This document shows, one piece after another, positions 1-64,000 of a stretch of DNA of 64,000 bases (within the stretch, counting starts at the first letter, position 1; the number at the start of each line of letters is the position of its first letter). Source of the DNA: Pseudomonas putida (GTDB lineage Bacteria > Pseudomonadota > Gammaproteobacteria > Pseudomonadales > Pseudomonadaceae); contig NZ_CP113097.1 in the NCBI RefSeq assembly GCF_026625125.1, forward strand, positions 2,852,001 through 2,916,000, in the 5' to 3' direction. The notes under the pieces were generated by a model that saw only the letters and a list, made by a program, of their open reading frames with translations, made no database searches and had not been told where the DNA came from. Position numbers and translations under genes: made by a program.

Positions 1-533
1 GCGCAGGCTGTGACGGGTGCCCCAAGTGGGCCTTCGAACCCGTAGCGTATGGAGACATGACCCGCTGCCATATTGGCCAGGAATGATGGCGCCGTGAAGG
101 GCGAGAGCTTGCGAGGGCCGCGCGTATCAGTGGTACGTACCGCGTCGGCAATGGCGCCGAAGCCACCTACGCCCGATGCGATGATCGTGGCGGTACGTGA
201 CCGTTCTTTCGCGCCCTCGGGGTGCCAGCCAGCTTGCTGCAAGGCTTCATCCGCAGCAACCAGAGCGAACTCGATGAAGCGATCCATCTTCTTGCGCGCT
301 TTAGCGGGGATGATACGATCGGGCTGGTAACCTGCCGCTGGATCCTCGTCCAGCGTGGGCACGCGCCCACCCACCGACACGCCAGTGCCTTCGACGGTAT
401 CGGCTGCAAGGGCGCGAATCCCGGACTGCCCCGCCAGCAAGCGGCGCCACACCTCCCTTACGCCGCAGCCCAATGGGCTGACAACGCCGGTGCCGGTCAC
501 CACGATGCGCTTTTGACTAACGTTGTGATTCAT
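1..533 (-). CDS. fabF: Beta-ketoacyl-ACP synthase II (FabF-type), 5' part only
   Basis: The first 177 residues of a condensing enzyme that runs off the left edge of the window. The N-terminus has the family pattern VVTGTGVVSPLG near residues 11-22. The later IIASGVGGFG stretch and the PVTAC nucleophile-loop sequence near residue 175 place the catalytic Cys right at the window edge. Family members elongate acyl-ACP by decarboxylative condensation with malonyl-ACP in the cytoplasm. The ATG at 531-533 has a good ribosome site (GAGAGG) upstream. It lies 71 bases downstream of the RND pump gene on the same strand, so it may be co-transcribed with the efflux genes or be an accessory synthase. The housekeeping fabF normally sits with acpP, which is not seen here. 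Confidence 0.85.
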   Translation of the reverse strand, partial: MNHNVSQKRIVVTGTGVVSPLGCGVREVWRRLLAGQSGIRALAADTVEGTGVSVGGRVPTLDEDPAAGYQPDRIIPAKARKKMDRFIEFALVAADEALQQAGWHPEGAKERSRTATIIASGVGGFGAIADAVRTTDTRGPRKLSPFTAPSFLANMAAGHVSIRYGFEGPLGAPVTAC

Positions 534-604
534 TTCGACCTCTCTTGGAGCCTGTGCGCACCTCGAACTCCATCGTTGGCGCGCGGTTTGAAGGCAATGC
601 GTAC

Positions 605-3600
605 TCAGGCGCTGCGAGCAGCTTCTGGCTTGGCAATGCGGTGAGTGCGGTTAATGCGGCGGATCTTGAACCAGATGGCGTACATCGCCGGCAGGAACAC
701 CAAGGTCATGATCGTACCCACGAACGTGCCTCCGATCAGGGTGTAGGCCAAGGTGCCCCAGAACACTGAATGGGTAAGAGGGATGAAGGCCAGGATGGCT
801 GCCAATGCCGTGAGCAACACTGGGCGGGCGCGTTGCACCGTGGCCTCGACCACCGCGTCGAAAGGCGCGAGCCCTTCAAGCTGGTTGTGGTCGATCTGCC
901 CGATCAGGATCAGGGTGTTGCGCATCAAGATCCCGGACAGCGCAATCAAGCCAACCAACGCGTTGATGCCGAACGGTTGTCCGAACAGCAGCAACACCGG
1001 GACTACGCCGATCAGCCCCAGCGGTGAAGTCAGAAACACCATGGCCATCGCCGAGATAGAGCGCACCTGCAATATGATGATCAACAAAGTCCGGGCGATC
1101 ATGATCGGCAGAAGAGGGACGATAGCCTGGCTTGCCTTGCCTGACTCCTCGATGGAACCTGCCATTTCGATCTTGTAGCCCGCCGGCAGTTGCGTGACGA
1201 TGGGCTGGAGGTCTTTCCAGAGTGCCGTGGATACATCGGGCGGCTGCAGCCCTTCGGCAATGTCGCCACGCACGGTCATGGTGGGGGTTCGGTCGCGGCG
1301 ACGAAGGATGGGATCCTCCAGGCGAATACTCACATCACCGATCTGCGAAACCGGAACCCGCTGACCGTTCGAGCCTACCAGGGTGAAATTCTCGATCTGG
1401 GCAGGGTCGAGCCTGATCCGGCCCGCGGCCCGCCCGACCACCTGCACAGAGCGAATGTCTTCCCTGACCGACGTGATCGGCACACCGGTGAGCAAGAACT
1501 GAAGCTGCTGCGACACCGAGGCGGACGTCAGGCCAACCGCCTGCAGGCGATCTTGATTCAGCGAGAAGTGAAGCGTGGGTACAAGCGGGCCCCAGTCGGT
1601 ATTGACGGTCTTCATCATGGGGCTTGCCTGCAGCACGCTCTGGACTCGGCCAGCGATCTGGCGCAGTTGCGCAAGGTCGGGGCCCATCACGCGATAGGCC
1701 ACCGGATAAGGCGAGTAAGGGCCGAACACCAGTTGGGTTACCCGCACTTGTGCTTCAGGCGCCAGCCCTTCGGAGGCGGCCTCGCGCAGACGATGCTTGA
1801 GGGCCTCACGAGCCTCCTGGCTCTCGGTCAGGACGACAATCTTGGCAAAGGACGGGTCGGGCAACTCAGGGGCCATTGCCAGGAAGAAGCGGGGCGGGCC
1901 TTGGCCGATGTAGGTGGTGACAATCTTTGCCTCCTCTTGCTGACGAAGCCAGGACTCCACCTTGATCGCGGTGGCATTGGTTTGTTCGATGGCGGTGCCA
2001 TAGGGCATCTGCAGCTCGACAAGCACTTCGGGGCGGTCAGAGGTCGGGAAGAACTGCTTCTTTACCAGGGCCATGCCAAGCACAGCGGCCACAAATGACG
2101 AAACGACGGCGCCCGCCACGAGCCATTTATGTGCGATCACCCAGCCCAATAAGGTACGGAACCGGTTGTAATGCCGGGTGTTGTAGATGGCGGCATGCCC
2201 CCCTTCGATCGCTTTTATCTGAGGCAACAACTTCACACCCAGATAGGGGGTGAACGCTACCGCGACGACCCAGGATGCGATCAGGGCGATGCCGACAGTC
2301 CAGAACATGTTGCTGGTGTATTCGCCGGCAGTGGACTGGGCGAAGCCGTTAGGCATGAATCCAATGGCGGTAACCAATGTGCCGGAAAGCATGGGGGCAG
2401 CCGTGTGGCTCCAGGCATAGGCCGACGCCTTGATGCGGTCGTAACCTTCTTCCATCTTCACGACCATCATTTCGATGGCGATGATCGCGTCGTCGACCAG
2501 CAGCCCCAAGGCCAGGATGAGCGAGCCCAGGGTAATCCGATCGAAATTCTTGCCTGTTGCGGCCATCACCACTAATACGATCGCCAGTGTCAATGGCACT
2601 GCGGCCGCGACGACCACGCCGACACGCCAGCCCATGCTGAGGAAGCAGACAAGCATCACGACCAGCAGGGCAACGAAGAACTTGATCATGAACTCGTCGA
2701 CGGAGGACGTGATGTTCACCGCCTGATCGGTGACCTTGCTGAGCGTCATGCCCAAGGGCATGCGTTCGTTGATTCTGGCTGTTTCGGCGTCCAGGGCTTT
2801 ACCAAGGTCGAGGCCGTTCCACCCTTCGCGCATGACAATGCCAAGCAGCAGGGCTGGCTCGCCATCGTTACGCACCAGGAACGTCGCGGGATCTTCGTAG
2901 CCGCGTTCTACGTCGGCCACGTCCGACAGCTTCAGCGGGCGGCCCTGTGCGACCACCGGGGTTTCGCGAATCTTTGCCAGTTGATCGAAGGCGCCGTCAA
3001 CCCTGATCACCACTTGTGGCCCCTGCGTTTCAACCGAGCCCGCCGGCGACAAGGCGTTCTGGTTGGCCAGGGCTGAGAAAATGTCCTGCGGCGTGATTCC
3101 GAGCGTGGCCAGCCGGTCATGGGAAAAGGACACGAATATCCGTTCAGCCTGCTCCCCGATGATGTTGACCTTCTTGACGCCCGGCACGTGCAGCAGCTGC
3201 TGGCGCAGCGTTTCGGCGTCGCGTACCAGCTGACGCTGCGGTTCGCCTTTGGCTTTGAGCGCGTAGACCGCAAATGTCACGTCCGAAAATTCATCATTGA
3301 GCATTGGGCCGACCACGCCCGCTGGCATGAGCTTGGCCTGGTCACCCGCTTTCTTGCGGGCTTGGTAGAACTCCTCCTGAACCGCCGAAGGCGGGGTCTT
3401 GTCTTGCAGCGACACCATCGTGAAGGCTAACCCAGGCCGGGTGTAGGTTTCGGTACGGTCATACCACCGCAGCTCTTGCATGCGTTTTTCCAACGGTTCG
3501 GCCACCAGATCCTGCATCTCTTGTGCAGTGGCGCCGGGCCAGGCAGTGATGATCGTCATCTGCTTGACGGTAAAGGGTGGATCTTCTGCACGGCCCAGTA

Positions 3601-3706
3601 TGAAGAACGCCAACGTTCCGGCGAAGGCGATCAGCACGATCAGGAAGAGGGTGATCGACCGCTCGCGTACCGCGAGCGCGGATAAGTTGAAACCAGGCTG
3701 GCTCAT
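605..3706 (-). CDS. RND-family multidrug efflux permease (AcrB/HAE1 type)
   Basis: Inner-membrane proton-driven pump of 1033 residues, the usual length for the family. Visible marks are the first membrane helix directly after the N-terminal VRERS stretch, the Asp-Asp proton-relay pair in LGLLVDDAIIAIEMM (TM4, about residue 400), and a second membrane block after residue 850. Two large periplasmic loops lie between helices 1-2 and 7-8. The ATG overlaps the stop of the upstream membrane-fusion gene by 4 bases, so the two are translationally coupled. With that lipoprotein and an outer-membrane factor it would form a tripartite exporter. The matching outer-membrane gene here is a relic, so it must borrow a channel made elsewhere. 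Substrate cannot be read from sequence. Confidence 0.93.
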   Translation of the reverse strand: MSQPGFNLSALAVRERSITLFLIVLIAFAGTLAFFILGRAEDPPFTVKQMTIITAWPGATAQEMQDLVAEPLEKRMQELRWYDRTETYTRPGLAFTMVSLQDKTPPSAVQEEFYQARKKAGDQAKLMPAGVVGPMLNDEFSDVTFAVYALKAKGEPQRQLVRDAETLRQQLLHVPGVKKVNIIGEQAERIFVSFSHDRLATLGITPQDIFSALANQNALSPAGSVETQGPQVVIRVDGAFDQLAKIRETPVVAQGRPLKLSDVADVERGYEDPATFLVRNDGEPALLLGIVMREGWNGLDLGKALDAETARINERMPLGMTLSKVTDQAVNITSSVDEFMIKFFVALLVVMLVCFLSMGWRVGVVVAAAVPLTLAIVLVVMAATGKNFDRITLGSLILALGLLVDDAIIAIEMMVVKMEEGYDRIKASAYAWSHTAAPMLSGTLVTAIGFMPNGFAQSTAGEYTSNMFWTVGIALIASWVVAVAFTPYLGVKLLPQIKAIEGGHAAIYNTRHYNRFRTLLGWVIAHKWLVAGAVVSSFVAAVLGMALVKKQFFPTSDRPEVLVELQMPYGTAIEQTNATAIKVESWLRQQEEAKIVTTYIGQGPPRFFLAMAPELPDPSFAKIVVLTESQEAREALKHRLREAASEGLAPEAQVRVTQLVFGPYSPYPVAYRVMGPDLAQLRQIAGRVQSVLQASPMMKTVNTDWGPLVPTLHFSLNQDRLQAVGLTSASVSQQLQFLLTGVPITSVREDIRSVQVVGRAAGRIRLDPAQIENFTLVGSNGQRVPVSQIGDVSIRLEDPILRRRDRTPTMTVRGDIAEGLQPPDVSTALWKDLQPIVTQLPAGYKIEMAGSIEESGKASQAIVPLLPIMIARTLLIIILQVRSISAMAMVFLTSPLGLIGVVPVLLLFGQPFGINALVGLIALSGILMRNTLILIGQIDHNQLEGLAPFDAVVEATVQRARPVLLTALAAILAFIPLTHSVFWGTLAYTLIGGTFVGTIMTLVFLPAMYAIWFKIRRINRTHRIAKPEAARSA

Positions 3707-4806
3707 TGCTGGTGCTCCGTGACCTGCGCTGTTTGAGCCTGTTCCATGACCTCGACGCCATCGCGCAGCAGATGCGCACCCAGTGCCACGATCCGATCGC
3801 CAGCGTTCAGATCACTCTTCACGACAGCTTTTTCGTCACTGACACTGAGCACCTGCACTGCGTGCCATGACACCTTGGCCGGTTGGCCTGCGATTACCCA
3901 GACCCCGGCGCCGGTCCCCGGGTCGAAGAGTGCACCGATGGGTATCTGCTTAGCGTCGGAATGCGTATCAGAACTGGGAATATCAAGCGTAATGGTTGCA
4001 CCCAGTGGCGCGCTCGCCAAAGGGCCAGAGAGTACGTACCTGGCCTCGAACGTACGGGTGATAGGGTCTGCTGCATCGGAAAGTAAGCGCAGTTGGGCGG
4101 GTACGGCCTGTGAAGGCTTGCCAAATAGCGTGGCCAGAGCAGTGGAGCCAGGCATCGGGCGAAGCGTTTCTGGCAAGTAGACGACAGCTTCTCGTTGGCC
4201 GGCCCTGGCCAGCTTTACCACTGCTTGGCCAGCGCTGACGACCTGGCCCGGTTCGGCCAGTGTCTCCACCACCACACCATCGGCGTCGGCTAGCAAGACC
4301 GCATAGCCGGTGGCGTTCCTGGCAACGTCAGCCTGTGCTTGCGCCGCGCTGAGTTGCGCCTTGGCAGCATCAGCCGCAGCTTTGATCTGGTCGTAAGAAG
4401 ATGCCGAGACCGCGCCCTCGGCCACCAACCTTCGATAGCGAGCTTCGTCGTCGCCGGTCTGCTTGGCCCGTGCGCGAGCAGCGGTTACTGCTTCTTGCTG
4501 CGCGCGTGCCTGTAGGTTCAGATCCACTGGATCCAGACGCATCAAGGGCTGACCGCGTTTGACTGGTTGGCCGGTATCGACCAGGCGCTGCAAGATTTTG
4601 CCGGATACTCGGAAGCCGAGGTCACTCTGTGTGCGAGCGACTACAACTCCGGAAAACGAACGTGCAAGTTCTGACGCGCCCTGTACTGAGGCCGCCTTCA
4701 CGACCGGCGGTTTATCTCTCGGGTCTTTTCCAGGTGAAGAGTCCCCGCAACCGGCGAGGGCCAGTGGGAGTAAGCAACCGACTAAGGCGGCAGGACGCAG
4801 GCGCAT
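3703..4806 (-). CDS. RND efflux periplasmic adaptor (membrane fusion) lipoprotein
   Basis: Periplasmic adaptor of 367 residues linking the RND pump to an outer-membrane channel. The N-terminus has a signal peptide ending in the lipobox LAGC (Cys20), so the mature protein is probably lipid-anchored in the inner membrane. Then come a split lipoyl/barrel-sandwich domain (FRVSGKILQRL around residues 65-76, returning at DADGVVVETLAEPGQVVSAG), an alpha-hairpin with coiled-coil character rich in Ala, Arg and Gln (about 100-165), and beta-barrel and membrane-proximal domains. It precedes the pump gene and overlaps it by ATGA. A TetR-type operator lies 48 bases upstream of its start codon. Confidence 0.92.
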   Translation of the reverse strand: MRLRPAALVGCLLPLALAGCGDSSPGKDPRDKPPVVKAASVQGASELARSFSGVVVARTQSDLGFRVSGKILQRLVDTGQPVKRGQPLMRLDPVDLNLQARAQQEAVTAARARAKQTGDDEARYRRLVAEGAVSASSYDQIKAAADAAKAQLSAAQAQADVARNATGYAVLLADADGVVVETLAEPGQVVSAGQAVVKLARAGQREAVVYLPETLRPMPGSTALATLFGKPSQAVPAQLRLLSDAADPITRTFEARYVLSGPLASAPLGATITLDIPSSDTHSDAKQIPIGALFDPGTGAGVWVIAGQPAKVSWHAVQVLSVSDEKAVVKSDLNAGDRIVALGAHLLRDGVEVMEQAQTAQVTEHQQ

Positions 4807-4853
4807 GGGATCCCTTTCTGAAAAGGCGATTGAGGAATCCCATTTTTCAACCA

Positions 4854-4877
4854 GTGACCAATATTGTCAATGGTCAC
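4854..4877. promoter_or_regulatory. TetR operator, copy 1 (upstream of efflux genes)
   Basis: Perfect inverted repeat GTGACCA-N10-TGGTCAC in the 77-base gap between the TetR gene and the adaptor gene. The same 7-bp arms with the same 10-base spacer occur again upstream of the TetR gene. Two matched copies at both promoters of one locus are strong evidence for the binding site of the local TetR repressor. Confidence 0.8.
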
Positions 4878-4883
4878 ATCATG

Positions 4884-5498
4884 CTAAGGCGCGAGACTTC
4901 TGAGTATCAAAGCCGGCAGTTGGATGACCGCATCCTGAAGCGTGTCTAGGTTGTGCTGAAGGAGCGCGGCATTTACGTAAGGCCTCATGATCAGAAAAAT
5001 GGCCAGCGTCAATTCGTCCAATGGTGTCTTGCGTTCAAATTCCCCAGCGTCGCGGCCCTGGATCAGGATCTCCATAATGACCTTGCTGATATTGGCCTCA
5101 TGAGACTTGACCGACGACCATTGATCGCGCGATGCGACCGCCGCGATGTCGTAGAGCTTCCGCTCGTGGAAGAAAAGGTCAGCTCCCGCCTCTGCAAGCG
5201 CGCGGAATAGGCGTCTTAGCTTTTCTGATGCAGTTGCGGCGTCGCTGGTAGCCGTCGCAATGTGCTGCATGATGAGCGCTAGGCGGCTGGAGCAGATCAC
5301 TTCTCCGATCGCTTGTTTGGACTCGAAGAACTTGTAGATATAAGCCTTTGAAAAGCCGATCGACTTGGCTAAGTCAGAGACCGTGGTCTTGTCGTACCCA
5401 TAGTGGGCGAAGTGCTCCATGGCCGCCTGGATGATCTGATCCCTCACGTCATGATCGGCTGGCCCTCGCGCCGGCGAGGGTGGAGAAGGTTTACTCAT
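4884..5498 (-). CDS. TetR-family repressor of the efflux operon
   Basis: 204-residue regulator. The N-terminal helix-turn-helix spans about residues 20-66, with the typical TTVSDLAKSIGFSKAYIYKFF recognition segment. The C-terminal helical ligand domain resembles AefR/TetR-C members. It is on the same strand as, and immediately upstream of, the adaptor and pump genes. Two identical palindromes (4854-4877 and 5531-5554) flank it, so it probably represses both its own promoter and the pump promoter, with derepression by an unknown ligand. Start chosen at the ATG at 5496-5498, 32 bases from the operator. Confidence 0.9.
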   Translation of the reverse strand: MSKPSPPSPARGPADHDVRDQIIQAAMEHFAHYGYDKTTVSDLAKSIGFSKAYIYKFFESKQAIGEVICSSRLALIMQHIATATSDAATASEKLRRLFRALAEAGADLFFHERKLYDIAAVASRDQWSSVKSHEANISKVIMEILIQGRDAGEFERKTPLDELTLAIFLIMRPYVNAALLQHNLDTLQDAVIQLPALILRSLAP

Positions 5499-5530
5499 TT
5501 CTGAAGCATCCTGGAACTGATTGACAGGTA

Positions 5531-5554
5531 GTGACCAAAATATAGCATGGTCAC
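5531..5554. promoter_or_regulatory. TetR operator, copy 2 (tetR / OMF-relic divergent promoter)
   Basis: Second copy of GTGACCA-N10-TGGTCAC, with arms and spacer length identical to the 4854-4877 site. It lies between the TetR start (5498) and the divergent outer-membrane-factor relic (5582), so it once probably controlled both directions and thus the whole tripartite exporter. Confidence 0.8.
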
Positions 5555-5581
5555 AACCCCTATTGGTCTGTGAGAATCATC

Positions 5582-5823
5582 ATGCTTCCCTACCGGGCGA
5601 TTGCTCTGCTGTCGAGCTGAAGTCTCACTGCAGGTTGCATGGTTGGCCCGGATTATAAACAGCCTGAGGTTCCGCTGGCCGATCATTACATCACGGATAC
5701 TCAGCCGTCGGCCGCAAGGGCGACATCGGTCGGTCACCTCGATGGCTGGTGGGAAGGGTTGGCAGATCCGTTGTGGAGCAGGCTCGTGACCGCGGCCATG
5801 CAGCAAAACCTGAGCGCTAAAGC
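5582..5823 (+). pseudogene. Outer-membrane efflux lipoprotein (OprM/NodT type), truncated relic with internal stop
   Basis: Reading from the ATG at 5582 gives a short signal sequence, an in-frame TGA at 5618-5620, and then in the same frame a lipobox LTAGC followed at once by MVGPDYKQPEVPLADHY, the hallmark N-terminus of outer-membrane efflux factors. It continues through the conserved WWEGLADPLWSRLV and MQQNL segments, then similarity stops at about 5823, just before the 3' end of the ACT-domain gene. So roughly the first 80 of an expected 450-500 residues survive, with a nonsense mutation as well. It is divergent from the tetR-adaptor-pump genes and shares their operator, so it is most likely the lost third component. 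Confidence 0.8.
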
Positions 5824-5836
5824 ACCTCGACCCGTT

Positions 5837-6238
5837 TCATTCAGAAGCGTTGGCCAGGGTGTTCAGCACCTTCATTGCTTTTTGCGCATCATCTTTCCCT
5901 ACGAAGACATGATCGTGGAAATAGGCCGCGATCACATTGCAGCTGATCCCTGCCTGGCCCAGGGCAGTCGAGAACGCCGCAGTCAGCCCGATTGCATCGA
6001 GGGCTGAATGGATGGTCAGGGTGATCCATGCAGCGACGAAATCAAACTTCAGCCCGAGCGCTTCGGCACGGCTTCGTTCGATGATCAGGGTCAAGCCTTC
6101 CTTCTCTTTGAAGCTGCCCACCACGTCGTCCGGGCTCAGCCCTGCGAAATCAGGGACGGTGCAGAAAACGTATTCACCCTCGTTGAGGATTGGGCTCATA
6201 CCGCGTAGCAGGGCAGCGATAGATTTTTCACCGGCCAT
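5837..6238 (-). CDS. ACT-domain protein (DUF2241/COG3602-like)
   Basis: 133-residue cytoplasmic protein resembling the small tandem ACT-fold proteins. An N-terminal module contains the EYVFCTVPDF segment, and a second module ends in GISCNVIAAYFHDHVFV, the usual C-terminal ACT signature of this family. ACT domains bind amino acids or other small ligands; no enzyme domain is attached and the ligand is unknown. Start at the ATG at 6236-6238, preceded by GGAGGTGACAC, a strong ribosome site. Its 3' end abuts the breakpoint of the truncated outer-membrane-factor relic. Confidence 0.8.
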   Translation of the reverse strand: MAGEKSIAALLRGMSPILNEGEYVFCTVPDFAGLSPDDVVGSFKEKEGLTLIIERSRAEALGLKFDFVAAWITLTIHSALDAIGLTAAFSTALGQAGISCNVIAAYFHDHVFVGKDDAQKAMKVLNTLANASE

Positions 6239-6239
6239 G

Positions 6240-6575
6240 TGTCACCTCCAAAAAATGTAGGCAAAAGTCTGCCTGAAATAGTGATCACTGCAATGAATAG
6301 CGAGCATGACGGATTAGAAAAACTAATGCAGATGCGCTATGACGAGGTTGTTTCTTGCCCACTTTCAGCGCATCGCCGCCCTCAAAAGAGGCGCCGCACA
6401 GGGCGCACGGCAATGAGATATCGCTGTGCCAGCGCCCGTGGGTATAGCTCAACCGGCCGTAACTGCTGAGCCTTGGAGTGGCAATGGCATTGTTCCACGC
6501 AGGTTGGCACGCCTCTCGCATCGTGTAATTCCGTGCAGGAGCAGCGCTGGCTGAGTGCACCACAATTTGAACAAT
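6240..6575. other. Intergenic stretch without a convincing gene
   Basis: Between the ACT gene and the guanidine-I riboswitch. It must hold the promoter of the guanidine operon at its right side. A minus-strand open frame of 92 codons (6285-6563) with one CxxC pair is the only candidate; no ribosome site or recognisable family supports it. Confidence 0.5.
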
Positions 6576-6676
6576 GGTTGGCTAGGGTTCCGGCTCGCGA
6601 AAACGAGTGTCTGGACCGAGAGCTGACGACCTCCAGTTGAGGTTACACGGCGGGATAAAAGCCCGGGAGACAGACC
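6576..6676 (+). promoter_or_regulatory. Guanidine-I riboswitch (ykkC/yxkD class)
   Basis: The transcript leader contains the conserved blocks of the ykkC aptamer in order: GGCTAGGGTTCCGG (from 6581), then CTGGACCGAGAG (from 6612), then ACACGGCGGGATAAAAGCCC (from 6646) followed by GGGAGACAG. Known members bind free guanidinium and switch on guanidine export or degradation genes. It lies about 58 bases before the first gene of an operon whose enzymes fit guanidine breakdown, which matches that role. The expression platform is not clear; a GGTGA/TCACC pairing lies before the weak TGGAG ribosome site. Confidence 0.93.
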
Positions 6677-6733
6677 ACCTTGTAGAGGGTGATGCGCTGC
6701 TCCTGTCCGCTCACCGTCAACTGGAGTCCCACC

Positions 6734-7801
6734 ATGCGAAAGCCCTTACTCTCCGCTTTCATGGCAGCAGGCATTGCCCTGTTGGCTGCCACTTCATCAC
6801 ACGCTGCGGCCAAGAAAGACTTCAACGTCTGCTGGACGATCTATGCCGGCTGGATGCCTTGGGAGTTTGCACAGACGCAAGGCATCGTCGACAAATGGGC
6901 CAAGAAATACGGTATCCATGTCGCCCTGACTCAGCTCAACGACTACGTCGAATCGATCAACCAGTACACCGCTGGCCAGTTCGACGGCTGCACCATGACC
7001 AACATGGACGCGCTCACCATTCCAGCTGCCGGCGGTGTCGACAGCACGGCATTGATTGTCAGCGACTACTCCAATGGCAACGACGGTGTTGTCATCAAGG
7101 GGGCAGGCAAGACCGTTTCCGACCTCAAGGGCATGGATGTGAATCTGGTCGAGCTCTCGGTATCGCATTACCTGCTGGCCCGAGCACTCGATACGGCCAA
7201 CCTTCGAGAGAAGGATCTGAAGGTGATCAACACGTCTGATGCAGACATCTCCGCCGCCTTCAACACCGAGAGCGTCCAGGCCGTCACCACCTGGAATCCG
7301 ATGCTCTCCGACATCAGGGCCACGCCCGGTGTGACCGAAGTGTTCAATTCCAGCCAGATACCTGGCGAGATCCTCGACATGATGGTGGTCAACACCGAAA
7401 CCCTCAAAGACAACCCCGCACTGGGCAAGGTACTCACAGGGGCGTGGTTTGAGGTCATGAGCATGATGAGCGCCAGGGACGCCGGCGCCGAAGCGGCCGA
7501 GGAGCACATGGCCAAGGCATCAGGCACCGACCTTGCCGGTTTCAGGGCGCAACTGGCAACCACCCACCTGTTCTTCACTGCCCAGGATGCATTGGCATTC
7601 GCCAAGAGTCCGGAGCTGCCACAGACCATGGGCAAGGTCGCGAACTTCTCGTTCGAGCACGGTTTGTTGGGTGATGGAGCACCTGACAGCAACGTGGTGG
7701 GCATGAGTTTCGCCAATGGCGTCACCCTGGGCAACCAAGCCAACTTGAAGCTGCGCTTTGACCCGACCTACGTGCAAATGGCCGCCGACGGCGCCCTGTG
7801 A
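6734..7801 (+). CDS. ABC transporter periplasmic substrate-binding protein (guanidine operon)
   Basis: 355 residues with a clear signal peptide (hydrophobic core AAGIALLAATSSHAAA). The rest resembles the NMT1/SsuA/TauA-like binding proteins of nitrate, sulfonate and taurine importers, with the early WTIYAGWMPWEFAQ pattern. Start at the ATG at 6734, where the signal peptide begins; an upstream in-frame ATG at 6689 would add residues that do not fit a leader. It is first in the operon, directly after the guanidine-I riboswitch. With the next two genes it forms an importer, inferred to bring in guanidine or a precursor. Confidence 0.9.
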   Translation: MRKPLLSAFMAAGIALLAATSSHAAAKKDFNVCWTIYAGWMPWEFAQTQGIVDKWAKKYGIHVALTQLNDYVESINQYTAGQFDGCTMTNMDALTIPAAGGVDSTALIVSDYSNGNDGVVIKGAGKTVSDLKGMDVNLVELSVSHYLLARALDTANLREKDLKVINTSDADISAAFNTESVQAVTTWNPMLSDIRATPGVTEVFNSSQIPGEILDMMVVNTETLKDNPALGKVLTGAWFEVMSMMSARDAGAEAAEEHMAKASGTDLAGFRAQLATTHLFFTAQDALAFAKSPELPQTMGKVANFSFEHGLLGDGAPDSNVVGMSFANGVTLGNQANLKLRFDPTYVQMAADGAL

Positions 7802-7815
7802 AGGGAGAGTGCTCA

Positions 7816-8631
7816 ATGCGCTTGATCAACCGACATCCCGACCGGAGTTCACGGCTGTTGCTGGTGATACTCCCGCTACTTCTGGTGCTGTGCACGTACT
7901 TCGTGAGTTCGGCGCAGCGCCTGGCGGATAACCCGAACGACAAGCTCCTGCCCAGCGCGGTGCAAATGGCCGACGCCATGAAACGGATGGCGTTCACCGA
8001 GGACAAGCGCAGTGGTGCCTACCTGCTATGGCAGGACACAGGCGCCAGCCTGCAACGGCTGGGTACTGGCCTGGCCATTGCCGCAGGCGTCGGCCTGTGC
8101 CTGGGTATCGCCGCGGGTACCTTGCCACTGGTTGGCGCATCGCTGTCACCAATGCTCGTCGTGCTGTCGATGATTCCGCCACTGGCCATCCTGCCGATCC
8201 TGTTCATCGTCTTCGGGCTGGGCGAGCTGTCCAAGGTGATGCTCATCGTCATCGGCATCACCCCCATCCTGGCCCGCGACCTGGAACAACGGGCCCGGGA
8301 GATCCCGATGGAGCTGCTGATCAAGGCCCAGACACTGGGGGCCAGTACCTGGACGCTGATACTGCGGGTCGTGCTGCCGCAGTTACTGCCGCGCCTGCTG
8401 ATTTCGCTGCGGCTGGTGCTTGGCTCCGCATGGTTGTTCCTGATCGCTGCCGAAGCCATCGCAGCTGAAAACGGCCTGGGCTATCGGATTTTCCTGGTGC
8501 GCCGTTATCTGGCGATGGACGTGATTCTTCCATACGTCGTGTGGATCACGCTGCTGGCCTGGTTGATGGATTGGGCGCTGAAAACGCTCACCCGCCGAGC
8601 CTTCCCCTGGTATGAGGGCGCGCGCGCATGA
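7816..8631 (+). CDS. ABC transporter permease (guanidine operon)
   Basis: 271-residue inner-membrane protein of the binding-protein-dependent transport family. The coupling-loop region with the EAA-like pattern (QTLGASTWTLILRVVLPQLLPRLL) lies at about residues 170-195, and about six hydrophobic helices are present, ending in WITLLAWLMDWAL. Start at the ATG at 7816, placed 6 bases after AAGGGAGAG; an in-frame ATG at 7798 would overlap the previous gene. Its stop overlaps the start of the ATPase gene by 4 bases. Partners are the binding protein upstream and the ATPase downstream. Confidence 0.92.
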   Translation: MRLINRHPDRSSRLLLVILPLLLVLCTYFVSSAQRLADNPNDKLLPSAVQMADAMKRMAFTEDKRSGAYLLWQDTGASLQRLGTGLAIAAGVGLCLGIAAGTLPLVGASLSPMLVVLSMIPPLAILPILFIVFGLGELSKVMLIVIGITPILARDLEQRAREIPMELLIKAQTLGASTWTLILRVVLPQLLPRLLISLRLVLGSAWLFLIAAEAIAAENGLGYRIFLVRRYLAMDVILPYVVWITLLAWLMDWALKTLTRRAFPWYEGARA

Positions 8632-9422
8632 GCTTTATAGAAGTCAAAAATGTATGGCAGCAGTACGGGGAGCACGTGGTGCTGGAAGGCTTGAACCTCA
8701 CTGTCGAGGAAGGCGAGTTCTGCACCATGGTCGGGACTTCCGGCTGCGGAAAATCCACGTTCTTGCGCCTGCTGCTGGGCCAGGAAACCCCAAGTAAAGG
8801 CCAGATCCTCCTGGGTGGCCAACCGCTTGGCGCCGAGCCCGATCCTGCGCGTGGCGTCGTGTTCCAGCGTTACTCCGTGTTTCCACACCTGACAGTGCTG
8901 GACAACGTCGCACTGGGGCTGGAGTTGCCGACTGCACCTGTGCTGGGGCGGCTATTTGGCGCGAGAAAACGCGCTGCGCGGGATCAGGCGGCGGCGCTTT
9001 TGAGCAAAGTAGGTCTGCAACCCGCACTCGGCAAGTACCCATCGCAGCTCTCAGGGGGGATGCAGCAACGCCTGGCCATCGCGCAGGCGTTGATCATGAA
9101 GCCTCGCGTTCTGCTGCTTGATGAGCCGTTCGGGGCGCTCGACCCGGGCATTCGCAAAGACATGCATGCGCTGCTGCTGGAGCTGTGGAGGGAGACAGGC
9201 CTGACGGTCTTCATGGTTACCCACGACCTCAGCGAAGGCTTCAGCCTGGGCACTCGGCTGATGGTGTTCGACAAGGTCCGCGTCGACCCGCATGCGCCAC
9301 TTTCATATGGCGCGCGGGTGACCTACGACTTGCCACTCAACAGTAAACGTACACATGCGCAGCTGGCTTCTGGTGCATCGCTGTCGTGTGCGATTCAACC
9401 AACCAAGGAATGCTACCCATGA
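8628..9422 (+). CDS. ABC transporter ATP-binding protein (guanidine operon)
   Basis: 264-residue cytoplasmic ATPase. Walker A GTSGCGKST is near residue 38, the signature is LSGGMQQRLAIAQAL, Walker B is VLLLDEPFGALD, and the H-loop is MVTHD. It resembles the SsuB/TauB/NrtD group. It energises import by the adjacent permease and binding protein. ATGA overlaps at both ends show tight translational coupling with the permease and with the first DUF1989 gene. The C-terminal 50 residues after the H-loop are short and lack an added regulatory domain. Confidence 0.93.
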   Translation: MSFIEVKNVWQQYGEHVVLEGLNLTVEEGEFCTMVGTSGCGKSTFLRLLLGQETPSKGQILLGGQPLGAEPDPARGVVFQRYSVFPHLTVLDNVALGLELPTAPVLGRLFGARKRAARDQAAALLSKVGLQPALGKYPSQLSGGMQQRLAIAQALIMKPRVLLLDEPFGALDPGIRKDMHALLLELWRETGLTVFMVTHDLSEGFSLGTRLMVFDKVRVDPHAPLSYGARVTYDLPLNSKRTHAQLASGASLSCAIQPTKECYP

Positions 9423-10132
9423 TCGAACCCACTGTGTTTTCCAATGAGTTGCTACCGGGAGGAGGTCACCTCTCATTCGTGCTCAAGCGCGGTGAGTTGT
9501 TGCGCCTGACCGACGTGAAGGGCGGGGCGAACGTCAGCGTCATGCTGTTCAACGCCCACGAGAAGACCGAGCGCTTGAACCTGCCCGACAGCTTGAAGTG
9601 CCAGCACACCGCAAAGCTCACGGCAGGCCATTGCCTGTACTCGGATATGGGCCGGGTGCTCGCTGCAATCACGCGCGACACCTGTGGTTGGAGTGACAGC
9701 ATCGCAGGCGTGCTTTGCGCTGAGGAAGTCTTAGAGAAATACGGTAATGGCCGTTACCAGGAATTGCGCAATGGTTTCTACCGCAACGGTGCGGACAACC
9801 TGCTCGTGGAAATGGGCAAGTGGGGGCTGGGGCTGAGCGATCTGACGATGGTGCTCAACATGTTCAGCCGAGTCGACGTCGACACCGATGGCAGGCTGCA
9901 GTTCGTCGAGGGTAATTCCAAAGCAGGCGACTGCATCGAGCTTTATGCACCGATGGACACCTTGTTCGTGATTACCGCCCTTCAGCATCCGATGGATCCT
10001 TCGAAGGCCTATGCGCCAAAGCCTGTCGAGCTCACCTTCATGAAGGCCGCGCAAGAGGTCGCCGAACACTGTCGGACGTCGCGCCCGGAGAACGAGCGCG
10101 GTTTCATCAACACCCAACGGATACATGCCTGA
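9419..10132 (+). CDS. Urea-carboxylase-associated protein 1 (DUF1989), carboxyguanidine deiminase subunit
   Basis: 237-residue DUF1989 protein. In guanidine operons of this layout the two DUF1989 proteins form carboxyguanidine deiminase (CgdAB), which turns carboxyguanidine into allophanate; this is established for the family, and the assignment here rests on synteny and sequence pattern. Visible conserved parts are the early LKRGELLRLTDVKGGANVSV segment and DTCGWSDSIAGVLC near residue 90. Start at the ATG at 9419 with AAGGA 9 bases before it; in-frame ATGs at 9386 and 9410 lie inside the ATPase gene. Which of CgdA and CgdB this is was not decided. Confidence 0.88.
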   Translation: MIEPTVFSNELLPGGGHLSFVLKRGELLRLTDVKGGANVSVMLFNAHEKTERLNLPDSLKCQHTAKLTAGHCLYSDMGRVLAAITRDTCGWSDSIAGVLCAEEVLEKYGNGRYQELRNGFYRNGADNLLVEMGKWGLGLSDLTMVLNMFSRVDVDTDGRLQFVEGNSKAGDCIELYAPMDTLFVITALQHPMDPSKAYAPKPVELTFMKAAQEVAEHCRTSRPENERGFINTQRIHA

Positions 10133-10141
10133 GGAAGCCTC

Positions 10142-10768
10142 ATGACTGCATCATTGCACCTTGAAAACGCGTTGTACCAAGCCACCATTCCAGCCGGGGA
10201 ACCCTGGCTGACTGAAGTGAAGGCTGGCCAGACTCTACGCATCCGGGATCTTGAAGGTAACCAGGCGATCGACACCCTGTTCTACAGTGCCGCCAATCCT
10301 CGTGAGCGCTATGACGTCCAGCGCACCTTGCGGCGGCAGAACAATGTTTACCTGGGCCAAGGCAGCGTTCTGTACTCGAACCTGGGCCGGCCTTTACTCA
10401 CCCTCATCGAAGACAACTGTGGGCGCCACGACACACTCGGCGGCGCTTGTGCGCAGGAGAGCAATACCGTCCGTTATGCCCTGGACAAGCGTCACATGCA
10501 CAGCTGCCGTGACAATTACCTTCGGGCCTGCAGCCATGACGGCCGATTGAGCAAGCGCGATATCAGCCCGAACATCAATTTCTTCATGAATGTGCCAGTC
10601 ACTCCTGATGGCGGCCTGACCTTCGAGGACGGCATTTCTGCGCCCGGCAAATACGTGCTGCTGCGCGCAGAGATGGATGTAATCGTGCTCATCTCCAACT
10701 GCCCGCAGTTGAACAACCCCTGCAACGGCTACAACCCGACACCAGCAGAGCTGACCATATGGGCATGA
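10142..10768 (+). CDS. Urea-carboxylase-associated protein 2 (DUF1989), carboxyguanidine deiminase subunit
   Basis: 208-residue DUF1989 protein, paralogous to its upstream neighbour: both share a [20 protein letters not shown] opening and a Cys/His centre ([15 protein letters not shown], about residues 93-107) that probably binds metal. With the previous gene product it should act as the carboxyguanidine deiminase acting between the carboxylase and allophanate hydrolase. A GAGGAAG ribosome site lies before the ATG at 10142. Its stop overlaps by 4 bases the start of a possible 37-codon ORF (10765-10878). Confidence 0.88.
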
Positions 10769-10878
10769 ATACGTGGGCGAAGCGCTTGAGGTACATGTTC
10801 TACGTGTACTGCCACTACCGTGCTGGGCGCATCCAGTACCGCAGCGACCCACCAGACTGCCCTGACAAGCATTCCTGA
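10765..10878 (+). CDS. Possible small protein, 37 aa, coupled to the DUF1989 gene
   Basis: Short open frame whose ATG at 10765 overlaps the stop of the upstream DUF1989 gene (ATGA), the same arrangement used elsewhere in this operon. The product is basic and aromatic at its N-terminus ([19 protein letters not shown]) and has two Cys residues. It ends 7 bases before the guanidine-II riboswitch hairpins. No family was recognised. Its translation could simply be a bridge that keeps ribosomes close to the riboswitch, or it may be untranslated. The ATGA overlap and position are seen; a function is not. Confidence 0.4.
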
Positions 10879-10885
10879 TCCAGGC

Positions 10886-10966
10886 TGGGGACGACCCCAA
10901 GACCTCGTAAGCACTGTGGGACGACCCACAACCCAACCGCACGGACATGTACCGTCGTAAGGGGCT
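10886..10966 (+). promoter_or_regulatory. Guanidine-II riboswitch (mini-ykkC)
   Basis: Two tandem hairpins with ACGA loops: TGGGG-ACGA-CCCCA at 10886-10899 and GTGGG-ACGA-CCCAC at 10916-10929, separated by 16 bases. This is followed by a ribosome site (TAAGGGG, about 10958-10964) just before the carboxylase ATG at 10971. Twin short stems with ACGR loops are the definition of the mini-ykkC motif, which binds guanidinium and frees the ribosome site. Its place inside the operon, in front of the carboxylase, suggests separate translational control of that enzyme. Confidence 0.9.
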
Positions 10967-10970
10967 TCTT

Positions 10971-13900
10971 ATGTTCGAATCATTGTTGATCGCCAACCGT
11001 GGCGCTATCGCCTGCAGGATCCTGCGTACGCTCCGCCAGATGGATGTGCAGGGCGTCGCTGTCTATTCAGAAGCTGACGTGGCCAGCCTTCACGTTCGTG
11101 ACGCAGCCCAGGCTGTGAGCTTGGGGGAGGGCGCTGCTGCCAACACCTATCTGTGCGTTGACAAGATCCTCGCTGCTGCCAGGGAAACCGGCGCAGGCGC
11201 CATTCACCCAGGTTACGGCTTCCTCTCCGAGAATGCGGCTTTCGCGCAGGCGTGTGAGGCGGCAGGCATTGCCTTCGTCGGCCCCACGCCCGATCAGCTG
11301 AAGCTGTTTGGCCTCAAACATACTGCGCGCGCCCTGGCGCGCGAGCATGGCGTCCCGATGCTTGAGGGTACCGAACTGCTCGACAGCGTGGAGGAGGCCC
11401 TGGCAGCTGCGCAGGAGGTGGGCTACCCGGTCATGCTCAAAAGCACAGCCGGCGGCGGCGGCATCGGCATGCGGGTATGTTGGTCAGCCGCGGAGCTGGA
11501 AGACGCATTCGAGACGGTAAAACGGCTGGGTCAGAACAACTTCAGCGATGCAGGCGTCTTCATCGAGAAGTACATCCAGCGTGCGCGCCATCTTGAAGTC
11601 CAGGTGTTCGGCGATGGCCGTGGGGACGTCCTTGCACTGGGCGTGCGTGATTGCTCAGTCCAGCGTCGAAACCAGAAGGTACTGGAAGAAACCCCCGCTC
11701 CGAATCTTCCGGACGGGATCGCAGCGTCACTTTGTGAGGCTGCCATTCGCCTGGCCAAGGCAGTGAACTATCGCAGTGCAGGTACCGTAGAGTTCGTGTT
11801 CGACAGCGATGCGCAAGCGTTCTACTTCCTGGAGGTCAACACCCGCCTGCAGGTCGAGCATGGCGTAACCGAGCAGGTCTGGGGTATCGATCTTGTGCGC
11901 TGGATGGTCGAGCTCGCGGCTGGGACCCTGCCACCGCTCAAGGCCCTGGCGCGCACCCTGGCGCCTCGTGGCCATGCCGTTCAGGCCCGGCTCTATGCAG
12001 AAGACCCCGGCAAGGAGTTCCAGCCAAGCCCTGGCCTGCTCACCGCCGTTGAATTCCCGGACGCCGACGGCCATACCTTACGTATCGACACATGGGTAGA
12101 GGCGGGGTGTGAGATTCCTCCGTACTTCGACCCCATGATCGCCAAGGTCATCACTTGGGCAGATGATCGCGACCAAGCCTGTTCGCGGTTGCACGCTGCG
12201 CTCGACAACAGCGTCATCTACGGCGTTGAAACCAACCGCGAATACCTCAAGCAGATCCTGCTGGATGCCCCATTCGCGACAGGCAAGCCGTGGACGCGCT
12301 GCCTTGAGGGGTTGGTGTATGAAGCGTCAACCCTCGAGGTCCTCAGCGGTGGCACGCAGACCAGCGTGCAGGACTACCCTGGTCGCCAAGGATACTGGGC
12401 CGTCGGCGTGCCCCCGTCAGGGCCCATGGACAGTCGAGCATTGCGCCTTGGCAATCAGCTGATCGGCAACCCTGAAGGTGAGGCTGGGCTCGAAATCACC
12501 ATGACCGGGCCGAGCATTCGTTTCAACACCGACGCCGTGGTAGCAGTCACGGGGGCAGAGATTCCGGTACTGATCGATGGCAACGCCGCTGCGATGAACA
12601 CCGCGCTGCTGATCAAGGCAGACTCGGTACTGAGCATCGGCACGATCGGCGGTGCTGGCGCCAGGGCCTACCTGTGTATACGTGGAGGCATCCAGGTGCC
12701 TGAGTATCTGGGCAGCAGGAGCACGTTCACCCTTGGGCAATTTGGCGGCCACGCGGGGCGAGCCTTGCGCGCGGGGGATGTTCTGCACATCAACCGCTTG
12801 ACCGATTCAAGTGCAGGAAAGCAACTGCCAGAGCAAGCGCCGCTAGGGGCGCGCCGAGAGATCCGTGTGATTTACGGCCCCCATGGGGCGCCCGAGTACT
12901 TCACGCCGGCCTATATCGAGACGTTCTTCGCCACTGAGTGGGAAGTGCACTTCAATTCCAGCCGCACCGGTGTTCGGCTGATCGGGCCAAAGCCCGAGTG
13001 GGTGCGCGCTGATGGAGGGGAGGCTGGGCTGCATCCTTCTAACATCCATGACAATCCTTATGCGATCGGGGCGGTGGACTTCACTGGCGACATGCCGGTG
13101 ATACTGGGCCCGGACGGGCCAAGCCTGGGGGGGTTCGTCTGCCCGGTCACGGTGATCGAAGCCGACCTGTGGAAGCTGGGGCAGCTCAAAGCCGGTGATA
13201 AGGTCCGCTTCGTACCTACGGACATCGCGCACGCCCGGGCACTGGCGATTTCGCCGTTGCTGGGGGAGGTGCCGGCTCGTACCGCCTGCCCGGTGAAAAT
13301 GTCCGAGCTTTTGCCTCCAGTCGTGATGGACTTGGGGGAGGGCGAGATGCGCCTGGTAGCCCGGTTAGCGGGTGATACCCATCTGTTGCTGGAAATTGGC
13401 GAACCAGAGCTCGATCTGGTACTGCGCTTCCGTGGCCACGCGCTGATGCAGGCGCTGGAAGCCCAGGCGCTACCCGGGGTCATCGATCTGACGCCCGGGA
13501 TCCGCTCGCTTCAGGTCCACTACCAGCCCGAGCGGCTTCCCTTGGACCACCTGTTGCAAGCCATCGCCGGCGAGTGGGATGCGGTGTGCGCCGCTAAAGA
13601 TCTTGCGGTACCGTCGCGTATCGTCCACTTACCGTTGTCTTGGGACGACCCTGCGTGCCAGCTGGCCATCGAAAAGTACATGACCACCGTGCGCAAGGAT
13701 GCCCCCTGGTGCCCAAGCAACCTCGAGTTCATCCGTCGCATCAACGCTCTTCCAGACCTGGATGAGGTGCAGCGCACGGTGTTCGAAGCCAGTTACCTGG
13801 TCCTGGGCCTCGGCGACGTTTACCTCGGCGCTCCCGTGGCCACACCGCTCGATCCTCGCCACCGCCTGGTGACCACCAAATACAACCCTGCACGTACGTG

Positions 13901-14579
13901 GACTGCAGAAAACTCTGTCGGCATCGGCGGCGCTTACATGTGCGTTTACGGCATGGAGGGGCCTGGGGGGTACCAGTTTGTCGGGCGAACCCTGCAGATG
14001 TGGAACCGCTACAGAGAAGTAGAGGCGTTCGGCGGCAAACCGTGGCTGCTGCGCTTCTTTGATCAAATTCGCTTCTATCCTGTGACAGCCCAAGAGCTGC
14101 AACGTATTCGCAGGGACTTCCCGCTCGGCCGATACGACCTGCGTATCGAGCAGAGCCAACTTCGACTGGCCGATTACCAGGTGTTTCTGGCGGGTGAGGC
14201 GGACAGCATTGCAGCCTTCCGCAATCAGCAACAGGCCGCGTTCGCCGCCGAGCGGCAGCGTTGGATTGATACGGGGCAAGCGCACTTCGAGAGTAGCGAG
14301 GCTATCGCCGCGCAGAGCGAGGAGAGCCCCCTAGCCAACCATCTGCTGGGCGTGGAGAGCCCGATTGCTGGCAACCTGTGGCAAGTCCAGATCGCTACTG
14401 GTGATGAAGTCGAGGCTGGCACGACCTTGGTGGTGCTTGAATCCATGAAGATGGAAATACCGGTGTGCGCGCCCTGTGCAGGTGTGGTCAGGGAGATCCG
14501 CGTGGAGCCAGGGGCAGCCATTCGTGCCGGGCAGCGGGTAGTTGTGATTGAGCCTATCGCCAAAGGGGCCGCCGCATGA
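10971..14579 (+). CDS. Biotin-dependent guanidine (urea) carboxylase
   Basis: 1202-residue multidomain enzyme. An N-terminal biotin carboxylase domain (LIANRGAIACRILRTL, then the ATP-grasp STAGGGGIGM loop) covers about residues 1-450. Next come the carboxyltransferase parts related to KipI/KipA (about 450-1090), and a C-terminal biotin carrier domain with ESMKMEI, biotinyl Lys at residue 1160. The family is often annotated urea carboxylase; beside DUF1989 pairs and guanidine riboswitches it acts on guanidine, making carboxyguanidine with ATP and bicarbonate. Start at the ATG at 10971 after TAAGGGG; an ATG at 10947 would overlap the riboswitch region. Its stop overlaps the allophanate hydrolase start by 4 bases. 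Confidence 0.93.
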   Translation: MFESLLIANRGAIACRILRTLRQMDVQGVAVYSEADVASLHVRDAAQAVSLGEGAAANTYLCVDKILAAARETGAGAIHPGYGFLSENAAFAQACEAAGIAFVGPTPDQLKLFGLKHTARALAREHGVPMLEGTELLDSVEEALAAAQEVGYPVMLKSTAGGGGIGMRVCWSAAELEDAFETVKRLGQNNFSDAGVFIEKYIQRARHLEVQVFGDGRGDVLALGVRDCSVQRRNQKVLEETPAPNLPDGIAASLCEAAIRLAKAVNYRSAGTVEFVFDSDAQAFYFLEVNTRLQVEHGVTEQVWGIDLVRWMVELAAGTLPPLKALARTLAPRGHAVQARLYAEDPGKEFQPSPGLLTAVEFPDADGHTLRIDTWVEAGCEIPPYFDPMIAKVITWADDRDQACSRLHAALDNSVIYGVETNREYLKQILLDAPFATGKPWTRCLEGLVYEASTLEVLSGGTQTSVQDYPGRQGYWAVGVPPSGPMDSRALRLGNQLIGNPEGEAGLEITMTGPSIRFNTDAVVAVTGAEIPVLIDGNAAAMNTALLIKADSVLSIGTIGGAGARAYLCIRGGIQVPEYLGSRSTFTLGQFGGHAGRALRAGDVLHINRLTDSSAGKQLPEQAPLGARREIRVIYGPHGAPEYFTPAYIETFFATEWEVHFNSSRTGVRLIGPKPEWVRADGGEAGLHPSNIHDNPYAIGAVDFTGDMPVILGPDGPSLGGFVCPVTVIEADLWKLGQLKAGDKVRFVPTDIAHARALAISPLLGEVPARTACPVKMSELLPPVVMDLGEGEMRLVARLAGDTHLLLEIGEPELDLVLRFRGHALMQALEAQALPGVIDLTPGIRSLQVHYQPERLPLDHLLQAIAGEWDAVCAAKDLAVPSRIVHLPLSWDDPACQLAIEKYMTTVRKDAPWCPSNLEFIRRINALPDLDEVQRTVFEASYLVLGLGDVYLGAPVATPLDPRHRLVTTKYNPARTWTAENSVGIGGAYMCVYGMEGPGGYQFVGRTLQMWNRYREVEAFGGKPWLLRFFDQIRFYPVTAQELQRIRRDFPLGRYDLRIEQSQLRLADYQVFLAGEADSIAAFRNQQQAAFAAERQRWIDTGQAHFESSEAIAAQSEESPLANHLLGVESPIAGNLWQVQIATGDEVEAGTTLVVLESMKMEIPVCAPCAGVVREIRVEPGAAIRAGQRVVVIEPIAKGAAA

Positions 14580-16339
14580 AGAATGATCTGCGTATCGATG
14601 CATTGCGTGAGCGCTATGTGCGTGGTGACGTGAGCCCTCGGCAGCTGATGCTGGCCTTGCATGACAAGGCCCAGAGCATCAACCCCCAGTTCAACGCGTT
14701 CATCCATCTGCTGAGCCCCGAGGAGCTTGAGCCGTACCTTGCGGTGCTGGAGTCGACGCCTATTGAGCGTTTGCCCTTGTATGGGGTGCCTTTCGCCATC
14801 AAGGACAATATCGACTTGGCGGGCGTGCCGACTACGGCGGCTTGCCCTGCCTATGCTTACACCCCTGAGCGCTCGGCCAGCGTCGTCCAGCGCCTGATCG
14901 ACCTCGGTGCCGTGCCATTGGGGAAGACCAACCTTGATCAATTCGCGACAGGGCTCAATGGCACGAGATCACCTTACGGTGCATGCGTGAACAGTGTGAA
15001 TAGTGATTACCCCTCAGGAGGCTCGAGCGCTGGATCACCTTTGGCCGTGGCACTGGGTATCACCAGTTTCGCCCTGGGTACCGATACTGCAGGCTCAGGT
15101 CGCGTACCTGCAGCCCTCAATGGCCTTGTGGGCTTGAAGGCAACCAAAGGGCTGATTTCCACCGCAGGCGTCATACCCGCATGCCGCACCCTGGATTGCG
15201 TCACTACATTCACGGCGACATCACGGGAAGCCAGCCAATTGTTGGCCTTGCTTGCCGTGCAGGATCCTGCGGACGAATACAGCCGAGCCAACCCTGCCTG
15301 GAATGATGGCAGTGCGTTTGGGCGCATCACATCCTTCCGGTTTGGCATCCCGCGAGCGTGCGACCTGGAGTTTTTTGGATGCAGCGAGGGGCCAGGGTTG
15401 TTTGAAGCAGCCGTCGAGCGCCTGAAGGCGCTGGGGGGAGAGCCGGTCACCATCGACTTCTCACCATTCCTTGAGGCTGCACGCTTGCTGTATGAAGGCC
15501 CTTGGGTTGCCGAGCGTTACAGTGTTGTGGGGGCGCTCGCACAGGCCCAACCGGAAGCCGTGTTGCCAGTCATTCATGCGGTGCTTGAGGCAGGCCCGAA
15601 GGTAAGCGGCGTCGATACCTTCCGCGCTCAGTATCGGTTGCAGAGGCTCAAGGCCCAATGCGATCAAACCCTGAAAGACCTGCATTGTGTGCTAACGCCC
15701 ACAATCGGTCGGCCCGTGACCCTGGCCGAGCTCGCTGATGAACCGGTGAAGCGCAATTCTGAACTGGGCTATTACACCAACTTCATGAACCTGCTCGACT
15801 ATGCAGCCGTTGCTGTGCCCAGCGGTGTCATGCAGAACGGCCTGCCTTGGGGCATCACGCTAATGGGCAGGGCATACACCGACCACTACCTGCTAAGCCT
15901 CGCGAACGCCTACCAAGGGCTCGAAGCGCCAGCGAGCGATGCTCGTAATGACATGACCCGCCTGGTGGTCTGTGGTGCCCACCTGGATGGGCTCGCGCTC
16001 AATTGGCAGCTCCGCCAGCGTGGCGCACGCTTGCTGGAGTCCACAAGCAGCTCTTCCCACTACAAGCTCTACGCGCTTGCCGGCGGAGCTGTGAAACGAC
16101 CCGGGATGGTGCGGGTGCAAGAGGGCGGCGCCGCCATCGCCGTTGAGGTCTGGGAGATGCCGAGCATGGAGTTGGGCTCATTCCTGACCGGTATCCCGGC
16201 GCCGCTGGGGCTGGGCAAGGTGGAACTGAGCGATGGTCGCTGGGAGACAGGTTTCATCTGCGAAGGCGCGGGGCTTGAGGGGGCCACGGACATCACGGAA
16301 TGGGGCGGCTGGAGAGCCTGGTTGGCTTCGATGAGCTGA
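14576..16339 (+). CDS. atzF: Allophanate hydrolase (AtzF type)
   Basis: 587-residue amidase-signature enzyme that splits allophanate into ammonia and CO2, the last step of the guanidine pathway. The Ser-cisSer-Lys triad is visible as Lys76 (FAIKDN), Ser150 (GGSSAGS) and Ser174 (DTAGSGR). After the amidase domain (about 1-450), a smaller C-terminal domain (about 460-587) matches the allophanate-hydrolase C-terminal domain, LVVCGAHLDG onward. It is the last gene of the operon and overlaps the carboxylase stop by ATGA. Length matches bacterial AtzF (about 600). Confidence 0.93.
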   Translation: MKNDLRIDALRERYVRGDVSPRQLMLALHDKAQSINPQFNAFIHLLSPEELEPYLAVLESTPIERLPLYGVPFAIKDNIDLAGVPTTAACPAYAYTPERSASVVQRLIDLGAVPLGKTNLDQFATGLNGTRSPYGACVNSVNSDYPSGGSSAGSPLAVALGITSFALGTDTAGSGRVPAALNGLVGLKATKGLISTAGVIPACRTLDCVTTFTATSREASQLLALLAVQDPADEYSRANPAWNDGSAFGRITSFRFGIPRACDLEFFGCSEGPGLFEAAVERLKALGGEPVTIDFSPFLEAARLLYEGPWVAERYSVVGALAQAQPEAVLPVIHAVLEAGPKVSGVDTFRAQYRLQRLKAQCDQTLKDLHCVLTPTIGRPVTLAELADEPVKRNSELGYYTNFMNLLDYAAVAVPSGVMQNGLPWGITLMGRAYTDHYLLSLANAYQGLEAPASDARNDMTRLVVCGAHLDGLALNWQLRQRGARLLESTSSSSHYKLYALAGGAVKRPGMVRVQEGGAAIAVEVWEMPSMELGSFLTGIPAPLGLGKVELSDGRWETGFICEGAGLEGATDITEWGGWRAWLASMS

Positions 16340-16381
16340 GGGGCGCTGTGGCACCCAGTGCACAGCATCCTCATTTGCCTT

Positions 16382-16415
16382 GCGTGCACGAGCCTCTGCC
16401 GGAGCTCGTGCACGC
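16382..16415. other. Perfect 12-bp inverted repeat, hairpin after atzF
   Basis: GCGTGCACGAGC and its exact complement GCTCGTGCACGC with a 10-base loop, 42 bases after the atzF stop. No T-run follows on either strand, so a classic terminator is not shown. It could be an mRNA-stabilising 3' hairpin or a repeat element. Confidence 0.55.
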
Positions 16416-16512
16416 TGATGATGCCTCAGTTTCAGTACAGCCCCCACACAAACTGAACGCCGAGAGCAGCGCGGGGGTCGGAACGGTAACTGTCACGAAA
16501 AAGGAAGGTAGC

Positions 16513-16785
16513 ATGAAAGCGATGACTCGAGTGTTCACTGGCCTCGCCATGGTTGGCGCACTGGCAAGCTCTGCAGCATGGGCCGACCAGCCCGGCGCTG
16601 ATTGGAAGGTGACCAAGGATCAGGCTGAGGCCACGTTGAAGGGCGCCGGCTACACGCAGATCACCAAGATCGAGGCCGATGATGGTCATTGGGAAGGTGA
16701 GGGCATGAAAGCTGACGGCAAGCAGTATGAGTTCCAGGTTGACCCGCACGACGGCAAGATCATCAAAGACGCGCTGGATAACTGA
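16513..16785 (+). CDS. Small secreted PepSY-domain protein
   Basis: 90-residue protein with a signal peptide (VFTGLAMVGALASSAAWA) and a single PepSY domain: the Trp-Lys-Val-Thr-Lys-Asp-Gln-Ala-Glu pattern, the ITKIEADDGHWEGEGMKADGK core, then VDPHDGKII. Small PepSY proteins are periplasmic and are thought to be inhibitors or sensors of unknown partner. Start at the ATG at 16513, 6 bases after AAGGAAGG. It has its own terminator at 16804, so it is probably monocistronic and unrelated to the guanidine operon. Confidence 0.85.
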   Translation: MKAMTRVFTGLAMVGALASSAAWADQPGADWKVTKDQAEATLKGAGYTQITKIEADDGHWEGEGMKADGKQYEFQVDPHDGKIIKDALDN

Positions 16786-16803
16786 TCATCCGGCATATGG
16801 AGG

Positions 16804-16828
16804 AGCCCGCGCTATAAGGCGGGCTTTT
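16804..16828 (+). terminator. Rho-independent terminator after the PepSY gene
   Basis: Perfect 7-bp stem AGCCCGC / GCGGGCT around an 8-base loop, followed by TTTT, 19 bases after the PepSY stop codon. Confidence 0.85.
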
Positions 16829-16938
16829 CCAATCTTAGGAAGATATCTCAGATCTCCAACGAAGCCATTGCTGGGTAGATCCACAGACCTTAGCTAGCTG
16901 CTGGCTCCCCCTGCGGTAGAGGGGCGGCGTCGTGAGAC

Positions 16939-19074
16939 TTAGTTATCCCTGGTGTTCGGCTCCAGCATCAAACTTACATTTTCAGCGAGCGCTTGTAGCG
17001 TGAAGGGTTTGGTCAGTAACCTCATGCAGGGGCCTAGAAACGCCTCTCTGTCAGATGCAGCCTGGGCATAACCTGTCAGGAAGAGCACTGGGAGATTGGG
17101 ATACCTCTGCTGCACGATCTCCGCCAATTGTCTACCGTTCATGCCTGGGAGCCCCACGTCGGTGACCAAAATGTCGACACTCTCCAGGGTCTTGAGCACG
17201 TGCAATGCCTCTTCGCCATCGCTGGCAACGAAAATCTCATAGCCCAACTCGGTGAGCACCTCCTGATTCAGCATCCGGACTGACTGATCATCTTCAACCA
17301 GCAGCACTATCTGTCCGGTTCCGTGATTCGCTGCATGGGGTGTTTCAACAGGCTGATGAAGCTGGAGGTCAGCGGTTGGGAGGTACAAGGAGATCGTGGT
17401 TCCTTTACCTGGAATACTCGATATCTCCATTTTCCCGCGGCTTTGCTTGGCAAAGCCATACACCATCGAAAGCCCCAGGCCCGTACCCTGGCCGATAGGC
17501 TTAGTGGTGAAGAATGGTTCAATCACTTTTGGCAGCAGATCAGCGCTGATCCCCGTCCCGGTATCCTCCACATCAATCCGGATATACTGCCCGGCTGCGA
17601 GCTCATCGGCTTCTGAGGACGCCTGCGCGACGGTCACTTCGCGTGTCGATACTGTGATCGTTCCCCCATCCGGCATAGCATCGCGGGCATTGATGACCAG
17701 ATTGAGTATCGCGTTTTCCAGTTGGTTGGCATCCGCCATGGCGTAGGGGAGGTGGTCGCCGAGTTTCATCAATACCCTGATCTGCTCGGTCGCCGAGCGC
17801 TTCAGGAGGTCGTACAGGCTGACGATGAGGTCGTTGGCTGATAGCGGTCTTGTATCCAGCGATTGCCTGCGGGAGAACGCGAGTAAGCGTTCCGTGAGGG
17901 ACGCTGCGCGTTTTGCAGAGGTTTGAGCCGCATCGATATAGCGGTCCAGTGCGTCTAGGTTGCCCTTTTTGAGCCTCAATCGAAGCAGGTCGAGAGCGCT
18001 TATAATCCCCGTCAGCATGTTGTTGAAGTCATGGGCAATTCCGCCAGTGAGTTGTCCAACGGCCTCCATTTTCAGGGATTGTCGCAGTTGATCTTCCGCT
18101 CGCTCCCGCTCTCTGCTTTCCCGGTGGAGTTGCTCGACAGCCAGGGCAAGCGCTTGGGTGCGGCCAGCTACCTGCTCTTCCAATGCTTCATTAAACCCAC
18201 GAAGCGTCAGCTCTGACTGCTTCTGGTCGGTGACGTCAACAATCACAATGGCTGCCCCCATGATCGTGCCATGGGCTCCCCAAAGCGGAACAGCGCTGAC
18301 CCGGATCCAGGCCTCGTTTTGACCGGCAGGCTTGTGCTGGAACACCATGCCGTCGACAACTTCGCCTCTCAAGGCGCGTGCACCGGGGAATGATTCTGGC
18401 GTGACTGGCTGGCCATCAGCGCTTATCGAGACCCATTGCTCCCGGCCATTGATAACCTTGGAGGGAATAACTCGATCCGGGACATATTGGTTATAAAGCG
18501 GATTGCTGATCAGCGACACACCAAAGGCGTCGACGAAGCTGATGCCAACAGGCACATTCTCCAGCAGGATACGAAGCCGTTCTCGCTCAATTCCCAATTC
18601 CGCAACACGATCGCGCATGTCGAATTGGCGTGCTCGAGATCGCCATGCCGCAGCAATGGCGCTCATCAAGGCAGAGGAGCTCATCGGGCGTTCCAGTACT
18701 ACTACGTTGGAGGCACTGGAGGGAAGGCGCCTGCGAACTTCATCATTGTCTTTCCCGGCGCGGTTTCGATTGGAGGTCAGCAGCAAAATCGGAATGTCGG
18801 ACCAGGAAGACTGATTCGCTAACGCCTTTCCGAGGTCTGCGATGTCTCCGCTCAAGGCCTCTTCGGTGATCAGGATGATGCCTGTCTCATCACCAATGTT
18901 TTTTGCCAGAGCGCTCAAGTCACAATATGCCTGTACTCGGTAAAGTGTGCCCGCAACACGCTGGAGCACAGCCGCATCGCCTCGGAATGGCGCGACCACC
19001 AGCAACGACCGTTCTTGAGATCGGCGGCTAACGTCCAAAGGGGCGGCCTTCCAGCAAGGGTTCTTGGCTACCAA
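16939..19074 (-). CDS. Hybrid sensor histidine kinase (pseudo-receiver, PAS, HisKA, HATPase, receiver)
   Basis: 711-residue soluble kinase with no membrane helix. Residues about 20-135 look like a receiver fold without the usual phosphoacceptor pattern. A PAS domain follows (about 150-280), then a coiled coil, a dimerisation domain with phospho-acceptor His in IAHDFNNMLTG (about 350), an ATPase domain (NARDAMPDGG, EDTGTGIS) and a C-terminal receiver (LLVEDDQS, Asp in VTDVGLPG). It overlaps the upstream KaiC-like gene by 47 bases, and its start reads as TTG at 19074; a downstream non-ATG start is also possible. The overlap implies co-expression with the KaiC-like ATPase. Confidence 0.9.
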   Translation of the reverse strand: MVAKNPCWKAAPLDVSRRSQERSLLVVAPFRGDAAVLQRVAGTLYRVQAYCDLSALAKNIGDETGIILITEEALSGDIADLGKALANQSSWSDIPILLLTSNRNRAGKDNDEVRRRLPSSASNVVVLERPMSSSALMSAIAAAWRSRARQFDMRDRVAELGIERERLRILLENVPVGISFVDAFGVSLISNPLYNQYVPDRVIPSKVINGREQWVSISADGQPVTPESFPGARALRGEVVDGMVFQHKPAGQNEAWIRVSAVPLWGAHGTIMGAAIVIVDVTDQKQSELTLRGFNEALEEQVAGRTQALALAVEQLHRESRERERAEDQLRQSLKMEAVGQLTGGIAHDFNNMLTGIISALDLLRLRLKKGNLDALDRYIDAAQTSAKRAASLTERLLAFSRRQSLDTRPLSANDLIVSLYDLLKRSATEQIRVLMKLGDHLPYAMADANQLENAILNLVINARDAMPDGGTITVSTREVTVAQASSEADELAAGQYIRIDVEDTGTGISADLLPKVIEPFFTTKPIGQGTGLGLSMVYGFAKQSRGKMEISSIPGKGTTISLYLPTADLQLHQPVETPHAANHGTGQIVLLVEDDQSVRMLNQEVLTELGYEIFVASDGEEALHVLKTLESVDILVTDVGLPGMNGRQLAEIVQQRYPNLPVLFLTGYAQAASDREAFLGPCMRLLTKPFTLQALAENVSLMLEPNTRDN

Positions 19075-20530
19075 AATATTCGGGAGTTCCGGTCAGCACG
19101 CCCTTGAACTTGGTCAGGGGCTCACCAACACGGACGCCTTGGCTATCTATATTCAGTTCGCGAATAGCATCTTCGTGGGCGCCACCACGGTTTTTCAGGA
19201 CAGAGATCGCTTTGCGCAGACGGCCTTGAGCCTCAAAAAACCGTATGAGGATGACCGTGTCCGCGACGTAAGAGATATTGAGGGTGGTTGTCATCGTGCC
19301 GATCAGTCCGCTTTGAGCGTTGATCAGGAACGTTGCCACACCATGCTGGGCGAGATAGGACAGCATTTCGTGCATCTGAAGTATCAGCTGTTGCTCCTGT
19401 GGCATCGCCGCCAAGTAGCCGTTTAGGCTATCGATCACGATCACCCGGGCATTCCTGGCCTCTACCTGAGTACGGACTCGCCATGAGAATTCGCCTGGCG
19501 AAATCTCGGCAGGGTTGATTTGCTGCACATTCAATAGACCGCTGGCGATGTATTTTTGAAGCGCGAAGCCCATAGCCTCGGCTCTTCTCAACAGCGTGCC
19601 GACCCGCTCATCGAATTCATAGACGGTGCAGCACTCACCACGCTCACATGCCGCAGCCACATAGGCGAATGCCACCGTGGTCTTGCCCGACCCCGCAGGC
19701 CCGGTGATCAGCGTGCTTGTGCCTCTGAGAGGGCCTCCAGCAAGCAAACGGTCAAGCGCTGCCACGCCACTGCCCACAGGTTCAAGCTCGAAGGCCGAAT
19801 GTTGTCCTCCCGCCATCATCCGCGGGAAGACATGCAATCCTCCCTTTACGATCACGAAGTCGTGATAGCCGGCAACGAAGTCGACACCCCTCAGCTTTTG
19901 AACCTGCAACCGCCGCCGAGCCGCGCCGAAATCAAGCGTTAGTCGCTCCAGCGTGATCACCCCATGGCAGATGCTATGGAGATGGTTGTCATGCTCACCA
20001 TGGGATGTAGTCAGGTCGTCCACCAGCAAGACTGTGATGTTTCGTCCCGCAAAATACTGTTTCAGTGCCAGTACCTGGCGGCGGTATCGAAGGGGGTCTT
20101 GTGCCAGCAGCCTCATCTCAGAAAGGCTATCGAACACTACCCGAGTGGGCTTGGACTGCTCCACGCGCTGCTGTATAAGCTTGATAGTGTTTCCGAGCTC
20201 AGCTTCCCACGGATGAAGAATGGTCTGCTCTGCGGCCTCGCCGAAAATCTCGTCCGTCTGGGACAGCTCGAACACCTCGATGCCGTCCAGGCTCCATCCA
20301 TGTGACCTGGCAACACTCTCAAGTTCATCCGCAGTCTCGGAGAGGGTGACGTACAGCACCGGCTCCTGGTTGGTCACACCACTCAACAGGAACTGAAGCC
20401 CCAATGTCGTCTTGCCAGCTCCTGGCGTGCCCTCTACCAAGTAGAGCCTATGCACCGGCAGCCCGCCTTTGAGGATCAGATCCAATCCTTCGTTACCAAC
20501 AGATAGCGTTGCGGATATCTTATGGGGCAT
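19028..20530 (-). CDS. KaiC-like double RecA-domain ATPase
   Basis: 500-residue protein with two tandem RecA/KaiC domains. Walker A motifs are GTPGAGKTT near residue 35 and GPAGSGKTT near residue 275. Each copy continues with a Walker B-type segment (TRVVFDSLSE and RVIVIDSLNG). It resembles circadian KaiC in domain order and length, but no kaiA or kaiB is near. In proteobacteria such proteins are usually linked to histidine kinases in stress or oxidative responses, and here the next gene encodes one and overlaps it. Signal and phosphorylation state are unknown. Start at the ATG at 20528-20530. Confidence 0.9.
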   Translation of the reverse strand: MPHKISATLSVGNEGLDLILKGGLPVHRLYLVEGTPGAGKTTLGLQFLLSGVTNQEPVLYVTLSETADELESVARSHGWSLDGIEVFELSQTDEIFGEAAEQTILHPWEAELGNTIKLIQQRVEQSKPTRVVFDSLSEMRLLAQDPLRYRRQVLALKQYFAGRNITVLLVDDLTTSHGEHDNHLHSICHGVITLERLTLDFGAARRRLQVQKLRGVDFVAGYHDFVIVKGGLHVFPRMMAGGQHSAFELEPVGSGVAALDRLLAGGPLRGTSTLITGPAGSGKTTVAFAYVAAACERGECCTVYEFDERVGTLLRRAEAMGFALQKYIASGLLNVQQINPAEISPGEFSWRVRTQVEARNARVIVIDSLNGYLAAMPQEQQLILQMHEMLSYLAQHGVATFLINAQSGLIGTMTTTLNISYVADTVILIRFFEAQGRLRKAISVLKNRGGAHEDAIRELNIDSQGVRVGEPLTKFKGVLTGTPEYFGSQEPLLEGRPFGR

Positions 20531-20773
20531 TCATTTTCATTCCTGAACTGGGTGGCCCTGCTTGGGGCAGTGGGCGTCAAGACTGCCGGCGTATTCGCTG
20601 AATCTAGCAAACGCGCCTTCACTGCATAAGGTATTGGCGCTGCAGATTCGCGCGATACTCCGCAGTGATATTGATGATTGATCGCAGGGTGCCACCAAAG
20701 GTTCATCAAGCGTAGGCTGCTTGAATCGGATGGTCATCGTAGTTCTTGACTGATGCGCCAATGAAAGAAACAG

Positions 20774-21277
20774 TCAGGCGCGCTCGCCTCGCAGCCATCG
20801 CTGGTGATAATGGGAAAGTCGGGTGAGTCCAAAAAGTGCGCCCTGACGCATCACGTCGGCGCGTTCACCAAAGAAGCGCTGAGTTCGTGTAAACACGGCT
20901 ACCGGCTCGCCGGCGAATGCCCAAGCGAAGCACACGGTGCCTGGTGGTACGCTAGATTCAGGTAGTGGCCCAGCCACGCCAGTGGTGGCGATCACCACAT
21001 TGGCATCGCTGCCTCTCAATGCGCCCAAGGCCATTTCCCACGCGACTGCTTCGCTGGTGAGGCCATAGCGCTCGATAGTTTCGGCGCTTACGCCGAGCAA
21101 GCGCTGCTTCGCACTGGGTGAGTAAACGACATAACCACTCTCCACTACCTCCCCGGCACCGGGTACCCCTGCTAGGAGGGCCACCATGCAACCTGCCGTG
21201 CACGACTCCGCAGTCGTCAGGACTAACTGATTGTCTTTGAGATAGCCGAGGGCGGCCAGTACAGGGTCGCTTGCCAT
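20774..21277 (-). CDS. pncC: Nicotinamide-nucleotide amidohydrolase, CinA C-terminal type
   Basis: About 167 residues covering the single CinA C-terminal domain. Family members deamidate nicotinamide mononucleotide to nicotinate mononucleotide in NAD recycling. The nucleophile segment TTAESCTAG is near residue 22, and YSPSAKQRLLGV and TGVAGP follow in family order. The ATG at 21277 is chosen because it begins just before the conserved helix; an extended reading from a TTG at 21316 has no better ribosome site. It is probably a paralogue of the housekeeping copy near recA, which is not in view. Confidence 0.85.
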   Translation of the reverse strand: MASDPVLAALGYLKDNQLVLTTAESCTAGCMVALLAGVPGAGEVVESGYVVYSPSAKQRLLGVSAETIERYGLTSEAVAWEMALGALRGSDANVVIATTGVAGPLPESSVPPGTVCFAWAFAGEPVAVFTRTQRFFGERADVMRQGALFGLTRLSHYHQRWLRGERA

Positions 21278-21378
21278 TGAAGAATCGACTCGCTTGTTCT
21301 TTTGCGGTGGACGCAACCCATCAGGTTTTGGTTCATCGCAATTTACGTCCGACGTGTCCCACGTCAGTGGCTGGAGCC

Positions 21379-22071
21379 TTAACGGGTGCGTAAGGTACCA
21401 AGGGCAGGTGACCAGACGTTATGACCGCAGCGTTCACACACGACTGAGTCCACGGGTTCATGGAAGGTCGTGAAGCCGCAACTCACGCAACAGTGCAGGC
21501 CGGCGTTCGGCGGCGCCTGGTACTCAGGACGATGTTCGACTGGCAGCACTGAAAGCCCTGGCCGGGTGTCATCAGGCCCGTAGAAATACAGACTGAGATC
21601 GCCATCGGTTTCCAATAAACCGAGTCGAACCTGGCCGAGATGCTCCACACCTTGTTGTCGCAGTTCCATGAACAATTCGTTGGACGAGATGTTCAAATTC
21701 TGCAGCGAATGAATTTCGTACATCCCGTCCTTTACTACCGTGATGGGTAGCCCATCGATCCAGGCTTCGCATGTTCTGCTGCGCCTCATCAAGGAGATGG
21801 TTCCGCGATAGAGCATCAGGAGCGTCAGGAACACCAATCCGACGGGGAGTAAAGGTACATCTTCGTAAAAGGTGACATCACCGGCGGCTGAGCCCAGGGT
21901 CAGGATCACCACAAGCTCGAATCGAGACAGTTGCCTGATTCCACGTCGACCACTGAATTTCAAAAAGAAGAACACGGCCAAGAAAGCCGCTGAAACGCGC
22001 AGGGCGACCTCCAACAGAAAGGTCGGCGGGAGTTCGCCAATGAGCATCCTGTGCAGATCAAACGAAACCAT
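21379..22071 (-). CDS. DUF421 (YetF-type) membrane protein with C-terminal zinc ribbon
   Basis: 230 residues. Three hydrophobic helices lie in the first 90 residues, followed by the DUF421 soluble domain (YDGLPITVV-like segment WIDGLPITVVKDG, then LNISSNELFMELRQQGV). After about residue 190 there are two Cys pairs, CVSCG and CERCG, 17 residues apart, that form a zinc ribbon or rubredoxin-like knuckle; most YetF proteins end before this. Function unknown; relatives are inner-membrane proteins. Start at the ATG at 22069-22071. Confidence 0.85.
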   Translation of the reverse strand: MVSFDLHRMLIGELPPTFLLEVALRVSAAFLAVFFFLKFSGRRGIRQLSRFELVVILTLGSAAGDVTFYEDVPLLPVGLVFLTLLMLYRGTISLMRRSRTCEAWIDGLPITVVKDGMYEIHSLQNLNISSNELFMELRQQGVEHLGQVRLGLLETDGDLSLYFYGPDDTRPGLSVLPVEHRPEYQAPPNAGLHCCVSCGFTTFHEPVDSVVCERCGHNVWSPALGTLRTR

Positions 22072-22376
22072 TGGGTTTGTCCCATATGTCGCAATCGCCG
22101 GTTAAAGATTGACCGGCTAAATTCGACGCTAGTTCACGAGGTGACGCCATATGGCGACATGGCCTGAGAGGATGATCATTGGAAAAGCAGGATGCTCCCG
22201 CCATAGGGATTTCGCTAACTCGAGACCAGCGATGCCCCTCAGCTTGGACAAACCGCTTCCATGCTTGAGGCGTAATCCCTTCGGATCTCATAAACGTCCG
22301 GCAGAAACGCGGCTGGGCGTAGAAGCCGCACTTCAGGGCAATCCTGTGGGTTGGAGTGCTGGCGCTTCCTCCAATT
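22058..22376 (-). pseudogene. AraC-family regulator, C-terminal relic
   Basis: The minus strand reads, in one frame, a second AraC helix-turn-helix: STPTHRIALKCGFYAQPRF, then CRTFMRSEGITPQAWKRF. This matches the usual GF-x-x-x-x-F-x-R-x-F-x-x-x-G-x-x-P-x-x-x-R pattern. No N-terminal domain precedes it; the frame enters unrelated sequence near 22380. After the motif it continues into a tail of about 55 residues with no resemblance, overlapping the DUF421 start. Probably a leftover of a deleted regulator. Confidence 0.6.
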
Positions 22377-22457
22377 CGCGCCTACCGGTGCGATGTCACT
22401 GAGCAGCGGTGCTTTCAGGTTAGCCCACGTTAACGCGGGCTTTCATTCGAGCAATGA

Positions 22458-23465
22458 TCAGAAACCTTCCAGGACAACTTTGCCCCTGGCTTCACCACTT
22501 TCAATCAACGCGTGGGCTCGCTTGAGATTTTCGGCACAAATGCTTCCGAAATGCTCTCCGACAGTCGTCTTCAGTGTGCCCTCGTCAACCAGCTGGGAAA
22601 CACGCTCGAGCAGTTGGTGCTGTTTGATCATGTCCTCGGTCTTGTACAGCGAGCGGGTGAACATGAGTTCCCAGTGTAGTGACAGCGATTTGCGCTTGAG
22701 CGGCATGACATCCAGCTGTGCCGGATCATCAATCAGTGCGAGCTTGCCTTGGGGGCGAAGCACTTCCACCAATTGCGGCAGGTAAGTGTCGGTGTGGGTC
22801 AGGCTGATCACGTGATCAATGGGTTCGAGCTTGAGCTCTGCCAACTGAAGCGGGATCGACTCAGAGTGATCAATGACATGATGGGGTCCCAGTTCTTTGA
22901 CCCAGGCTTGAGTCTCAGGTCTTGAGGCAGTGCCTATGACTGTCAGCTGCGTCAGCTTCCTTGCCAGCTGAACCAGGATCGAGCCCACTCCGCCTGCTGC
23001 CCCGACCACCAGGAGACGTTGACCTTTGCCGCCATGTTCTTCGACGGCCAAACGGTCGAACAGCAACTCCCACGCGGTGATCGACGTCAGCGGCAGGGCG
23101 GCGGCACTGGCGTCGTCCAAGTTCTTAGGCTTGTGCCCGACGATTCGCTCGTCCACCACATGAAACTCGCTATAGCTGCCTGGTCGATCTAGGGCACCGG
23201 CGTAGAACACTTCATCCCCAGGCCTGAAGAGCGTTACCTCTGGGCCAGTCTCGCGGACCACACCGACAGCATCCCAGCCGAGAACGTGTGGTTGCTCTGT
23301 ACCACGGCTGGCGCGAACCTTGGTATCGACGGGATTGACGGCAATCGCCCTGACCTCGACGAGCAGGTCGCGTGCGCCGGGTTTTGGCTTCGTGAGCTCC
23401 GCGTCATACAGAGACTGAGCGTCGTGAATAGGTAATCCGGGTTGCGTGTAAACGACAGCCTTCAT
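22458..23465 (-). CDS. Zinc-less quinone oxidoreductase / MDR-family alcohol dehydrogenase
   Basis: 335-residue medium-chain dehydrogenase/reductase that should reduce quinones or enones with NADPH. The N-terminal catalytic domain starts MKAVVYTQPG, and a Rossmann motif VVGAAGGVGSILVQLA is near residue 160. The catalytic-zinc Cys pattern of true alcohol dehydrogenases is missing, as in ZTA1/YhdH-like quinone reductases. Start at the ATG at 23465, 7 bases after TTAGAGGT; a longer frame from 23537 has no ribosome site. It is first-described member of a minus-strand group with the AhpD-like and SDR genes. Confidence 0.88.
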   Translation of the reverse strand: MKAVVYTQPGLPIHDAQSLYDAELTKPKPGARDLLVEVRAIAVNPVDTKVRASRGTEQPHVLGWDAVGVVRETGPEVTLFRPGDEVFYAGALDRPGSYSEFHVVDERIVGHKPKNLDDASAAALPLTSITAWELLFDRLAVEEHGGKGQRLLVVGAAGGVGSILVQLARKLTQLTVIGTASRPETQAWVKELGPHHVIDHSESIPLQLAELKLEPIDHVISLTHTDTYLPQLVEVLRPQGKLALIDDPAQLDVMPLKRKSLSLHWELMFTRSLYKTEDMIKQHQLLERVSQLVDEGTLKTTVGEHFGSICAENLKRAHALIESGEARGKVVLEGF

Positions 23466-23612
23466 GGCGCTACCTCTAATAAGAATCAAAAGTTGGCACA
23501 GGGTATTGTCTTTGATTAATTCGAAAATCAGCCTCAAAGCAGCAAGGCGTTCTCGCGTGTAATGAAACTAGCGGGAGGCGCTGGCGACCGGTGCCTGGAC
23601 GCCTCGCGCAGT

Positions 23613-24134
23613 TCATTGGTTGTCGGTAGGTGGGAAGTCGATGTCCGTCATCGCCACATTGTTGAGGTAGTTGGTCAGCGTCAGGAGGGAGACTTGGGCG
23701 ATGACATCCACGATTTTCGTATCATCCAGCCCTGCTTCCCGTGCTGCCGCCAGTTGCACCTCGCTGACCTGGCCTCGGCTTAGCGTCACCGCTCTGGCGA
23801 ACGCAGCAACGCCATCGAGAGTGCCGGCACGAGCAGCCAGCAGCGCACCAGCATCCAAACCTGCTTTTTCGCCGAAGAAACTGTGGGCGGCGATGCAGTA
23901 GTCACAGCCATTCACCGCTGATGCAGCCAGCGCCGCTACTTCACGCTCGGCAGGGCTGAGGCTGTTCTTGTTAAGGGCTTGCGAGAGCGCCAGATAGCCA
24001 GCGAGGGCTGCCGGCGAATGGGCGAGGGTGGCGAACGCGTTCGGGATAAAGCCCAAGCCTTTCTCCACACCCTGCAGGGCACTACGCGCTGCTGCAGGCG
24101 CCTGGTCGAGGGTCAGCGCATTGATTCGAGTCAT
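23613..24134 (-). CDS. AhpD-like carboxymuconolactone-decarboxylase family peroxidase
   Basis: 173-residue all-helical protein. The redox motif NGCDYCIAAH (Cys-x-x-Cys, His three later, about residue 75) is the AhpD active site, so it is likely an alkylhydroperoxidase or related redox protein rather than a ring-cleaving decarboxylase. It resembles the peroxidase-related family that starts MTRIN. It lies 23 bases downstream of the SDR gene on the same strand, suggesting one transcript with it and possibly with the quinone oxidoreductase. Confidence 0.87.
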   Translation of the reverse strand: MTRINALTLDQAPAAARSALQGVEKGLGFIPNAFATLAHSPAALAGYLALSQALNKNSLSPAEREVAALAASAVNGCDYCIAAHSFFGEKAGLDAGALLAARAGTLDGVAAFARAVTLSRGQVSEVQLAAAREAGLDDTKIVDVIAQVSLLTLTNYLNNVAMTDIDFPPTDNQ

Positions 24135-24157
24135 GATTCAGCTTCCTGTGCTGATGA

Positions 24158-24955
24158 TCACTTGGCGTTGTAACGCGGCGCGAGCTGGTTACTCGACAAC
24201 TGGCTGAACAACGCCTGCCGGCTGGCTTCGTAGTGTTGGAAAGCGTGCAAGTCATGCAGCGAAGGGATGGAGATCAGCACGTCGTTGTCGAAATCCTGCA
24301 GAGCACCGTCGACCAGATCATGAGCGGACATGACGATGCCGGGGTCGAGGTTCTCGACAGGCAGGCCGCCGATCTGCCAGAAGTCGGTCGCAGTGGCTCC
24401 TGGCAGCACCGCCTGGATCTTGATGCCTTTGTCTGCAAGCTCCTTGTGCAGGGATTGGCTGAAGGCGGTCACGTAGGCCTTGCTGCCACCGTAGACACCG
24501 TTGAGCAGCTCTGGCGCAAGGCCTGCGATGGACGAGATGTTGATGACGGCGCCTTGCTGGCGGGCGATGAAACCTGGAACGGCAGCGTAGGTCAGGCGGG
24601 TCAAGGCGGTGACGTTGAGGCTGATCATTTCGGCCATGCGTTCGACATCACTCTCCATCAGGCTTGTGTGAGTGCCGATTCCCGCATTGTTTACCAGCAG
24701 GCTTATGCTGGCGTCCTCACGAAGTTGGCGTTCAACCTTAACCAGGTCAGCGGCGTTGGAAAGGTCTGCCGGAATAACCTCCACATTTCGCTGGGTCTCG
24801 CTGGTAATACGGCTGGCCAGGGCGTTGAGACGTTCCCGGTTGCGGGCCACCAGTACGAGGTCGTAGCCACGGCGGGCCAAACGCTCTGCGTAGATCGAGC
24901 CGATCCCGGTGGAAGCGCCGGTGATGAGCGCGGTGCCTTTGGATTGCTGCGTCAT
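24158..24955 (-). CDS. Short-chain dehydrogenase/reductase
   Basis: 265-residue SDR with the NADP-binding motif TGASTGIGSIYA near residue 13, NNAG at about 85, and the catalytic Ser-Tyr-Lys series (NISSIAGLAPELLNGVYGGSKAYV). The C-terminal part resembles the DltE/YqjQ-like group. Two ATGs compete, 24961 and 24955; the second is 8 bases after GGAG, so it was chosen. It is divergent from the GlxA-type regulator, 104 bases apart, which makes it a likely target of that regulator. Confidence 0.88.
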   Translation of the reverse strand: MTQQSKGTALITGASTGIGSIYAERLARRGYDLVLVARNRERLNALASRITSETQRNVEVIPADLSNAADLVKVERQLREDASISLLVNNAGIGTHTSLMESDVERMAEMISLNVTALTRLTYAAVPGFIARQQGAVINISSIAGLAPELLNGVYGGSKAYVTAFSQSLHKELADKGIKIQAVLPGATATDFWQIGGLPVENLDPGIVMSAHDLVDGALQDFDNDVLISIPSLHDLHAFQHYEASRQALFSQLSSNQLAPRYNAK

Positions 24956-25059
24956 GGTCATGCTCCATTGTTTGGTGTGAAGCCATGATGCAGAACGTCG
25001 CTTTCGGCTTAAATGACGCATAAGATACGTTTTTAGGACATCGCGTAGGGAGTCATTCG

Positions 25060-26010
25060 ATGCACCGGGTCGGCTATCTGATAACCGAAGGTTTCCAGGT
25101 CATGTCTTTGGCCACGCAATCTGTCTTCGAGTTTGCCAATATCGTTGCCGGCGAAACGGCTTACAAGATCCAGAATTTTTCCATAAAGGGCGGAACGGTG
25201 CGCTCCTCGCTGGGGATGTACATGGATACGCTTCCCTTGGGTGCGCCTGGCTTGGCCGACACCTGGATGATTACCGGGACGTTTACGCCACTGACGCCGC
25301 CGAGTGAAGAGGTACTTGCCAGTGTGCGAGGTTTTGTGGACGGTGCGCGGCGCACTGCAGGCCTGTGTACGGGCTGCTTCGTGTTGGCGCAGGCAGGTGT
25401 CCTGGACAATCGGCGGGCAACGACACATTGGGCCTATGCCAATAAGCTTCGTGAGTTGTACCCGAAAATCGAGGTCGAAGAAGACCGGATTTTCATCGTG
25501 GATGGGCCGATATGGACATCTGCGGGCATGACAGCCGCTCTGGACATGGCATTGGGGATGGTCGAAAAGGATCACGGCACTGAGCTGGCCCGGTCGGTGG
25601 CGCGGAAACTGGTCATGCATCAGCGCCGCTCCGGTGGGCAATCCCAGCATTCCGAACTGCTGACGCTTTCCCCTAAGTCTGACCGCATCCAGAGCGCCTT
25701 GGATTACGCACGCAAGCATCTTGGCCGGCCACTCAGCGTTGAGGAGCTTGCTGAAGTAGCGCATTTGAGCCCCAGGCAGTTCACCCGGGTCTTTACCGCA
25801 GAAACCGGACAGTCACCGGCCAAAGCCGTAGAAAGTCTGCGCCTGGAAGCTGCCCGGTTGATGATCGAGCAGAGCCGGCACAGCTTGGATGTAGTGGCCA
25901 GAGAAACGGGGTTCAGGGATCGCCGACATATGCGGGAAGTGTTCATTCGTGGGCTTGGCGTTCCGCCTCAGGCAGTACGTAGGGATGCCAGGCGAGTGGT
26001 AACCGGATGA
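25060..26010 (+). CDS. GlxA-type transcription regulator (DJ-1/PfpI plus AraC HTH)
   Basis: 316 residues. The N-terminal DJ-1/PfpI-like domain (about 1-190) keeps the nucleophile-elbow style segment TGCFVLAQAGVL. The C-terminal AraC domain (about 210-310) has both helix-turn-helix units, LSVEELAEVAHLSPRQFTRVF and LDVVARETGFRDRRHMREVF. Such regulators respond to small metabolites and usually activate neighbouring genes. Its promoter faces that of the SDR gene across 104 bases. Start at the ATG at 25060. Confidence 0.9.
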   Translation: MHRVGYLITEGFQVMSLATQSVFEFANIVAGETAYKIQNFSIKGGTVRSSLGMYMDTLPLGAPGLADTWMITGTFTPLTPPSEEVLASVRGFVDGARRTAGLCTGCFVLAQAGVLDNRRATTHWAYANKLRELYPKIEVEEDRIFIVDGPIWTSAGMTAALDMALGMVEKDHGTELARSVARKLVMHQRRSGGQSQHSELLTLSPKSDRIQSALDYARKHLGRPLSVEELAEVAHLSPRQFTRVFTAETGQSPAKAVESLRLEAARLMIEQSRHSLDVVARETGFRDRRHMREVFIRGLGVPPQAVRRDARRVVTG

Positions 26011-26034
26011 GGGAGGAGGGGCCGCCGGGGGCCC

Positions 26035-26150
26035 TCAGGTAGCCCAGGCCGAGATGAACGCAGCGATGTGACTGGCCGCCGCCTCAGGCTGCTGCATGTG
26101 AGCCCCGTGGTCAGCGCGAGGGAAGCTCACGAGCATCAGCGTCGGAGGCC
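26035..26150 (-). pseudogene. Alpha/beta hydrolase, 3' fragment
   Basis: About 37 codons read as the end of an alpha/beta hydrolase: a short strand, then FPRADHGAHMQQPEAAASHI, with the His of the DHGAH segment in the position of the catalytic histidine, ending FISAWAT and a stop at 26035-26037. Nothing upstream continues it; the frame is interrupted by the end of the XRE gene at 26136. A deletion or recombination has joined the two. Confidence 0.6.
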
Positions 26151-26486
26151 GATAGGGTGCCAAGCGGATGGCACTGGGGCGGGCGACTTTTCTAAGCCCG
26201 CTAAGCCACCATCACGCTCCAGTTTCTCTATTTGCAAGCGAAGATCATCGATAAGCTCCGCTGAGGATCGGCCAGATTCCAAGCTCAGGGTCAGTGTCAG
26301 TAGCGTCAGTGAGCTCACCCCTAGCCGCTGACTGACCTGCTCGAGTTTATCTAACGTCAGGCTGGCTTTGCCCCCCTCCAGCTTAGAAAGAAACGTCCGA
26401 CTGGTGTCACCAAAGTCACGCTGCGTGATTTTGCGCTGACTGCGTAGCGCCCGGAGGACAAGGGCGAAAGACGATTTCAGTGACAT
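26136..26486 (-). CDS. XRE-family transcription regulator
   Basis: 116-residue protein with an N-terminal helix-turn-helix (about 8-62: LRALRSQRKITQRDFGDTSRTFLSKLEGGKASLTL) typical of Cro/C1-type regulators, then a Leu-rich helix and a Pro-rich end. Start at the ATG at 26486, 8 bases after GGAGAGG; a longer frame from 26618 would run through the promoter region. Its last codons overlie the broken end of a hydrolase gene, so the C-terminus may not be native. Target unknown. Confidence 0.8.
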   Translation of the reverse strand: MSLKSSFALVLRALRSQRKITQRDFGDTSRTFLSKLEGGKASLTLDKLEQVSQRLGVSSLTLLTLTLSLESGRSSAELIDDLRLQIEKLERDGGLAGLEKSPAPVPSAWHPIGLRR

Positions 26487-26612
26487 ATGCGACCTCTCCG
26501 CTTGAGCGTGTCTTCGGTGAAACCCACATGGGATTTCTGCGTAACCTCGAAGCCCGTTGGCTTGCCTGTCCTTGCGGTCAGGAGGAGCTATCGCTCCAGT
26601 GAGACACTGTAG

Positions 26613-26783
26613 ATGCATCCAGTATATCTCGCTAAGCGCGTGAGGAGAACATTTGTACTACTCGCGGTGATGGGCCAGGAACTGACGGCCTCTCGCGAAA
26701 AGATCGCCATGTTGGTATCGATGTGGACGGACGTCCAAGCTGAGCTGCAGCAAGCGGAGTCAGAATTGACACCGGCGAGGTAG
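26613..26783 (+). CDS. Possible small protein, 56 aa
   Basis: Open frame of 56 codons divergent from the XRE gene. The second half (from Met20 at 26670) is helical and Glu/Gln-rich, MGQELTASREKIAMLVSMW onward, like a coiled-coil fragment. A GAGGAG-like site precedes the inner ATG only loosely. No family recognised; it could be the tail of a lost gene. Confidence 0.3.
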   Translation: MHPVYLAKRVRRTFVLLAVMGQELTASREKIAMLVSMWTDVQAELQQAESELTPAR

Positions 26784-26868
26784 GCGCTTCAGGTCAGCAG
26801 CGTGGCTTCTTGAGCATTCAGCACCCCACCTTGTTCGTTGGGGTAGCACCGCCACGCTCTGACTTGTG

Positions 26869-26896
26869 AAAAAGAGGAGGGCTGTGTTGCCCTCCT
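26869..26896 (-). terminator. Rho-independent terminator of the transketolase operon
   Basis: On the minus strand an 8-bp perfect stem AGGAGGGC / GCCCTCCT with a 6-base loop, followed by CTCTTTTT. It starts 9 bases after the stop codon of the last operon gene. Confidence 0.85.
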
Positions 26897-26904
26897 TTGA
26901 GTCG

Positions 26905-27912
26905 TCACATCCAGCTTTTGATCTGAGCGCAAACCGCCTCGGTAGAGATGCCGTACCGATCATGCAACGTCGGCAGTGCTCCTGCATCCAGGAAAGCATC
27001 CGGCAGGGCAATTTGACGGAAGGTGGGTGCCACTCCGTTGCGCAGCAGCAAGCCTGCGACCGCTTCGCCAAGGCCGCCAATGATCGAGTGGTTCTCGGCG
27101 GTAATCACCAAGCGCCCGGATTTACGGGCCTCGCTGAGAATTGCTTGTTCATCCAAAGGTTTGATGGTCGGTACATGTAGCACGGCCACGTCAATCCCGT
27201 CCTTTTGCAACTGTGCTGCCGCTTCCAGCGAGCGCATGGTCATTAGACCCGTTGAGATAATCAGCACGTCCCTGCCAGTGCGCAGCGTCTTGGCTTTGCC
27301 TATCTCGAACTTGTATCCGTATTCGTCTAGCACCAGCGGCACATTGCCGCGCAGCAAGCGCATGTACACGGGGCCCTGGTGTTCTGCAATGGCTGGCACT
27401 GCTTGTTCGATTTCCAAGGCATCGCAGGGATCGACAATCATCAGGTTCGGCATGGCGCGGAAAATCGCCAGGTCGTCGGTCGCTTGGTGGCTTGGCCCAT
27501 AACCGGTGGTAAGGCCGGGCAGCCCGCAGACGATTTTCACGTTGAGGTTTTCTTCGGCGATCGCCATGCAGATAAAGTCATAGGCCCGCCGTGAAGCGAA
27601 AACAGCGTAAGTCGTTGCAAACGGCACGCAGCCTTCACGCGCCATACCAGCAGCAGCGCTCATGAGTAGCTGCTCAGCCATACCCATCTGATAGAAGCGA
27701 TCGGGGTGGGCCTTGGCGAAAATATGCAGGTCGGTGTACTTCGACAAGTCAGCAGACAGGCCCACGATATCCGAACGCTGATCCGCTAGCGCAGCTAGTG
27801 CATGGCCGAATGGCGCAGATCGTGTTGCCTGACCTTCGGCGGCGATAGAGGCAATCATCGCTGATGTCGTCAGTCGTTTCTTGCCGGTCTCGGTTGTGTT
27901 TGCGCGGCTCAT
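26905..27912 (-). CDS. Transketolase-like protein, C-terminal (pyrimidine/C) subunit
   Basis: 335 residues equal to the second half of a transketolase. The pyrimidine-binding domain has YDFICMAIAEENLNVKIV and the MGMAEQ motif with the conserved Glu (about residue 70), and a C-terminal transketolase domain begins near LIISTGLMTMRS. Start at the ATG at 27912, overlapping the stop of the N-terminal subunit by 4 bases, so the two subunits are made together. Split transketolases act in specialised sugar pathways (for example apulose or sulfosugar use); the substrate here is not known. Confidence 0.88.
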   Translation of the reverse strand: MSRANTTETGKKRLTTSAMIASIAAEGQATRSAPFGHALAALADQRSDIVGLSADLSKYTDLHIFAKAHPDRFYQMGMAEQLLMSAAAGMAREGCVPFATTYAVFASRRAYDFICMAIAEENLNVKIVCGLPGLTTGYGPSHQATDDLAIFRAMPNLMIVDPCDALEIEQAVPAIAEHQGPVYMRLLRGNVPLVLDEYGYKFEIGKAKTLRTGRDVLIISTGLMTMRSLEAAAQLQKDGIDVAVLHVPTIKPLDEQAILSEARKSGRLVITAENHSIIGGLGEAVAGLLLRNGVAPTFRQIALPDAFLDAGALPTLHDRYGISTEAVCAQIKSWM

Positions 27913-28757
27913 ACGGTTCTCCCGACCTTCAGGTTTTGCAGTGCCAGATCCCATTCGTTTTCATCGACGCGGATGAAATGCGTCTTTTCGCGGCTTTCAA
28001 GAAAGTCGACGCCTTTACCCATTTTGGTATCGCAGATAATGACCCGGGGTTGTTGGCCCTGATGGCTGCGTGCTGCATCGAAGGCTGTGACCAATGCCCC
28101 GATGTCATTACCGTCCACTCGTTGGGTGAACCATCCAAACGCCTGCCAGCGGTCGACGATGGGCTCGAAGGCCAAGACTTCACTCGAGTGCCCATCGGCT
28201 TGCTGGTTATTGACGTCGATGATCGCGATCAGATTATCGAGCTTCCAATGCGAGGCCGACATTGCAGCTTCCCAGGTCGAACCCTCGTTCAGCTCGCCGT
28301 CGGACAGCAAGTTGTAAACAAACGAATCGGATTTTTTACGCTTCAGACCCAGGCAAGCACCAACGGCAATACCCAGGCCGTGGCCGAGGGAGCCGCCGGT
28401 GATTTCCATGCCAGGCGTGTAGGCCGCCATGCCTGACATCGGCAAGCGGCTGTCATCCGACCCGTAGGTTTCCAGTTCATCGAGGGGGATGACCTGGGCC
28501 TCGATCAGCGCTGCATACAGGGCAATGGCGTAGTGGCCGATCGACAGGTAAAAACGGTCGCGCTCTTCCCATTCAGGATTGTGCGGTTGATAGCGCAGAG
28601 CGTGAAAGTACGACACTGCCAGCAGATCGGCAGCCCCAAGCGCTTGGCCGACGTAGCCTTGGCCTTGCACCTGGCCCATGCGCAGAGCATGGCGGCGAAT
28701 GTTGAAGGCGCGCTCGGCCAAAGCCGAGAGCCCGGTAGTTGAGGCATTGACAGCCAT
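27909..28757 (-). CDS. Transketolase-like protein, N-terminal (TPP-binding) subunit
   Basis: 282 residues covering the pyrophosphate-binding half of transketolase. The TPP/Mg motif is LLSDGELNEGSTWEAAM through IIDVNNQQ (about 150-185), and GSLGHGLGIAVGA precedes it. It pairs with the downstream subunit through an ATGA overlap. It lies 18 bases after the MFS transporter gene, so uptake and metabolism of one substrate are probably encoded together. Confidence 0.88.
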   Translation of the reverse strand: MAVNASTTGLSALAERAFNIRRHALRMGQVQGQGYVGQALGAADLLAVSYFHALRYQPHNPEWEERDRFYLSIGHYAIALYAALIEAQVIPLDELETYGSDDSRLPMSGMAAYTPGMEITGGSLGHGLGIAVGACLGLKRKKSDSFVYNLLSDGELNEGSTWEAAMSASHWKLDNLIAIIDVNNQQADGHSSEVLAFEPIVDRWQAFGWFTQRVDGNDIGALVTAFDAARSHQGQQPRVIICDTKMGKGVDFLESREKTHFIRVDENEWDLALQNLKVGRTV

Positions 28758-28775
28758 GGTGATAACTCCGAGTAG

Positions 28776-30077
28776 TTAACGATTGACCGAAGCAGCTGGA
28801 ATACGCAGCACCAGGCATGCGCCGATGCACAGCACCCCGGTGATCAGGTACATGCCGATGGCGCTCGACCCGGTCGTGGTGGTAATCCAGCCGATCAGGT
28901 AGGGCGAACAGAAGCCCGCAAGGTTGGCAAAACTGTTGATGCCGGCGATGCCTGCCGCCGCAGAGACCCCACCCAGCAGCGTGGTGGGCAGCATCCAGAA
29001 TAGTGACGAAGCCGAAAGCACACCTGCGGCGGCCACGCAGAGGCTCAGCACTGACAGCAGCAGATTGCCCCCGAGCATGGCCGCAAGCGTCAGGCTGACG
29101 GCCCCGGCTAGCATGGGCACAATCAGGTGCCAGCGACGTTCGCGATGCTTGTCGCCGCTGCGTCCCATCAGCAACATTGCGGCGATGGCGCACATGTAGG
29201 GCAGGCTGGTCAGCAAGCCGATGTGCAGTGGATCTGAAACCCCGGCATTGCGGATGAGGGTTGGTAGCCAGAAGGTGATTGCGTACTGGCCCATGACAAC
29301 GCAGAAGTAGATGGATGCCAGTAGCCATAGGCGGCTGTCACGGATGAACTCCCGAGGCGATCCATGAGTGACCTTATGGCTGTTGTCTTCGGCCAATTCT
29401 TTGTTGATCAGCGCTTTTTCTTCATCGGTTAACCAAGTGGCCTGATGCACGCCGTCTTTGAGGTAGCTCAGTACCAGCAGTCCGACGATCACCGTAGGAA
29501 TGGCTTCCAGCACGAACATCCATTGCCAACCTGCCCAGCCGTGAACACCCGCGAACTGAGTCATGATCCAGCCTGACAGCGGGCCGCCGACCATGCCCGA
29601 CAACGGGATAGCCACAAACCAGAGCACGGTCATTCTGGCGCGCCGGTAGGAGGGGAACCAGTAAGTCAGGTACAGCAGCAGTCCGGGGGCCAGGCCTGCT
29701 TCGGCGATCCCCAGCAGAAAACGCAGTGCATAGAACTGCCAGGCGGTCTCGACGAAGGCGAAGAGGGCAGAGATGATGCCCCAGGAAATCATGATTCTTG
29801 CAATCCAGCGCCGCGCGCCGACTTTGTGCAGGATCAGATTGCTGGGTACCTCACAGAGGAAGTAACCAATGAAGAACATACCCGCGCCCAAACCGTAAAC
29901 GGTTTCGCTCAGCGACAGGTCATTCATCATTTGCAGCTTGGCAAAGCCGACATTCACCCGATCCAGATACGCGCACAGGTAGCACAGCATCAGGAATGGC
30001 ATGAGCCGCCAGGCCGTTTTGCGGTAAGCATTCGAACGCACGGTCGAGGCCGCGTCGAGGGGCATTGTGGTAATCAT
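28776..30077 (-). CDS. MFS transporter, anion:cation symporter family
   Basis: 433-residue inner-membrane carrier with about 12 helices. The N-terminal LMLCYLCAYLDRVNVGFAKL pattern (Asp-Arg-x-Asn-x-Gly) is the mark of the ACS family (tartrate, galactonate, phthalate carriers), and the loop motif RARMTVLWF is also typical. It is the second gene of a minus-strand operon with an SDR upstream and a split transketolase downstream. The likely cargo is a sugar acid or related hydroxy acid, inferred from the family. Confidence 0.9.
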   Translation of the reverse strand: MITTMPLDAASTVRSNAYRKTAWRLMPFLMLCYLCAYLDRVNVGFAKLQMMNDLSLSETVYGLGAGMFFIGYFLCEVPSNLILHKVGARRWIARIMISWGIISALFAFVETAWQFYALRFLLGIAEAGLAPGLLLYLTYWFPSYRRARMTVLWFVAIPLSGMVGGPLSGWIMTQFAGVHGWAGWQWMFVLEAIPTVIVGLLVLSYLKDGVHQATWLTDEEKALINKELAEDNSHKVTHGSPREFIRDSRLWLLASIYFCVVMGQYAITFWLPTLIRNAGVSDPLHIGLLTSLPYMCAIAAMLLMGRSGDKHRERRWHLIVPMLAGAVSLTLAAMLGGNLLLSVLSLCVAAAGVLSASSLFWMLPTTLLGGVSAAAGIAGINSFANLAGFCSPYLIGWITTTTGSSAIGMYLITGVLCIGACLVLRIPAASVNR

Positions 30078-30177
30078 GTCAGTCTGATCTCTTGTTTTTA
30101 TAGACCACCCGGCTGTAACGCCGAGTGGGTCATCGATTCAGAACAGGGCGGGCCGTTAACGACCCACGTACTTCAAC

Positions 30178-30927
30178 TCAATGAATGAGCATCCCGCCAT
30201 TCACGTCTAGGGTGATGCCCGTGAGGTAGGACGACAGGTCGCTGGCAAGAAACAGTGCAGCGTTGGCCACGTCCTGGGCTGCACCCAGGCGGCCGAGCGG
30301 GATGCCATCGATGATTGCGTGTCGACGCTCGTCTTGCATGAGGCCACCTGTGATGTCGGTGTGTATCAGGCCGGGAGTGATGGAGTTGACGCGAATCTGG
30401 TCAGGGCCAAACTCTCGGGCCATGGCCTTACCCAGGCCTAATACGCCAGCTTTGGCAGCACTGTAGTGTGGGCCGCCAAAGATGCCGCCCCCGCGCTGCG
30501 CGGAAACCGACGACATACATACAATGCTGCCTGTGGATTGGGCTCGCATGGTCGGGATCACCGCCTGCGACATGAGGAGGGTGCCCCGCAAGCTGACGTC
30601 TAGCACCTTGTCGTAATCAGACGGGCGAATATCCAGTGTCTTGATAGGCTGGGTGATCCCCGCGTTATTGACCAGAACGTCGATACGCCCGAAATGTTCA
30701 AGAACGCTCGCCACCGCGGATTTCACTTGCGCTTCATCGGCGACGTTGGCTCCCAGCCCGAGATGGCCTTCACCCAGCGTTTCAGCAGCTTTACGTGCCG
30801 AGGATTCATCGAGATCCACGATTACTACTTTGGCGCCATGTTTAGCGAAGGTGATGGCCGTAGCTCGACCGATCCCTCGCTCCGATGCAGCGCCAGTGAT
30901 GATGGCAACTTTACCTTGCAGCAGCAT
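30178..30927 (-). CDS. FabG-like short-chain dehydrogenase/reductase
   Basis: 249-residue SDR with TGAASERGIGRATA for NAD(P) binding near residue 11, NNAGITQP near 88, and the catalytic Ser, Tyr-x-x-x-Lys (SSVSAQRG, HYSAAKAG). The usual C-terminal end DVNGGMLIH is complete. First gene of the operon, divergent from the LysR regulator. It probably oxidises a polyol or sugar acid feeding the transketolase; this is inferred from context only. Confidence 0.9.
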   Translation of the reverse strand: MLLQGKVAIITGAASERGIGRATAITFAKHGAKVVIVDLDESSARKAAETLGEGHLGLGANVADEAQVKSAVASVLEHFGRIDVLVNNAGITQPIKTLDIRPSDYDKVLDVSLRGTLLMSQAVIPTMRAQSTGSIVCMSSVSAQRGGGIFGGPHYSAAKAGVLGLGKAMAREFGPDQIRVNSITPGLIHTDITGGLMQDERRHAIIDGIPLGRLGAAQDVANAALFLASDLSSYLTGITLDVNGGMLIH

Positions 30928-31025
30928 GAAGAGTTCCTCTGATTGTTTTTATGGTTCGATTCAGCGATCGATGATTCAGAGTGTCCCCTTGCAGCTGGTC
31001 GAGCAATTATGTAAACGTCACTGGT

Positions 31026-31044
31026 AGGTGAATAAAATTCACCT
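31026..31044. promoter_or_regulatory. Probable LysR operator between SDR operon and lysR gene
   Basis: Perfect palindrome AGGTGAAT-AAA-ATTCACCT containing the LysR-type T-N11-A core. It sits in the 190-base divergent gap, 74 bases upstream of the regulator start. No other palindrome of this quality is in the gap. Confidence 0.7.
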
Positions 31045-31117
31045 CTCGCCATACCGCACTTCCAGTGGTTGAATCCGAGGTGGCCTGGTTATCAATGGAA
31101 ACCGAGTGAGAGCAGCT

Positions 31118-32035
31118 ATGCGTCAAGACGATCGTGCCCCCATTGACCTCCCACCGTTGAGAGCTATTCAGGCCTTCGAGCAAACCGCTCGGTTCGGCAA
31201 TCTGGCAAGGGCGGCTGAAGTGCTGGACCTGACACCGTCGGCAGTCAGTCACCAATTGGCCAAACTCGAAGCGCTGATAGGGCGTCAGTTGTTCGTTCGG
31301 GCAGCACGTGGTGTGACACTGACTCCGGTAGGTGAGCAGTATCTGAAAGACGTTTCGGGACTTTTGCATAGCCTGGAGATGGCCACTGAGCGCGCGGCCA
31401 GTGATGTGAGCCTGGATTGCCTGCGACTGCATTCATCACCTAGTTTCGGCTTGCTCTGGTTGATGCCGCGTTTGCAAGCGTTTCGCAATAGCCACCCTGA
31501 CATTCAGATCAATCTTTCCTGCTCCTATGAATCGTTGCATTTCAGCAGAGACAAGATCGACGTCGACATCCGTCACGGGCATCCCAATTGGCCGAGCTAT
31601 GAGGTGCGTACTGTCCGCCACGAAACGTTTGCGGTTTTGGCCGCTCCCTCGTTGCTTGCCCGGTATCCAGTGACTCAGGCTGCGGATCTCTTTGAGCGGG
31701 ACCTGATTCTCTCGGAAGCCACCCTGTTAAAGTGGCCCGCATGGTTCGCTCAGCATGGCCTGGCGCGTCCGGAGCATCCCTACGCGTTGAGTTTTGATCG
31801 CTCGTACATGACGCTCGAGGCGGCAAGTCATGGTCTGGGCTTTGCTCTGGAAAGCACGTTGCTGGCCCAGAAATATTTGGCATCCGGAGCGCTGGTAGAG
31901 GTGGCGCCCGAGCGCTTGACGGCCCCAGTGGCAGCGCATCACTTGGTATTTCCTAAAGCTCACTCAAGCTTTCCGCGCGTCAGGCGGTTCTTGGAGTGGA
32001 TGGAGAGCGAGCTAGGGCATAACTTTGTGTTTTGA
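31118..32035 (+). CDS. LysR-family regulator (GcvA-like)
   Basis: 305 residues. The helix-turn-helix is at about residues 10-70 (FEQTARFGNLARAAEVLDLTPSAVSHQLAKLE) and a periplasmic-binding-like effector domain starts near SPSFGLLWLMPRL, a GcvA-subgroup pattern. The ATG at 31118 was preferred over a GTG at 31106, because GAGTGAGAG then sits at a good distance. Divergent from the SDR-MFS-transketolase operon and next to a T-N11-A palindrome, so it most likely controls that operon and itself. Confidence 0.9.
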   Translation: MRQDDRAPIDLPPLRAIQAFEQTARFGNLARAAEVLDLTPSAVSHQLAKLEALIGRQLFVRAARGVTLTPVGEQYLKDVSGLLHSLEMATERAASDVSLDCLRLHSSPSFGLLWLMPRLQAFRNSHPDIQINLSCSYESLHFSRDKIDVDIRHGHPNWPSYEVRTVRHETFAVLAAPSLLARYPVTQAADLFERDLILSEATLLKWPAWFAQHGLARPEHPYALSFDRSYMTLEAASHGLGFALESTLLAQKYLASGALVEVAPERLTAPVAAHHLVFPKAHSSFPRVRRFLEWMESELGHNFVF

Positions 32036-32237
32036 AGTCGCGCTACCAGTCGACGCGGAGTACGGCTTCGCCTGGAGGCTGACCCTCTGTATCAACCGTC
32101 AGCGGTTACCAGTTCTACCAGGCCGGCCCCCTTGAGCAGTCGGTTTACTGATAGATGGCTTGGATGGAAGGCGGTTGGCTTGTGTTGCATATTCAAGCAT
32201 CCTGCATAGCCATCCTCTTCAAGCTCGACGATATCCC

Positions 32238-33020
32238 ATGAGCAACTCTGTTTTCCCCCAGCCCTTTTCAGCGATGGGCTGCTCCCAGTGTCGTGACCTG
32301 GCCAGGCTGGATGTCGAAATTACTATGGCGTTTCAGCCAATAATCCATGTTCCTTCAGGCAGGCCGTTCGCTTATGAGGCGCTGGTTCGCGGTCTGGCCG
32401 GTGAAAGCGCTGCGGAGATTTTGGCGAAGGTATCTCCCGACAATCTGTACCGCTTTGATCAGGCCTGTCGCGTCAAGGCCATTGAACAAGCGGCTGCACT
32501 CGGCTTGGGGCGGCAGAAAGAGTGCAAATTGAGCATCAATTTCCTGCCCAATGCCGTCTACAGTGCCAGCACCTGCATCCGGGCCACTCTAGAAGCCACT
32601 CGAACATTCGACTTCCCCGCCAATCGGCTCATGTTCGAGGTGACCGAGGGCGAGCGGATCGAAGACACCGAGCACTTGAAATCAATCTTCAAGGAGTACG
32701 AGCGACAGGGCTTTACCACTGCAATAGATGATTTTGGCTCGGGGTACTCAGGGCTGAATCTACTGGCAGAATTTCAGCCGGCTGTGCTCAAACTGGACAT
32801 GGCACTCACGCGGGGAATCTGCAAGGATTCAGTTCGCCAAGCCATTGTCGCCGGTATCGTTCTGGTGGCCGAGCGGTTGGGCATTACGCTTATCGCCGAA
32901 GGGATTGAGACTGACGAAGAGTGTCAAGCGTTGGCGACGCTGGGGATTGAGTTGATGCAAGGGTATCTGTTCGCCCGACCGCAGGTGAATGGATTGCCGT
33001 TGATTGAGCGGCTTTCTTGA
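32238..33020 (+). CDS. EAL-domain c-di-GMP phosphodiesterase
   Basis: 260-residue protein made almost only of an EAL domain. All key positions are present: EALVRG, SINFLPN, EVTEGE, DDFGSGYS, LKLDM, IAEGIE and MQGYLFARP, so it is likely an active enzyme cleaving c-di-GMP. It has no sensory or membrane domain. It resembles the stand-alone YjcC-like/BluF-type EAL proteins. Start at the ATG at 32238; ribosome site weak. It stands alone between the LysR gene and a small conserved gene, with no evident operon. Confidence 0.88.
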   Translation: MSNSVFPQPFSAMGCSQCRDLARLDVEITMAFQPIIHVPSGRPFAYEALVRGLAGESAAEILAKVSPDNLYRFDQACRVKAIEQAAALGLGRQKECKLSINFLPNAVYSASTCIRATLEATRTFDFPANRLMFEVTEGERIEDTEHLKSIFKEYERQGFTTAIDDFGSGYSGLNLLAEFQPAVLKLDMALTRGICKDSVRQAIVAGIVLVAERLGITLIAEGIETDEECQALATLGIELMQGYLFARPQVNGLPLIERLS

Positions 33021-33219
33021 TGTTGCTCTTATAGAGTCCCTTCTTGCCAAAAGCGGCATCAAGCCGTACTCGAAAGAGAACTAACCAGAGCCACCAAGCG
33101 GAGGGCGCTGGGCTGATGGAAAGTCCCCTGGTAGGGGAGACTTCAACCTATGTCCCTCTGGCATGCAGCCAATGCGTCATCTTTGGTGTCCTTGGTGTAT
33201 CACTCAAGAGATCTGCGTT

Positions 33220-33546
33220 ATGCATCCAACGACACCAGACAGACGCTATTTTGTTGTCAAAGGTCAGCTCTGGCGCTGTACGAACCCGTCACTTAGTGAA
33301 TGCGAGCGGCAACGCCTTGTGCATGACCTGATGGATGCTCGACGAGATGTCAAAAGGGCCAAGCGCGCTGACGATTTGAAAATGCTCAAAACTGCGCGTG
33401 CGCGAGTGAATGCCGCCAAAGTGGGACTGGGCGAGCGGGGGCCTGTTTGGTGGGACGACGACAGTCCTGACTACAATCGTTGTCGGGTGGAACATACGCC
33501 CTACGCTGATTGGTACGACGCTTTGGATGCCACTAAGGATGAGTAA
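33220..33546 (+). CDS. Conserved hypothetical protein, 108 aa
   Basis: Small soluble protein opening with HPTTPDRRYFVVKGQLWRC, continuing through a basic helix (DLMDARRDVKRAKR, about 40-55) and ending in GERGPVWWDDDSPDYNR. This pattern recurs in many proteobacteria as an unnamed conserved protein; no function is known. Start at the ATG at 33220, from which the recurring N-terminus begins. Two Cys early in the protein might be structural. Confidence 0.7.
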   Translation: MHPTTPDRRYFVVKGQLWRCTNPSLSECERQRLVHDLMDARRDVKRAKRADDLKMLKTARARVNAAKVGLGERGPVWWDDDSPDYNRCRVEHTPYADWYDALDATKDE

Positions 33547-33564
33547 TGCACGTCGAAAAGACTT

Positions 33565-33660
33565 GGCCGGGGTCGGCCTCGACTGAGCGACCGACTGATT
33601 GAGCAAGGCTTGATTGATCTGTAAACCTGGATGATCGACTCAACCGCAGTACGCGCATGA
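33565..33660 (+). mobile_element. IS5-family transposase relic
   Basis: One frame reads GRGRPRLSDR (from 33565) and, after an internal TAA, TWMIDSTAVRA ending in TGA. Both pieces resemble conserved parts of IS5-group transposases, the RGRP-D-R opening and the IDSTxVRAH segment with its catalytic Asp. The intervening 60-odd residues and the rest are missing, so this is a scar at the left flank of the carotenoid region. Confidence 0.5.
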
Positions 33661-33753
33661 AAAGTTGCGCGATTCCTATTTATCTCGTTTATCTCGATCG
33701 TCTTCAATTTGCTGTAAAGTAAAAGTCCTTCTGGCTTACCAAGGTCTTGATCG

Positions 33754-34224
33754 ATGCGCCATCTTGTTTTGCTCGCAGGGGCTCTGCTGAGTTTCAGTGC
33801 TTTGGCCGACAGCGCGATTATTGAGCCTGTCAAGAAGTGGACATTGCTGGATCAGAACGATAAAGCCTACACCCTCGATGACGATGCTCAGGTGCTGCTG
33901 GTGGTACGAAGCATGGCGGCGGCTAAATTGGTGAACGCGGCAATTGAAGATGAGCCTGCAGGCTATCTGGAGTCACGTCGTGTGATTTATGTCGCAGACA
34001 TCGAAAAGATGCCATCGGTGATCAAGCTAGTGGCCGTGCCTGCTATGCGTTCCGCCAAATACCGAATCTTGTTGGACCGCGACGGCCGGGTCGCCAGTGC
34101 CTATAAAGGCGATCGTGAGTCCGTTCAATGGTTGGCCTTACAGGGCGGCGCCGTTGTGCAAGAGCAGCGGTATACAGACAGCGAGGCGCTCAAAGAGGCC
34201 ATTGCTCAGCGTTCGCAGCGGTGA
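33754..34224 (+). CDS. Secreted protein of unknown function, 156 aa
   Basis: 156 residues with a signal peptide (LVLLAGALLSFSALA). The mature part reads as a small alpha/beta protein resembling a thioredoxin-like fold without a Cys pair (VKKWTLLDQND opening, DDAQVLLVVRSM, then KYRILLDRDGRVASAYKGD). No Cys is present. It is a common kind of Pseudomonas periplasmic hypothetical. It ends directly where crtE (opposite strand) ends, so the two are convergent with no gap. Confidence 0.75.
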   Translation: MRHLVLLAGALLSFSALADSAIIEPVKKWTLLDQNDKAYTLDDDAQVLLVVRSMAAAKLVNAAIEDEPAGYLESRRVIYVADIEKMPSVIKLVAVPAMRSAKYRILLDRDGRVASAYKGDRESVQWLALQGGAVVQEQRYTDSEALKEAIAQRSQR

Positions 34225-35130
34225 TCAGCTGGTCACCGCCGCTTTCTTGAACATCGAGGCAATGAAGCCTGCGATCACGTCAGCATCAACGAATACAGTG
34301 CGCAGTTCTTTTTCGGCATTGGAAAGATGCATTTGCAGATTCGCTTGCAGCTCTTGTTCACCGTAGATCGACAGGAATGTCGACTTACCGCGGTCTTTGT
34401 TCGAGTCCTTGCCGGTATCACAGCGGACGTCACATAGGTCGTCGTACATCTGAAACGCCTGGCCTAGCTCCATGGCGAAGCGTTGCAAGCTTGAACGAGT
34501 GCTTTCATCGCTGTCACTGATAAGCCAGGCCATGTCCACAATGGCACCGAACAAGACCCCTGTCTTGAGGTTATTGGTGATGGCAATGTCTTCGGGGCTC
34601 CGGGGTTGCTGACCGTCCCTCAAATCCTGAAACTGGCCACGCACCAGGCCTTGCATGCCTACAGCATTTGAAGCCAGTTCGACCAGTTCGCTCCTGATCG
34701 CAGGTGGCACTTCACGGGTAGCCGCGATGATACCGAAGGCGCGGCTCAGCAGTGCTACCGCAGTTAGAATTGCGACATCCTCGCCAAATTTCAAATGCAC
34801 CGTGGGCCGGCCTCGCCTAAGCGAGGCGTTGTCCATGCACGGCATATCGTCGAGCACCAGTGAGGCGGCGTGGATCAGCTCCACTGCGCAGCCCAGGTCA
34901 CGGGCTGCCGAGCCCTCGTGGCCCAGGCCACTTGCAATGAGCATTAGCAACATGGGGCGCATTCGCTTACCCGGAGCCAGCGTCGATTCGCGCATGGCGA
35001 GCGCGACGAGATCACGTTCGTTACCTGTGTCGGGCAGTAACTCATCCAGGCGTTGTTCGATCGAAATCCGTATCTGCGAAAGGCGGTCAGTGGAGCCGAG
35101 GTCGGAAAAAGCTACGAGGGCGGTGGTCAT
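34225..35130 (-). CDS. crtE: Geranylgeranyl diphosphate synthase
   Basis: 301-residue trans-isoprenyl diphosphate synthase supplying GGPP for carotenoids. The first Asp-rich motif is VLDDMPCMDNASLRRGRPT (about 88-106) and the second is FQMYDDLCD with lysines after it. The region before the first Asp motif is short-chain CrtE-like. Start at the ATG at 35130; a longer reading from 35157 begins with TTG. It is transcribed opposite to the rest of the crt genes, unlike the usual Pantoea-type order in which crtE leads the crt operon. Confidence 0.9.
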   Translation of the reverse strand: MTTALVAFSDLGSTDRLSQIRISIEQRLDELLPDTGNERDLVALAMRESTLAPGKRMRPMLLMLIASGLGHEGSAARDLGCAVELIHAASLVLDDMPCMDNASLRRGRPTVHLKFGEDVAILTAVALLSRAFGIIAATREVPPAIRSELVELASNAVGMQGLVRGQFQDLRDGQQPRSPEDIAITNNLKTGVLFGAIVDMAWLISDSDESTRSSLQRFAMELGQAFQMYDDLCDVRCDTGKDSNKDRGKSTFLSIYGEQELQANLQMHLSNAEKELRTVFVDADVIAGFIASMFKKAAVTS

Positions 35131-35333
35131 CGTGATGTATGCCTCTGCTGTGGCCAAATTGGTCGAATGTTTTTTTGATCTGCCACACTGGAATTCGGGG
35201 AACGACTCAACCCCGCAGCTGCCTCAGTCTCAATCAATCTTGTACAAAACCAGCGCCGCTGCCAATGTTGTATAAGTTTTATTCGTAGAAGACCACGCTG
35301 GGTACGAAATGATTCAAGCAACCGGAGCTTGAT
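35131..35333. promoter_or_regulatory. Divergent promoter region of crtE and idi-crtXYIB
   Basis: About 200 bases that must hold both carotenoid promoters. Two near-identical 8-mers, TTGTACAA at 35240 and TTGTATAA at 35268, are 28 bases apart and could be a regulator site or promoter parts. No dedicated crt regulator gene is seen in the window. Confidence 0.45.
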
Positions 35334-36389
35334 ATGAGCGACAGCGAATTGAGTAAACGCAAGGACGACCACCTCGACATTGTGCTGAGTAGGCGCACAG
35401 AGCCACGTGGCATGGGCACCGGTTTCGATGCGTTGCAATTGGAGCACTGTGCTTTGCCAGAGCTGAATCTGGACGCCATTGATCTGGGTAGTGCGCTGGT
35501 CGGGAAATCGCTTCGGGCGCCGATACTGATCAGTTCCATGACCGGGGGTGCAGCCCGCTCGACCGCGATCAATCGCCACCTGGCCGAGGCTGCACAGGCA
35601 CTGGGGATCGCCATGGGTGTGGGTTCGCAGCGCGTTGCTCTGAGAAGTGGTAATGACCAAGGTCTGACGCGAGGTCTGCGCCAACTGGCCCCGGATATAC
35701 CTTTGCTCGGCAATATCGGCGCTGCGCAACTGCTGGAAAAAGACGGCCTCGACCTGGCGCACCGGTGTGTCGAAACGCTGCAAGCCGACGCGCTGATCAT
35801 TCATCTCAACCCGTTGCAGGAAGCGGTTCAGCCTGAAGGTGATCGGAACTGGTGCGGGGTTTTGGAGGCTATTACCCGCACGGTGGCAGCGGTAGGTGTA
35901 CCGGTTGTTGTCAAGGAGGTCGGCGCCGGGATATCGGCGCCGGTCGCATTAGCCCTCAGCGAAGCTGGCGTACAAGTCATTGATGTTGCGGGCATGGGCG
36001 GCACGAGCTGGGCGGCGGTCGAAGCAGCTCGGGCGGTGCGTCCGCTGGATCGTCGCGTAGCTGAAGCTTTCAGTGGCTGGGGTATACCGACGGCCATCAG
36101 CCTGCAGCGCATCAGACGTGCGCTGCCACAGATACCCTTGATTGCTTCGGGCGGGATTCGAGATGGCGTCGATGCAGCCAAAGCCATTTGCCTGGGCGCC
36201 GATGTGATCGGTCAGGCGGCGGGTGTTCTCCACGAGGCGACTCAGTCGACGTCGGCGGTCGTCGAGCATTTCGAGATGCTCATCCGGCAGCTGCGCATTG
36301 CTTGCTTCTGCACGGGCTCGGCCAACCTGGCAGCGTTGCGCAGCGTGCGCGTGCTGCCATCCGGCCCCACTGCGTTGGTTATCCCATGA
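35334..36389 (+). CDS. idi: Isopentenyl-diphosphate delta-isomerase, type 2 (FMN)
   Basis: 351-residue FMN/NADPH-dependent isomerase converting IPP and DMAPP. Family signatures are [10 protein letters not shown] at the N-terminus, ISSMTGG (about 65), [21 protein letters not shown] (about 160) and ASGGIRDG. It heads the plus-strand carotenoid operon and overlaps crtX by 4 bases (ATGA). A type-2 enzyme in this position is also found in Pantoea-type crt clusters. Confidence 0.92.
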
Positions 36390-37660
36390 GCCGTTTCGGC
36401 GTGGTCGCGCCGGCGTTCTATAGCCATTTTCAGGCTTTTCAGGCACTGGCATCGGCGTTGATAGACCGCGGGCACGGTGTCACTTTCTTTCAGCAGGTCG
36501 ATGCGCGTCGCTGGCTGACTGATCCACGCATCGGTTTCGTCGCAGTGGGTAGTGACAGTCATCCCCTTGGCAGCCTTGACCGGTCATTGCAGCGTGCTGC
36601 AACGTCCAATCACCCGCTGCGCCTGCGCGGCGTAATCCGTGATTTATGCGCCAACACTGGGATGCTGTGCCAAGCCTTGCCGCCAGCGCTGAACCAAGCC
36701 GGGGTCGATGTGGTGCTGTGCGACCAGATGGAAGCGGCTGGCGGCCTGGTGGCCGAAGCATTGGGTATGCCGTTCTTGTCCGTGGCCTGCGCACTCCCGG
36801 TCAACCGCGAGCCTGGCATTCCGTTGGCGGTCATGCCGTTCGCGTACGGGGAAGATGAGCGCCAGCGACGGCTTTATGAAGGCAGCCAGCGTGTATATGA
36901 CTGGCTGATGCGCCCCTTGCGCGATGTGATTCGCCAGGCTTGTCGGCGGTTCGGCATTGAGCTGCGCGATGGCCTGCACCAATGCCTGTCATCTTATGCC
37001 CAGATTAGCCAGACGATCACCGGGTTCGATCTTCCTCGCCAGCAGTTACCTGCTCATTACCATGCGGTGGGCCCGTTGCGGGCGCCGTTCTCTGGCGGGG
37101 TAGGGCAGTGGCCGATCGACCCAGGGCGCCCCTTTGTGTTCGCCAGTCTCGGTACGTTGCAAGGTGATCGCGTGGGTATGTTTCACCAGATAGCCAAGGC
37201 TTGCGCACGGCTTGATGCTCAGCTGCTGATCGCCCACTGCGCAAAACTCGGCCCGGCTCAGGAAGAGCGCCTGCGCAGGGCCGGGGCGACTTGGGTAACC
37301 AGCTACGCGCCGCAGCAATGGGTGCTCGACCACGCCCATGTCGTGGTGACTCACGGCGGCCTGAACACGGTCATGGATGCGATCAAGGCGCGGACCCCCG
37401 CATTGGTGATGCCCATTGGCTTCGATCAGCCCGGTGTGGCAGCGCGGGTCGTGCACGCGGGTATCGGGTTGCAGGTCAACCGACGGGCGAGGGCGAGCAC
37501 CATCCATGATGCGCTGAAGCGGCTGCTGGAGCATCCGGTTGAACGGCTACAGTGGCTGGCGGCTGAATTGGAGCAAGCGGGGGGCACGCCGCGGGCTGCC
37601 GATATCGTTGAAAGGGTTGCCCGAACCGGCTGCGCTGTACTTGGGGGGCCTGCCCAATGA
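36386..37660 (+). CDS. crtX: Zeaxanthin glucosyltransferase
   Basis: 424-residue UDP-glycosyltransferase that glucosylates zeaxanthin. It starts [19 protein letters not shown], and its donor-binding block near the C-terminus is [21 protein letters not shown] followed by [18 protein letters not shown], typical of GT1/MGT enzymes and CrtX. The start is the ATG at 36386, inside the ATGA overlap with idi; a much longer frame from 36188 overlaps idi and is not used. Its stop overlaps crtY by 4 bases. Confidence 0.9.
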
Positions 37661-38823
37661 CTTACGACCTGATTCTGGCCGGTGGCGGGTTGGCCAACGG
37701 CCTGATCGCCTGGCGACTGAAGCAGCAGCGGCCCGCATGGCGTGTGCTGTGCATCGAAGCGCAGAAGCTTATCGGCGGCAATCACACGTGGTCGTTCCAT
37801 GACGGTGACCTGACACCCGAGCAACATGACTGGCTCGCCCCGTTGGTGGTCAAGCGCTGGCCGTGCTATGACGTGCATTTCCCAGCCCGCTCGCGCCGCC
37901 TGAACTCGGGGTACGCTAGCATCACCTCTGAGCGATTTGCCGAGGTGATCGGCGCCGAGCTGGGTGACGACCTGCGCGTAGGCCAACGTATCATCGACCT
38001 GACCCCCACGTCGGTAACGTTGGCGAACGGCGAGCGCGTGCAGGCGCGTGCTGTCATCGATGGTCGAGGTGCTCGGGCTAGCGCGCGGATGGTGCTGGGG
38101 CATCAGGCATTTGTGGGGCAACTGTTGAGATTGCAGGCGCCCCATGGCTTAGTCGCGCCAATCATCATGGACGCGCGGGTGGCACAAGGGCAGGGGTACC
38201 GGTTCGTTTACGTCCTGCCCTTCAGCCCAGACACCGTGCTGATAGAAGATACCCACTATGTAGATCGACATACCTTGTCGCCCGACCAATTGCGGGCGCA
38301 CATCGCCGAATATGCCGAGGCGCAAGGTTGGGCGGTGCAGGCATGTCTGCGCGAAGAAACCGGCGTGTTGCCGATCACCTTGGCGGGAGATTTCGAGGGC
38401 TTCTGGAGCGAAGCCCAGGGGCACCCGCTTTCCGGACTGCGCGCAGGCTTGTTCCATTGCACCACGGGCTATTCGCTGCCCCATGCCGTGCGCCTGGCCG
38501 ACTGGGTCGCGCAACAGCACGACCTTGACGCAAGCGTCCTGGCTGCCGGCATACGATCGATCGCCTATAAGATCTGGCGGAGCCAGCGTTTCTACCGCCT
38601 GCTCAACCGGATGCTGTTCCTGGCCGGGCGGCCCGAGTACCGGTGGCAGGTCATGCAGCGTTTCTACGGGCTCTCCGACGGTTTGATCTGCCGCTTTTAC
38701 GCAGGCCAAAACAGCTTTTCCGACAAGCTGCGGGTGCTGTCGGGCAAACCACCGGTGCCGCTCGGCGAAGCCGTGCGCGCGATGCTCCGGTATCACCCCA
38801 GACACTATGGAATTCGAGAATGA
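37657..38823 (+). CDS. crtY: Lycopene beta-cyclase
   Basis: 388-residue flavoprotein that closes both ends of lycopene to give beta-carotene. The N-terminal dinucleotide motif is DLILAGGGLANGLIAWRL, followed by the CrtY patterns GGNHTWSFHD and later LPFSPDTVLIEDT, with CTTGYSLPHAVRLAD further on. Start at 37657 overlaps the crtX stop; its own stop overlaps crtI (ATGA at 38820). Confidence 0.92.
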   Translation: MTYDLILAGGGLANGLIAWRLKQQRPAWRVLCIEAQKLIGGNHTWSFHDGDLTPEQHDWLAPLVVKRWPCYDVHFPARSRRLNSGYASITSERFAEVIGAELGDDLRVGQRIIDLTPTSVTLANGERVQARAVIDGRGARASARMVLGHQAFVGQLLRLQAPHGLVAPIIMDARVAQGQGYRFVYVLPFSPDTVLIEDTHYVDRHTLSPDQLRAHIAEYAEAQGWAVQACLREETGVLPITLAGDFEGFWSEAQGHPLSGLRAGLFHCTTGYSLPHAVRLADWVAQQHDLDASVLAAGIRSIAYKIWRSQRFYRLLNRMLFLAGRPEYRWQVMQRFYGLSDGLICRFYAGQNSFSDKLRVLSGKPPVPLGEAVRAMLRYHPRHYGIRE

Positions 38824-40310
38824 CCGACGCAAAGAAAGCCATCGTGATTGGTGCCGGGTTCGGCGGGCTGGCCTTGGCCATCCGGCTTCAGGCCGCTGGG
38901 GTGCAGACGACCCTGCTGGAAAAACGCGACAAGCCGGGCGGCCGCGCTTATGTCTATCACGAGCAAGGATTCACGTTCGACGCCGGCCCGACTGTGATCA
39001 CCGACCCGACAGCGATCGAGGCGCTGTTCACACTGGCGGGGCGCTCGATGGCCGATTACGTGGAACTGCTGCCGGTAGCGCCGTTTTATCGGCTGTGCTG
39101 GGAAGATGGTACGCAGTTCGACTACGCCAACGATCAGGCCGCGCTCGACCGCCAGATCGCACAATTCAACGCAGCCGATGTCGCTGGCTATCGGCGTTTT
39201 CTGGCCTATTCCAAGGCGGTGTTTCGTGAAGGGTACCTGAAGCTGGGCGCTGTGCCGTTTCTGTCGTTTCGCGATATGGTCGCCGCAGGCCCGCAACTGG
39301 CGCGGCTGCAGGCTTGGCGCAGCGTGTATGCCAAAGTCTCGACGTTTATCGAGGACGACAAGCTGCGCCAGGCATTTTCGTTCCATTCCTTGCTGGTGGG
39401 GGGCAACCCCTTCGCCACCTCCTCGATCTACACCCTCATTCACGCGCTCGAGCGCGAGTGGGGGGTGTGGTTCCCCAGAGGAGGAACCGGCGCGCTGGTG
39501 AACGCTTTGGTGAAGCTGTTCGAAGACCTTGGCGGCTGCCTGCAGCTCAATGCCGATGTCGCCCATATTACTACCGCGGGCCGGCGTGCCACTGGAGTGC
39601 GCCTAGTGGATGGGCGGCACTATGAGGCTGACAGCGTGGCCTCCAATGCGGATGTGGTGCACACTTACAGCCAGCTGTTAAGTGGGCATCGCAGAGGCGT
39701 GCAGGAAAGCGCTCGCCTCAAACGCAAGCGCTTCAGCAATTCGCTGTTCGTCATTCATTTTGGGCTAAAGCGACCGCAACCTCAGTTGCAACACCATACA
39801 GTGTGCTTTGGGCCGCGTTATCGGGCGCTTATTCAGGACATTTTCCAGGGGCAGGCGTTGGCCGACGACTTTTCCCTGTACTTGCACGCCCCTTGTGTCA
39901 CCGACCCCAGCCTCGCCCCCCAAGGCTGCTCCAGCCACTATGTGCTGTCACCGGTACCACACTTGGGCAATGCCCCGATTGACTGGAAAGTCGAAGGCCC
40001 GCGTTACCGGGAGCGTATTTTCGACTACCTCGAACAGCACTACATCCCCGGGCTGCGCAAGGACTTGGTGACCTGCCGGATCTTCACCCCCGCCGACTTC
40101 GAAAGTGAGCTCAACGCGCACCTTGGGTCGGCATTTTCCCTCGAACCGATCCTCACCCAAAGTGCTTGGTTCCGGCCACACAACCGCGATGCGATGCTCA
40201 CTAACCTTTATTTGGCCGGTGCCGGCACGCACCCAGGCGCGGGGGTTCCGGGTGTGATAGGGTCGGCGCGAGCCACCGCTGGGCTGATGCTGGAGGACAT
40301 GCAGGGATGA
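38820..40310 (+). CDS. crtI: Phytoene desaturase
   Basis: 496-residue bacterial-type phytoene desaturase (four-step, to lycopene). An N-terminal FAD motif IVIGAGFGGLALAIRLQ comes first, then EKRDKPGGRAYVY, and the C-terminal NLYLAGAGTHPGAGVPGVIG signature of the CrtI family. Start at the ATG at 38820 in the ATGA overlap with crtY; an in-frame upstream ATG at 38643 lies deep inside crtY and is not used. The stop overlaps crtB (ATGATG). Confidence 0.93.
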   Translation: MTDAKKAIVIGAGFGGLALAIRLQAAGVQTTLLEKRDKPGGRAYVYHEQGFTFDAGPTVITDPTAIEALFTLAGRSMADYVELLPVAPFYRLCWEDGTQFDYANDQAALDRQIAQFNAADVAGYRRFLAYSKAVFREGYLKLGAVPFLSFRDMVAAGPQLARLQAWRSVYAKVSTFIEDDKLRQAFSFHSLLVGGNPFATSSIYTLIHALEREWGVWFPRGGTGALVNALVKLFEDLGGCLQLNADVAHITTAGRRATGVRLVDGRHYEADSVASNADVVHTYSQLLSGHRRGVQESARLKRKRFSNSLFVIHFGLKRPQPQLQHHTVCFGPRYRALIQDIFQGQALADDFSLYLHAPCVTDPSLAPQGCSSHYVLSPVPHLGNAPIDWKVEGPRYRERIFDYLEQHYIPGLRKDLVTCRIFTPADFESELNAHLGSAFSLEPILTQSAWFRPHNRDAMLTNLYLAGAGTHPGAGVPGVIGSARATAGLMLEDMQG

Positions 40311-41302
40311 TGACAGTTGAAGGCAATGACCAGACCCTGTTCGACCATGCGAACCGCAGCATTGCCGTAGGCTCGAAGAGCTTCGCCGCCGCCGCGCGGC
40401 TGTTCGCCCCCGCCACCCGGCGCAGCGCGGTCATGCTCTATGCCTGGTGCCGGTATTGCGACGATGTGATCGACGGGCAGGTAGCAGGCCATGCTGCTAC
40501 CTCTGTAGGGCAGGATGAAGTCGAGCGGCGCTTGGCCAGCCTATTTGCACAAACCTATTCGGTATATGCCGGGCGGCCGGTGCAAACGCCCGCATTCGCG
40601 GCTTTCCGCGAAGTGGTGCGCCGTCATTGCATTCCTGAGCCGTACGCCTTGGCGCATCTTTCCGGTTTCGCGATGGACGCCCAGAACCGACGCTATCACC
40701 GCATCGAAGACACATTGGATTACTGCTACCACGTTGCGGGTGTGGTTGGTCTGATGATGGCGCGTGTCATGGGGGTGAGCGACGAAAAGACCCTCGACCG
40801 GGCGTGCGATCTGGGCATGGGGTTCCAATTGACCAATATCGCCCGGGACATCATCGAAGACGCGGGCGTTGGCCGATGCTATCTGCCCCAAGAATGGCTG
40901 CAAGCGATGTCGATTCCAGAGCACGACATTGCCAACCCTAAGTACCGGGATGCTGTGGCCATGCTGGCTCAGCGACTGATCCACATGGCAGAGCCATTCT
41001 ACATCAGCGCCCAGGCAGGGTTGACGGCGTTGCCATGGCGCTCGGCCTGGGCGGTGGCAACGGCTGGCGGCGTGTACCGGGCGATCGGGTTGAAGGTCAG
41101 ACAGCGGGGCAGCCGGGCATGGGACGTGCGGGTCTCTACGTCGAAGCTGGAAAAGGTCTGGCACATTGTTGCGGGGCTATGGCGCACCGTCATGTCCCGT
41201 GGCCGTCGCTGGCCTGACCGCGCTGCTGGCTTGTGGCAGCGTCCTCATCATGTCTGGCCAACGGCCCACCGTGCAAAGCACGAAGCTGGGCGCGAAGTTT
41301 AG
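40307..41302 (+). CDS. crtB: Phytoene synthase
   Basis: 331 residues; joins two GGPP into phytoene. Two Asp-rich motifs, WCRYCDDVIDG (about 46) and NIARDIIEDAGVGRCYLP (about 180), are intact. The C-terminal end LWQRP and about 18 extra residues make it slightly longer than Pantoea CrtB (about 309). The last 113 bases overlap the 3' end of crtZ on the opposite strand. Confidence 0.92.
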   Translation: MMTVEGNDQTLFDHANRSIAVGSKSFAAAARLFAPATRRSAVMLYAWCRYCDDVIDGQVAGHAATSVGQDEVERRLASLFAQTYSVYAGRPVQTPAFAAFREVVRRHCIPEPYALAHLSGFAMDAQNRRYHRIEDTLDYCYHVAGVVGLMMARVMGVSDEKTLDRACDLGMGFQLTNIARDIIEDAGVGRCYLPQEWLQAMSIPEHDIANPKYRDAVAMLAQRLIHMAEPFYISAQAGLTALPWRSAWAVATAGGVYRAIGLKVRQRGSRAWDVRVSTSKLEKVWHIVAGLWRTVMSRGRRWPDRAAGLWQRPHHVWPTAHRAKHEAGREV

Positions 41303-41726
41303 AAACCGATGGTGCGTACAGAAAGCCGAACGCCACGCACCCCTCCTTTCCGGCAACGGCATGGTGCAGCAGGTGCGCCTGATAAAGGCGCTTGAGGTAG
41401 CCGTGCCGGGGGACAAATCGCAATGGCCATCGCTTGTGTACCAGCCCATCATGGGCCAGGAAGTACAGCAGTCCATACGCGGTCATGCCGGCACCGATCC
41501 ACTCCAGCGGGTGTACGCCTAGATTGCCGAGGGCGATCAGCGCGACGGCGAAACCCGCGAACACGACGGCAAACAGGTCGTTTTTCTCGAAGCGCCCAGT
41601 TCTAGGCTCATGGTGCGAACGATGCCAGCCCCAGCCCCATCCATGCATCACGTACTTGTGGGCGACGAACGCCAATCCCTCCATGCCAATCAAAGCCATC
41701 AAGAACACCAGTGCGTTGACAATCAT
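41190..41726 (-). CDS. crtZ: Beta-carotene 3-hydroxylase
   Basis: 178-residue di-iron membrane hydroxylase producing zeaxanthin. His clusters are HKYVMHGWGWGWHRSHH (about 20-36) and HDGLVHKRWPLR, then HGYLKRLYQAHLLHH, plus four hydrophobic segments. Start at the ATG at 41726 (MIVNALVFLMALIG); a longer frame from 41798 has no support. It is convergent with crtB and overlaps it by 113 bases, an arrangement also typical of Pantoea clusters, where crtZ is opposite to the operon. Confidence 0.9.
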   Translation of the reverse strand: MIVNALVFLMALIGMEGLAFVAHKYVMHGWGWGWHRSHHEPRTGRFEKNDLFAVVFAGFAVALIALGNLGVHPLEWIGAGMTAYGLLYFLAHDGLVHKRWPLRFVPRHGYLKRLYQAHLLHHAVAGKEGCVAFGFLYAPSVSKLRAQLRALHGGPLARHDEDAATSQQRGQASDGHGT

Positions 41727-42051
41727 GCGAAGTACCTTGGTAAGCAAGCTTTTAAGACCCGTGTCACCGGTGGATGTTCGAGTTCGATCATATCTCAAGA
41801 TGAGGTTGCGATCTGGATGGGGGGTGTACGACGTTGTTTTCGTACGCTGCTAAGGCTTTGCTGCTGTTGCGCCAAGTCGCAGGGCAGTAGTCGCCACTGC
41901 CGGCCAGCAGTTTCCACCCAACGCCTGGCCCCAGTCGTCTTGAGAAACTCATCCTAGGCCACTAAAGCTGCGCTTTCGAACCTATGAGGCATTGACGACC
42001 GCGATCCAGAAGTACATACCAAGGGCGTTCATAGGTTTGTGCTCCGATGGC
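41727..42051. other. Gap between crtZ and the dehydrogenase gene
   Basis: 325 bases holding the crtZ promoter at the left. No gene, repeat or terminator was recognised in the rest. Confidence 0.5.
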
Positions 42052-43257
42052 TTACACGTAATCACTCCCTAACGTTCCAGCGGCCGCTCCTGGAACGAGG
42101 ATCACTTTCCGGCAGTTATCCTGTTTTTGATCGAACATTTTGTAGCCCATGGCAGCCTCTTCCAGGGCGAGGCGGTGAGTCACGATCAGTTCCGGTTCCA
42201 GGCGCCCGGCTTCTATGTGTTCGAGCAGTTCCGGGAGGTATTTCTGCACATGGGTCTGGCCCATCTTGAACGTCAGCCCCTTGTCGAACGCATCGCCAAA
42301 CATGAAGGCGTGAATGAAGCCGGCATAGACGCCGGGCACGCTAACTATGCCGCCACGCCGCACAGCCGCAATGCTTTGGCGCAGGGCCTTGCCGCTGCTG
42401 CCTTCCAGTTTCAAGGCCGTCATCACGGTTTCCGTGGTGCTGCCTTTGGCTTCAAACCCGACCGCGTCGATGACCGCGTCCACGCCACGCATACCCGGTG
42501 TATGGCGGATGATGCTATCGGCTGGGTCATCATTCTTTTCGAAGTTGATCGGGATAACGCCATAGGCTTGCTGGGCATAGGCCAGCCGGTAATTGTTGTC
42601 ATCCACCATGAAGATGGTGTGAGCGCCCAGCATCTTTGCGCAGGCGGCACTCAACAGGCCCACTGGCCCCGCGCCATAGATCGCTACCGATGAACCTTCG
42701 CCGATCTCGGCATTGATGACCGCTTGCCAAGCGGTGGGAAGGATGTCTGATAGGAACAGCACTTTGTCATCCGCGAGCGAAGTCGGAACTTTGAATGGCC
42801 CGACATTGCCTTTTGGCACCCTAACGTAATCGGCCTGGCCTCCAGGGATCCCTCCATACAGATGGCTGTATCCGAACAGCGCCGCGCCTGGTGGTATGCC
42901 CTTTTTGTTGATGATCGATCCGCGCCCGGTATTGGTGGTTTCACAGGCAGCGAAGAGATCATGCTGGCAGAAAAAGCAACTTCCACAAGCGATGACAAAT
43001 GGAATCACCACTCGGTCGCCAACCTTCAGGGTCGTCACGTCCCTGCCAACCTCCTCCACGATGCCCATGAACTCGTGGCCGAAGATGTCGCCTTGCTCTG
43101 TTTCCGGGATCTTGCCCCGATAGAGGTGGAGGTCGGATCCGCAGATGGCGGTGGCCGTCACCCTGAGGATGATGTCGTCTGGGTCTTGGAGGATGGGGTC
43201 TGGGACATTATCGACCCGCACATCGTTTGCGCCGTGGTAGGTCAGTGCTCTCATCAT
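42052..43257 (-). CDS. Zinc-dependent alcohol dehydrogenase, glutathione-independent formaldehyde dehydrogenase-like
   Basis: 401-residue MDR enzyme with both zinc sites. The catalytic zinc is in [10 protein letters not shown] and GHEFMGIV, and the structural zinc is in the [15 protein letters not shown] lobe (four Cys). The Rossmann motif is [12 protein letters not shown] at about residue 195. It resembles the FdhA-like and threonine-type dehydrogenases of Pseudomonas. Start at the ATG at 43257 (AGGAG 5 bases before it); the in-frame ATG at 43254 is an alternative. Stands alone; substrate not evident. Confidence 0.88.
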
Positions 43258-44203
43258 GCTTGCTCCTGCTGCGGTAAATTTATGAGCATATGCAGGGGAA
43301 GCCTGGAGTAGCGCCAAAGTTCAGGCTGACTGGTTCAATGGTCATCGGAGAGCCGCAGCGTCGAACAGCACGGCCTCATCGGCGTGCATTTCCTTGAATG
43401 CCCCTAAGAAACCTGCATCGCTGCCAGGGAACGACGCTGACGGTACGGACACCGCTAAAGCGCACAACGTTTACCCGACCGGCAAACTCAACGGAGCCGG
43501 TTTCAGTGTTTTTGCTCTAGCTGTGCAAACGGCTAGCGCTTGTGCGGATAAGGGCGAGGGCAGGGTGCCTGGTGCGGGCGTGGCCTACCGAACACTGTAT
43601 ATGCGTACAGCATTATGTTTGGCCTCGAGACTGTGCCACCTGGATGACCTGATTAACGATGTCGAGCATGGCGGTTGGTCGCGAGACTGGCGGTGGCTCC
43701 AGGATGGCCAGGTGGGCTTATCATCGGCGCGGTTTCTGATACTGAAGGCTGAACAATCAGATGAGCAGAGCCGTGTTGCCCCTCGATTCTATTGTGCGAA
43801 CTGGAGGGGAGTTGGCGGCGGTTGGGCTACGAGTCTCACGATTTCAAACTGTGATCAGGTTCGCCCGTGGGGAGATTAGCCAGCCACGCTTGAACACGGT
43901 CTTCCCAGCGGGCTTCGTAGAAGCGCGTGGCGGGCCAGAAGTTGTGCGCTCTGCCAGCAATCAGTTGCTTGGCAAGCTCTCGCTCGCGCGTAAGCTTCGA
44001 TGCCCAGTTGATCAACTTCGCGGTCGAAACACAGATTCCGTTCAGTTGATCCAGCAAGGATCTTTCTGACGTGATGTCGACGGTCTTGAGAAACCAACCT
44101 TTGGTTCGAGCGCGGGTGCATTAGGTGGTTTTTGTGACGGGCATTTAAATGCTGTAAACGTTGAAATAAAATCGGACGCCCACAATCCCTTTTAAAAACA
44201 ATA
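43258..44203. other. Decayed region before the transposon-like module
   Basis: About 950 bases upstream of the dehydrogenase gene. It contains an unrecognised plus-strand open frame (43394-43879), a minus-strand fragment (43836-44120), and no clear intact gene. Composition falls from GC-rich at the left to AT-rich after about 44150. Confidence 0.5.
43836..44120 (-). pseudogene. Unrecognised protein fragment, 95 codons
   Basis: The frame opens just after a TAA at 44121-44123 with no start codon at its head, and reads KGWFLKTVDITSERSLLDQL, then a helical stretch with RAHNFWPATRFYEARWEDR. The amino-acid pattern looks protein-like, with amphipathic helices. No family was identified. An internal TTG at 44057 could start a 73-residue product. 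I infer a truncated gene end. Confidence 0.3.
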
Positions 44204-44300
44204 TGTTAACCCTTCCTGTCGCTATATCGGCGGAAAAACGAAGTCTTTTTTCCGGGCTTATCCCGCATAAGAGTCTGTCTTCCGGTCTTATGTCACACGG
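44204..44300 (+). repeat. Candidate left end of the tni element: TGT terminus and direct repeats
   Basis: Two imperfect 25-base direct repeats start at 44243 and 44273, exactly 30 bases apart (19 of 25 match, sharing TTCCGG and CTTAT). A weaker third copy, CTTCCTGTCGCTATA, lies just left at about 44212. A TGT at 44204 precedes them. Tn7 and Tn5053-type ends carry arrays of transposase-binding repeats next to a 5'-TGT, so this may be the left terminus of the element encoding the genes to the right. No partner right end was found. Confidence 0.45.
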
Positions 44301-45115
44301 GTTCGATGTACTCCTGAGCCCGCAGTGTGATTCCAGGTGCGCAGGTGTTTCATGGATTGGTTGGATAGCCTAATGGGCGCAATACCGATAAAACTCTACG
44401 ATCCAAGACGTCTTTCTCAGGGGATCCCATTGCACTCGAAAGCCCGTGAACCGGGAGGAAAGTGGTGATGTGTATGGCGCCAACACCAGATAAGCCGTTG
44501 AAGATTGTTAGCGCTTGGTAGCCCGCAAGCCCTGAAACCTGGGACGTAACCGAAATGACAAGGTGTGCGCCTTCTACTCGCCCAGCACGGTGCGTTCAAG
44601 AATGAACAACAAGAACGCAGTACCTACACCAGATTCGTCACAACTCTTCCCTCGTTCCGCCCACCGCAGGTAGCTACCAGGAACCAATCGTCGTCCCAAG
44701 CCGAGAAACACACCGGCCCCAACGGCAGATCCACAAGCGCACTTTTATGCGTATGTCGCAATACGACAGGTATGGGAAATGCCATTCCCGTCCAAGATCT
44801 GCTCCAACGACCGAATATTTACGTTCGGAGGTTAGACGGTTTAGGAATGAAAAAGGCGAGCTTTATGTTCAGGACTTAATCATTCGGGTTAAATATATAT
44901 TGAATGTGCGTGAATTTCGTGATTTTTAACTTGATGATCTCTATAAGCTTTTTTTAGTTGGAGTTTTTTTGTAATTTCTGAAGAAATGTCAATATATCTA
45001 ATACTCAACTTCCTCCTGGCCTTGCCACCGCTTGGAAGCTGCCTAGCCGAAATTTGCGTGCATCTACCACTCCACTATCCTCACCTGTCAAATCATCGGA
45101 TTAGTACCGGATAAG
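44300..45115. other. Non-coding leader of the tni module
   Basis: About 800 bases with no convincing gene. It holds a structured-RNA candidate (44440-44580) and a weak plus-strand frame (44747-44929, Arg-rich, 60 codons). AT-rich from about 44870, where the tniA promoter is expected. Confidence 0.5.
44476..44571 (+). ncRNA. Structured RNA candidate, possible group II intron domain relic
   Basis: Long-range stem between GGCGCCAACACC (44476-44487) and GGTGTGCGCC (44562-44571), closing about 75 bases that include AGATAAGCCGTTGAAGA and CCGAAATGACAA. The sequence has the style of a 5' domain of a bacterial group II intron, recalled only by general resemblance. No reverse transcriptase gene is nearby, so if real it is a fragment. 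Confidence 0.3.
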
Positions 45116-46978
45116 ATGGATAAAGAACTCAACCTGCCTGCAGCGCCTAGCGATTCGGAAGAAAAAGCAAAGGTAAGAGTACCCAGAGACTGGAAAGAGT
45201 CAGGAGTACCTCCTGGAGGTGAGTACATTCCCTACCAGGAAAGAACTTATGACGCGCGCGAGCAAGAAGTGGCTAAAGAGCGCGCATCCGTTTTTGACCA
45301 GGTCATTGAGCGGTTTAACGGGATGACCGTCAAGCGAGGCATGGAAGTTCTTGGCCTCGGCCACTCTCAATTTTATAACTTGCTGCGCAAGCACAGAAAA
45401 GAAGAAAGTATCCAGCGAAACAAGAAAGGCAGGGTTATAGGAAGTTGCTGGGCCAGTGATGCACAAATCGCTGCTCTTGAAGAAGCCTACGAGAAGAAAT
45501 TTGAAGGCCCCAAGGCATCCCTCAGTAAGCTCCACCAGTGGGCGCGGGAGTACTTCAAGGGAGAGGGTGAAAATGTCACGCGCTATAGGGCCAGGCAATT
45601 CTTAATGTCCAAGCCGGAAAGAGAGGTTTATTTCAAGCGGTACGGGAAAGAAAAGACGGATCATAAATATGGATTCAAGCCTCACAAGTTTGTGATCGAT
45701 GGGCTTTTGCACAGAGTATCGATGGATCACACGATGGTCGACATCTTGTTGGTCGATGAGCAGAACAGAAATATTATCATCGGTAGGCCATGGGTAACGA
45801 TGTTAATCTGCGATAAGTCGAGAGTGATCTTAGGTTTTTTTCTTAGTCTAGATCCCCCTAACCTTGATACCGTCGCTGCCGCCCTTGCTTTTGCAGTGAT
45901 GAACAAAGATTTTCATCTATTCCGCTTCTTGACTAATCCGAATGAGTATCCATTCTTTGGTATTCCATTTGTTATATTTACCGACAATGCCGCTGAGTTT
46001 ACAAGTGAAAAGTTCATTGAGCAGTGCAAGGCGTGGGGTATGGATTGGGAACACCGCCCTATAGGGAAAAAATGGTATGGAGGCATTATAGAACGCTTGA
46101 TTGGCACGTTTATGACGACAGAAGTCCACTTCCTTCCCGGCGCAACCGGGAGTAACGTCGTTCAGCGAGAGGACTTCAATAGCGAATATAATGCAACGAT
46201 GGATTATGAGCAGTTCGCTGTATGGTTCCTAAATCAAGTAACTGTTTATCATGGCAAAATCCACTCGTCGCTAAAATGCACTCCGCGTGAAGCTTGGAAT
46301 CATTACGTTAATCAAGGTCTTTATGATCATGATCGTGTCATTGCATCAAACGATCAAATGAGGTTTTTGATTGATTTCTCACCGACAAGCTTCGATCACA
46401 AGGTGCATCCCTACGGAATAAATTTTGCTGGCCGTAGATACGCATGTTACGAGCTTGCCCCCTACGTGGGTCAGCGTTTTGATATCAAGTACCTTCGGCA
46501 CGATCTGAGCTACGTCTGGGTCAAGCTCCCAGGCAAATTTCTGAAAGTTCCTTGTAGTTATAATCGGGTGGGGCTAGCTAACACTTGGGATTCCTACTCG
46601 AACCATAAACAACTTTCGAAGCGTAAAGCACTACTCAAAGACCTGCCCCCTGGCACTGTCGACGATGAGTTCGCGCACGCTGCTCTTGCCAATCAGACAG
46701 TGATCGTTCAAGAGGCCGTTGACCTTAAAACTGCTTTCATGGCCAATCTACCGCCTAAAGGTCTGCCCGCTCCACAGAGCACTCTAATCCCTGCAACCGA
46801 AGCAGTAACCAATGAACCCGTTGAGGACTGGCTTATCGAAGACACGCAAGACTTTATCCCGACAATCTTAACCCAGGACGAAAACGCTCACGATGTTTTT
46901 GTGCCGCGCATCATAAGAGAGCATTCAGATCAGCCTGATTTTCTTCCTGTAATTATAGTTGATAAGCATAAAGACTAA
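45116..46978 (+). CDS. tniA: TniA/TnsB-type DDE transposase
   Basis: 620-residue Mu/Tn7-class transposase. The N-terminal part (about 50-180) carries helix-turn-helix DNA-binding segments. The catalytic core has Asp204 (SMDHT), Asp290 (FTDNAAEF) and Glu326 (GGIIERL), with the typical 35-residue gap between the second Asp and Glu. A Mu-transposase beta-barrel follows (about 430-500), and an acidic, Pro-rich C-terminus of about 100 residues would contact the AAA partner. It is followed after 11 bases by tniB. No TnsA-type endonuclease or resolvase was seen beside it, so its end-processing and resolution mode is open. Confidence 0.9.
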   Translation: MDKELNLPAAPSDSEEKAKVRVPRDWKESGVPPGGEYIPYQERTYDAREQEVAKERASVFDQVIERFNGMTVKRGMEVLGLGHSQFYNLLRKHRKEESIQRNKKGRVIGSCWASDAQIAALEEAYEKKFEGPKASLSKLHQWAREYFKGEGENVTRYRARQFLMSKPEREVYFKRYGKEKTDHKYGFKPHKFVIDGLLHRVSMDHTMVDILLVDEQNRNIIIGRPWVTMLICDKSRVILGFFLSLDPPNLDTVAAALAFAVMNKDFHLFRFLTNPNEYPFFGIPFVIFTDNAAEFTSEKFIEQCKAWGMDWEHRPIGKKWYGGIIERLIGTFMTTEVHFLPGATGSNVVQREDFNSEYNATMDYEQFAVWFLNQVTVYHGKIHSSLKCTPREAWNHYVNQGLYDHDRVIASNDQMRFLIDFSPTSFDHKVHPYGINFAGRRYACYELAPYVGQRFDIKYLRHDLSYVWVKLPGKFLKVPCSYNRVGLANTWDSYSNHKQLSKRKALLKDLPPGTVDDEFAHAALANQTVIVQEAVDLKTAFMANLPPKGLPAPQSTLIPATEAVTNEPVEDWLIEDTQDFIPTILTQDENAHDVFVPRIIREHSDQPDFLPVIIVDKHKD

Positions 46979-46989
46979 CTTGGAGAGCT

Positions 46990-47880
46990 ATGATGGCTTA
47001 CGAACATATCAAGCACGATCTTAGAAATAACGCTGATCTGCCTGCGAAGGAGCGAATTAAGATATGTCGACATGATATATGGATTGATACGCCTCGCTAC
47101 GCGCCTCTTTTCGAAAGCTTGAGGAACATGCTCTATACCGATAACCAGATCCAGTCCGCTAGCATTTTCATCCATGGGGATGGAGGCGACGGTAAAACGG
47201 CCTTATTCAACCGGCTTAAGGCTCTCGGTGAGCTTGAAGGTAAAAGGTTCGTGTTTATTACACTTACCGAAAACGTTAACCGTTTTAAATTACACGATGC
47301 ATTGTGCGATGTCTTCGATGTTCCGATTGGCAAGCGTGGCACTGCGGTCAATCGTGTTAAGCTCATCATACAGAAGATAAAGGCCCTTGGAATCGGCGCG
47401 ATCGTTGTTGATGAGTTGTCTGATTGCATGCTCGAAGCGTATTCCCATAAAAAATCTATATTGTCGCTGCTTCGTGGACTCGCAGAGGGTGATGGTAAGC
47501 TCTGTGTTATTGCGTTCGGGAACTCAGTTGCGAGTGAAATCATCTCACTGGATCGAATAATTGATCGGCGATTCGTGCCGTGGCATCTGAAGCCTTGGAA
47601 ACTTGATCAGGATTTTGTGGATTTCATTGCTACATACGAGACCTACCTTCCACTCAAATTGCCCTCTAACCTTGCAAGCCCTAAGCTGCGAACGCTTATT
47701 CATGTGAACTCACACGGGATCCTTGACAATATCGTCAAAATTATCAAGTCCACTGCTATGGATGCAATCAAGCATGGGACGGAGCAGATTACGCCGAGTC
47801 AGTTCCAGAATCTTGAACCGATGACCAGGCTCTATGGTTACAAACTGCACCATCCCAAGGATAAGGAGGTTTCAGAATGA
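46990..47880 (+). CDS. tniB: TniB/TnsC-type AAA+ ATPase
   Basis: 296-residue ATPase that would link target choice to the transposase. Walker A is GDGGDGKT at residues 63-70, Walker B is AIVVDELSD near residue 140, and a sensor segment is VIAFGNS. The C-terminal part is helical. Start at the ATG at 46990, 6 bases after GGAGAG. Its stop overlaps the next gene by 4 bases (ATGA), and a strong GGAGG lies just before that start, so the tni genes are one operon. Confidence 0.9.
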   Translation: MMAYEHIKHDLRNNADLPAKERIKICRHDIWIDTPRYAPLFESLRNMLYTDNQIQSASIFIHGDGGDGKTALFNRLKALGELEGKRFVFITLTENVNRFKLHDALCDVFDVPIGKRGTAVNRVKLIIQKIKALGIGAIVVDELSDCMLEAYSHKKSILSLLRGLAEGDGKLCVIAFGNSVASEIISLDRIIDRRFVPWHLKPWKLDQDFVDFIATYETYLPLKLPSNLASPKLRTLIHVNSHGILDNIVKIIKSTAMDAIKHGTEQITPSQFQNLEPMTRLYGYKLHHPKDKEVSE

Positions 47881-48557
47881 CATTGGCGCCTTTCCAAGCC
47901 GTTGCTGTGAAAAGTGTAGTTTCTGCGCTGAAGGACGGTAGCGTGGTATGCCATTTGATGTCTGATCCTGGCAATGGTCTGACCACCTGCACCAATGCCG
48001 TTCTGAGCCAAATTACCGGCTCTACAGTCTTTGTTGGGGATCACGTAGACCTTGCGGGACTGGATTTGCTGGGTCAGTTCTATGAAGAGATACACGTTGA
48101 TTTTGAGTTTCAGCCACAGTCGGGTGTTCCTGCATTGGTTACTGAGCTTTGCGCCATGAAAGGAGATCCGACCATATTCATCCACGACTTCGAAAAATTT
48201 GCCCTCACGGCGCTTGCCAAAGAAAAGTCATTGAAGCAACTGGGATGGCTGCTGAAGGCGCTTCCTGATAGTAGTTTTGTCATCGTCAGCAGTCCTGACT
48301 ATCAGGCTGAGATGGTCGGACTGTGTCGAGCTCACGAGCGTGCCTACTCGCCTGTTGAGTTAGGGTCATTCGCGGATCGGACAGAGTTTACAGCCTTTTT
48401 TGAAGCATTGATTGATCAGAAGTCAGGACTGGGACGAGCAGCTGACAAGCTGTTGCTGCATGACATTTATCATCGACGAAACGGCAATTTGGCGTGGACG
48501 ATGCTGGAGCTCTTCCATCCAGGCTATCGCAGTCAACGGGAGTCATCCCTTCAATGA
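47877..48557 (+). CDS. Degenerate TniB-like ATPase, unknown role in the tni operon
   Basis: 226 residues between tniB and tniQ. The first 100 residues follow the pattern of a nucleotide-binding fold: a strand, then HLMSDPGNGLTT at residues 26-37 where Walker A should be, and TIFIHDFEKF as a Walker B-like strand. The invariant Lys of Walker A is Leu35, so it probably does not hydrolyse ATP in the normal way. ATGA overlaps on both sides tie it to tniB and tniQ. No name is known to me; an adaptor or target-selection role is inference. Confidence 0.75.
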   Translation: MTLAPFQAVAVKSVVSALKDGSVVCHLMSDPGNGLTTCTNAVLSQITGSTVFVGDHVDLAGLDLLGQFYEEIHVDFEFQPQSGVPALVTELCAMKGDPTIFIHDFEKFALTALAKEKSLKQLGWLLKALPDSSFVIVSSPDYQAEMVGLCRAHERAYSPVELGSFADRTEFTAFFEALIDQKSGLGRAADKLLLHDIYHRRNGNLAWTMLELFHPGYRSQRESSLQ

Positions 48558-49573
48558 ATGCTCCTGATGTCCCCATTTTTGATGGTGAGGCTTTCTCTTG
48601 CTGGGTTTACAGGCAAAGCCTATGTTCCCAGCATACATTGCTCGATAGGAGCAGGCTTGCGGAGCTTTGGCATGCGTGCGTACAGTCAGAAGACTTTGAC
48701 CCTGACTTTACGCACGATGCCAAATTCTCACGAGCGGCGTGCGAAATGCTGGATATTCCAAGGGAGGAGCAGGCAAAGATCTTCCAGCCGAATAGTCAAT
48801 GGGTTATACCTCGATACTTCAGACGCAGCTTTTGCTACAGCTGCATGAAGGAGCACATTGCGAATTTTTCACTCCCTTCATACAGGAAAGAGTGGTGCTC
48901 TGTTGGTGTGGTCGTATGTCAAATTCACAAGTGTTCCCTGCTCGATGCAAGTGGTATTGTTGCTTCAAGTCCGAGTATGGCCATGCGCATCCTCAAGGCA
49001 TATTCCGAGGATCCTTCTCAATGCGTTGCTGCGTCTCGTAGCCATGATGCTGACGAACAATTTACTGCGCTTTATAAGACTCAACTATTTTTTCAAACCT
49101 TGGAAGCTTCTCAGCAGCAAGCTGATCAAAACGGAATGTGGTCATGCAGTGAGCCGCATACGGGACTGCCACGCCTTTTGCTGTCAATTTTTTTGTATCC
49201 ACGATTTGGCTTGGTGAATCGTTTTATAGCTCCTCGAAGCTCATATCGTATTACTACCCTATTTCAACAGACTCTTAACGCTGGGCCATTGGTTGCAGGA
49301 ATAGCTCAAAGATGGGCTGGCATGCTGATGCTCGGATGGCTATTTGAGCTATTTACACCCCGCGAGAGCACTGATGTTGAATCGTTCATCGAGCGCGCAG
49401 GTGCTATAGCAGGATTTCATGATGCACGCAGCTTGGGAGCAGCATGTAATGTGTTCAATAGCCTGCACAGCGACGTTATAGCTAGACGACTGCGCGAGTG
49501 GATGCCAAATCCTAGTCCTGCTCTGTTGCAACAATTCATCGAAGGATTTTCTGAGGTATCTATTCGGTCGTGA
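48554..49573 (+). CDS. tniQ: TniQ/TnsD-family target-selection protein
   Basis: 339-residue protein. The N-terminal region has FSCWVYRQSL, a TniQ-type opening. A zinc-finger cluster follows (FCYSCMKEH near 97 and WCSVGVVVCQIHKC near 117), matching the Cys-x-x-Cys ... Cys-x-x-His pattern of TniQ. The rest is a helical, DNA-contacting region. Start at the ATG at 48554, overlapping the previous stop; the stop overlaps the next gene (GTGA). TniQ proteins choose the insertion site with TniB; the target here is unknown. Confidence 0.82.
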   Translation: MNAPDVPIFDGEAFSCWVYRQSLCSQHTLLDRSRLAELWHACVQSEDFDPDFTHDAKFSRAACEMLDIPREEQAKIFQPNSQWVIPRYFRRSFCYSCMKEHIANFSLPSYRKEWCSVGVVVCQIHKCSLLDASGIVASSPSMAMRILKAYSEDPSQCVAASRSHDADEQFTALYKTQLFFQTLEASQQQADQNGMWSCSEPHTGLPRLLLSIFLYPRFGLVNRFIAPRSSYRITTLFQQTLNAGPLVAGIAQRWAGMLMLGWLFELFTPRESTDVESFIERAGAIAGFHDARSLGAACNVFNSLHSDVIARRLREWMPNPSPALLQQFIEGFSEVSIRS

Positions 49574-50052
49574 GTATAGAATGTTTGGGAGCTGTCATGC
49601 CAGTAAAATACTCCTATATAGGGAATGTGACACTACCTTTGGGTGTTGTCGGTGTTGGAGTTGGTGGTTTGAATCATGAGGCTTGGCTTTCGTGTACCAT
49701 TTCCCTGCCAACGATACACGTCTTCCAGTACTCGATACATTGGGGCTCAAAGGCTGCGCGGGCTGAAGTCCTTCACAAAGCATGTACAGCTATTGGGTTG
49801 ATCCCAGCAGTTAAACATAGCGGTTCAAACTGGCTATTGAATCGTCAGGATATCTACTCACCCTGGCCAGCCGGTGAAGCATATCGTTCAATAAGAGAAT
49901 TTTCGGATTTCATTCTCTTTGAGTTCTATCAATGGGGGCCAGGTATGTTTGGCTCTCGCGCAGCGTTCTATCAGGCAAGCATACATAAAATTCACCTGAG
50001 GGTCGCTGCGGCTCTCGCGAAATCTCATGGTATCCGAATGGGAGCTAGTTAG
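49570..50052 (+). CDS. Last gene of the tni operon, unknown function
   Basis: 160-residue protein starting with GTG at 49570 that overlaps the tniQ stop (GTGA), so it belongs to the operon. An in-frame ATG at 49597 could also start it. It has no recognisable domain; visible are a Gly/Val-rich N-terminal strand region (LPLGVVGVGVGGLNHE) and aromatic residues throughout. Its fixed place after tniQ suggests an accessory transposition factor, by inference only. Confidence 0.65.
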   Translation: MSIECLGAVMPVKYSYIGNVTLPLGVVGVGVGGLNHEAWLSCTISLPTIHVFQYSIHWGSKAARAEVLHKACTAIGLIPAVKHSGSNWLLNRQDIYSPWPAGEAYRSIREFSDFILFEFYQWGPGMFGSRAAFYQASIHKIHLRVAAALAKSHGIRMGAS

Positions 50053-50338
50053 AGCATAGTGTCAATCGATTAATCAATCACTTGGCTTCAAGCAACATCC
50101 CAGTGCGCAACAGCGGGTAGACTTACGAGACCAGCGTTTGGCGGTCACACGCTTTGATTCCACACATTCCAGTCGAACAGACGTTTATCGCGAGAGATAG
50201 CGTCTCGCCCCCAGTCTGTGGCATATAGCCAGTAACATTGCGTTTGGCCAGGACTCCACCAAGCCAACACTGGCCAAAAGAGGCCAGAAGAAGCGAGAAG
50301 TGGCCAATAGCGCCGACAGAAGCCAGGCTTAGGGAGAA
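50053..50338. other. Gap between the tni operon and the Gabija-like genes
   Basis: 286 bases. A TGGCCA-rich stretch (50247-50330) repeats TGGCCA or GGCCAGAAG four to five times in imperfect form. The promoter of the defence pair is expected here. No gene seen. Confidence 0.45.
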
Positions 50339-52489
50339 GTGGGGATGTACCTTTCAGCGCTGTCGATCCGTAATTTCCGCCAGTTTGGCGATCTGACTCC
50401 GGGTTTCACCATCCACTTCAACGAGGGCGTCACTGCGCTTGTAGGCGAGAATGATGCCGGAAAGACTGCGGTGATCGACGCCATCCGGCATGTCCTGCAA
50501 ACCCGGGATTCAGACTTCCTGCGACTAGAGCTCGAGGACTTCCATGTCGGGAGTGACGGCGAGCCTGCGACCGACATTACTATGGTTTGCACGCTGGCAG
50601 GGCTGACCACACTGGAACTTGGAGCCTTCGCCGAATACGTCACGTTTTCACGCGGGGAGGGGCTGCTTCATGTGCACTGGTCGGCGCGTCGACTCGCGAT
50701 GCCGACAGCGTCGCGTCGCTGGGTGGACATCCAGGTTCGCTGTGGTGAGCGGGGAGAAGGGCCTGCCTTGGACGTCGGCGCGCGCCAGTTGCTGGCAACC
50801 GCATACCTGAAGCCATTGCGAGATGCCGAACGGGAGATGTCACCGGGTCGCAACTCGCGCTTGTCCCAAGTCCTGTCGAGCTTCCCGGGTATAGACGCCG
50901 GTGAGTCCTATGTCGATATCGCTCCACCGGCGTCGGCAGCTGAAGCCACTGGCCTGAGCATTGCGGGCATGGGTGATTACATGCGCGAGCTGGTCAGAGG
51001 ACATCAAGCCATCAAGGTTGCCCAGGCGACAATCAACGACCGATATCTGGAGCCTCTCTCTTTAGCAGGACAGCCGCTTCATAGCCATCTTGGCTTCGGC
51101 GATACCGGCAGTGAAACCACAAAGCTCAAGCAGATCCTTGAGCGCCTGGAGTTGGGTTTGCTGGACAAGGGATCGGGGAATGCGAGGGGGAGCTATGGTC
51201 TGGGCTCGAATAACCTGCTGTTCATGGCCTGCGAGCTCTTACTGCTCGGCAAGGAACCGGATGGGCTGCCGCTGCTGCTGATCGAGGAGCCGGAGGCGCA
51301 TCTTCACCCGCAGCGCCAACTTAGACTGATGGAGTTCCTCGAGCGCGCATCGCAGCCTCGCCCCCAACAGCAAAATCAAACCCAACAGCAAGATCAAACA
51401 CAACAGCAAGATCAAACACAACAGCCAGATCAAGCCCAAGCGGAACCAGCGCATACACGTCCCGTGCAGGTGATCCTCACCACACACAGTCCCAACCTGA
51501 GCTCTAAGATTGCCTTGGAGAATCTGGTGCTCATTCATGGCCAGCGTGCCTTCTCCATGGCACAGGGGCGAACCAGGCTGTCCGCTGACGACTATCGCTT
51601 CCTGAGTCGTTTTCTGGATGTCACCAAGGCCAGCCTGTTCTTTGCGAAAGGGCTGCTCATCGTTGAAGGGGATGCAGAGGCGATCCTGCTGCCGGCACTG
51701 GCCAGGCTGCTTGGGTGTGACTTGACCGAGCATGGTGTGTCAATCGTCAATGTGGGTGGCGTTGGCTTACGCCGTTACGCACACATCATGCAGCGAGCTG
51801 ATGCGACAGAGGGAATAATCCAGATCCCAACGGCCTGCATCACCGACATGGATGTGATGCCGGATTGCGCGCCGGCCATCATGGGGCTGGATCCGCACAA
51901 GCTCAACGCCAAGGGTAAACCGGCGCGTCGTCAATGGCGGATGCTCAGTGACTTTGGCGCTACCGAGATTGAGCGCGAACCGAAGCTTGCGGCTCATCGT
52001 CAGAAACGGACACGTGGCGATGGCCAAAACGTGAAGACCTTCGTGGCCGATCATTGGACGCTCGAGTATGACCTGGCTGTCGAAGGGCTTATGGACTGGG
52101 TACACCGTGCCGCCACGTTGGCCTTACATGATGTAAAAATGAACGAAAAAAAGCTGACGCGACAGAAAGTCCTCGAGAGGGCGACGAAGGCGCTGGCGGC
52201 ACTTAAGTCTCAGTATCTCACCAATGAAGAGCGTGCCACCGAGGTTTACCGGCAGGTTGATTCGGGCTCCAAGTCGATTACTGCACAGCATCTGGTCGAC
52301 CTGCTGCAGTCGGCATTTGATGAAGGTGAACTCGACCGGGCAAGCTTGCGTGCAGCGTTACCGGCCTACGTGATTGAAGCGATCGAATACGCCACAAGAG
52401 GCCGGATCATGCCTTCGGCGCCGGAGCAGCCGGCCACAAACACCGCGGAGACGCCGCTAGAGGCGCTTGAAGCAGGGGAGTTGGCGTAA
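50339..52489 (+). CDS. gajA: OLD-family nuclease, Gabija GajA-like
   Basis: 716-residue protein with an N-terminal SMC/RecF-type ATPase (Walker A GENDAGKT at 36-43; LLLIEEPEAHLHP at about 312-324; THSPN H-loop) and a C-terminal TOPRIM nuclease (LIVEGDAEAIL near 441, DMD near 503). This is the OLD layout. It is followed by a UvrD-type helicase, the pair that defines Gabija anti-phage defence. It is longer than typical GajA (about 580), partly from a Gln-rich insertion between Walker B and the H-loop (residues 343-366). Start at the ATG at 50339; an in-frame ATG at 50345 also possible. Confidence 0.82.
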   Translation: MGMYLSALSIRNFRQFGDLTPGFTIHFNEGVTALVGENDAGKTAVIDAIRHVLQTRDSDFLRLELEDFHVGSDGEPATDITMVCTLAGLTTLELGAFAEYVTFSRGEGLLHVHWSARRLAMPTASRRWVDIQVRCGERGEGPALDVGARQLLATAYLKPLRDAEREMSPGRNSRLSQVLSSFPGIDAGESYVDIAPPASAAEATGLSIAGMGDYMRELVRGHQAIKVAQATINDRYLEPLSLAGQPLHSHLGFGDTGSETTKLKQILERLELGLLDKGSGNARGSYGLGSNNLLFMACELLLLGKEPDGLPLLLIEEPEAHLHPQRQLRLMEFLERASQPRPQQQNQTQQQDQTQQQDQTQQPDQAQAEPAHTRPVQVILTTHSPNLSSKIALENLVLIHGQRAFSMAQGRTRLSADDYRFLSRFLDVTKASLFFAKGLLIVEGDAEAILLPALARLLGCDLTEHGVSIVNVGGVGLRRYAHIMQRADATEGIIQIPTACITDMDVMPDCAPAIMGLDPHKLNAKGKPARRQWRMLSDFGATEIEREPKLAAHRQKRTRGDGQNVKTFVADHWTLEYDLAVEGLMDWVHRAATLALHDVKMNEKKLTRQKVLERATKALAALKSQYLTNEERATEVYRQVDSGSKSITAQHLVDLLQSAFDEGELDRASLRAALPAYVIEAIEYATRGRIMPSAPEQPATNTAETPLEALEAGELA
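51365..51436 (+). repeat. Four 18-bp tandem repeats in the OLD nuclease gene
   Basis: Units CAACAGCAAAATCAAACC, CAACAGCAAGATCAAACA (twice) and CAACAGCCAGATCAAGCC. They code for the hexapeptide Gln-Gln-Gln-Asp-Gln-Thr and variants and lie exactly in frame, in a loop between ATPase motifs. Copy number could vary by slippage. Confidence 0.9.
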
Positions 52490-54483
52490 TGCGGCTCCAG
52501 GATCTTGTGCCTCCAGTCACGGATGCAGACATCGAGTGGGTGAGCGCGCTTATGTCGTTGCGCGACCTGGATGAACCTCGGAGGGAGTTCCTCAAGCGTC
52601 TCGATACGCTCGATGTAGCGGCCTGCCCGGGGAGCGGTAAGACCACCCTCGTGGTTGCCAAGCTGGCCATTCTTGGTCGTCATTGGCGTAGTCGAACGCA
52701 GGGGATCTGCGTGCTATCGCACACCAATGCAGCGCGTGAGGAAATTGAGAGCCGGCTGGGCGCCACAGAGATTGGCCAGAGGCTGCTGCGCTACCCACAT
52801 TTCATCGATACCATCCACGGTTTTGTCATGCGGTTTCTTGCGTCGCCCTGGCTGCGCTCGAATGGCCACCCGCTGACGGTGGTGGATGACGAGGCAACCG
52901 GGCGAGCAAGGGGAAGGGCGCTGGGAAAAGATCGTTGGGGTGTAGAGTACTTTCTCGATCAAAAAGAAAAGACGCTCGCTGATCTTCGACTGCCCTCGGT
53001 CGATTTTTCTACCCCTCTTCAAGGTAAGCATTACATTTGCTCGCCAGATGCACCTACTCATGGAAAGTTATGCAGAGCCATGGGCGCTGCCGCTTCGGAA
53101 GGCTACTTCTGCTATGACGAGGTTTTCACGCTTGGCCAGGCCATGATTGAGCAAGAACCGAATGTTGCTCAATCGCTGCAAGCCCGGTTCCCCTGTGTAC
53201 TCATCGACGAAATGCAAGACACGGACTTGGAGCAGAATCGCCTTTTGAACCACGTATTTCCGCGCGATGCAGCGAATACAGTGGTGATCAGGGTGGGCGA
53301 TCCCAATCAGCAGATATTCGAGGGTGACGGAGAGTCTGATGGGGCATTCCCGCATGGCGGGACAATCGAGATCTCCACAAGCTTTCGATTCAACCAGGCC
53401 ATTGCCACGCTGGCAAACAGCTTTGCAGTCGCTCCCATTACGGGCGGATTGGTCGGTCGGGCCAGAACGGGTGAAGACTGTCCCAACACCCTTTTTGTCT
53501 TTCCAGACGACGATACGAGCGGTGTGCTTGGCGCATTTGCAGAGCTTGTGTCACGGCATGTACCCATCACCCAGCGCAAGGATGGGGTGCATGCGCTCGG
53601 TGCTGTTCACCGACTGAGGAAGTACAAGGACAACCAATTCCCGAAGGCCCTGGAGCACTATTGGAGCGCCTACCGCTCAGACGCTAATGGCTCGACGTAT
53701 GCGCCCAAGACATTCATTGACGGTGTTCGCAGGGCCAGAGCCCACCTGGCGATCAGCGGTCACGCGCACGAAAGCGTTGAGATGATCGCGAGGTGCCTGC
53801 TCCATCTCGCTGAGCGTGCTGGGTTGAGGACGCCAGTCCAGATCAGAACAAGGCTACACCGCTACATCGAGCGAAGCTTGGCAGCTAACGCGAAGCTTCT
53901 CAAAGCCTACCAGCGAGGTATCTACCTCTACTTGTTCTATCCGCATCCACTACGAGAGAAGCGGTGGGTTGAGACCCACGTTGGGCTCCTCAAGCGGCTG
54001 ATCCAGGAGCTGCATCCTGGGGAGGAGGTTTCAATGACTACCGATGTGGAAGCCTATCTGGCGTGGGCAGAACCAGGCGATACGGTCGAGGTCGAGTCGC
54101 AGGTGCCCCGCAAAACCATTAACACATACCGATGGGAGGCCGGGGGGCACGAGCCTGTCGACGTTCAGCTGGCGTCCATGCACTCCGTCAAAGGGAAGAC
54201 GCATTCGGCGACGCTGATCTTGGAAACGTTCAGTGGACAGCACTTTCTGGAAATGATGTTGCCCTGGCTTGAAGGAAAGCCCTTGGTTAAGAAAGAACAT
54301 CAGGTGACTTACCGGAAAAACAGGATGCTCATGTATGTCGGCATGACTCGGCCTACGCATCTGCTTTGTCTGGCGATTCGAAGCAGCGCGCTGGGTGAGG
54401 GGGAGGCGAGAGTTGAGCGAAGGGCGGCCCTGCAGGCACAGGGCTGGGTGATCAATGAGTTGGATGCGAGAGCGGCAAGCTGA
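52489..54483 (+). CDS. gajB: UvrD/Rep-type helicase, Gabija GajB-like
   Basis: 664-residue superfamily 1A helicase. Motifs in order: VAACPGSGKTT (Walker A, about 44-54), SHTNAAREE, LIDEMQDTD (motif II, near 240), GDPNQQIFEGD (III), SFRFNQ (IV), MHSVKGKTH (V) and YVGMTRPTH (VI). All are intact. Its ATG overlaps the OLD nuclease stop by one base (TAATG), so the two are translated together. It acts with the OLD nuclease in anti-phage defence by family association. Confidence 0.85.
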   Translation: MRLQDLVPPVTDADIEWVSALMSLRDLDEPRREFLKRLDTLDVAACPGSGKTTLVVAKLAILGRHWRSRTQGICVLSHTNAAREEIESRLGATEIGQRLLRYPHFIDTIHGFVMRFLASPWLRSNGHPLTVVDDEATGRARGRALGKDRWGVEYFLDQKEKTLADLRLPSVDFSTPLQGKHYICSPDAPTHGKLCRAMGAAASEGYFCYDEVFTLGQAMIEQEPNVAQSLQARFPCVLIDEMQDTDLEQNRLLNHVFPRDAANTVVIRVGDPNQQIFEGDGESDGAFPHGGTIEISTSFRFNQAIATLANSFAVAPITGGLVGRARTGEDCPNTLFVFPDDDTSGVLGAFAELVSRHVPITQRKDGVHALGAVHRLRKYKDNQFPKALEHYWSAYRSDANGSTYAPKTFIDGVRRARAHLAISGHAHESVEMIARCLLHLAERAGLRTPVQIRTRLHRYIERSLAANAKLLKAYQRGIYLYLFYPHPLREKRWVETHVGLLKRLIQELHPGEEVSMTTDVEAYLAWAEPGDTVEVESQVPRKTINTYRWEAGGHEPVDVQLASMHSVKGKTHSATLILETFSGQHFLEMMLPWLEGKPLVKKEHQVTYRKNRMLMYVGMTRPTHLLCLAIRSSALGEGEARVERRAALQAQGWVINELDARAAS

Positions 54484-54602
54484 CCCACGGTTGATATGCC
54501 CGGTAAAACCCGGAGACATTGTCATCATCGTTGATCTCACGGGAAGGCATGGTGAAGCGATCGGGTGGAAAAATTCCCACCCGTTTCGCTTCGTCTGGCC
54601 TA
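54484..54602. other. Convergent junction of the two defence operons
   Basis: 119 bases between the tail-to-tail ends of the helicase gene and the HNH gene. A GGGTGGGAA/TTCCCACCC hairpin-like region (54565-54586) may end transcription from one or both sides. Confidence 0.5.
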
Positions 54603-55550
54603 TTAGCTCTGCACCAGCTCGAACGTGCGACCCGATAGGGCACCATGCAGGCTTTTCAAGGCGCTCTCCAGTTCACTGCCTTCCTCAACCTCGAACTGCT
54701 CAATGGTTTCCAGCGAGCTTTTGAGGTCGGCGTTCGCGTTCACAATCACTTCCTTACCCGCGATTTTGTTCAGCAGATCCTCACACAGCTTCTGCCCTTG
54801 CGGCGTGATGCCTCGGTATAGCGTGACGCTGTGATCATTGGTTTGCACCCGAATGAAGCGAACATGATCGTCGAAGCGATGGAAGCGAGGGTGGAACATT
54901 TCCGTGAAAGAATTGGGCGCAGGGTACGCCTCCAAGCCCTGTTTGGTGGGGCTGGCCCAGTCGTCGTCAGTCTTCAAACTGTTGCAGTCAACGCAGGCGA
55001 CCGACAGGTTCCAGAAGTGGAAGGAATATTGTTCGTAGCTTTCGCGTGGAAGGATGTGCTCGATTGGCTTCGAGTAACCGCTGTTGAATAACCACCGCCG
55101 GCAGTAGCAGCAACGGTTACCTTGCTGCTTAGCGATGTACTGCCTGAAAGCCCCCTTGATGTCACTGACGGTCGGCTTCGCTGGGCCTCGCTTGCGCTTG
55201 GGCGTCTCAGCAGGTGCAGGGGAACCTGCAGCTCCCGCCTCAGGTGAGCCAGGTGCAGCGATCGTGCCGGGTGCAGCGACCGTGCCAGGGGCGGCGATCG
55301 CGCCAGGCGCTGCGGCCACTGTAGCTGCAGGCACCGGCTTTTTAGGATTCGAAAATTCGTTCCAGAGGTTTCGCTTCTTGATTGCTTCGCCAGCCTGTCT
55401 TGCCTTGAATCGCTGCAGAGCCATCACGTGGAAACGGTGAATGTTGAACATTACGACCTTATGGAAGCGCTCCTCGGCATGGCACTGCGCCTTGTACTCG
55501 TCGTAGGCAGGCTTCATGTCGGCATCTTTCAGCACATAGTAATCCGCCAT
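54603..55550 (-). CDS. HNH endonuclease with Pro/Ala-rich linker, Septu PtuB-like
   Basis: 315 residues. The N-terminal helical part (about 1-70) is followed by a low-complexity linker rich in Ala, Pro and Gly (about 70-120), then an HNH nuclease of the retron/Septu type (CCYCRRWLF, EHILPRES, then ACVDCNSLK, about 147-195) and a C-terminal helical domain. The zinc Cys pairs and the His of EHILPR are present. The ATG at 55550 is one base after the ATPase stop (TAG, C, ATG), so the two are coupled. ATPase plus HNH is the Septu pattern; assignment to that system is inferred. Confidence 0.75.
   Translation of the reverse strand: MADYYVLKDADMKPAYDEYKAQCHAEERFHKVVMFNIHRFHVMALQRFKARQAGEAIKKRNLWNEFSNPKKPVPAATVAAAPGAIAAPGTVAAPGTIAAPGSPEAGAAGSPAPAETPKRKRGPAKPTVSDIKGAFRQYIAKQQGNRCCYCRRWLFNSGYSKPIEHILPRESYEQYSFHFWNLSVACVDCNSLKTDDDWASPTKQGLEAYPAPNSFTEMFHPRFHRFDDHVRFIRVQTNDHSVTLYRGITPQGQKLCEDLLNKIAGKEVIVNANADLKSSLETIEQFEVEEGSELESALKSLHGALSGRTFELVQS
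55249..55320 (-). repeat. Four 18-bp tandem repeats in the HNH gene linker
   Basis: Four imperfect 18-bp units starting at 55249, 55267, 55285 and 55303 (CCAGGTGCAGCGATCGTG type). On the coding strand they give Ala-Pro-Gly-Thr-Val-Ala-like hexapeptides forming the linker. In frame and exactly periodic. Confidence 0.85.
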
Positions 55551-55551
55551 G

Positions 55552-57873
55552 CTACACCTGAGCCTCGTCGGTACGTTTGCTTGCCGCTTCCTGGTCGACC
55601 AGTAGCAACTCAATCGCGGTGTAGGCCTTCTTGATCAGGTCGATGTCCTCTTCCTGACCTGGAGGTACGTATGCTCCAGGTTGAGTCGGCATCTTCTTGA
55701 GCATGTCATTCAGCTCTTTGAGAGGTGAGGGCTGGTCAGCTCGAAGCTTGCCTTTTGTTTCAATCGTTTTGGCAACGATACGAGCGCAGGCCTCATGCAC
55801 CGCGCGGTTGTGAGGGGTGTAGGTACCGAAGCCTTCCAGAATGATCGACTCAACGGAGTACCGCTCCTTGTCAGTCAGCTTCGGCAATTTGCCCGTGTCG
55901 AGCAAGAAGCTGTGACTGCCTTGGTCGTTCGCATTGGTGATGAGGGTCGGAGCATGGGTTGCGACGACGAATGAGCAACCGAAGCGGCGGGAGAGCAGGT
56001 GGAACACCCTTGGAAGTGTCTGCTGCCATTTCAGATGCAAGCTGATTTCTGGCTCGTCTACCAGAAAGACCGTCCCTGGTTCGGCTGACGTGATGATGTT
56101 GAGCAGCAACTGGTTGATGTTTTGCTCTCCAGAACTCAGCGATGAGTAGGAGACAATCCGCTCCTTTTGATCGTCAATCGCTGGGCGCACGACGCCGAAC
56201 TCGTATTTGGCCAGCTCGTCAGGAACATGGTTATCCGCAGCGTGATCTGACATCCTCAAGGTGCGAATTTCATTAGGGGCATTGTCCAGTGCCATTTCTG
56301 GCCGAAGCATGAAGTAGAAGCGTGGGGCGAAGCCCAGGCACGTTTGGCACTCTTTCAAGGCCTCAAGCATGTGCTGATCGACGAAGACCCTGGCCGCCAA
56401 GGCGGTTACGGCTTTGGTCAACCTGGAGGGTGAGATGGCATCTGCACTGGTGCGGGCACCGCGATACTCAAAACGTTTGTATTGTTGGCTGCGTCCGAGC
56501 GGGAAACGATCATGTACCCCTGTCGAGATGCCAACAGTTCTGCGATCAAGCTCACCGACCCTGTCGATGAGTTCACACAGCAACTGGGTCTTCCCTGCAC
56601 CGTTGTTACCAATGATATAGATGCAGGCAGGCTCAGTCGGATCGCTCAAAAGCTTGAGAATGTCTTGTGGGTTGGCCGCAAGGTTGAAAACACTTCCCTG
56701 AAGCTGATTGGTTCGGATGAAGTTTTTGGGCGAATAGATTTTCCAGGCTTCCTGATGCTCGCTTTTGTCCTCGATACACAGCCCCTTTACATCCTTGAAA
56801 CCATCTGAAAACTGTGCATTCAAGATAGTTTCGACCTTCGGAGGAATGCTCCTGGGCAGGTCGTCGATGTTGCGTGATTCATGGATGTTAAAGATATGAC
56901 CGGCTAGGATCGCGCGTTCTTCAAGATCCAGCCGCTCCAGGGATTTATTAGCGTTTGAGACGTCGATGTACAGCGCTGGCTTGCGCATCAAGTGAATATG
57001 CTGGCTAAAAATCAGCAGGACTTGGTCATGCGCGGCGGCTGTCGCTTCGCTGGAGCTAAAACAGATAGCAGCGTCTAACCGCAGACCGTTGAAGATCGCC
57101 GGTGCAAGCTCTTTACGTAGTCCGCCGTACTTCGCTTTGCTGGCTGGCAGTACAAGCATGAATCGCGCAGGTTGAGGGTACTGTAAGGCAAATGCGGCGA
57201 GGTTGATGAGTCCCGTCACGGCAGTGAATTTGAATTGCGGGCCAGCGTCAACGAGGTAGCTCGGCTGACTGTCGGCGACCCTGTCAGGAACGTGACGATG
57301 AATAAAGTCAGGGTAGATCTGGTTGATGATGAGTTTTAAGGAAATCAGCGCCTTCAAAGCAGCAGAGGTCGGGGACAGCATCGGGAAAGAACTGCTGTCT
57401 ATTTCAGAGGACTTTCCAATAGACAGCTCAGCCGTCGTCGGCGCAATCTCGACAATAGGCGAGTACAAGGTGGAATGAATACTTCCGACCAAGGCTGCGA
57501 CCACCATTGGATGGCTCGGGGCAATCTTGTAGAACTCAAAGATGAAGAGATCAATGAGATGTGTCGCCGTTTTTACCCTGACCTCCCGATCCATCGTGTC
57601 ACTAGACACCGCTCGGATGTGCAGCAGCTTTTCGTTGAACGCTGCCCTGACGTCTGTATCATCGAATTCGTTTAGCTTCATCAGCTCGGTTACATGTACC
57701 CTGGCATCCTCAAAACTGCTTCGGTACCTGTCTTCCAGGATCAGCCCCTTCGTCAGGTGCAACGCGGCGAGGAGATTGATTTTCTCTGATGAAATGTTTG
57801 GGAAGCTACGTCCTACGTTAAGCATTTCTTCAGCGATCAGGCGAGTGATCTCCCGGCCTTCGTCGTATTCCAT
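55552..57873 (-). CDS. AAA ATPase with N-terminal methylase-like region, Septu-like
   Basis: 773 residues. The C-terminal half is an SMC/RecF-like ABC ATPase: Walker A GNNGAGKT (near 420), signature LSSGEQNINQ (near 577), Walker B FLVDEPEISLH (near 598), and THAPTLITNAN. The first about 200 residues are helical and unrecognised. Residues about 210-325 follow the order seen after the catalytic motif of N6-adenine methylases (RFMLVLPASKAKYGGLRKEL, then DQVLLIFSQ, then ALYIDVSNANKSL), yet no NPPF-type motif or SAM loop is visible. Together with the HNH gene it resembles Septu PtuA-PtuB, but is longer. Confidence 0.75.
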   Translation of the reverse strand: MEYDEGREITRLIAEEMLNVGRSFPNISSEKINLLAALHLTKGLILEDRYRSSFEDARVHVTELMKLNEFDDTDVRAAFNEKLLHIRAVSSDTMDREVRVKTATHLIDLFIFEFYKIAPSHPMVVAALVGSIHSTLYSPIVEIAPTTAELSIGKSSEIDSSSFPMLSPTSAALKALISLKLIINQIYPDFIHRHVPDRVADSQPSYLVDAGPQFKFTAVTGLINLAAFALQYPQPARFMLVLPASKAKYGGLRKELAPAIFNGLRLDAAICFSSSEATAAAHDQVLLIFSQHIHLMRKPALYIDVSNANKSLERLDLEERAILAGHIFNIHESRNIDDLPRSIPPKVETILNAQFSDGFKDVKGLCIEDKSEHQEAWKIYSPKNFIRTNQLQGSVFNLAANPQDILKLLSDPTEPACIYIIGNNGAGKTQLLCELIDRVGELDRRTVGISTGVHDRFPLGRSQQYKRFEYRGARTSADAISPSRLTKAVTALAARVFVDQHMLEALKECQTCLGFAPRFYFMLRPEMALDNAPNEIRTLRMSDHAADNHVPDELAKYEFGVVRPAIDDQKERIVSYSSLSSGEQNINQLLLNIITSAEPGTVFLVDEPEISLHLKWQQTLPRVFHLLSRRFGCSFVVATHAPTLITNANDQGSHSFLLDTGKLPKLTDKERYSVESIILEGFGTYTPHNRAVHEACARIVAKTIETKGKLRADQPSPLKELNDMLKKMPTQPGAYVPPGQEEDIDLIKKAYTAIELLLVDQEAASKRTDEAQV

Positions 57874-58082
57874 GTGACGCTCTCATTTTCCAATGTGTTA
57901 AGGGATGGTGGCTGTTTGGCATGATCCGACAGCCTGAGTCCGCAGGCAAGCGGGTCTCTAATGGAGAAGGAGCGAGCCGCTATATGGCGCGCAAAAGTGC
58001 TATGCAGGGAAGAGATTTGCGTGGACGAGACTGGGAGCAGATCCTTGCGGCAGCCCCCAGTTTGAAGGCGTTAGTGCATGGG
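57874..58082. other. Gap upstream of the ATPase gene
   Basis: 209 bases between the ATPase gene and the small gene upstream. A plus-strand open frame of 65 codons overlaps the small gene and is taken as chance. The ATPase promoter may lie here. Confidence 0.4.
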
Positions 58083-58376
58083 TTATTCGCCGATGGTCTG
58101 GCCAAGCTTGCTGGTTAACAGCTCGTAGAACTTCTCGCGACTACGAGGATTTTTGAGTTCGGCACAGGCTTCGTCCAGCGCCTGAATTGCCTCGTCGTGG
58201 GTGATCTCGTCATCATCGATCAAAGGCTTGAGCTTCGTCTTGTAGATGTAGCTCAACTCGTTGTAATCCTCACACTGAGCGCACGACACCAGTGAGGCGT
58301 CTCGCTTACCGCCTGGGTTCTCATCCTTGTAGCTGTATTTGGCGTTGATGTCGCTGATGGTCTTAGCCTTGGCCAT
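58083..58376 (-). CDS. Small conserved-looking protein, 97 aa, upstream of the ATPase
   Basis: 97 residues, same strand as the ATPase-HNH genes and 209 bases upstream of them. It has one Cys-x-x-Cys pair (VSCAQCEDYNE, about residue 31) and then long charged helices (DDDEITHDEAIQALDEAC, LKNPRSREKFYELLTS). The family was not recognised. It may be a regulator or third component of the defence module, or unrelated. Confidence 0.6.
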   Translation of the reverse strand: MAKAKTISDINAKYSYKDENPGGKRDASLVSCAQCEDYNELSYIYKTKLKPLIDDDEITHDEAIQALDEACAELKNPRSREKFYELLTSKLGQTIGE

Positions 58377-58789
58377 GTCTTACGTTCCTGAGCCGGGCGA
58401 TCCTGGGAAATCCTTATCGCATCCGGTAAGCCAGACGTGGTGGCTATCTGCTGGTATTCAAGTCGCAGACACAAACGATTACCACTGTGACGGTTTGATG
58501 TCTGGCCAAGCCTACGTAACAGGCAATGAGAGCATTGCTCTGTACCGTGATTTTGGAGGGCCTGTTTTGGCGTGCATAGCAGGATTTAGCGTGTGAGTAT
58601 GAATGCCCCTCGGCTTTGTACGAAAAGTGCCTGCGCGCCGATCATGCTGCGTTGAATACAGGCTCGGAATGCTCATTTGCCACCAGCAAAGTCGAGCGCG
58701 ACTCCGACCGTTCCTCGCCTGTTTTCGCCTTGCCTGATCGCCGCTCGGCGACTTTTCGTACAAACCCTAGCATCGCTAACAGGAGCAGC
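58377..58789. other. Region between the 97-aa gene and the small membrane gene, with an inverted repeat
   Basis: 413 bases with no clear gene. It contains the 14-bp inverted repeat described at 58615-58764, and the promoters of both flanking, divergent genes. Confidence 0.5.
58615..58764. repeat. 14-bp perfect inverted repeats bounding 150 bp
   Basis: TTTGTACGAAAAGT at 58615-58628 and its exact complement ACTTTTCGTACAAA at 58751-58764, 122 bases apart. The right arm ends 25 bases before the start of the small membrane gene. It could be an invertible segment, a MITE-like insert, or paired sites for a recombinase; no target duplication is seen. Confidence 0.7.
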
Positions 58790-59056
58790 ATGACCATGAA
58801 AGCCATCCATAACCGCATTATCGAAAACCGTCTGGCCAAGCGACTTGTGGCCTGGGCCTTGATTCCGCTATGTCTCATCCAGGCGGGAGACGAATCTCGT
58901 AACCTCATACGCATAACGTACGGCCTGACGGTTGAGCAGGGGGTTGCTGAAACACTTCCCTACATTGTCTGCTGCGCATTGGTAGTAGCGATCACTGCAC
59001 AAGCTAAGAAGGTAGCGCGAGCGCTGCGTGGACAGCACCGGCTGCTTGGCCGCTGA
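58790..59056 (+). CDS. Small membrane protein, 88 aa
   Basis: 88 residues with two hydrophobic segments (LVAWALIPLCLIQA, about 15-28, and TLPYIVCCALVVAITAQA, about 55-72) and a basic end. AGGAG precedes the ATG at 58790; an ATG at 58796 is also possible. No family recognised. It stands alone, divergent from the defence operon. Confidence 0.55.
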   Translation: MTMKAIHNRIIENRLAKRLVAWALIPLCLIQAGDESRNLIRITYGLTVEQGVAETLPYIVCCALVVAITAQAKKVARALRGQHRLLGR

Positions 59057-59198
59057 CTGGCTTCACATGCGACTGAATGCAGGCGCATCGTCTGGATAGC
59101 TGAGGCGTCGATCGTGAAGGTTCAGGCAGGGTGGGATCTGTTGACCCCACTCCGGTTACAGAGTGAGGTCTGGGAAGCCCCCTACCATTGGGAGAGGT

Positions 59199-59828
59199 TT
59201 AGTGAGGGCGTGGGTACCAGTTACTGTCGCCAGGACGGATATGGCCTGGGCAGTACCCATATCTGATTCTGAGTTCGGCTTTCTGCTCCTGGTACATGCC
59301 CCCCAGGGTATCCTGGATCATGGAAACATAAGCTTCGAAAGACGGGTGCTTGCGCCAGTAGTTACCATAGATCGCATGGGCGAGGGAGCGGTCATACCAA
59401 CCACGCACAAGCAGTAGCACGCCTTCGATCCGTGCCTCCAAGCCCTGATCCGAGAAAGCCTGTTTACTTCCCCTGTCTTTCATCTGCTCGCGCAGCACAA
59501 AATTTGCTGGGCAATAGCCCATCGCCTCGCTTGCCTCATGAAATTGCTCATGCACTTCACGGTGAGATTCGCGATCTTCTTTGAGGTCGAAGGCGAAGCT
59601 GTAATCGCAGAGGGAACACTTGCTAACGCCATGAGGGTCAGGAGAGACGTGCACATGGAGCATGATCCACTTGTCATAAAGGCGGATCGCCTCATGGTAA
59701 TTTCTGACGCCTAATTCCTGGACTGCAGCTTTGTCTTGACGCTGACCCAGCTTTAGCCAGGGGTAGGTGTCTTTCAATTCCTTGGCGACACGTTTGACTT
59801 GCTTGATGTGGCTGGAGGTGACTTGCAT
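59199..59828 (-). CDS. Hypothetical protein with Cys/His pairs, 209 aa
   Basis: 209 residues. The N-terminal helical part (SSHIKQVKRVAKELKDTYPW) followed by QDKAAVQELGVRNYHEA recalls the N-terminal region of Glyoxalase-related plasmid proteins, a loose resemblance only. At about residues 70-97 a CSLCDYSFAFDL segment followed by HREVHEQFH forms a C2H2-like zinc site. The C-terminal half is aromatic. Start at the ATG at 59828, the first Met before the conserved-looking helix. Confidence 0.6.
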   Translation of the reverse strand: MQVTSSHIKQVKRVAKELKDTYPWLKLGQRQDKAAVQELGVRNYHEAIRLYDKWIMLHVHVSPDPHGVSKCSLCDYSFAFDLKEDRESHREVHEQFHEASEAMGYCPANFVLREQMKDRGSKQAFSDQGLEARIEGVLLLVRGWYDRSLAHAIYGNYWRKHPSFEAYVSMIQDTLGGMYQEQKAELRIRYGYCPGHIRPGDSNWYPRPH

Positions 59829-60058
59829 TTTTTCAGCTCTCGGGAGGGCTGGCCTGGCGTCCACTACGAGGCAACCTGATTGATGTCAGGTCGGGTAATT
59901 CAACTGTCACGATAGTGCTAGAGCTTCGCTGGTGTGGACTGCAGGCACCTACCGAGTACCTGGCCGCGGAGACTAGCACTGGTGTGGCTGCTTGACAATC
60001 CGTTGTGCCGCCCTGGTGTCCAGAAGCAATGACTGCTGGGTGGTGGTGTTTGCCGTAA
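59829..60058. other. Gap without a recognised gene
   Basis: 230 bases between two minus-strand genes. No gene, terminator or repeat was recognised. Confidence 0.4.
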
Positions 60059-60499
60059 TTACCAATGCCTCGCCACCGTCTGTTTGGAAACGCCTAGCTC
60101 CCGAGCCACCTCAGCCTTGGTCAGCCCTTGGCCCCTCAGGCGTTGAACCTCTTCCCGGCGCTCATTGGCCGCTGCCACCCGGGAGTGTGTCCTGGACTCT
60201 GGCTTGATCGCGAGCGGGGCTATCGACCCACCCAGGGTAGCCACCTCTTTAGACACCTGCTTCAACAGTTCCGTAGGGCGAACGACCTCATCAGCGCCGT
60301 ATGCCAGTGCGAGAAGGGTGAGGGGATGCACACCAAGCTGTCGCGCGATCGCATCGAGCTTTTCCACCGTAACCCCACGCTCACTGCGCTCGACGCGACT
60401 GAGGTGGGCGGCGGTTACGCCTTCCTCAAGATCGGTCAGCAGTATTTGCTGTTGCTGGCGAACGTGGGTCAGCGCTGCGGCGATCGCTTGCCTGAGCAT
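60059..60499 (-). CDS. XRE-family regulator with a second C-terminal HTH
   Basis: 146 residues. An N-terminal Cro/C1-type helix-turn-helix (about 10-65: LTDLEEGVTAAHLSRVERSERGVTVEKLDAIARQLGV) is followed by a hinge and then a second helix-turn-helix at the very end, LTKAEVARELGVSKQTVARHW, like the DNA-binding tail of recombinases. Two HTH units in one short protein are uncommon. A 12-bp palindrome lies 42 bases upstream, so it probably regulates itself and the divergent metallophosphoesterase genes. Confidence 0.8.
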   Translation of the reverse strand: MLRQAIAAALTHVRQQQQILLTDLEEGVTAAHLSRVERSERGVTVEKLDAIARQLGVHPLTLLALAYGADEVVRPTELLKQVSKEVATLGGSIAPLAIKPESRTHSRVAAANERREEVQRLRGQGLTKAEVARELGVSKQTVARHW

Positions 60500-60540
60500 T
60501 CGGGCGTATCCCTAAAATCCGACTGTATGCCCGGTTTGCG

Positions 60541-60580
60541 CAGTTCCACTCAATGTCGTATAGTCAAATGAGTGGAACTG
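60541..60580. promoter_or_regulatory. 12-bp palindromic operator between XRE and metallophosphoesterase genes
   Basis: CAGTTCCACTCA-N16-TGAGTGGAACTG, perfect arms. The spacer contains GTATAGT, which could be a -10 box for one direction. It lies 42 bases upstream of the XRE start and 121 bases before the metallophosphoesterase ATG. Confidence 0.75.
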
Positions 60581-60700
60581 TCGCGATTTGCTGCGCGTGC
60601 GGAAGACCAGATCGGCCTGTCCACACGCAAGCCAGGGGCGATTTCAATATATCGCTTAATCGAAATTACGGGACTGAAAGTCAGTCCTGCGGGTAGCTGC

Positions 60701-61426
60701 ATGAAAATTTTGGTGTATTCCGATTTACATACCGAATTCGAAGATTTCACGCCGCCGGCGACGGGTGCTGATGTGGTTATTTTGGCAGGGGACATCGGTG
60801 TGAAAACTCGGGGCGTGCAGTGGGCAAACGCTGCGTTCGGTTGTCCTGTCATTTACGTCTGCGGTAACCACGAATTTTACGATGGCCACCTCGAAAGAAC
60901 GCTTGAGGAGATGAAGGCGGTCGCAGCGTCGCATGTACATGTCTTGGAAAACGAGTGTTGGATTTGGAATCAAACCCGGTTTCTGTGCGCCACTGCCTGG
61001 ACTGACTTTTCATTGACGGGTTCGACAGACATTGCCATGCGCAGGGCTGCTGAACGGATGAATGATTTTCGGGTGATTCGGACTGGAGCAGACAATCGCC
61101 GCTTGCGACCTGAAGATGTGGCTGTACGTAACCTGGCGTCACGCACTTGGCTTTCCCAGGAGCTCAGCAAACCCTTTGCAGGACTTACCGCAGTGGTAAC
61201 TCACCATGCTCCGTTGGTCGGTGTTTTGAATGGCCCTCGTGACCACCTTGATGCGGCGTATGCCAATCACTGGCCGGATCTCGTTCACCAGGCAGATCTT
61301 TGGGTTTTCGGCCATACGCATTGTCCGGTCGACCTCATGGAGCGTGACTGCCGTGTGGTGTCGAACCCAAGAGGCTATCCGGGGGAGCGACTGCAGTTTC
61401 GCTCTGATTTTGAGGTTGAGATCTAA
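60701..61426 (+). CDS. Metallophosphoesterase 1
   Basis: 241-residue calcineurin-like phosphoesterase. All metal-binding motifs are present: YSDLH (Asp-x-His), AGDIG, CGNHEF, VVTHHAP and FGHTH, so it should hydrolyse phosphoesters; substrate unknown. No signal peptide. Start at the ATG at 60701 just before the first motif; longer frames run through the promoter. The stop overlaps the next ORF by one base (TAATG). It is paralogous to the gene at 63010. Confidence 0.85.
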   Translation: MKILVYSDLHTEFEDFTPPATGADVVILAGDIGVKTRGVQWANAAFGCPVIYVCGNHEFYDGHLERTLEEMKAVAASHVHVLENECWIWNQTRFLCATAWTDFSLTGSTDIAMRRAAERMNDFRVIRTGADNRRLRPEDVAVRNLASRTWLSQELSKPFAGLTAVVTHHAPLVGVLNGPRDHLDAAYANHWPDLVHQADLWVFGHTHCPVDLMERDCRVVSNPRGYPGERLQFRSDFEVEI

Positions 61427-61782
61427 TGACTGCAGGCACCGATCTGGGTTACCTGATCAAGACGTTTGGCGCCACAAAGGCAGACGTTACCTTCAATCGG
61501 CTTCCTAAAGTTATCCAGGCCGCCAGGGAGGTGATATCCGATGACGAAGTCGTTGGCTATCTGATGTGCGCGCTGGACAAGCCGCCGCAGATGACCGGCC
61601 TGATCTTTTGCGACTATCGCCATGACTTCCCAGAGGGGCTGCCGATGTGGACGCCCCCAGTGGTAGAGCGTCTCTATCGGGGAGGTTACCTGGTTGTGCG
61701 AGCACAGGGCGGCGGGCTGTATGTGATTGCCCATTGGTTTTACGAAAACGGCGGTTTACGTCCGTTCTTTGAGGTGCATTGA
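61426..61782 (+). CDS. Hypothetical protein, 118 aa, coupled to metallophosphoesterase 1
   Basis: 118 residues starting in a TAATG overlap with the phosphoesterase stop, so probably translated with it. It has no recognised domain. The C-terminal part is aromatic and hydrophobic, with LYVIAHWFYENGGLRPFFEV near the end. It is soluble by appearance, with no signal peptide. Confidence 0.55.
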   Translation: MTAGTDLGYLIKTFGATKADVTFNRLPKVIQAAREVISDDEVVGYLMCALDKPPQMTGLIFCDYRHDFPEGLPMWTPPVVERLYRGGYLVVRAQGGGLYVIAHWFYENGGLRPFFEVH

Positions 61783-61783
61783 G

Positions 61784-62125
61784 ATGGATGACCAATGGGA
61801 CGAGCCAGGTCGGCAGCGCGCAGCCGCAGCCTGTGGCGAGCCTGAGTGCGTTACTCGGGCGCGCGCTACCGGATTTGCATCATTGGTCACGGGGTACCTG
61901 TACCACACCGCGATTGATCTGCATCTAGGCTGCTTGGTTGGCATCGTTTACGGCGAGCGTCGAGGCCGCTTTGAGGATAGCGCCGTCATCCGAAGTTCTC
62001 GGTTAGAGGGTGGTTGGGAGCAGGAGGGATTTCGGCTTTATCGCACCGTGAACGGGAGCCTCTATTTCGTCTGTGACTGGGCCTCTGTGGAGCTCAACTC
62101 ACGTTTCGCAACATTCAGTTGTTGA
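61784..62125 (+). CDS. Hypothetical protein, 113 aa
   Basis: 113 residues, two bases after the previous stop, same operon. Opening MDDQWDEPGRQRAAA, then an aromatic stretch with LYHTAIDLHLGCLVGIVYGE and a C-terminal FRLYRTVNGSLYFVCDW. Three to four Cys are spread through the protein. No family recognised. Confidence 0.5.
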   Translation: MDDQWDEPGRQRAAAACGEPECVTRARATGFASLVTGYLYHTAIDLHLGCLVGIVYGERRGRFEDSAVIRSSRLEGGWEQEGFRLYRTVNGSLYFVCDWASVELNSRFATFSC

Positions 62126-62545
62126 GCGTAGCGGTGCTTGAATCGGTTCATAGGGGCTAGAAGGTCGACTGAAGAGGAGAGGGAGGTGACGGCATTCCTG
62201 TAATCGTTGAAGACCGTCTCATGCGTTGACGGAAGGGTGTCGGCGCCGCCATCTGAGGTTATCGACCGGCCTGGTTATCGAGCCGCAAAAACAGCTGCGG
62301 CATCCGTACACGCGTGGGTAGCGATTCAACAGACAGCAGGTGGCGTCAGTTTAATGATGCGAATCTGACAACGCTCGCTATCACACCAGATTCTCAAGAC
62401 ACGAGCTGCTGGCCTGAGCGTCGATGGGGCGTTGAGAAGCTTGCAAACAAATTTACTCGGCGGCGAGGGTAACCCTTGTTAGCCGACTGCGATAGAGGCG
62501 ACTAAGCATTCAGTCGTCGGGCCTGATGATGAGAAAGGTGGGACG
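62126..62545. other. Gap of 420 bases without a recognised gene
   Basis: Both strands show only short frames. Presumably it holds the promoter of the next operon at its right side. GC-rich with no repeat or terminator that stands out. Confidence 0.4.
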
Positions 62546-62971
62546 GTGGAAGCAGCACAGTTGGCGTACTTTTTACTCCACGGCGCAGAGCACGTAGAAG
62601 GACTGGCATCTTCGGACGATCAGTTGATTGAATTAGCAAAGACCCGTTCGGGAGACAAGCCTTACTGCGTGATCAGGAGTTGGATTTTGCTTGATGTGAT
62701 GGTGTCTCACACCGACGAGAAGACTCTGCAGGCGCAAGGTCTTCAACCTACCGTGTTATTGGGACGGGAAATCATTTTCGACAGTCGCACCCAGTGCTCA
62801 CGGCCAGGCGGGCTGAGATCCAGCTTTCTTTACTCGCAGGTAGGGTCGGTGTTCGAAAGCAAAGACACGCTGTATTACCTGGCGGGGCCCGGCTTTCGCA
62901 ATCACACCAGTCTCACAGCTGTACTGACGCTCGATAACGTTGGGTGGCGGGTGACCCAGGACGCAATGTGA
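62546..62971 (+). CDS. DUF6957-like hypothetical protein
   Basis: 141 residues starting with GTG at 62546, which has AGGTGGG 5 bases before it. It resembles a family of small proteins found in Pseudomonas accessory regions (my recollection of DUF6957), with YCVIRSWILLDV, a QGLQPTVLLGREIIFDSR block and LYYLAGPGFR near the end. Function unknown. It ends 38 bases before the second metallophosphoesterase gene. Confidence 0.55.
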   Translation: MEAAQLAYFLLHGAEHVEGLASSDDQLIELAKTRSGDKPYCVIRSWILLDVMVSHTDEKTLQAQGLQPTVLLGREIIFDSRTQCSRPGGLRSSFLYSQVGSVFESKDTLYYLAGPGFRNHTSLTAVLTLDNVGWRVTQDAM

Positions 62972-63009
62972 AGCGACGACCTGATACTAACGACACGGAG
63001 CCTGGGTAA

Positions 63010-63738
63010 TTGAAGATAGCGATCTACTCTGATTTGCATCTGGAATTTTCTGAGTTCGAGCCTCCTCCGGTCGAGGCTGATGTGGTTGTACTCGCGGGCG
63101 ACATTTCGGTGCGAAGCCTCGGAGTGACGTGGGCAAATCAGACATTCAAATGCCAGGTGATCTACGTCTGCGGCAACCACGAGTTTTACAAGGGGCACAT
63201 TGATCGAACGCTTACCAAGATGCGAGACGCAGCCGAGCCGCATGTGCGCATCCTGGACAACCAGAGCCTCGTCATCGGGGGCACTCGGTTTCTGGTGGCG
63301 ACTGGTTGGACAGACTTCACCTCGACCGGGGACTACAGAGCAGCGATGAGGGAATGTGCGCAATGGATGAACGACTTCAAACGAATCCGCATCGGGGACG
63401 GTTATCGCAAGCTCAGACCCGCCGACCTCATTGCCCGGAACATCGCTACCCGCGAGTATCTCGCCTGCGAACTCGCTAAGCCGTTTGACGGCAAGACGGT
63501 AGTTGTTACACACCACTGCCCGATAGCTGAGGTCGCCGGGGATGGCCATGAAGGCCACCTAGCGGCGGCTTACTCCAACCAATGGCACGATTTGCTTGAG
63601 CTCGCGGATGCATGGATCTTTGGTCACACGCACCATGCTGTTGATACAAGTGTCTCCGGCTGCAGACTCGTCTCAAATCCGAGGGGATATCCTGGTGAGC
63701 GAACAGGATTTGCCGCAGATTTCATGATGGAGATCTGA
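63010..63738 (+). CDS. Metallophosphoesterase 2
   Basis: 242 residues, closely related to the gene at 60701: identical motif order YSDLH, AGDIS, CGNHEF, VVTHHCP and FGHTH, and nearly the same length, with matching stretches such as VIYVCGNHEFY in both. Start reads as TTG at 63010, so it is probably weakly translated or initiated by coupling. It is likely active by motif content. Two copies 1.6 kb apart suggest duplication or import as a set. Confidence 0.82.
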   Translation: MKIAIYSDLHLEFSEFEPPPVEADVVVLAGDISVRSLGVTWANQTFKCQVIYVCGNHEFYKGHIDRTLTKMRDAAEPHVRILDNQSLVIGGTRFLVATGWTDFTSTGDYRAAMRECAQWMNDFKRIRIGDGYRKLRPADLIARNIATREYLACELAKPFDGKTVVVTHHCPIAEVAGDGHEGHLAAAYSNQWHDLLELADAWIFGHTHHAVDTSVSGCRLVSNPRGYPGERTGFAADFMMEI

Positions 63739-64000
63739 CTCTGAGTGGCCTGGTCGACATCCGCCATGGTGACATAACGTTAAGCCAAGGTGAGTGTGAA
63801 GCCGCCAGGACGGTTGTCGCCCAGCTTCATTAGTTGTTTTAGCCTAGCTAGCCAGGCTCATCTATGGCATATAGCCGCTATCGGAGCGTGAGCACCCTTG
63901 AGCTGGTGCGCATGCAGATGGAGGCTAGGTAATCCGCTCGCAGCGCGACACGGAAGGCCGGGATCGGGATCAAGGTAGATGGTTGAGTATCGGAAAGGCC
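63739..64000. other. Right edge of window, no gene recognised
   Basis: 262 bases. Nothing supported in either strand; a gene may begin here and continue beyond the window. Confidence 0.4.

Follow-up and report, generated by a model that had tools for sequence, protein, structure and literature searches.

Among the closest described systems are Septu and the retrons that share its parts. The E. coli Septu described in PMC13096335 requires both its ATPase and its HNH residues and cleaves tRNA-Tyr, and for another Septu, of E. coli ATCC25922, activity on nicked DNA has been reported (cited in PMC11555353). Septu type II in PADLOC includes a reverse transcriptase (PMC8565338); in this type and in retrons I-A (Ec78, Ec83), PtuA and PtuB are described as the effector (PMC11555353), and for retron Eco7 the same source describes loss of tRNA-Tyr through PtuAB and neutralization of PtuAB by the reverse transcriptase with its msDNA. 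A PtuA-like ATPase has also been described within another defence-like operon, ptuXYZ, its partners being DUF262 and PIN-YoeB, with no HsdM or HNH component named in the description given in PMC11980606.

In the window (the whole stretch of 64,000 nucleotides of Pseudomonas putida DNA that was analysed), we found what looks like a two-gene, defence-like Pseudomonas cassette, in which a whole, apparently dead methylase resembles a sensor or regulator of a partner nuclease. By its parts, the cassette is filed here as a new Septu variant and a putative defence system. Its features are:

55552..57873, minus strand: gene 1, ORF of 773 aa, degenerate HsdM domain fused to a PtuA-like ABC ATPase
56689..57873, minus strand: degenerate HsdM domain, gene 1 residues 1-395
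57466..57873, minus strand: N-terminal helical part as in HsdM, gene 1 residues 1-136
57421..57456, minus strand: decayed SAM motif I, IVEIAPTTAELS, residues 140-151 (HsdM counterpart DPxCGSG)
57238..57261, minus strand: decayed motif IV, SYLVDAGP, residues 205-212 (HsdM counterpart NPPF)
56881..57168, minus strand: second half of the methylase core (the segment of the preliminary description), residues 236-331
56707..56820, minus strand: HsdM-type tail, NAQF..GFKDVKGLC..YSPKNFI, residues 352-389, paired with HsdM 'GLCKVA...SLNPGRYV'
55555..56688, minus strand: PtuA-like ABC ATPase, residues 396-773 (PADLOC PtuA 1.3e-30, AAA_21 4.1e-13)
56587..56610, minus strand: Walker A, GNNGAGKT, residues 422-429
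56122..56139, minus strand: ABC signature, LSSGEQ, residues 579-584
56047..56070, minus strand: Walker B, VFLVDEPE, residues 602-609
54603..55550, minus strand: gene 2, PtuB-like HNH protein, 315 aa (PADLOC PtuB 7.3e-26)
54966..55112, minus strand: HNH motif of gene 2 (CCYC...IEH...N...CVDCN), Pfam HNH stretch 147-195, under the cut-off

The ATG of gene 2 lies 1 nt past the stop of gene 1. As in Septu, a PtuA-like ABC ATPase is followed by a PtuB-like HNH protein, both with intact motif sets; unlike in Septu, the ATPase is preceded by about 390 aa of dead HsdM (among the matches listed, PtuA models of PADLOC have lengths of 375-548 aa). In retron I-A, a separate module of reverse transcriptase and msDNA neutralizes PtuAB (PMC11555353), whereas the controller of the cassette would be the fused HsdM domain, and no reverse transcriptase was found in a Pfam scan of ten proteins of the window. 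Like the HsdM subunits of type I restriction-modification enzymes (EcoKI, EcoR124I, 3khk), the domain spans the complete fold, helical domain and tail included; unlike them, it lacks the SAM and NPPF motifs and is fused to an ATPase, with no HsdS nearby or in nine of 17 carrier genomes. No description of an HsdM-PtuA fusion came up in searches of open-licence PMC papers for Septu or PtuA, in agreement with the preliminary description, which had likewise known of none.

That description had started from three peptides, VLPASKAKYGG, DQVLLIFSQ and ALYIDVSNANK, which were located at residues 241-310 of the 773-aa ORF on the minus strand, and had read residues 210-325 as the second half of an N6-adenine methylase fused to an SMC-like ATPase. 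The methylase likeness was borne out by Foldseek, VIA-align and profile-profile comparison, but its extent was drawn too narrowly: residues 236-331 do correspond to the second half, and a whole HsdM is present, from the helical part (residues 5-136) to the tail (352-389). The fused ATPase was also found, though its type is PtuA-like rather than SMC-like.

The first 390-395 residues of the gene 1 protein were not named as any family by Pfam, PADLOC or NCBIfam; a ZapA-like Pfam match at residues 7-56, sub-threshold in the query and weak in 11 of 30 members, is perhaps mere helical similarity. A structure prediction with fold search had been proposed as a check; the first predicted model gave no significant Foldseek match, and the HsdM fold was recovered by Foldseek and VIA-align on the second. 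In the structure alignment, which covers the fold from the helical domain through the tail, the structure chains of rank 1-14 aligned starting at model residue 2-12. The helical part comprises helices 6-23, 29-40, 48-64, 73-89, 96-115 and 121-133, the motif IV remnant sits on strand 205-209, and the second half of the core contains strands 236-243, 264-273, 283-291 and 300-304; domain-profile matches reach the tail, where C366 is kept in 58 of 60 aligned members. Profile-profile comparison with HsdM-type methylases, also proposed beforehand, confirmed the similarity against shuffled and reversed controls, with residues 236-331 as the best-aligned columns of the HMM-HMM comparison; with the close clade alone (25 sequences) the match was weak (probability 18-35, E 4.1e-4 to 1.3e-3). 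A chance resemblance of residues 210-325 to a methylase was ruled out by the profile-profile comparison together with the structure alignment.

For motif counts, 60 full-length fused proteins were aligned, several of them near-identical and the 60 thus not independent observations. Left out were two partial proteins (P0024, 423 aa; P0047, 637 aa), a 130-aa frame (L124/G1261), the AbiJ-related P0025, which matches in the ATPase only, six duplicates (L135-L140, of L003-L008), and L132 for its internal stop; the latter was used for its HNH partner and as a carrier genome (G1341). Neither the SAM glycine pattern [CG].?G[ST]G nor the motif IV pattern [NDS]PP[FYWH] occurs in the domain of any of the 60, and the absence of NPPF and SAM motifs first noticed in the query holds for all the aligned sequences. 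SAM motif I was present in 21 of 24 HsdM controls, and an NPP[FYWL] ORF in 24 of 25 PF02384 loci; the NPPF count of the 24 controls was not used, since they had been picked by NPP[FYWL] and the count would be circular. Decayed remnants are seen at residues ~140-151 and ~205-212: ExxPxTAELS, or EAFALTGEFL in the group of L008, in place of HsdM DPxCGSGGFL, and D[AS]GP or D[AS]P in place of NPPF. All 60 have E or D at position 142, and 55 have E at position 149; at position 209, 54 members carry D, four N and two E. By its sequence, the HsdM-derived domain would no longer be able to bind SAM or to methylate, and the acidic residues retained in the dead pocket, at the former sites of cofactor and base, suggest that the site may have been reused.

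The C-terminal half of gene 1 matched PADLOC PtuA and then AriA (1.8e-15); the best PADLOC PtuA stretch covers residues 567-729 only, and a full-length match to known PtuA models was not obtained. Walker A, signature and Walker B are intact in all 60 members, each of which has K428. In a midpoint-rooted tree with 70 viral ABC ATPases, the 60 ATPase domains group as a single clade (support 1.0), a result favoured by the collection of the members by similarity. Among 17 loci, that of the window and 16 others, a PtuB-type HNH gene is next in 16, and the 17th lies at a contig end; the HNH residues are retained in all 16 aligned partners, including that of L139, which was missed by pattern search and counted by alignment. 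By longest ORF, genes 1 and 2 overlap or lie at most 13 nt apart across loci, and the flanking genes, by eye, are mostly unlike between loci, with L125 and L135 having them in common. PADLOC, structure alignment and motif counts support what was first proposed, a dead fold of the methylase kind joined to an ATPase of Septu type, beside an HNH gene. One of the 17 ATPase genes, the fused gene of L132, is interrupted by an in-frame stop.

The protein searches, each of which scored about 8,000 candidates, returned 17, 25 (eight new) and 22 proteins, and the named matches belong to Pseudomonas or Ectopseudomonas with the exception of P0025 (Shewanella, ATPase match only). The full protein was found in seven of 398 genomes of the family sample (E <=1e-20) and the N-terminal domain in 13 of 398 genomes of the genus sample (E <=1e-8), the window's genome included in both; all matching genomes are within its genus. 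In scans with the domain profile, three of 398 phylum-sample and two of 390 order-sample genomes matched besides the window's gene, at four loci that all have an NPPF-bearing ORF. The class sample gave matches in 37 of 303 non-self genomes; inspection of 14 loci, from 14 of these genomes, showed 14 frames with NPPF or NPPY, with no PtuA-like ATPase in the matching frame, and an additional 293-aa frame in L156 matches the profile without either motif. Outside the genus, the 18 loci inspected are N6-methylase genes with NPPF or NPPY; the four phylum and order loci and seven of the 14 class loci matched into the HsdM tail, which reads 'GLCKVA...SLNPGRYV' in L035 and L038. The phylum, order and class samples, which partly overlap, yielded no fused protein outside the genus. 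No carriage on phages or plasmids was observed: two of 50,697 phage records match, in the ATPase part only, and of 44 matching plasmid records none covers >80% of the query. The HsdM domain is absent from 74 viral loci, a set found via two ATPase peptide patterns and thus selected blind to this domain.

Upstream of the defence genes, the plus-strand region 45116-49573 holds in a row a 620-aa DDE transposase-like gene, a gene for a 296-aa TnsC-like ATPase (both called by eye), a 226-aa gene with no Pfam family and TniQ (assigned by Pfam), and reads like a Tn7/Tn5053-like module directly adjoining them. A complete Gabija pair (GajA 3.5e-190, GajB 6.7e-154) is encoded at 50339-54483 on the plus strand, convergent with the Septu variant, and two similar metallophosphoesterase-like genes, assigned by eye, lie close by at 60572-61426 and 63010-63738. 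The region 43400-63300 is nearly missing from a genome of the same species (G295; three short matches), and in Pseudomonas sp. NBRC 111124 the fused gene occurs at 100% identity with HNH and Gabija genes adjoining.

We read the cassette as a stand-alone, two-gene Septu variant in which a dead but whole HsdM is the input module of a PtuA-type ATPase that controls an HNH nuclease (probability about 0.6). The HsdM domain would engage a phage-related ligand, either DNA or a methylase-targeting protein; this would alter the ATPase, which until then would keep the HNH nuclease inactive, and the released nuclease would cleave nucleic acid and halt infection. Control of the nuclease by the ATPase, and defence, would follow by analogy from the PtuAB and retron literature; the simplest reading is that the fused HsdM may take the place of reverse transcriptase and msDNA as the controlling module; that the domain is the sensor, and what its ligand would be, we only infer. 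The preliminary description had suggested recognition of DNA or its methylation, and a role as regulator or decoy would be no worse a fit. In each of 59 comparisons, divergence is faster in the HsdM domain than in the ATPase, which could be relaxed constraint, and the domain is less acidic than 24 whole HsdM controls, with a net charge (KR minus DE) of -17 to +11 versus -29 to -5; both would fit a sensor of DNA or of a DNA mimic, or relaxed constraint.

Two alternatives are narrower, overlapping versions of the input-module reading. HsdM contacts DNA in its complexes, and the domain might be a scaffold that still binds DNA, perhaps depending on its methylation, and recruits the HNH nuclease to phage DNA. 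The charge range and the reported action of the ATCC25922 Septu on nicked DNA (cited in PMC11555353) are in line with this, but no target-recognition domain was found in the gene 1 protein, and the domain is overall near neutral rather than basic. Furthermore, motif IV, which in methylases holds the flipped base, is lost, and we consider the scaffold a tentative and rather unlikely explanation.

Secondly, the dead HsdM might be an integrated decoy that baits anti-restriction proteins of phages or plasmids (Ocr, ArdA, Stp-like), whose binding would free the ATPase and the HNH nuclease. A bait needs no SAM site, the domain's faster divergence speaks for it, and the lower acidity would match a ligand that is itself acidic, for example a DNA mimic; among the top structure matches are HsdM structures determined together with Ocr or ArdA (7eew, 7bto, 7bst, 2y7c), which also reflects which structures exist. 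Precedents are described in PMC12409349: Stp acts on EcoprrI and PrrC becomes active, a nuclease there being restrained by a type I methylase complex (also in PMC3874165); AriA of PARIS (AriA-AriB) senses Ocr; and in Ronin, modification subunits are proposed to sense anti-restriction proteins. AriA is also the nearest solved ATPase by sequence (2.5e-16). Each differs from the cassette: the restriction-modification enzyme of PrrC-EcoprrI is active and separately encoded, and Ronin is described as RM-like genes without a restriction part plus the RonA toxin, with no Septu parts named in that account (PMC12409349). Ocr, moreover, occupies the DNA groove of the methylase core, HsdS included (PMC3874165), whereas none of the 17 loci has a PF01420 match nearby and nine of the 17 genomes have none at all; we hold the decoy to be unlikely. 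As to PARIS, the partner gene of the cassette is HNH/PtuB-like, whereas AriB is a TOPRIM nuclease, and PARIS has no HsdM domain.

A purely structural role, in which the domain drives oligomerization or docks the HNH protein with no sensing, would agree with its direct fusion to the ATPase and its presence in all 60 aligned members, which were, though, gathered by similarity. A Septu PtuA described in PMC13096335 has its Walker A lysine at residue 43, hence no HsdM-like domain in front, and still defends, and the acidic sites are kept (position 142 E/D in 60 of 60, position 209 D/N in 58 of 60), which makes this role improbable. Since the usual partner of HsdM is HsdS, the protein might also plug into a host type I enzyme via HsdS, in the way of PrrC with EcoprrI. 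Matches to PF02384 and PF01420 occur in the same eight of the 17 carrier genomes, distant from the cassette, but neither is matched in the other nine, among them the window's genome and that of the broken copy (L132); a need for host HsdS or HsdM was therefore rejected, and the plug-in appears very improbable. An active methylase with unusual motifs, for which the Asp or Asn that 58 of 60 members keep at the NPPF position and a DSPF in two might speak, was rejected as extremely unlikely, both catalytic motif patterns being missing from all 60.

With the input-module reading, Septu, the trigger of which is poorly known, gains a variant with a recognizable input module, and the methylase has held its place before the ATPase at domain identities down to 13%, its catalytic motifs gone. 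If the domain senses anti-restriction proteins, the fused protein would correspond, in a single polypeptide, to PrrC-EcoprrI and Ronin. Plant immune receptors carry integrated decoys; if the decoy explanation is true, the disabling of restriction would trigger a second line of defence, and the cassette would be a bacterial parallel to these receptors.
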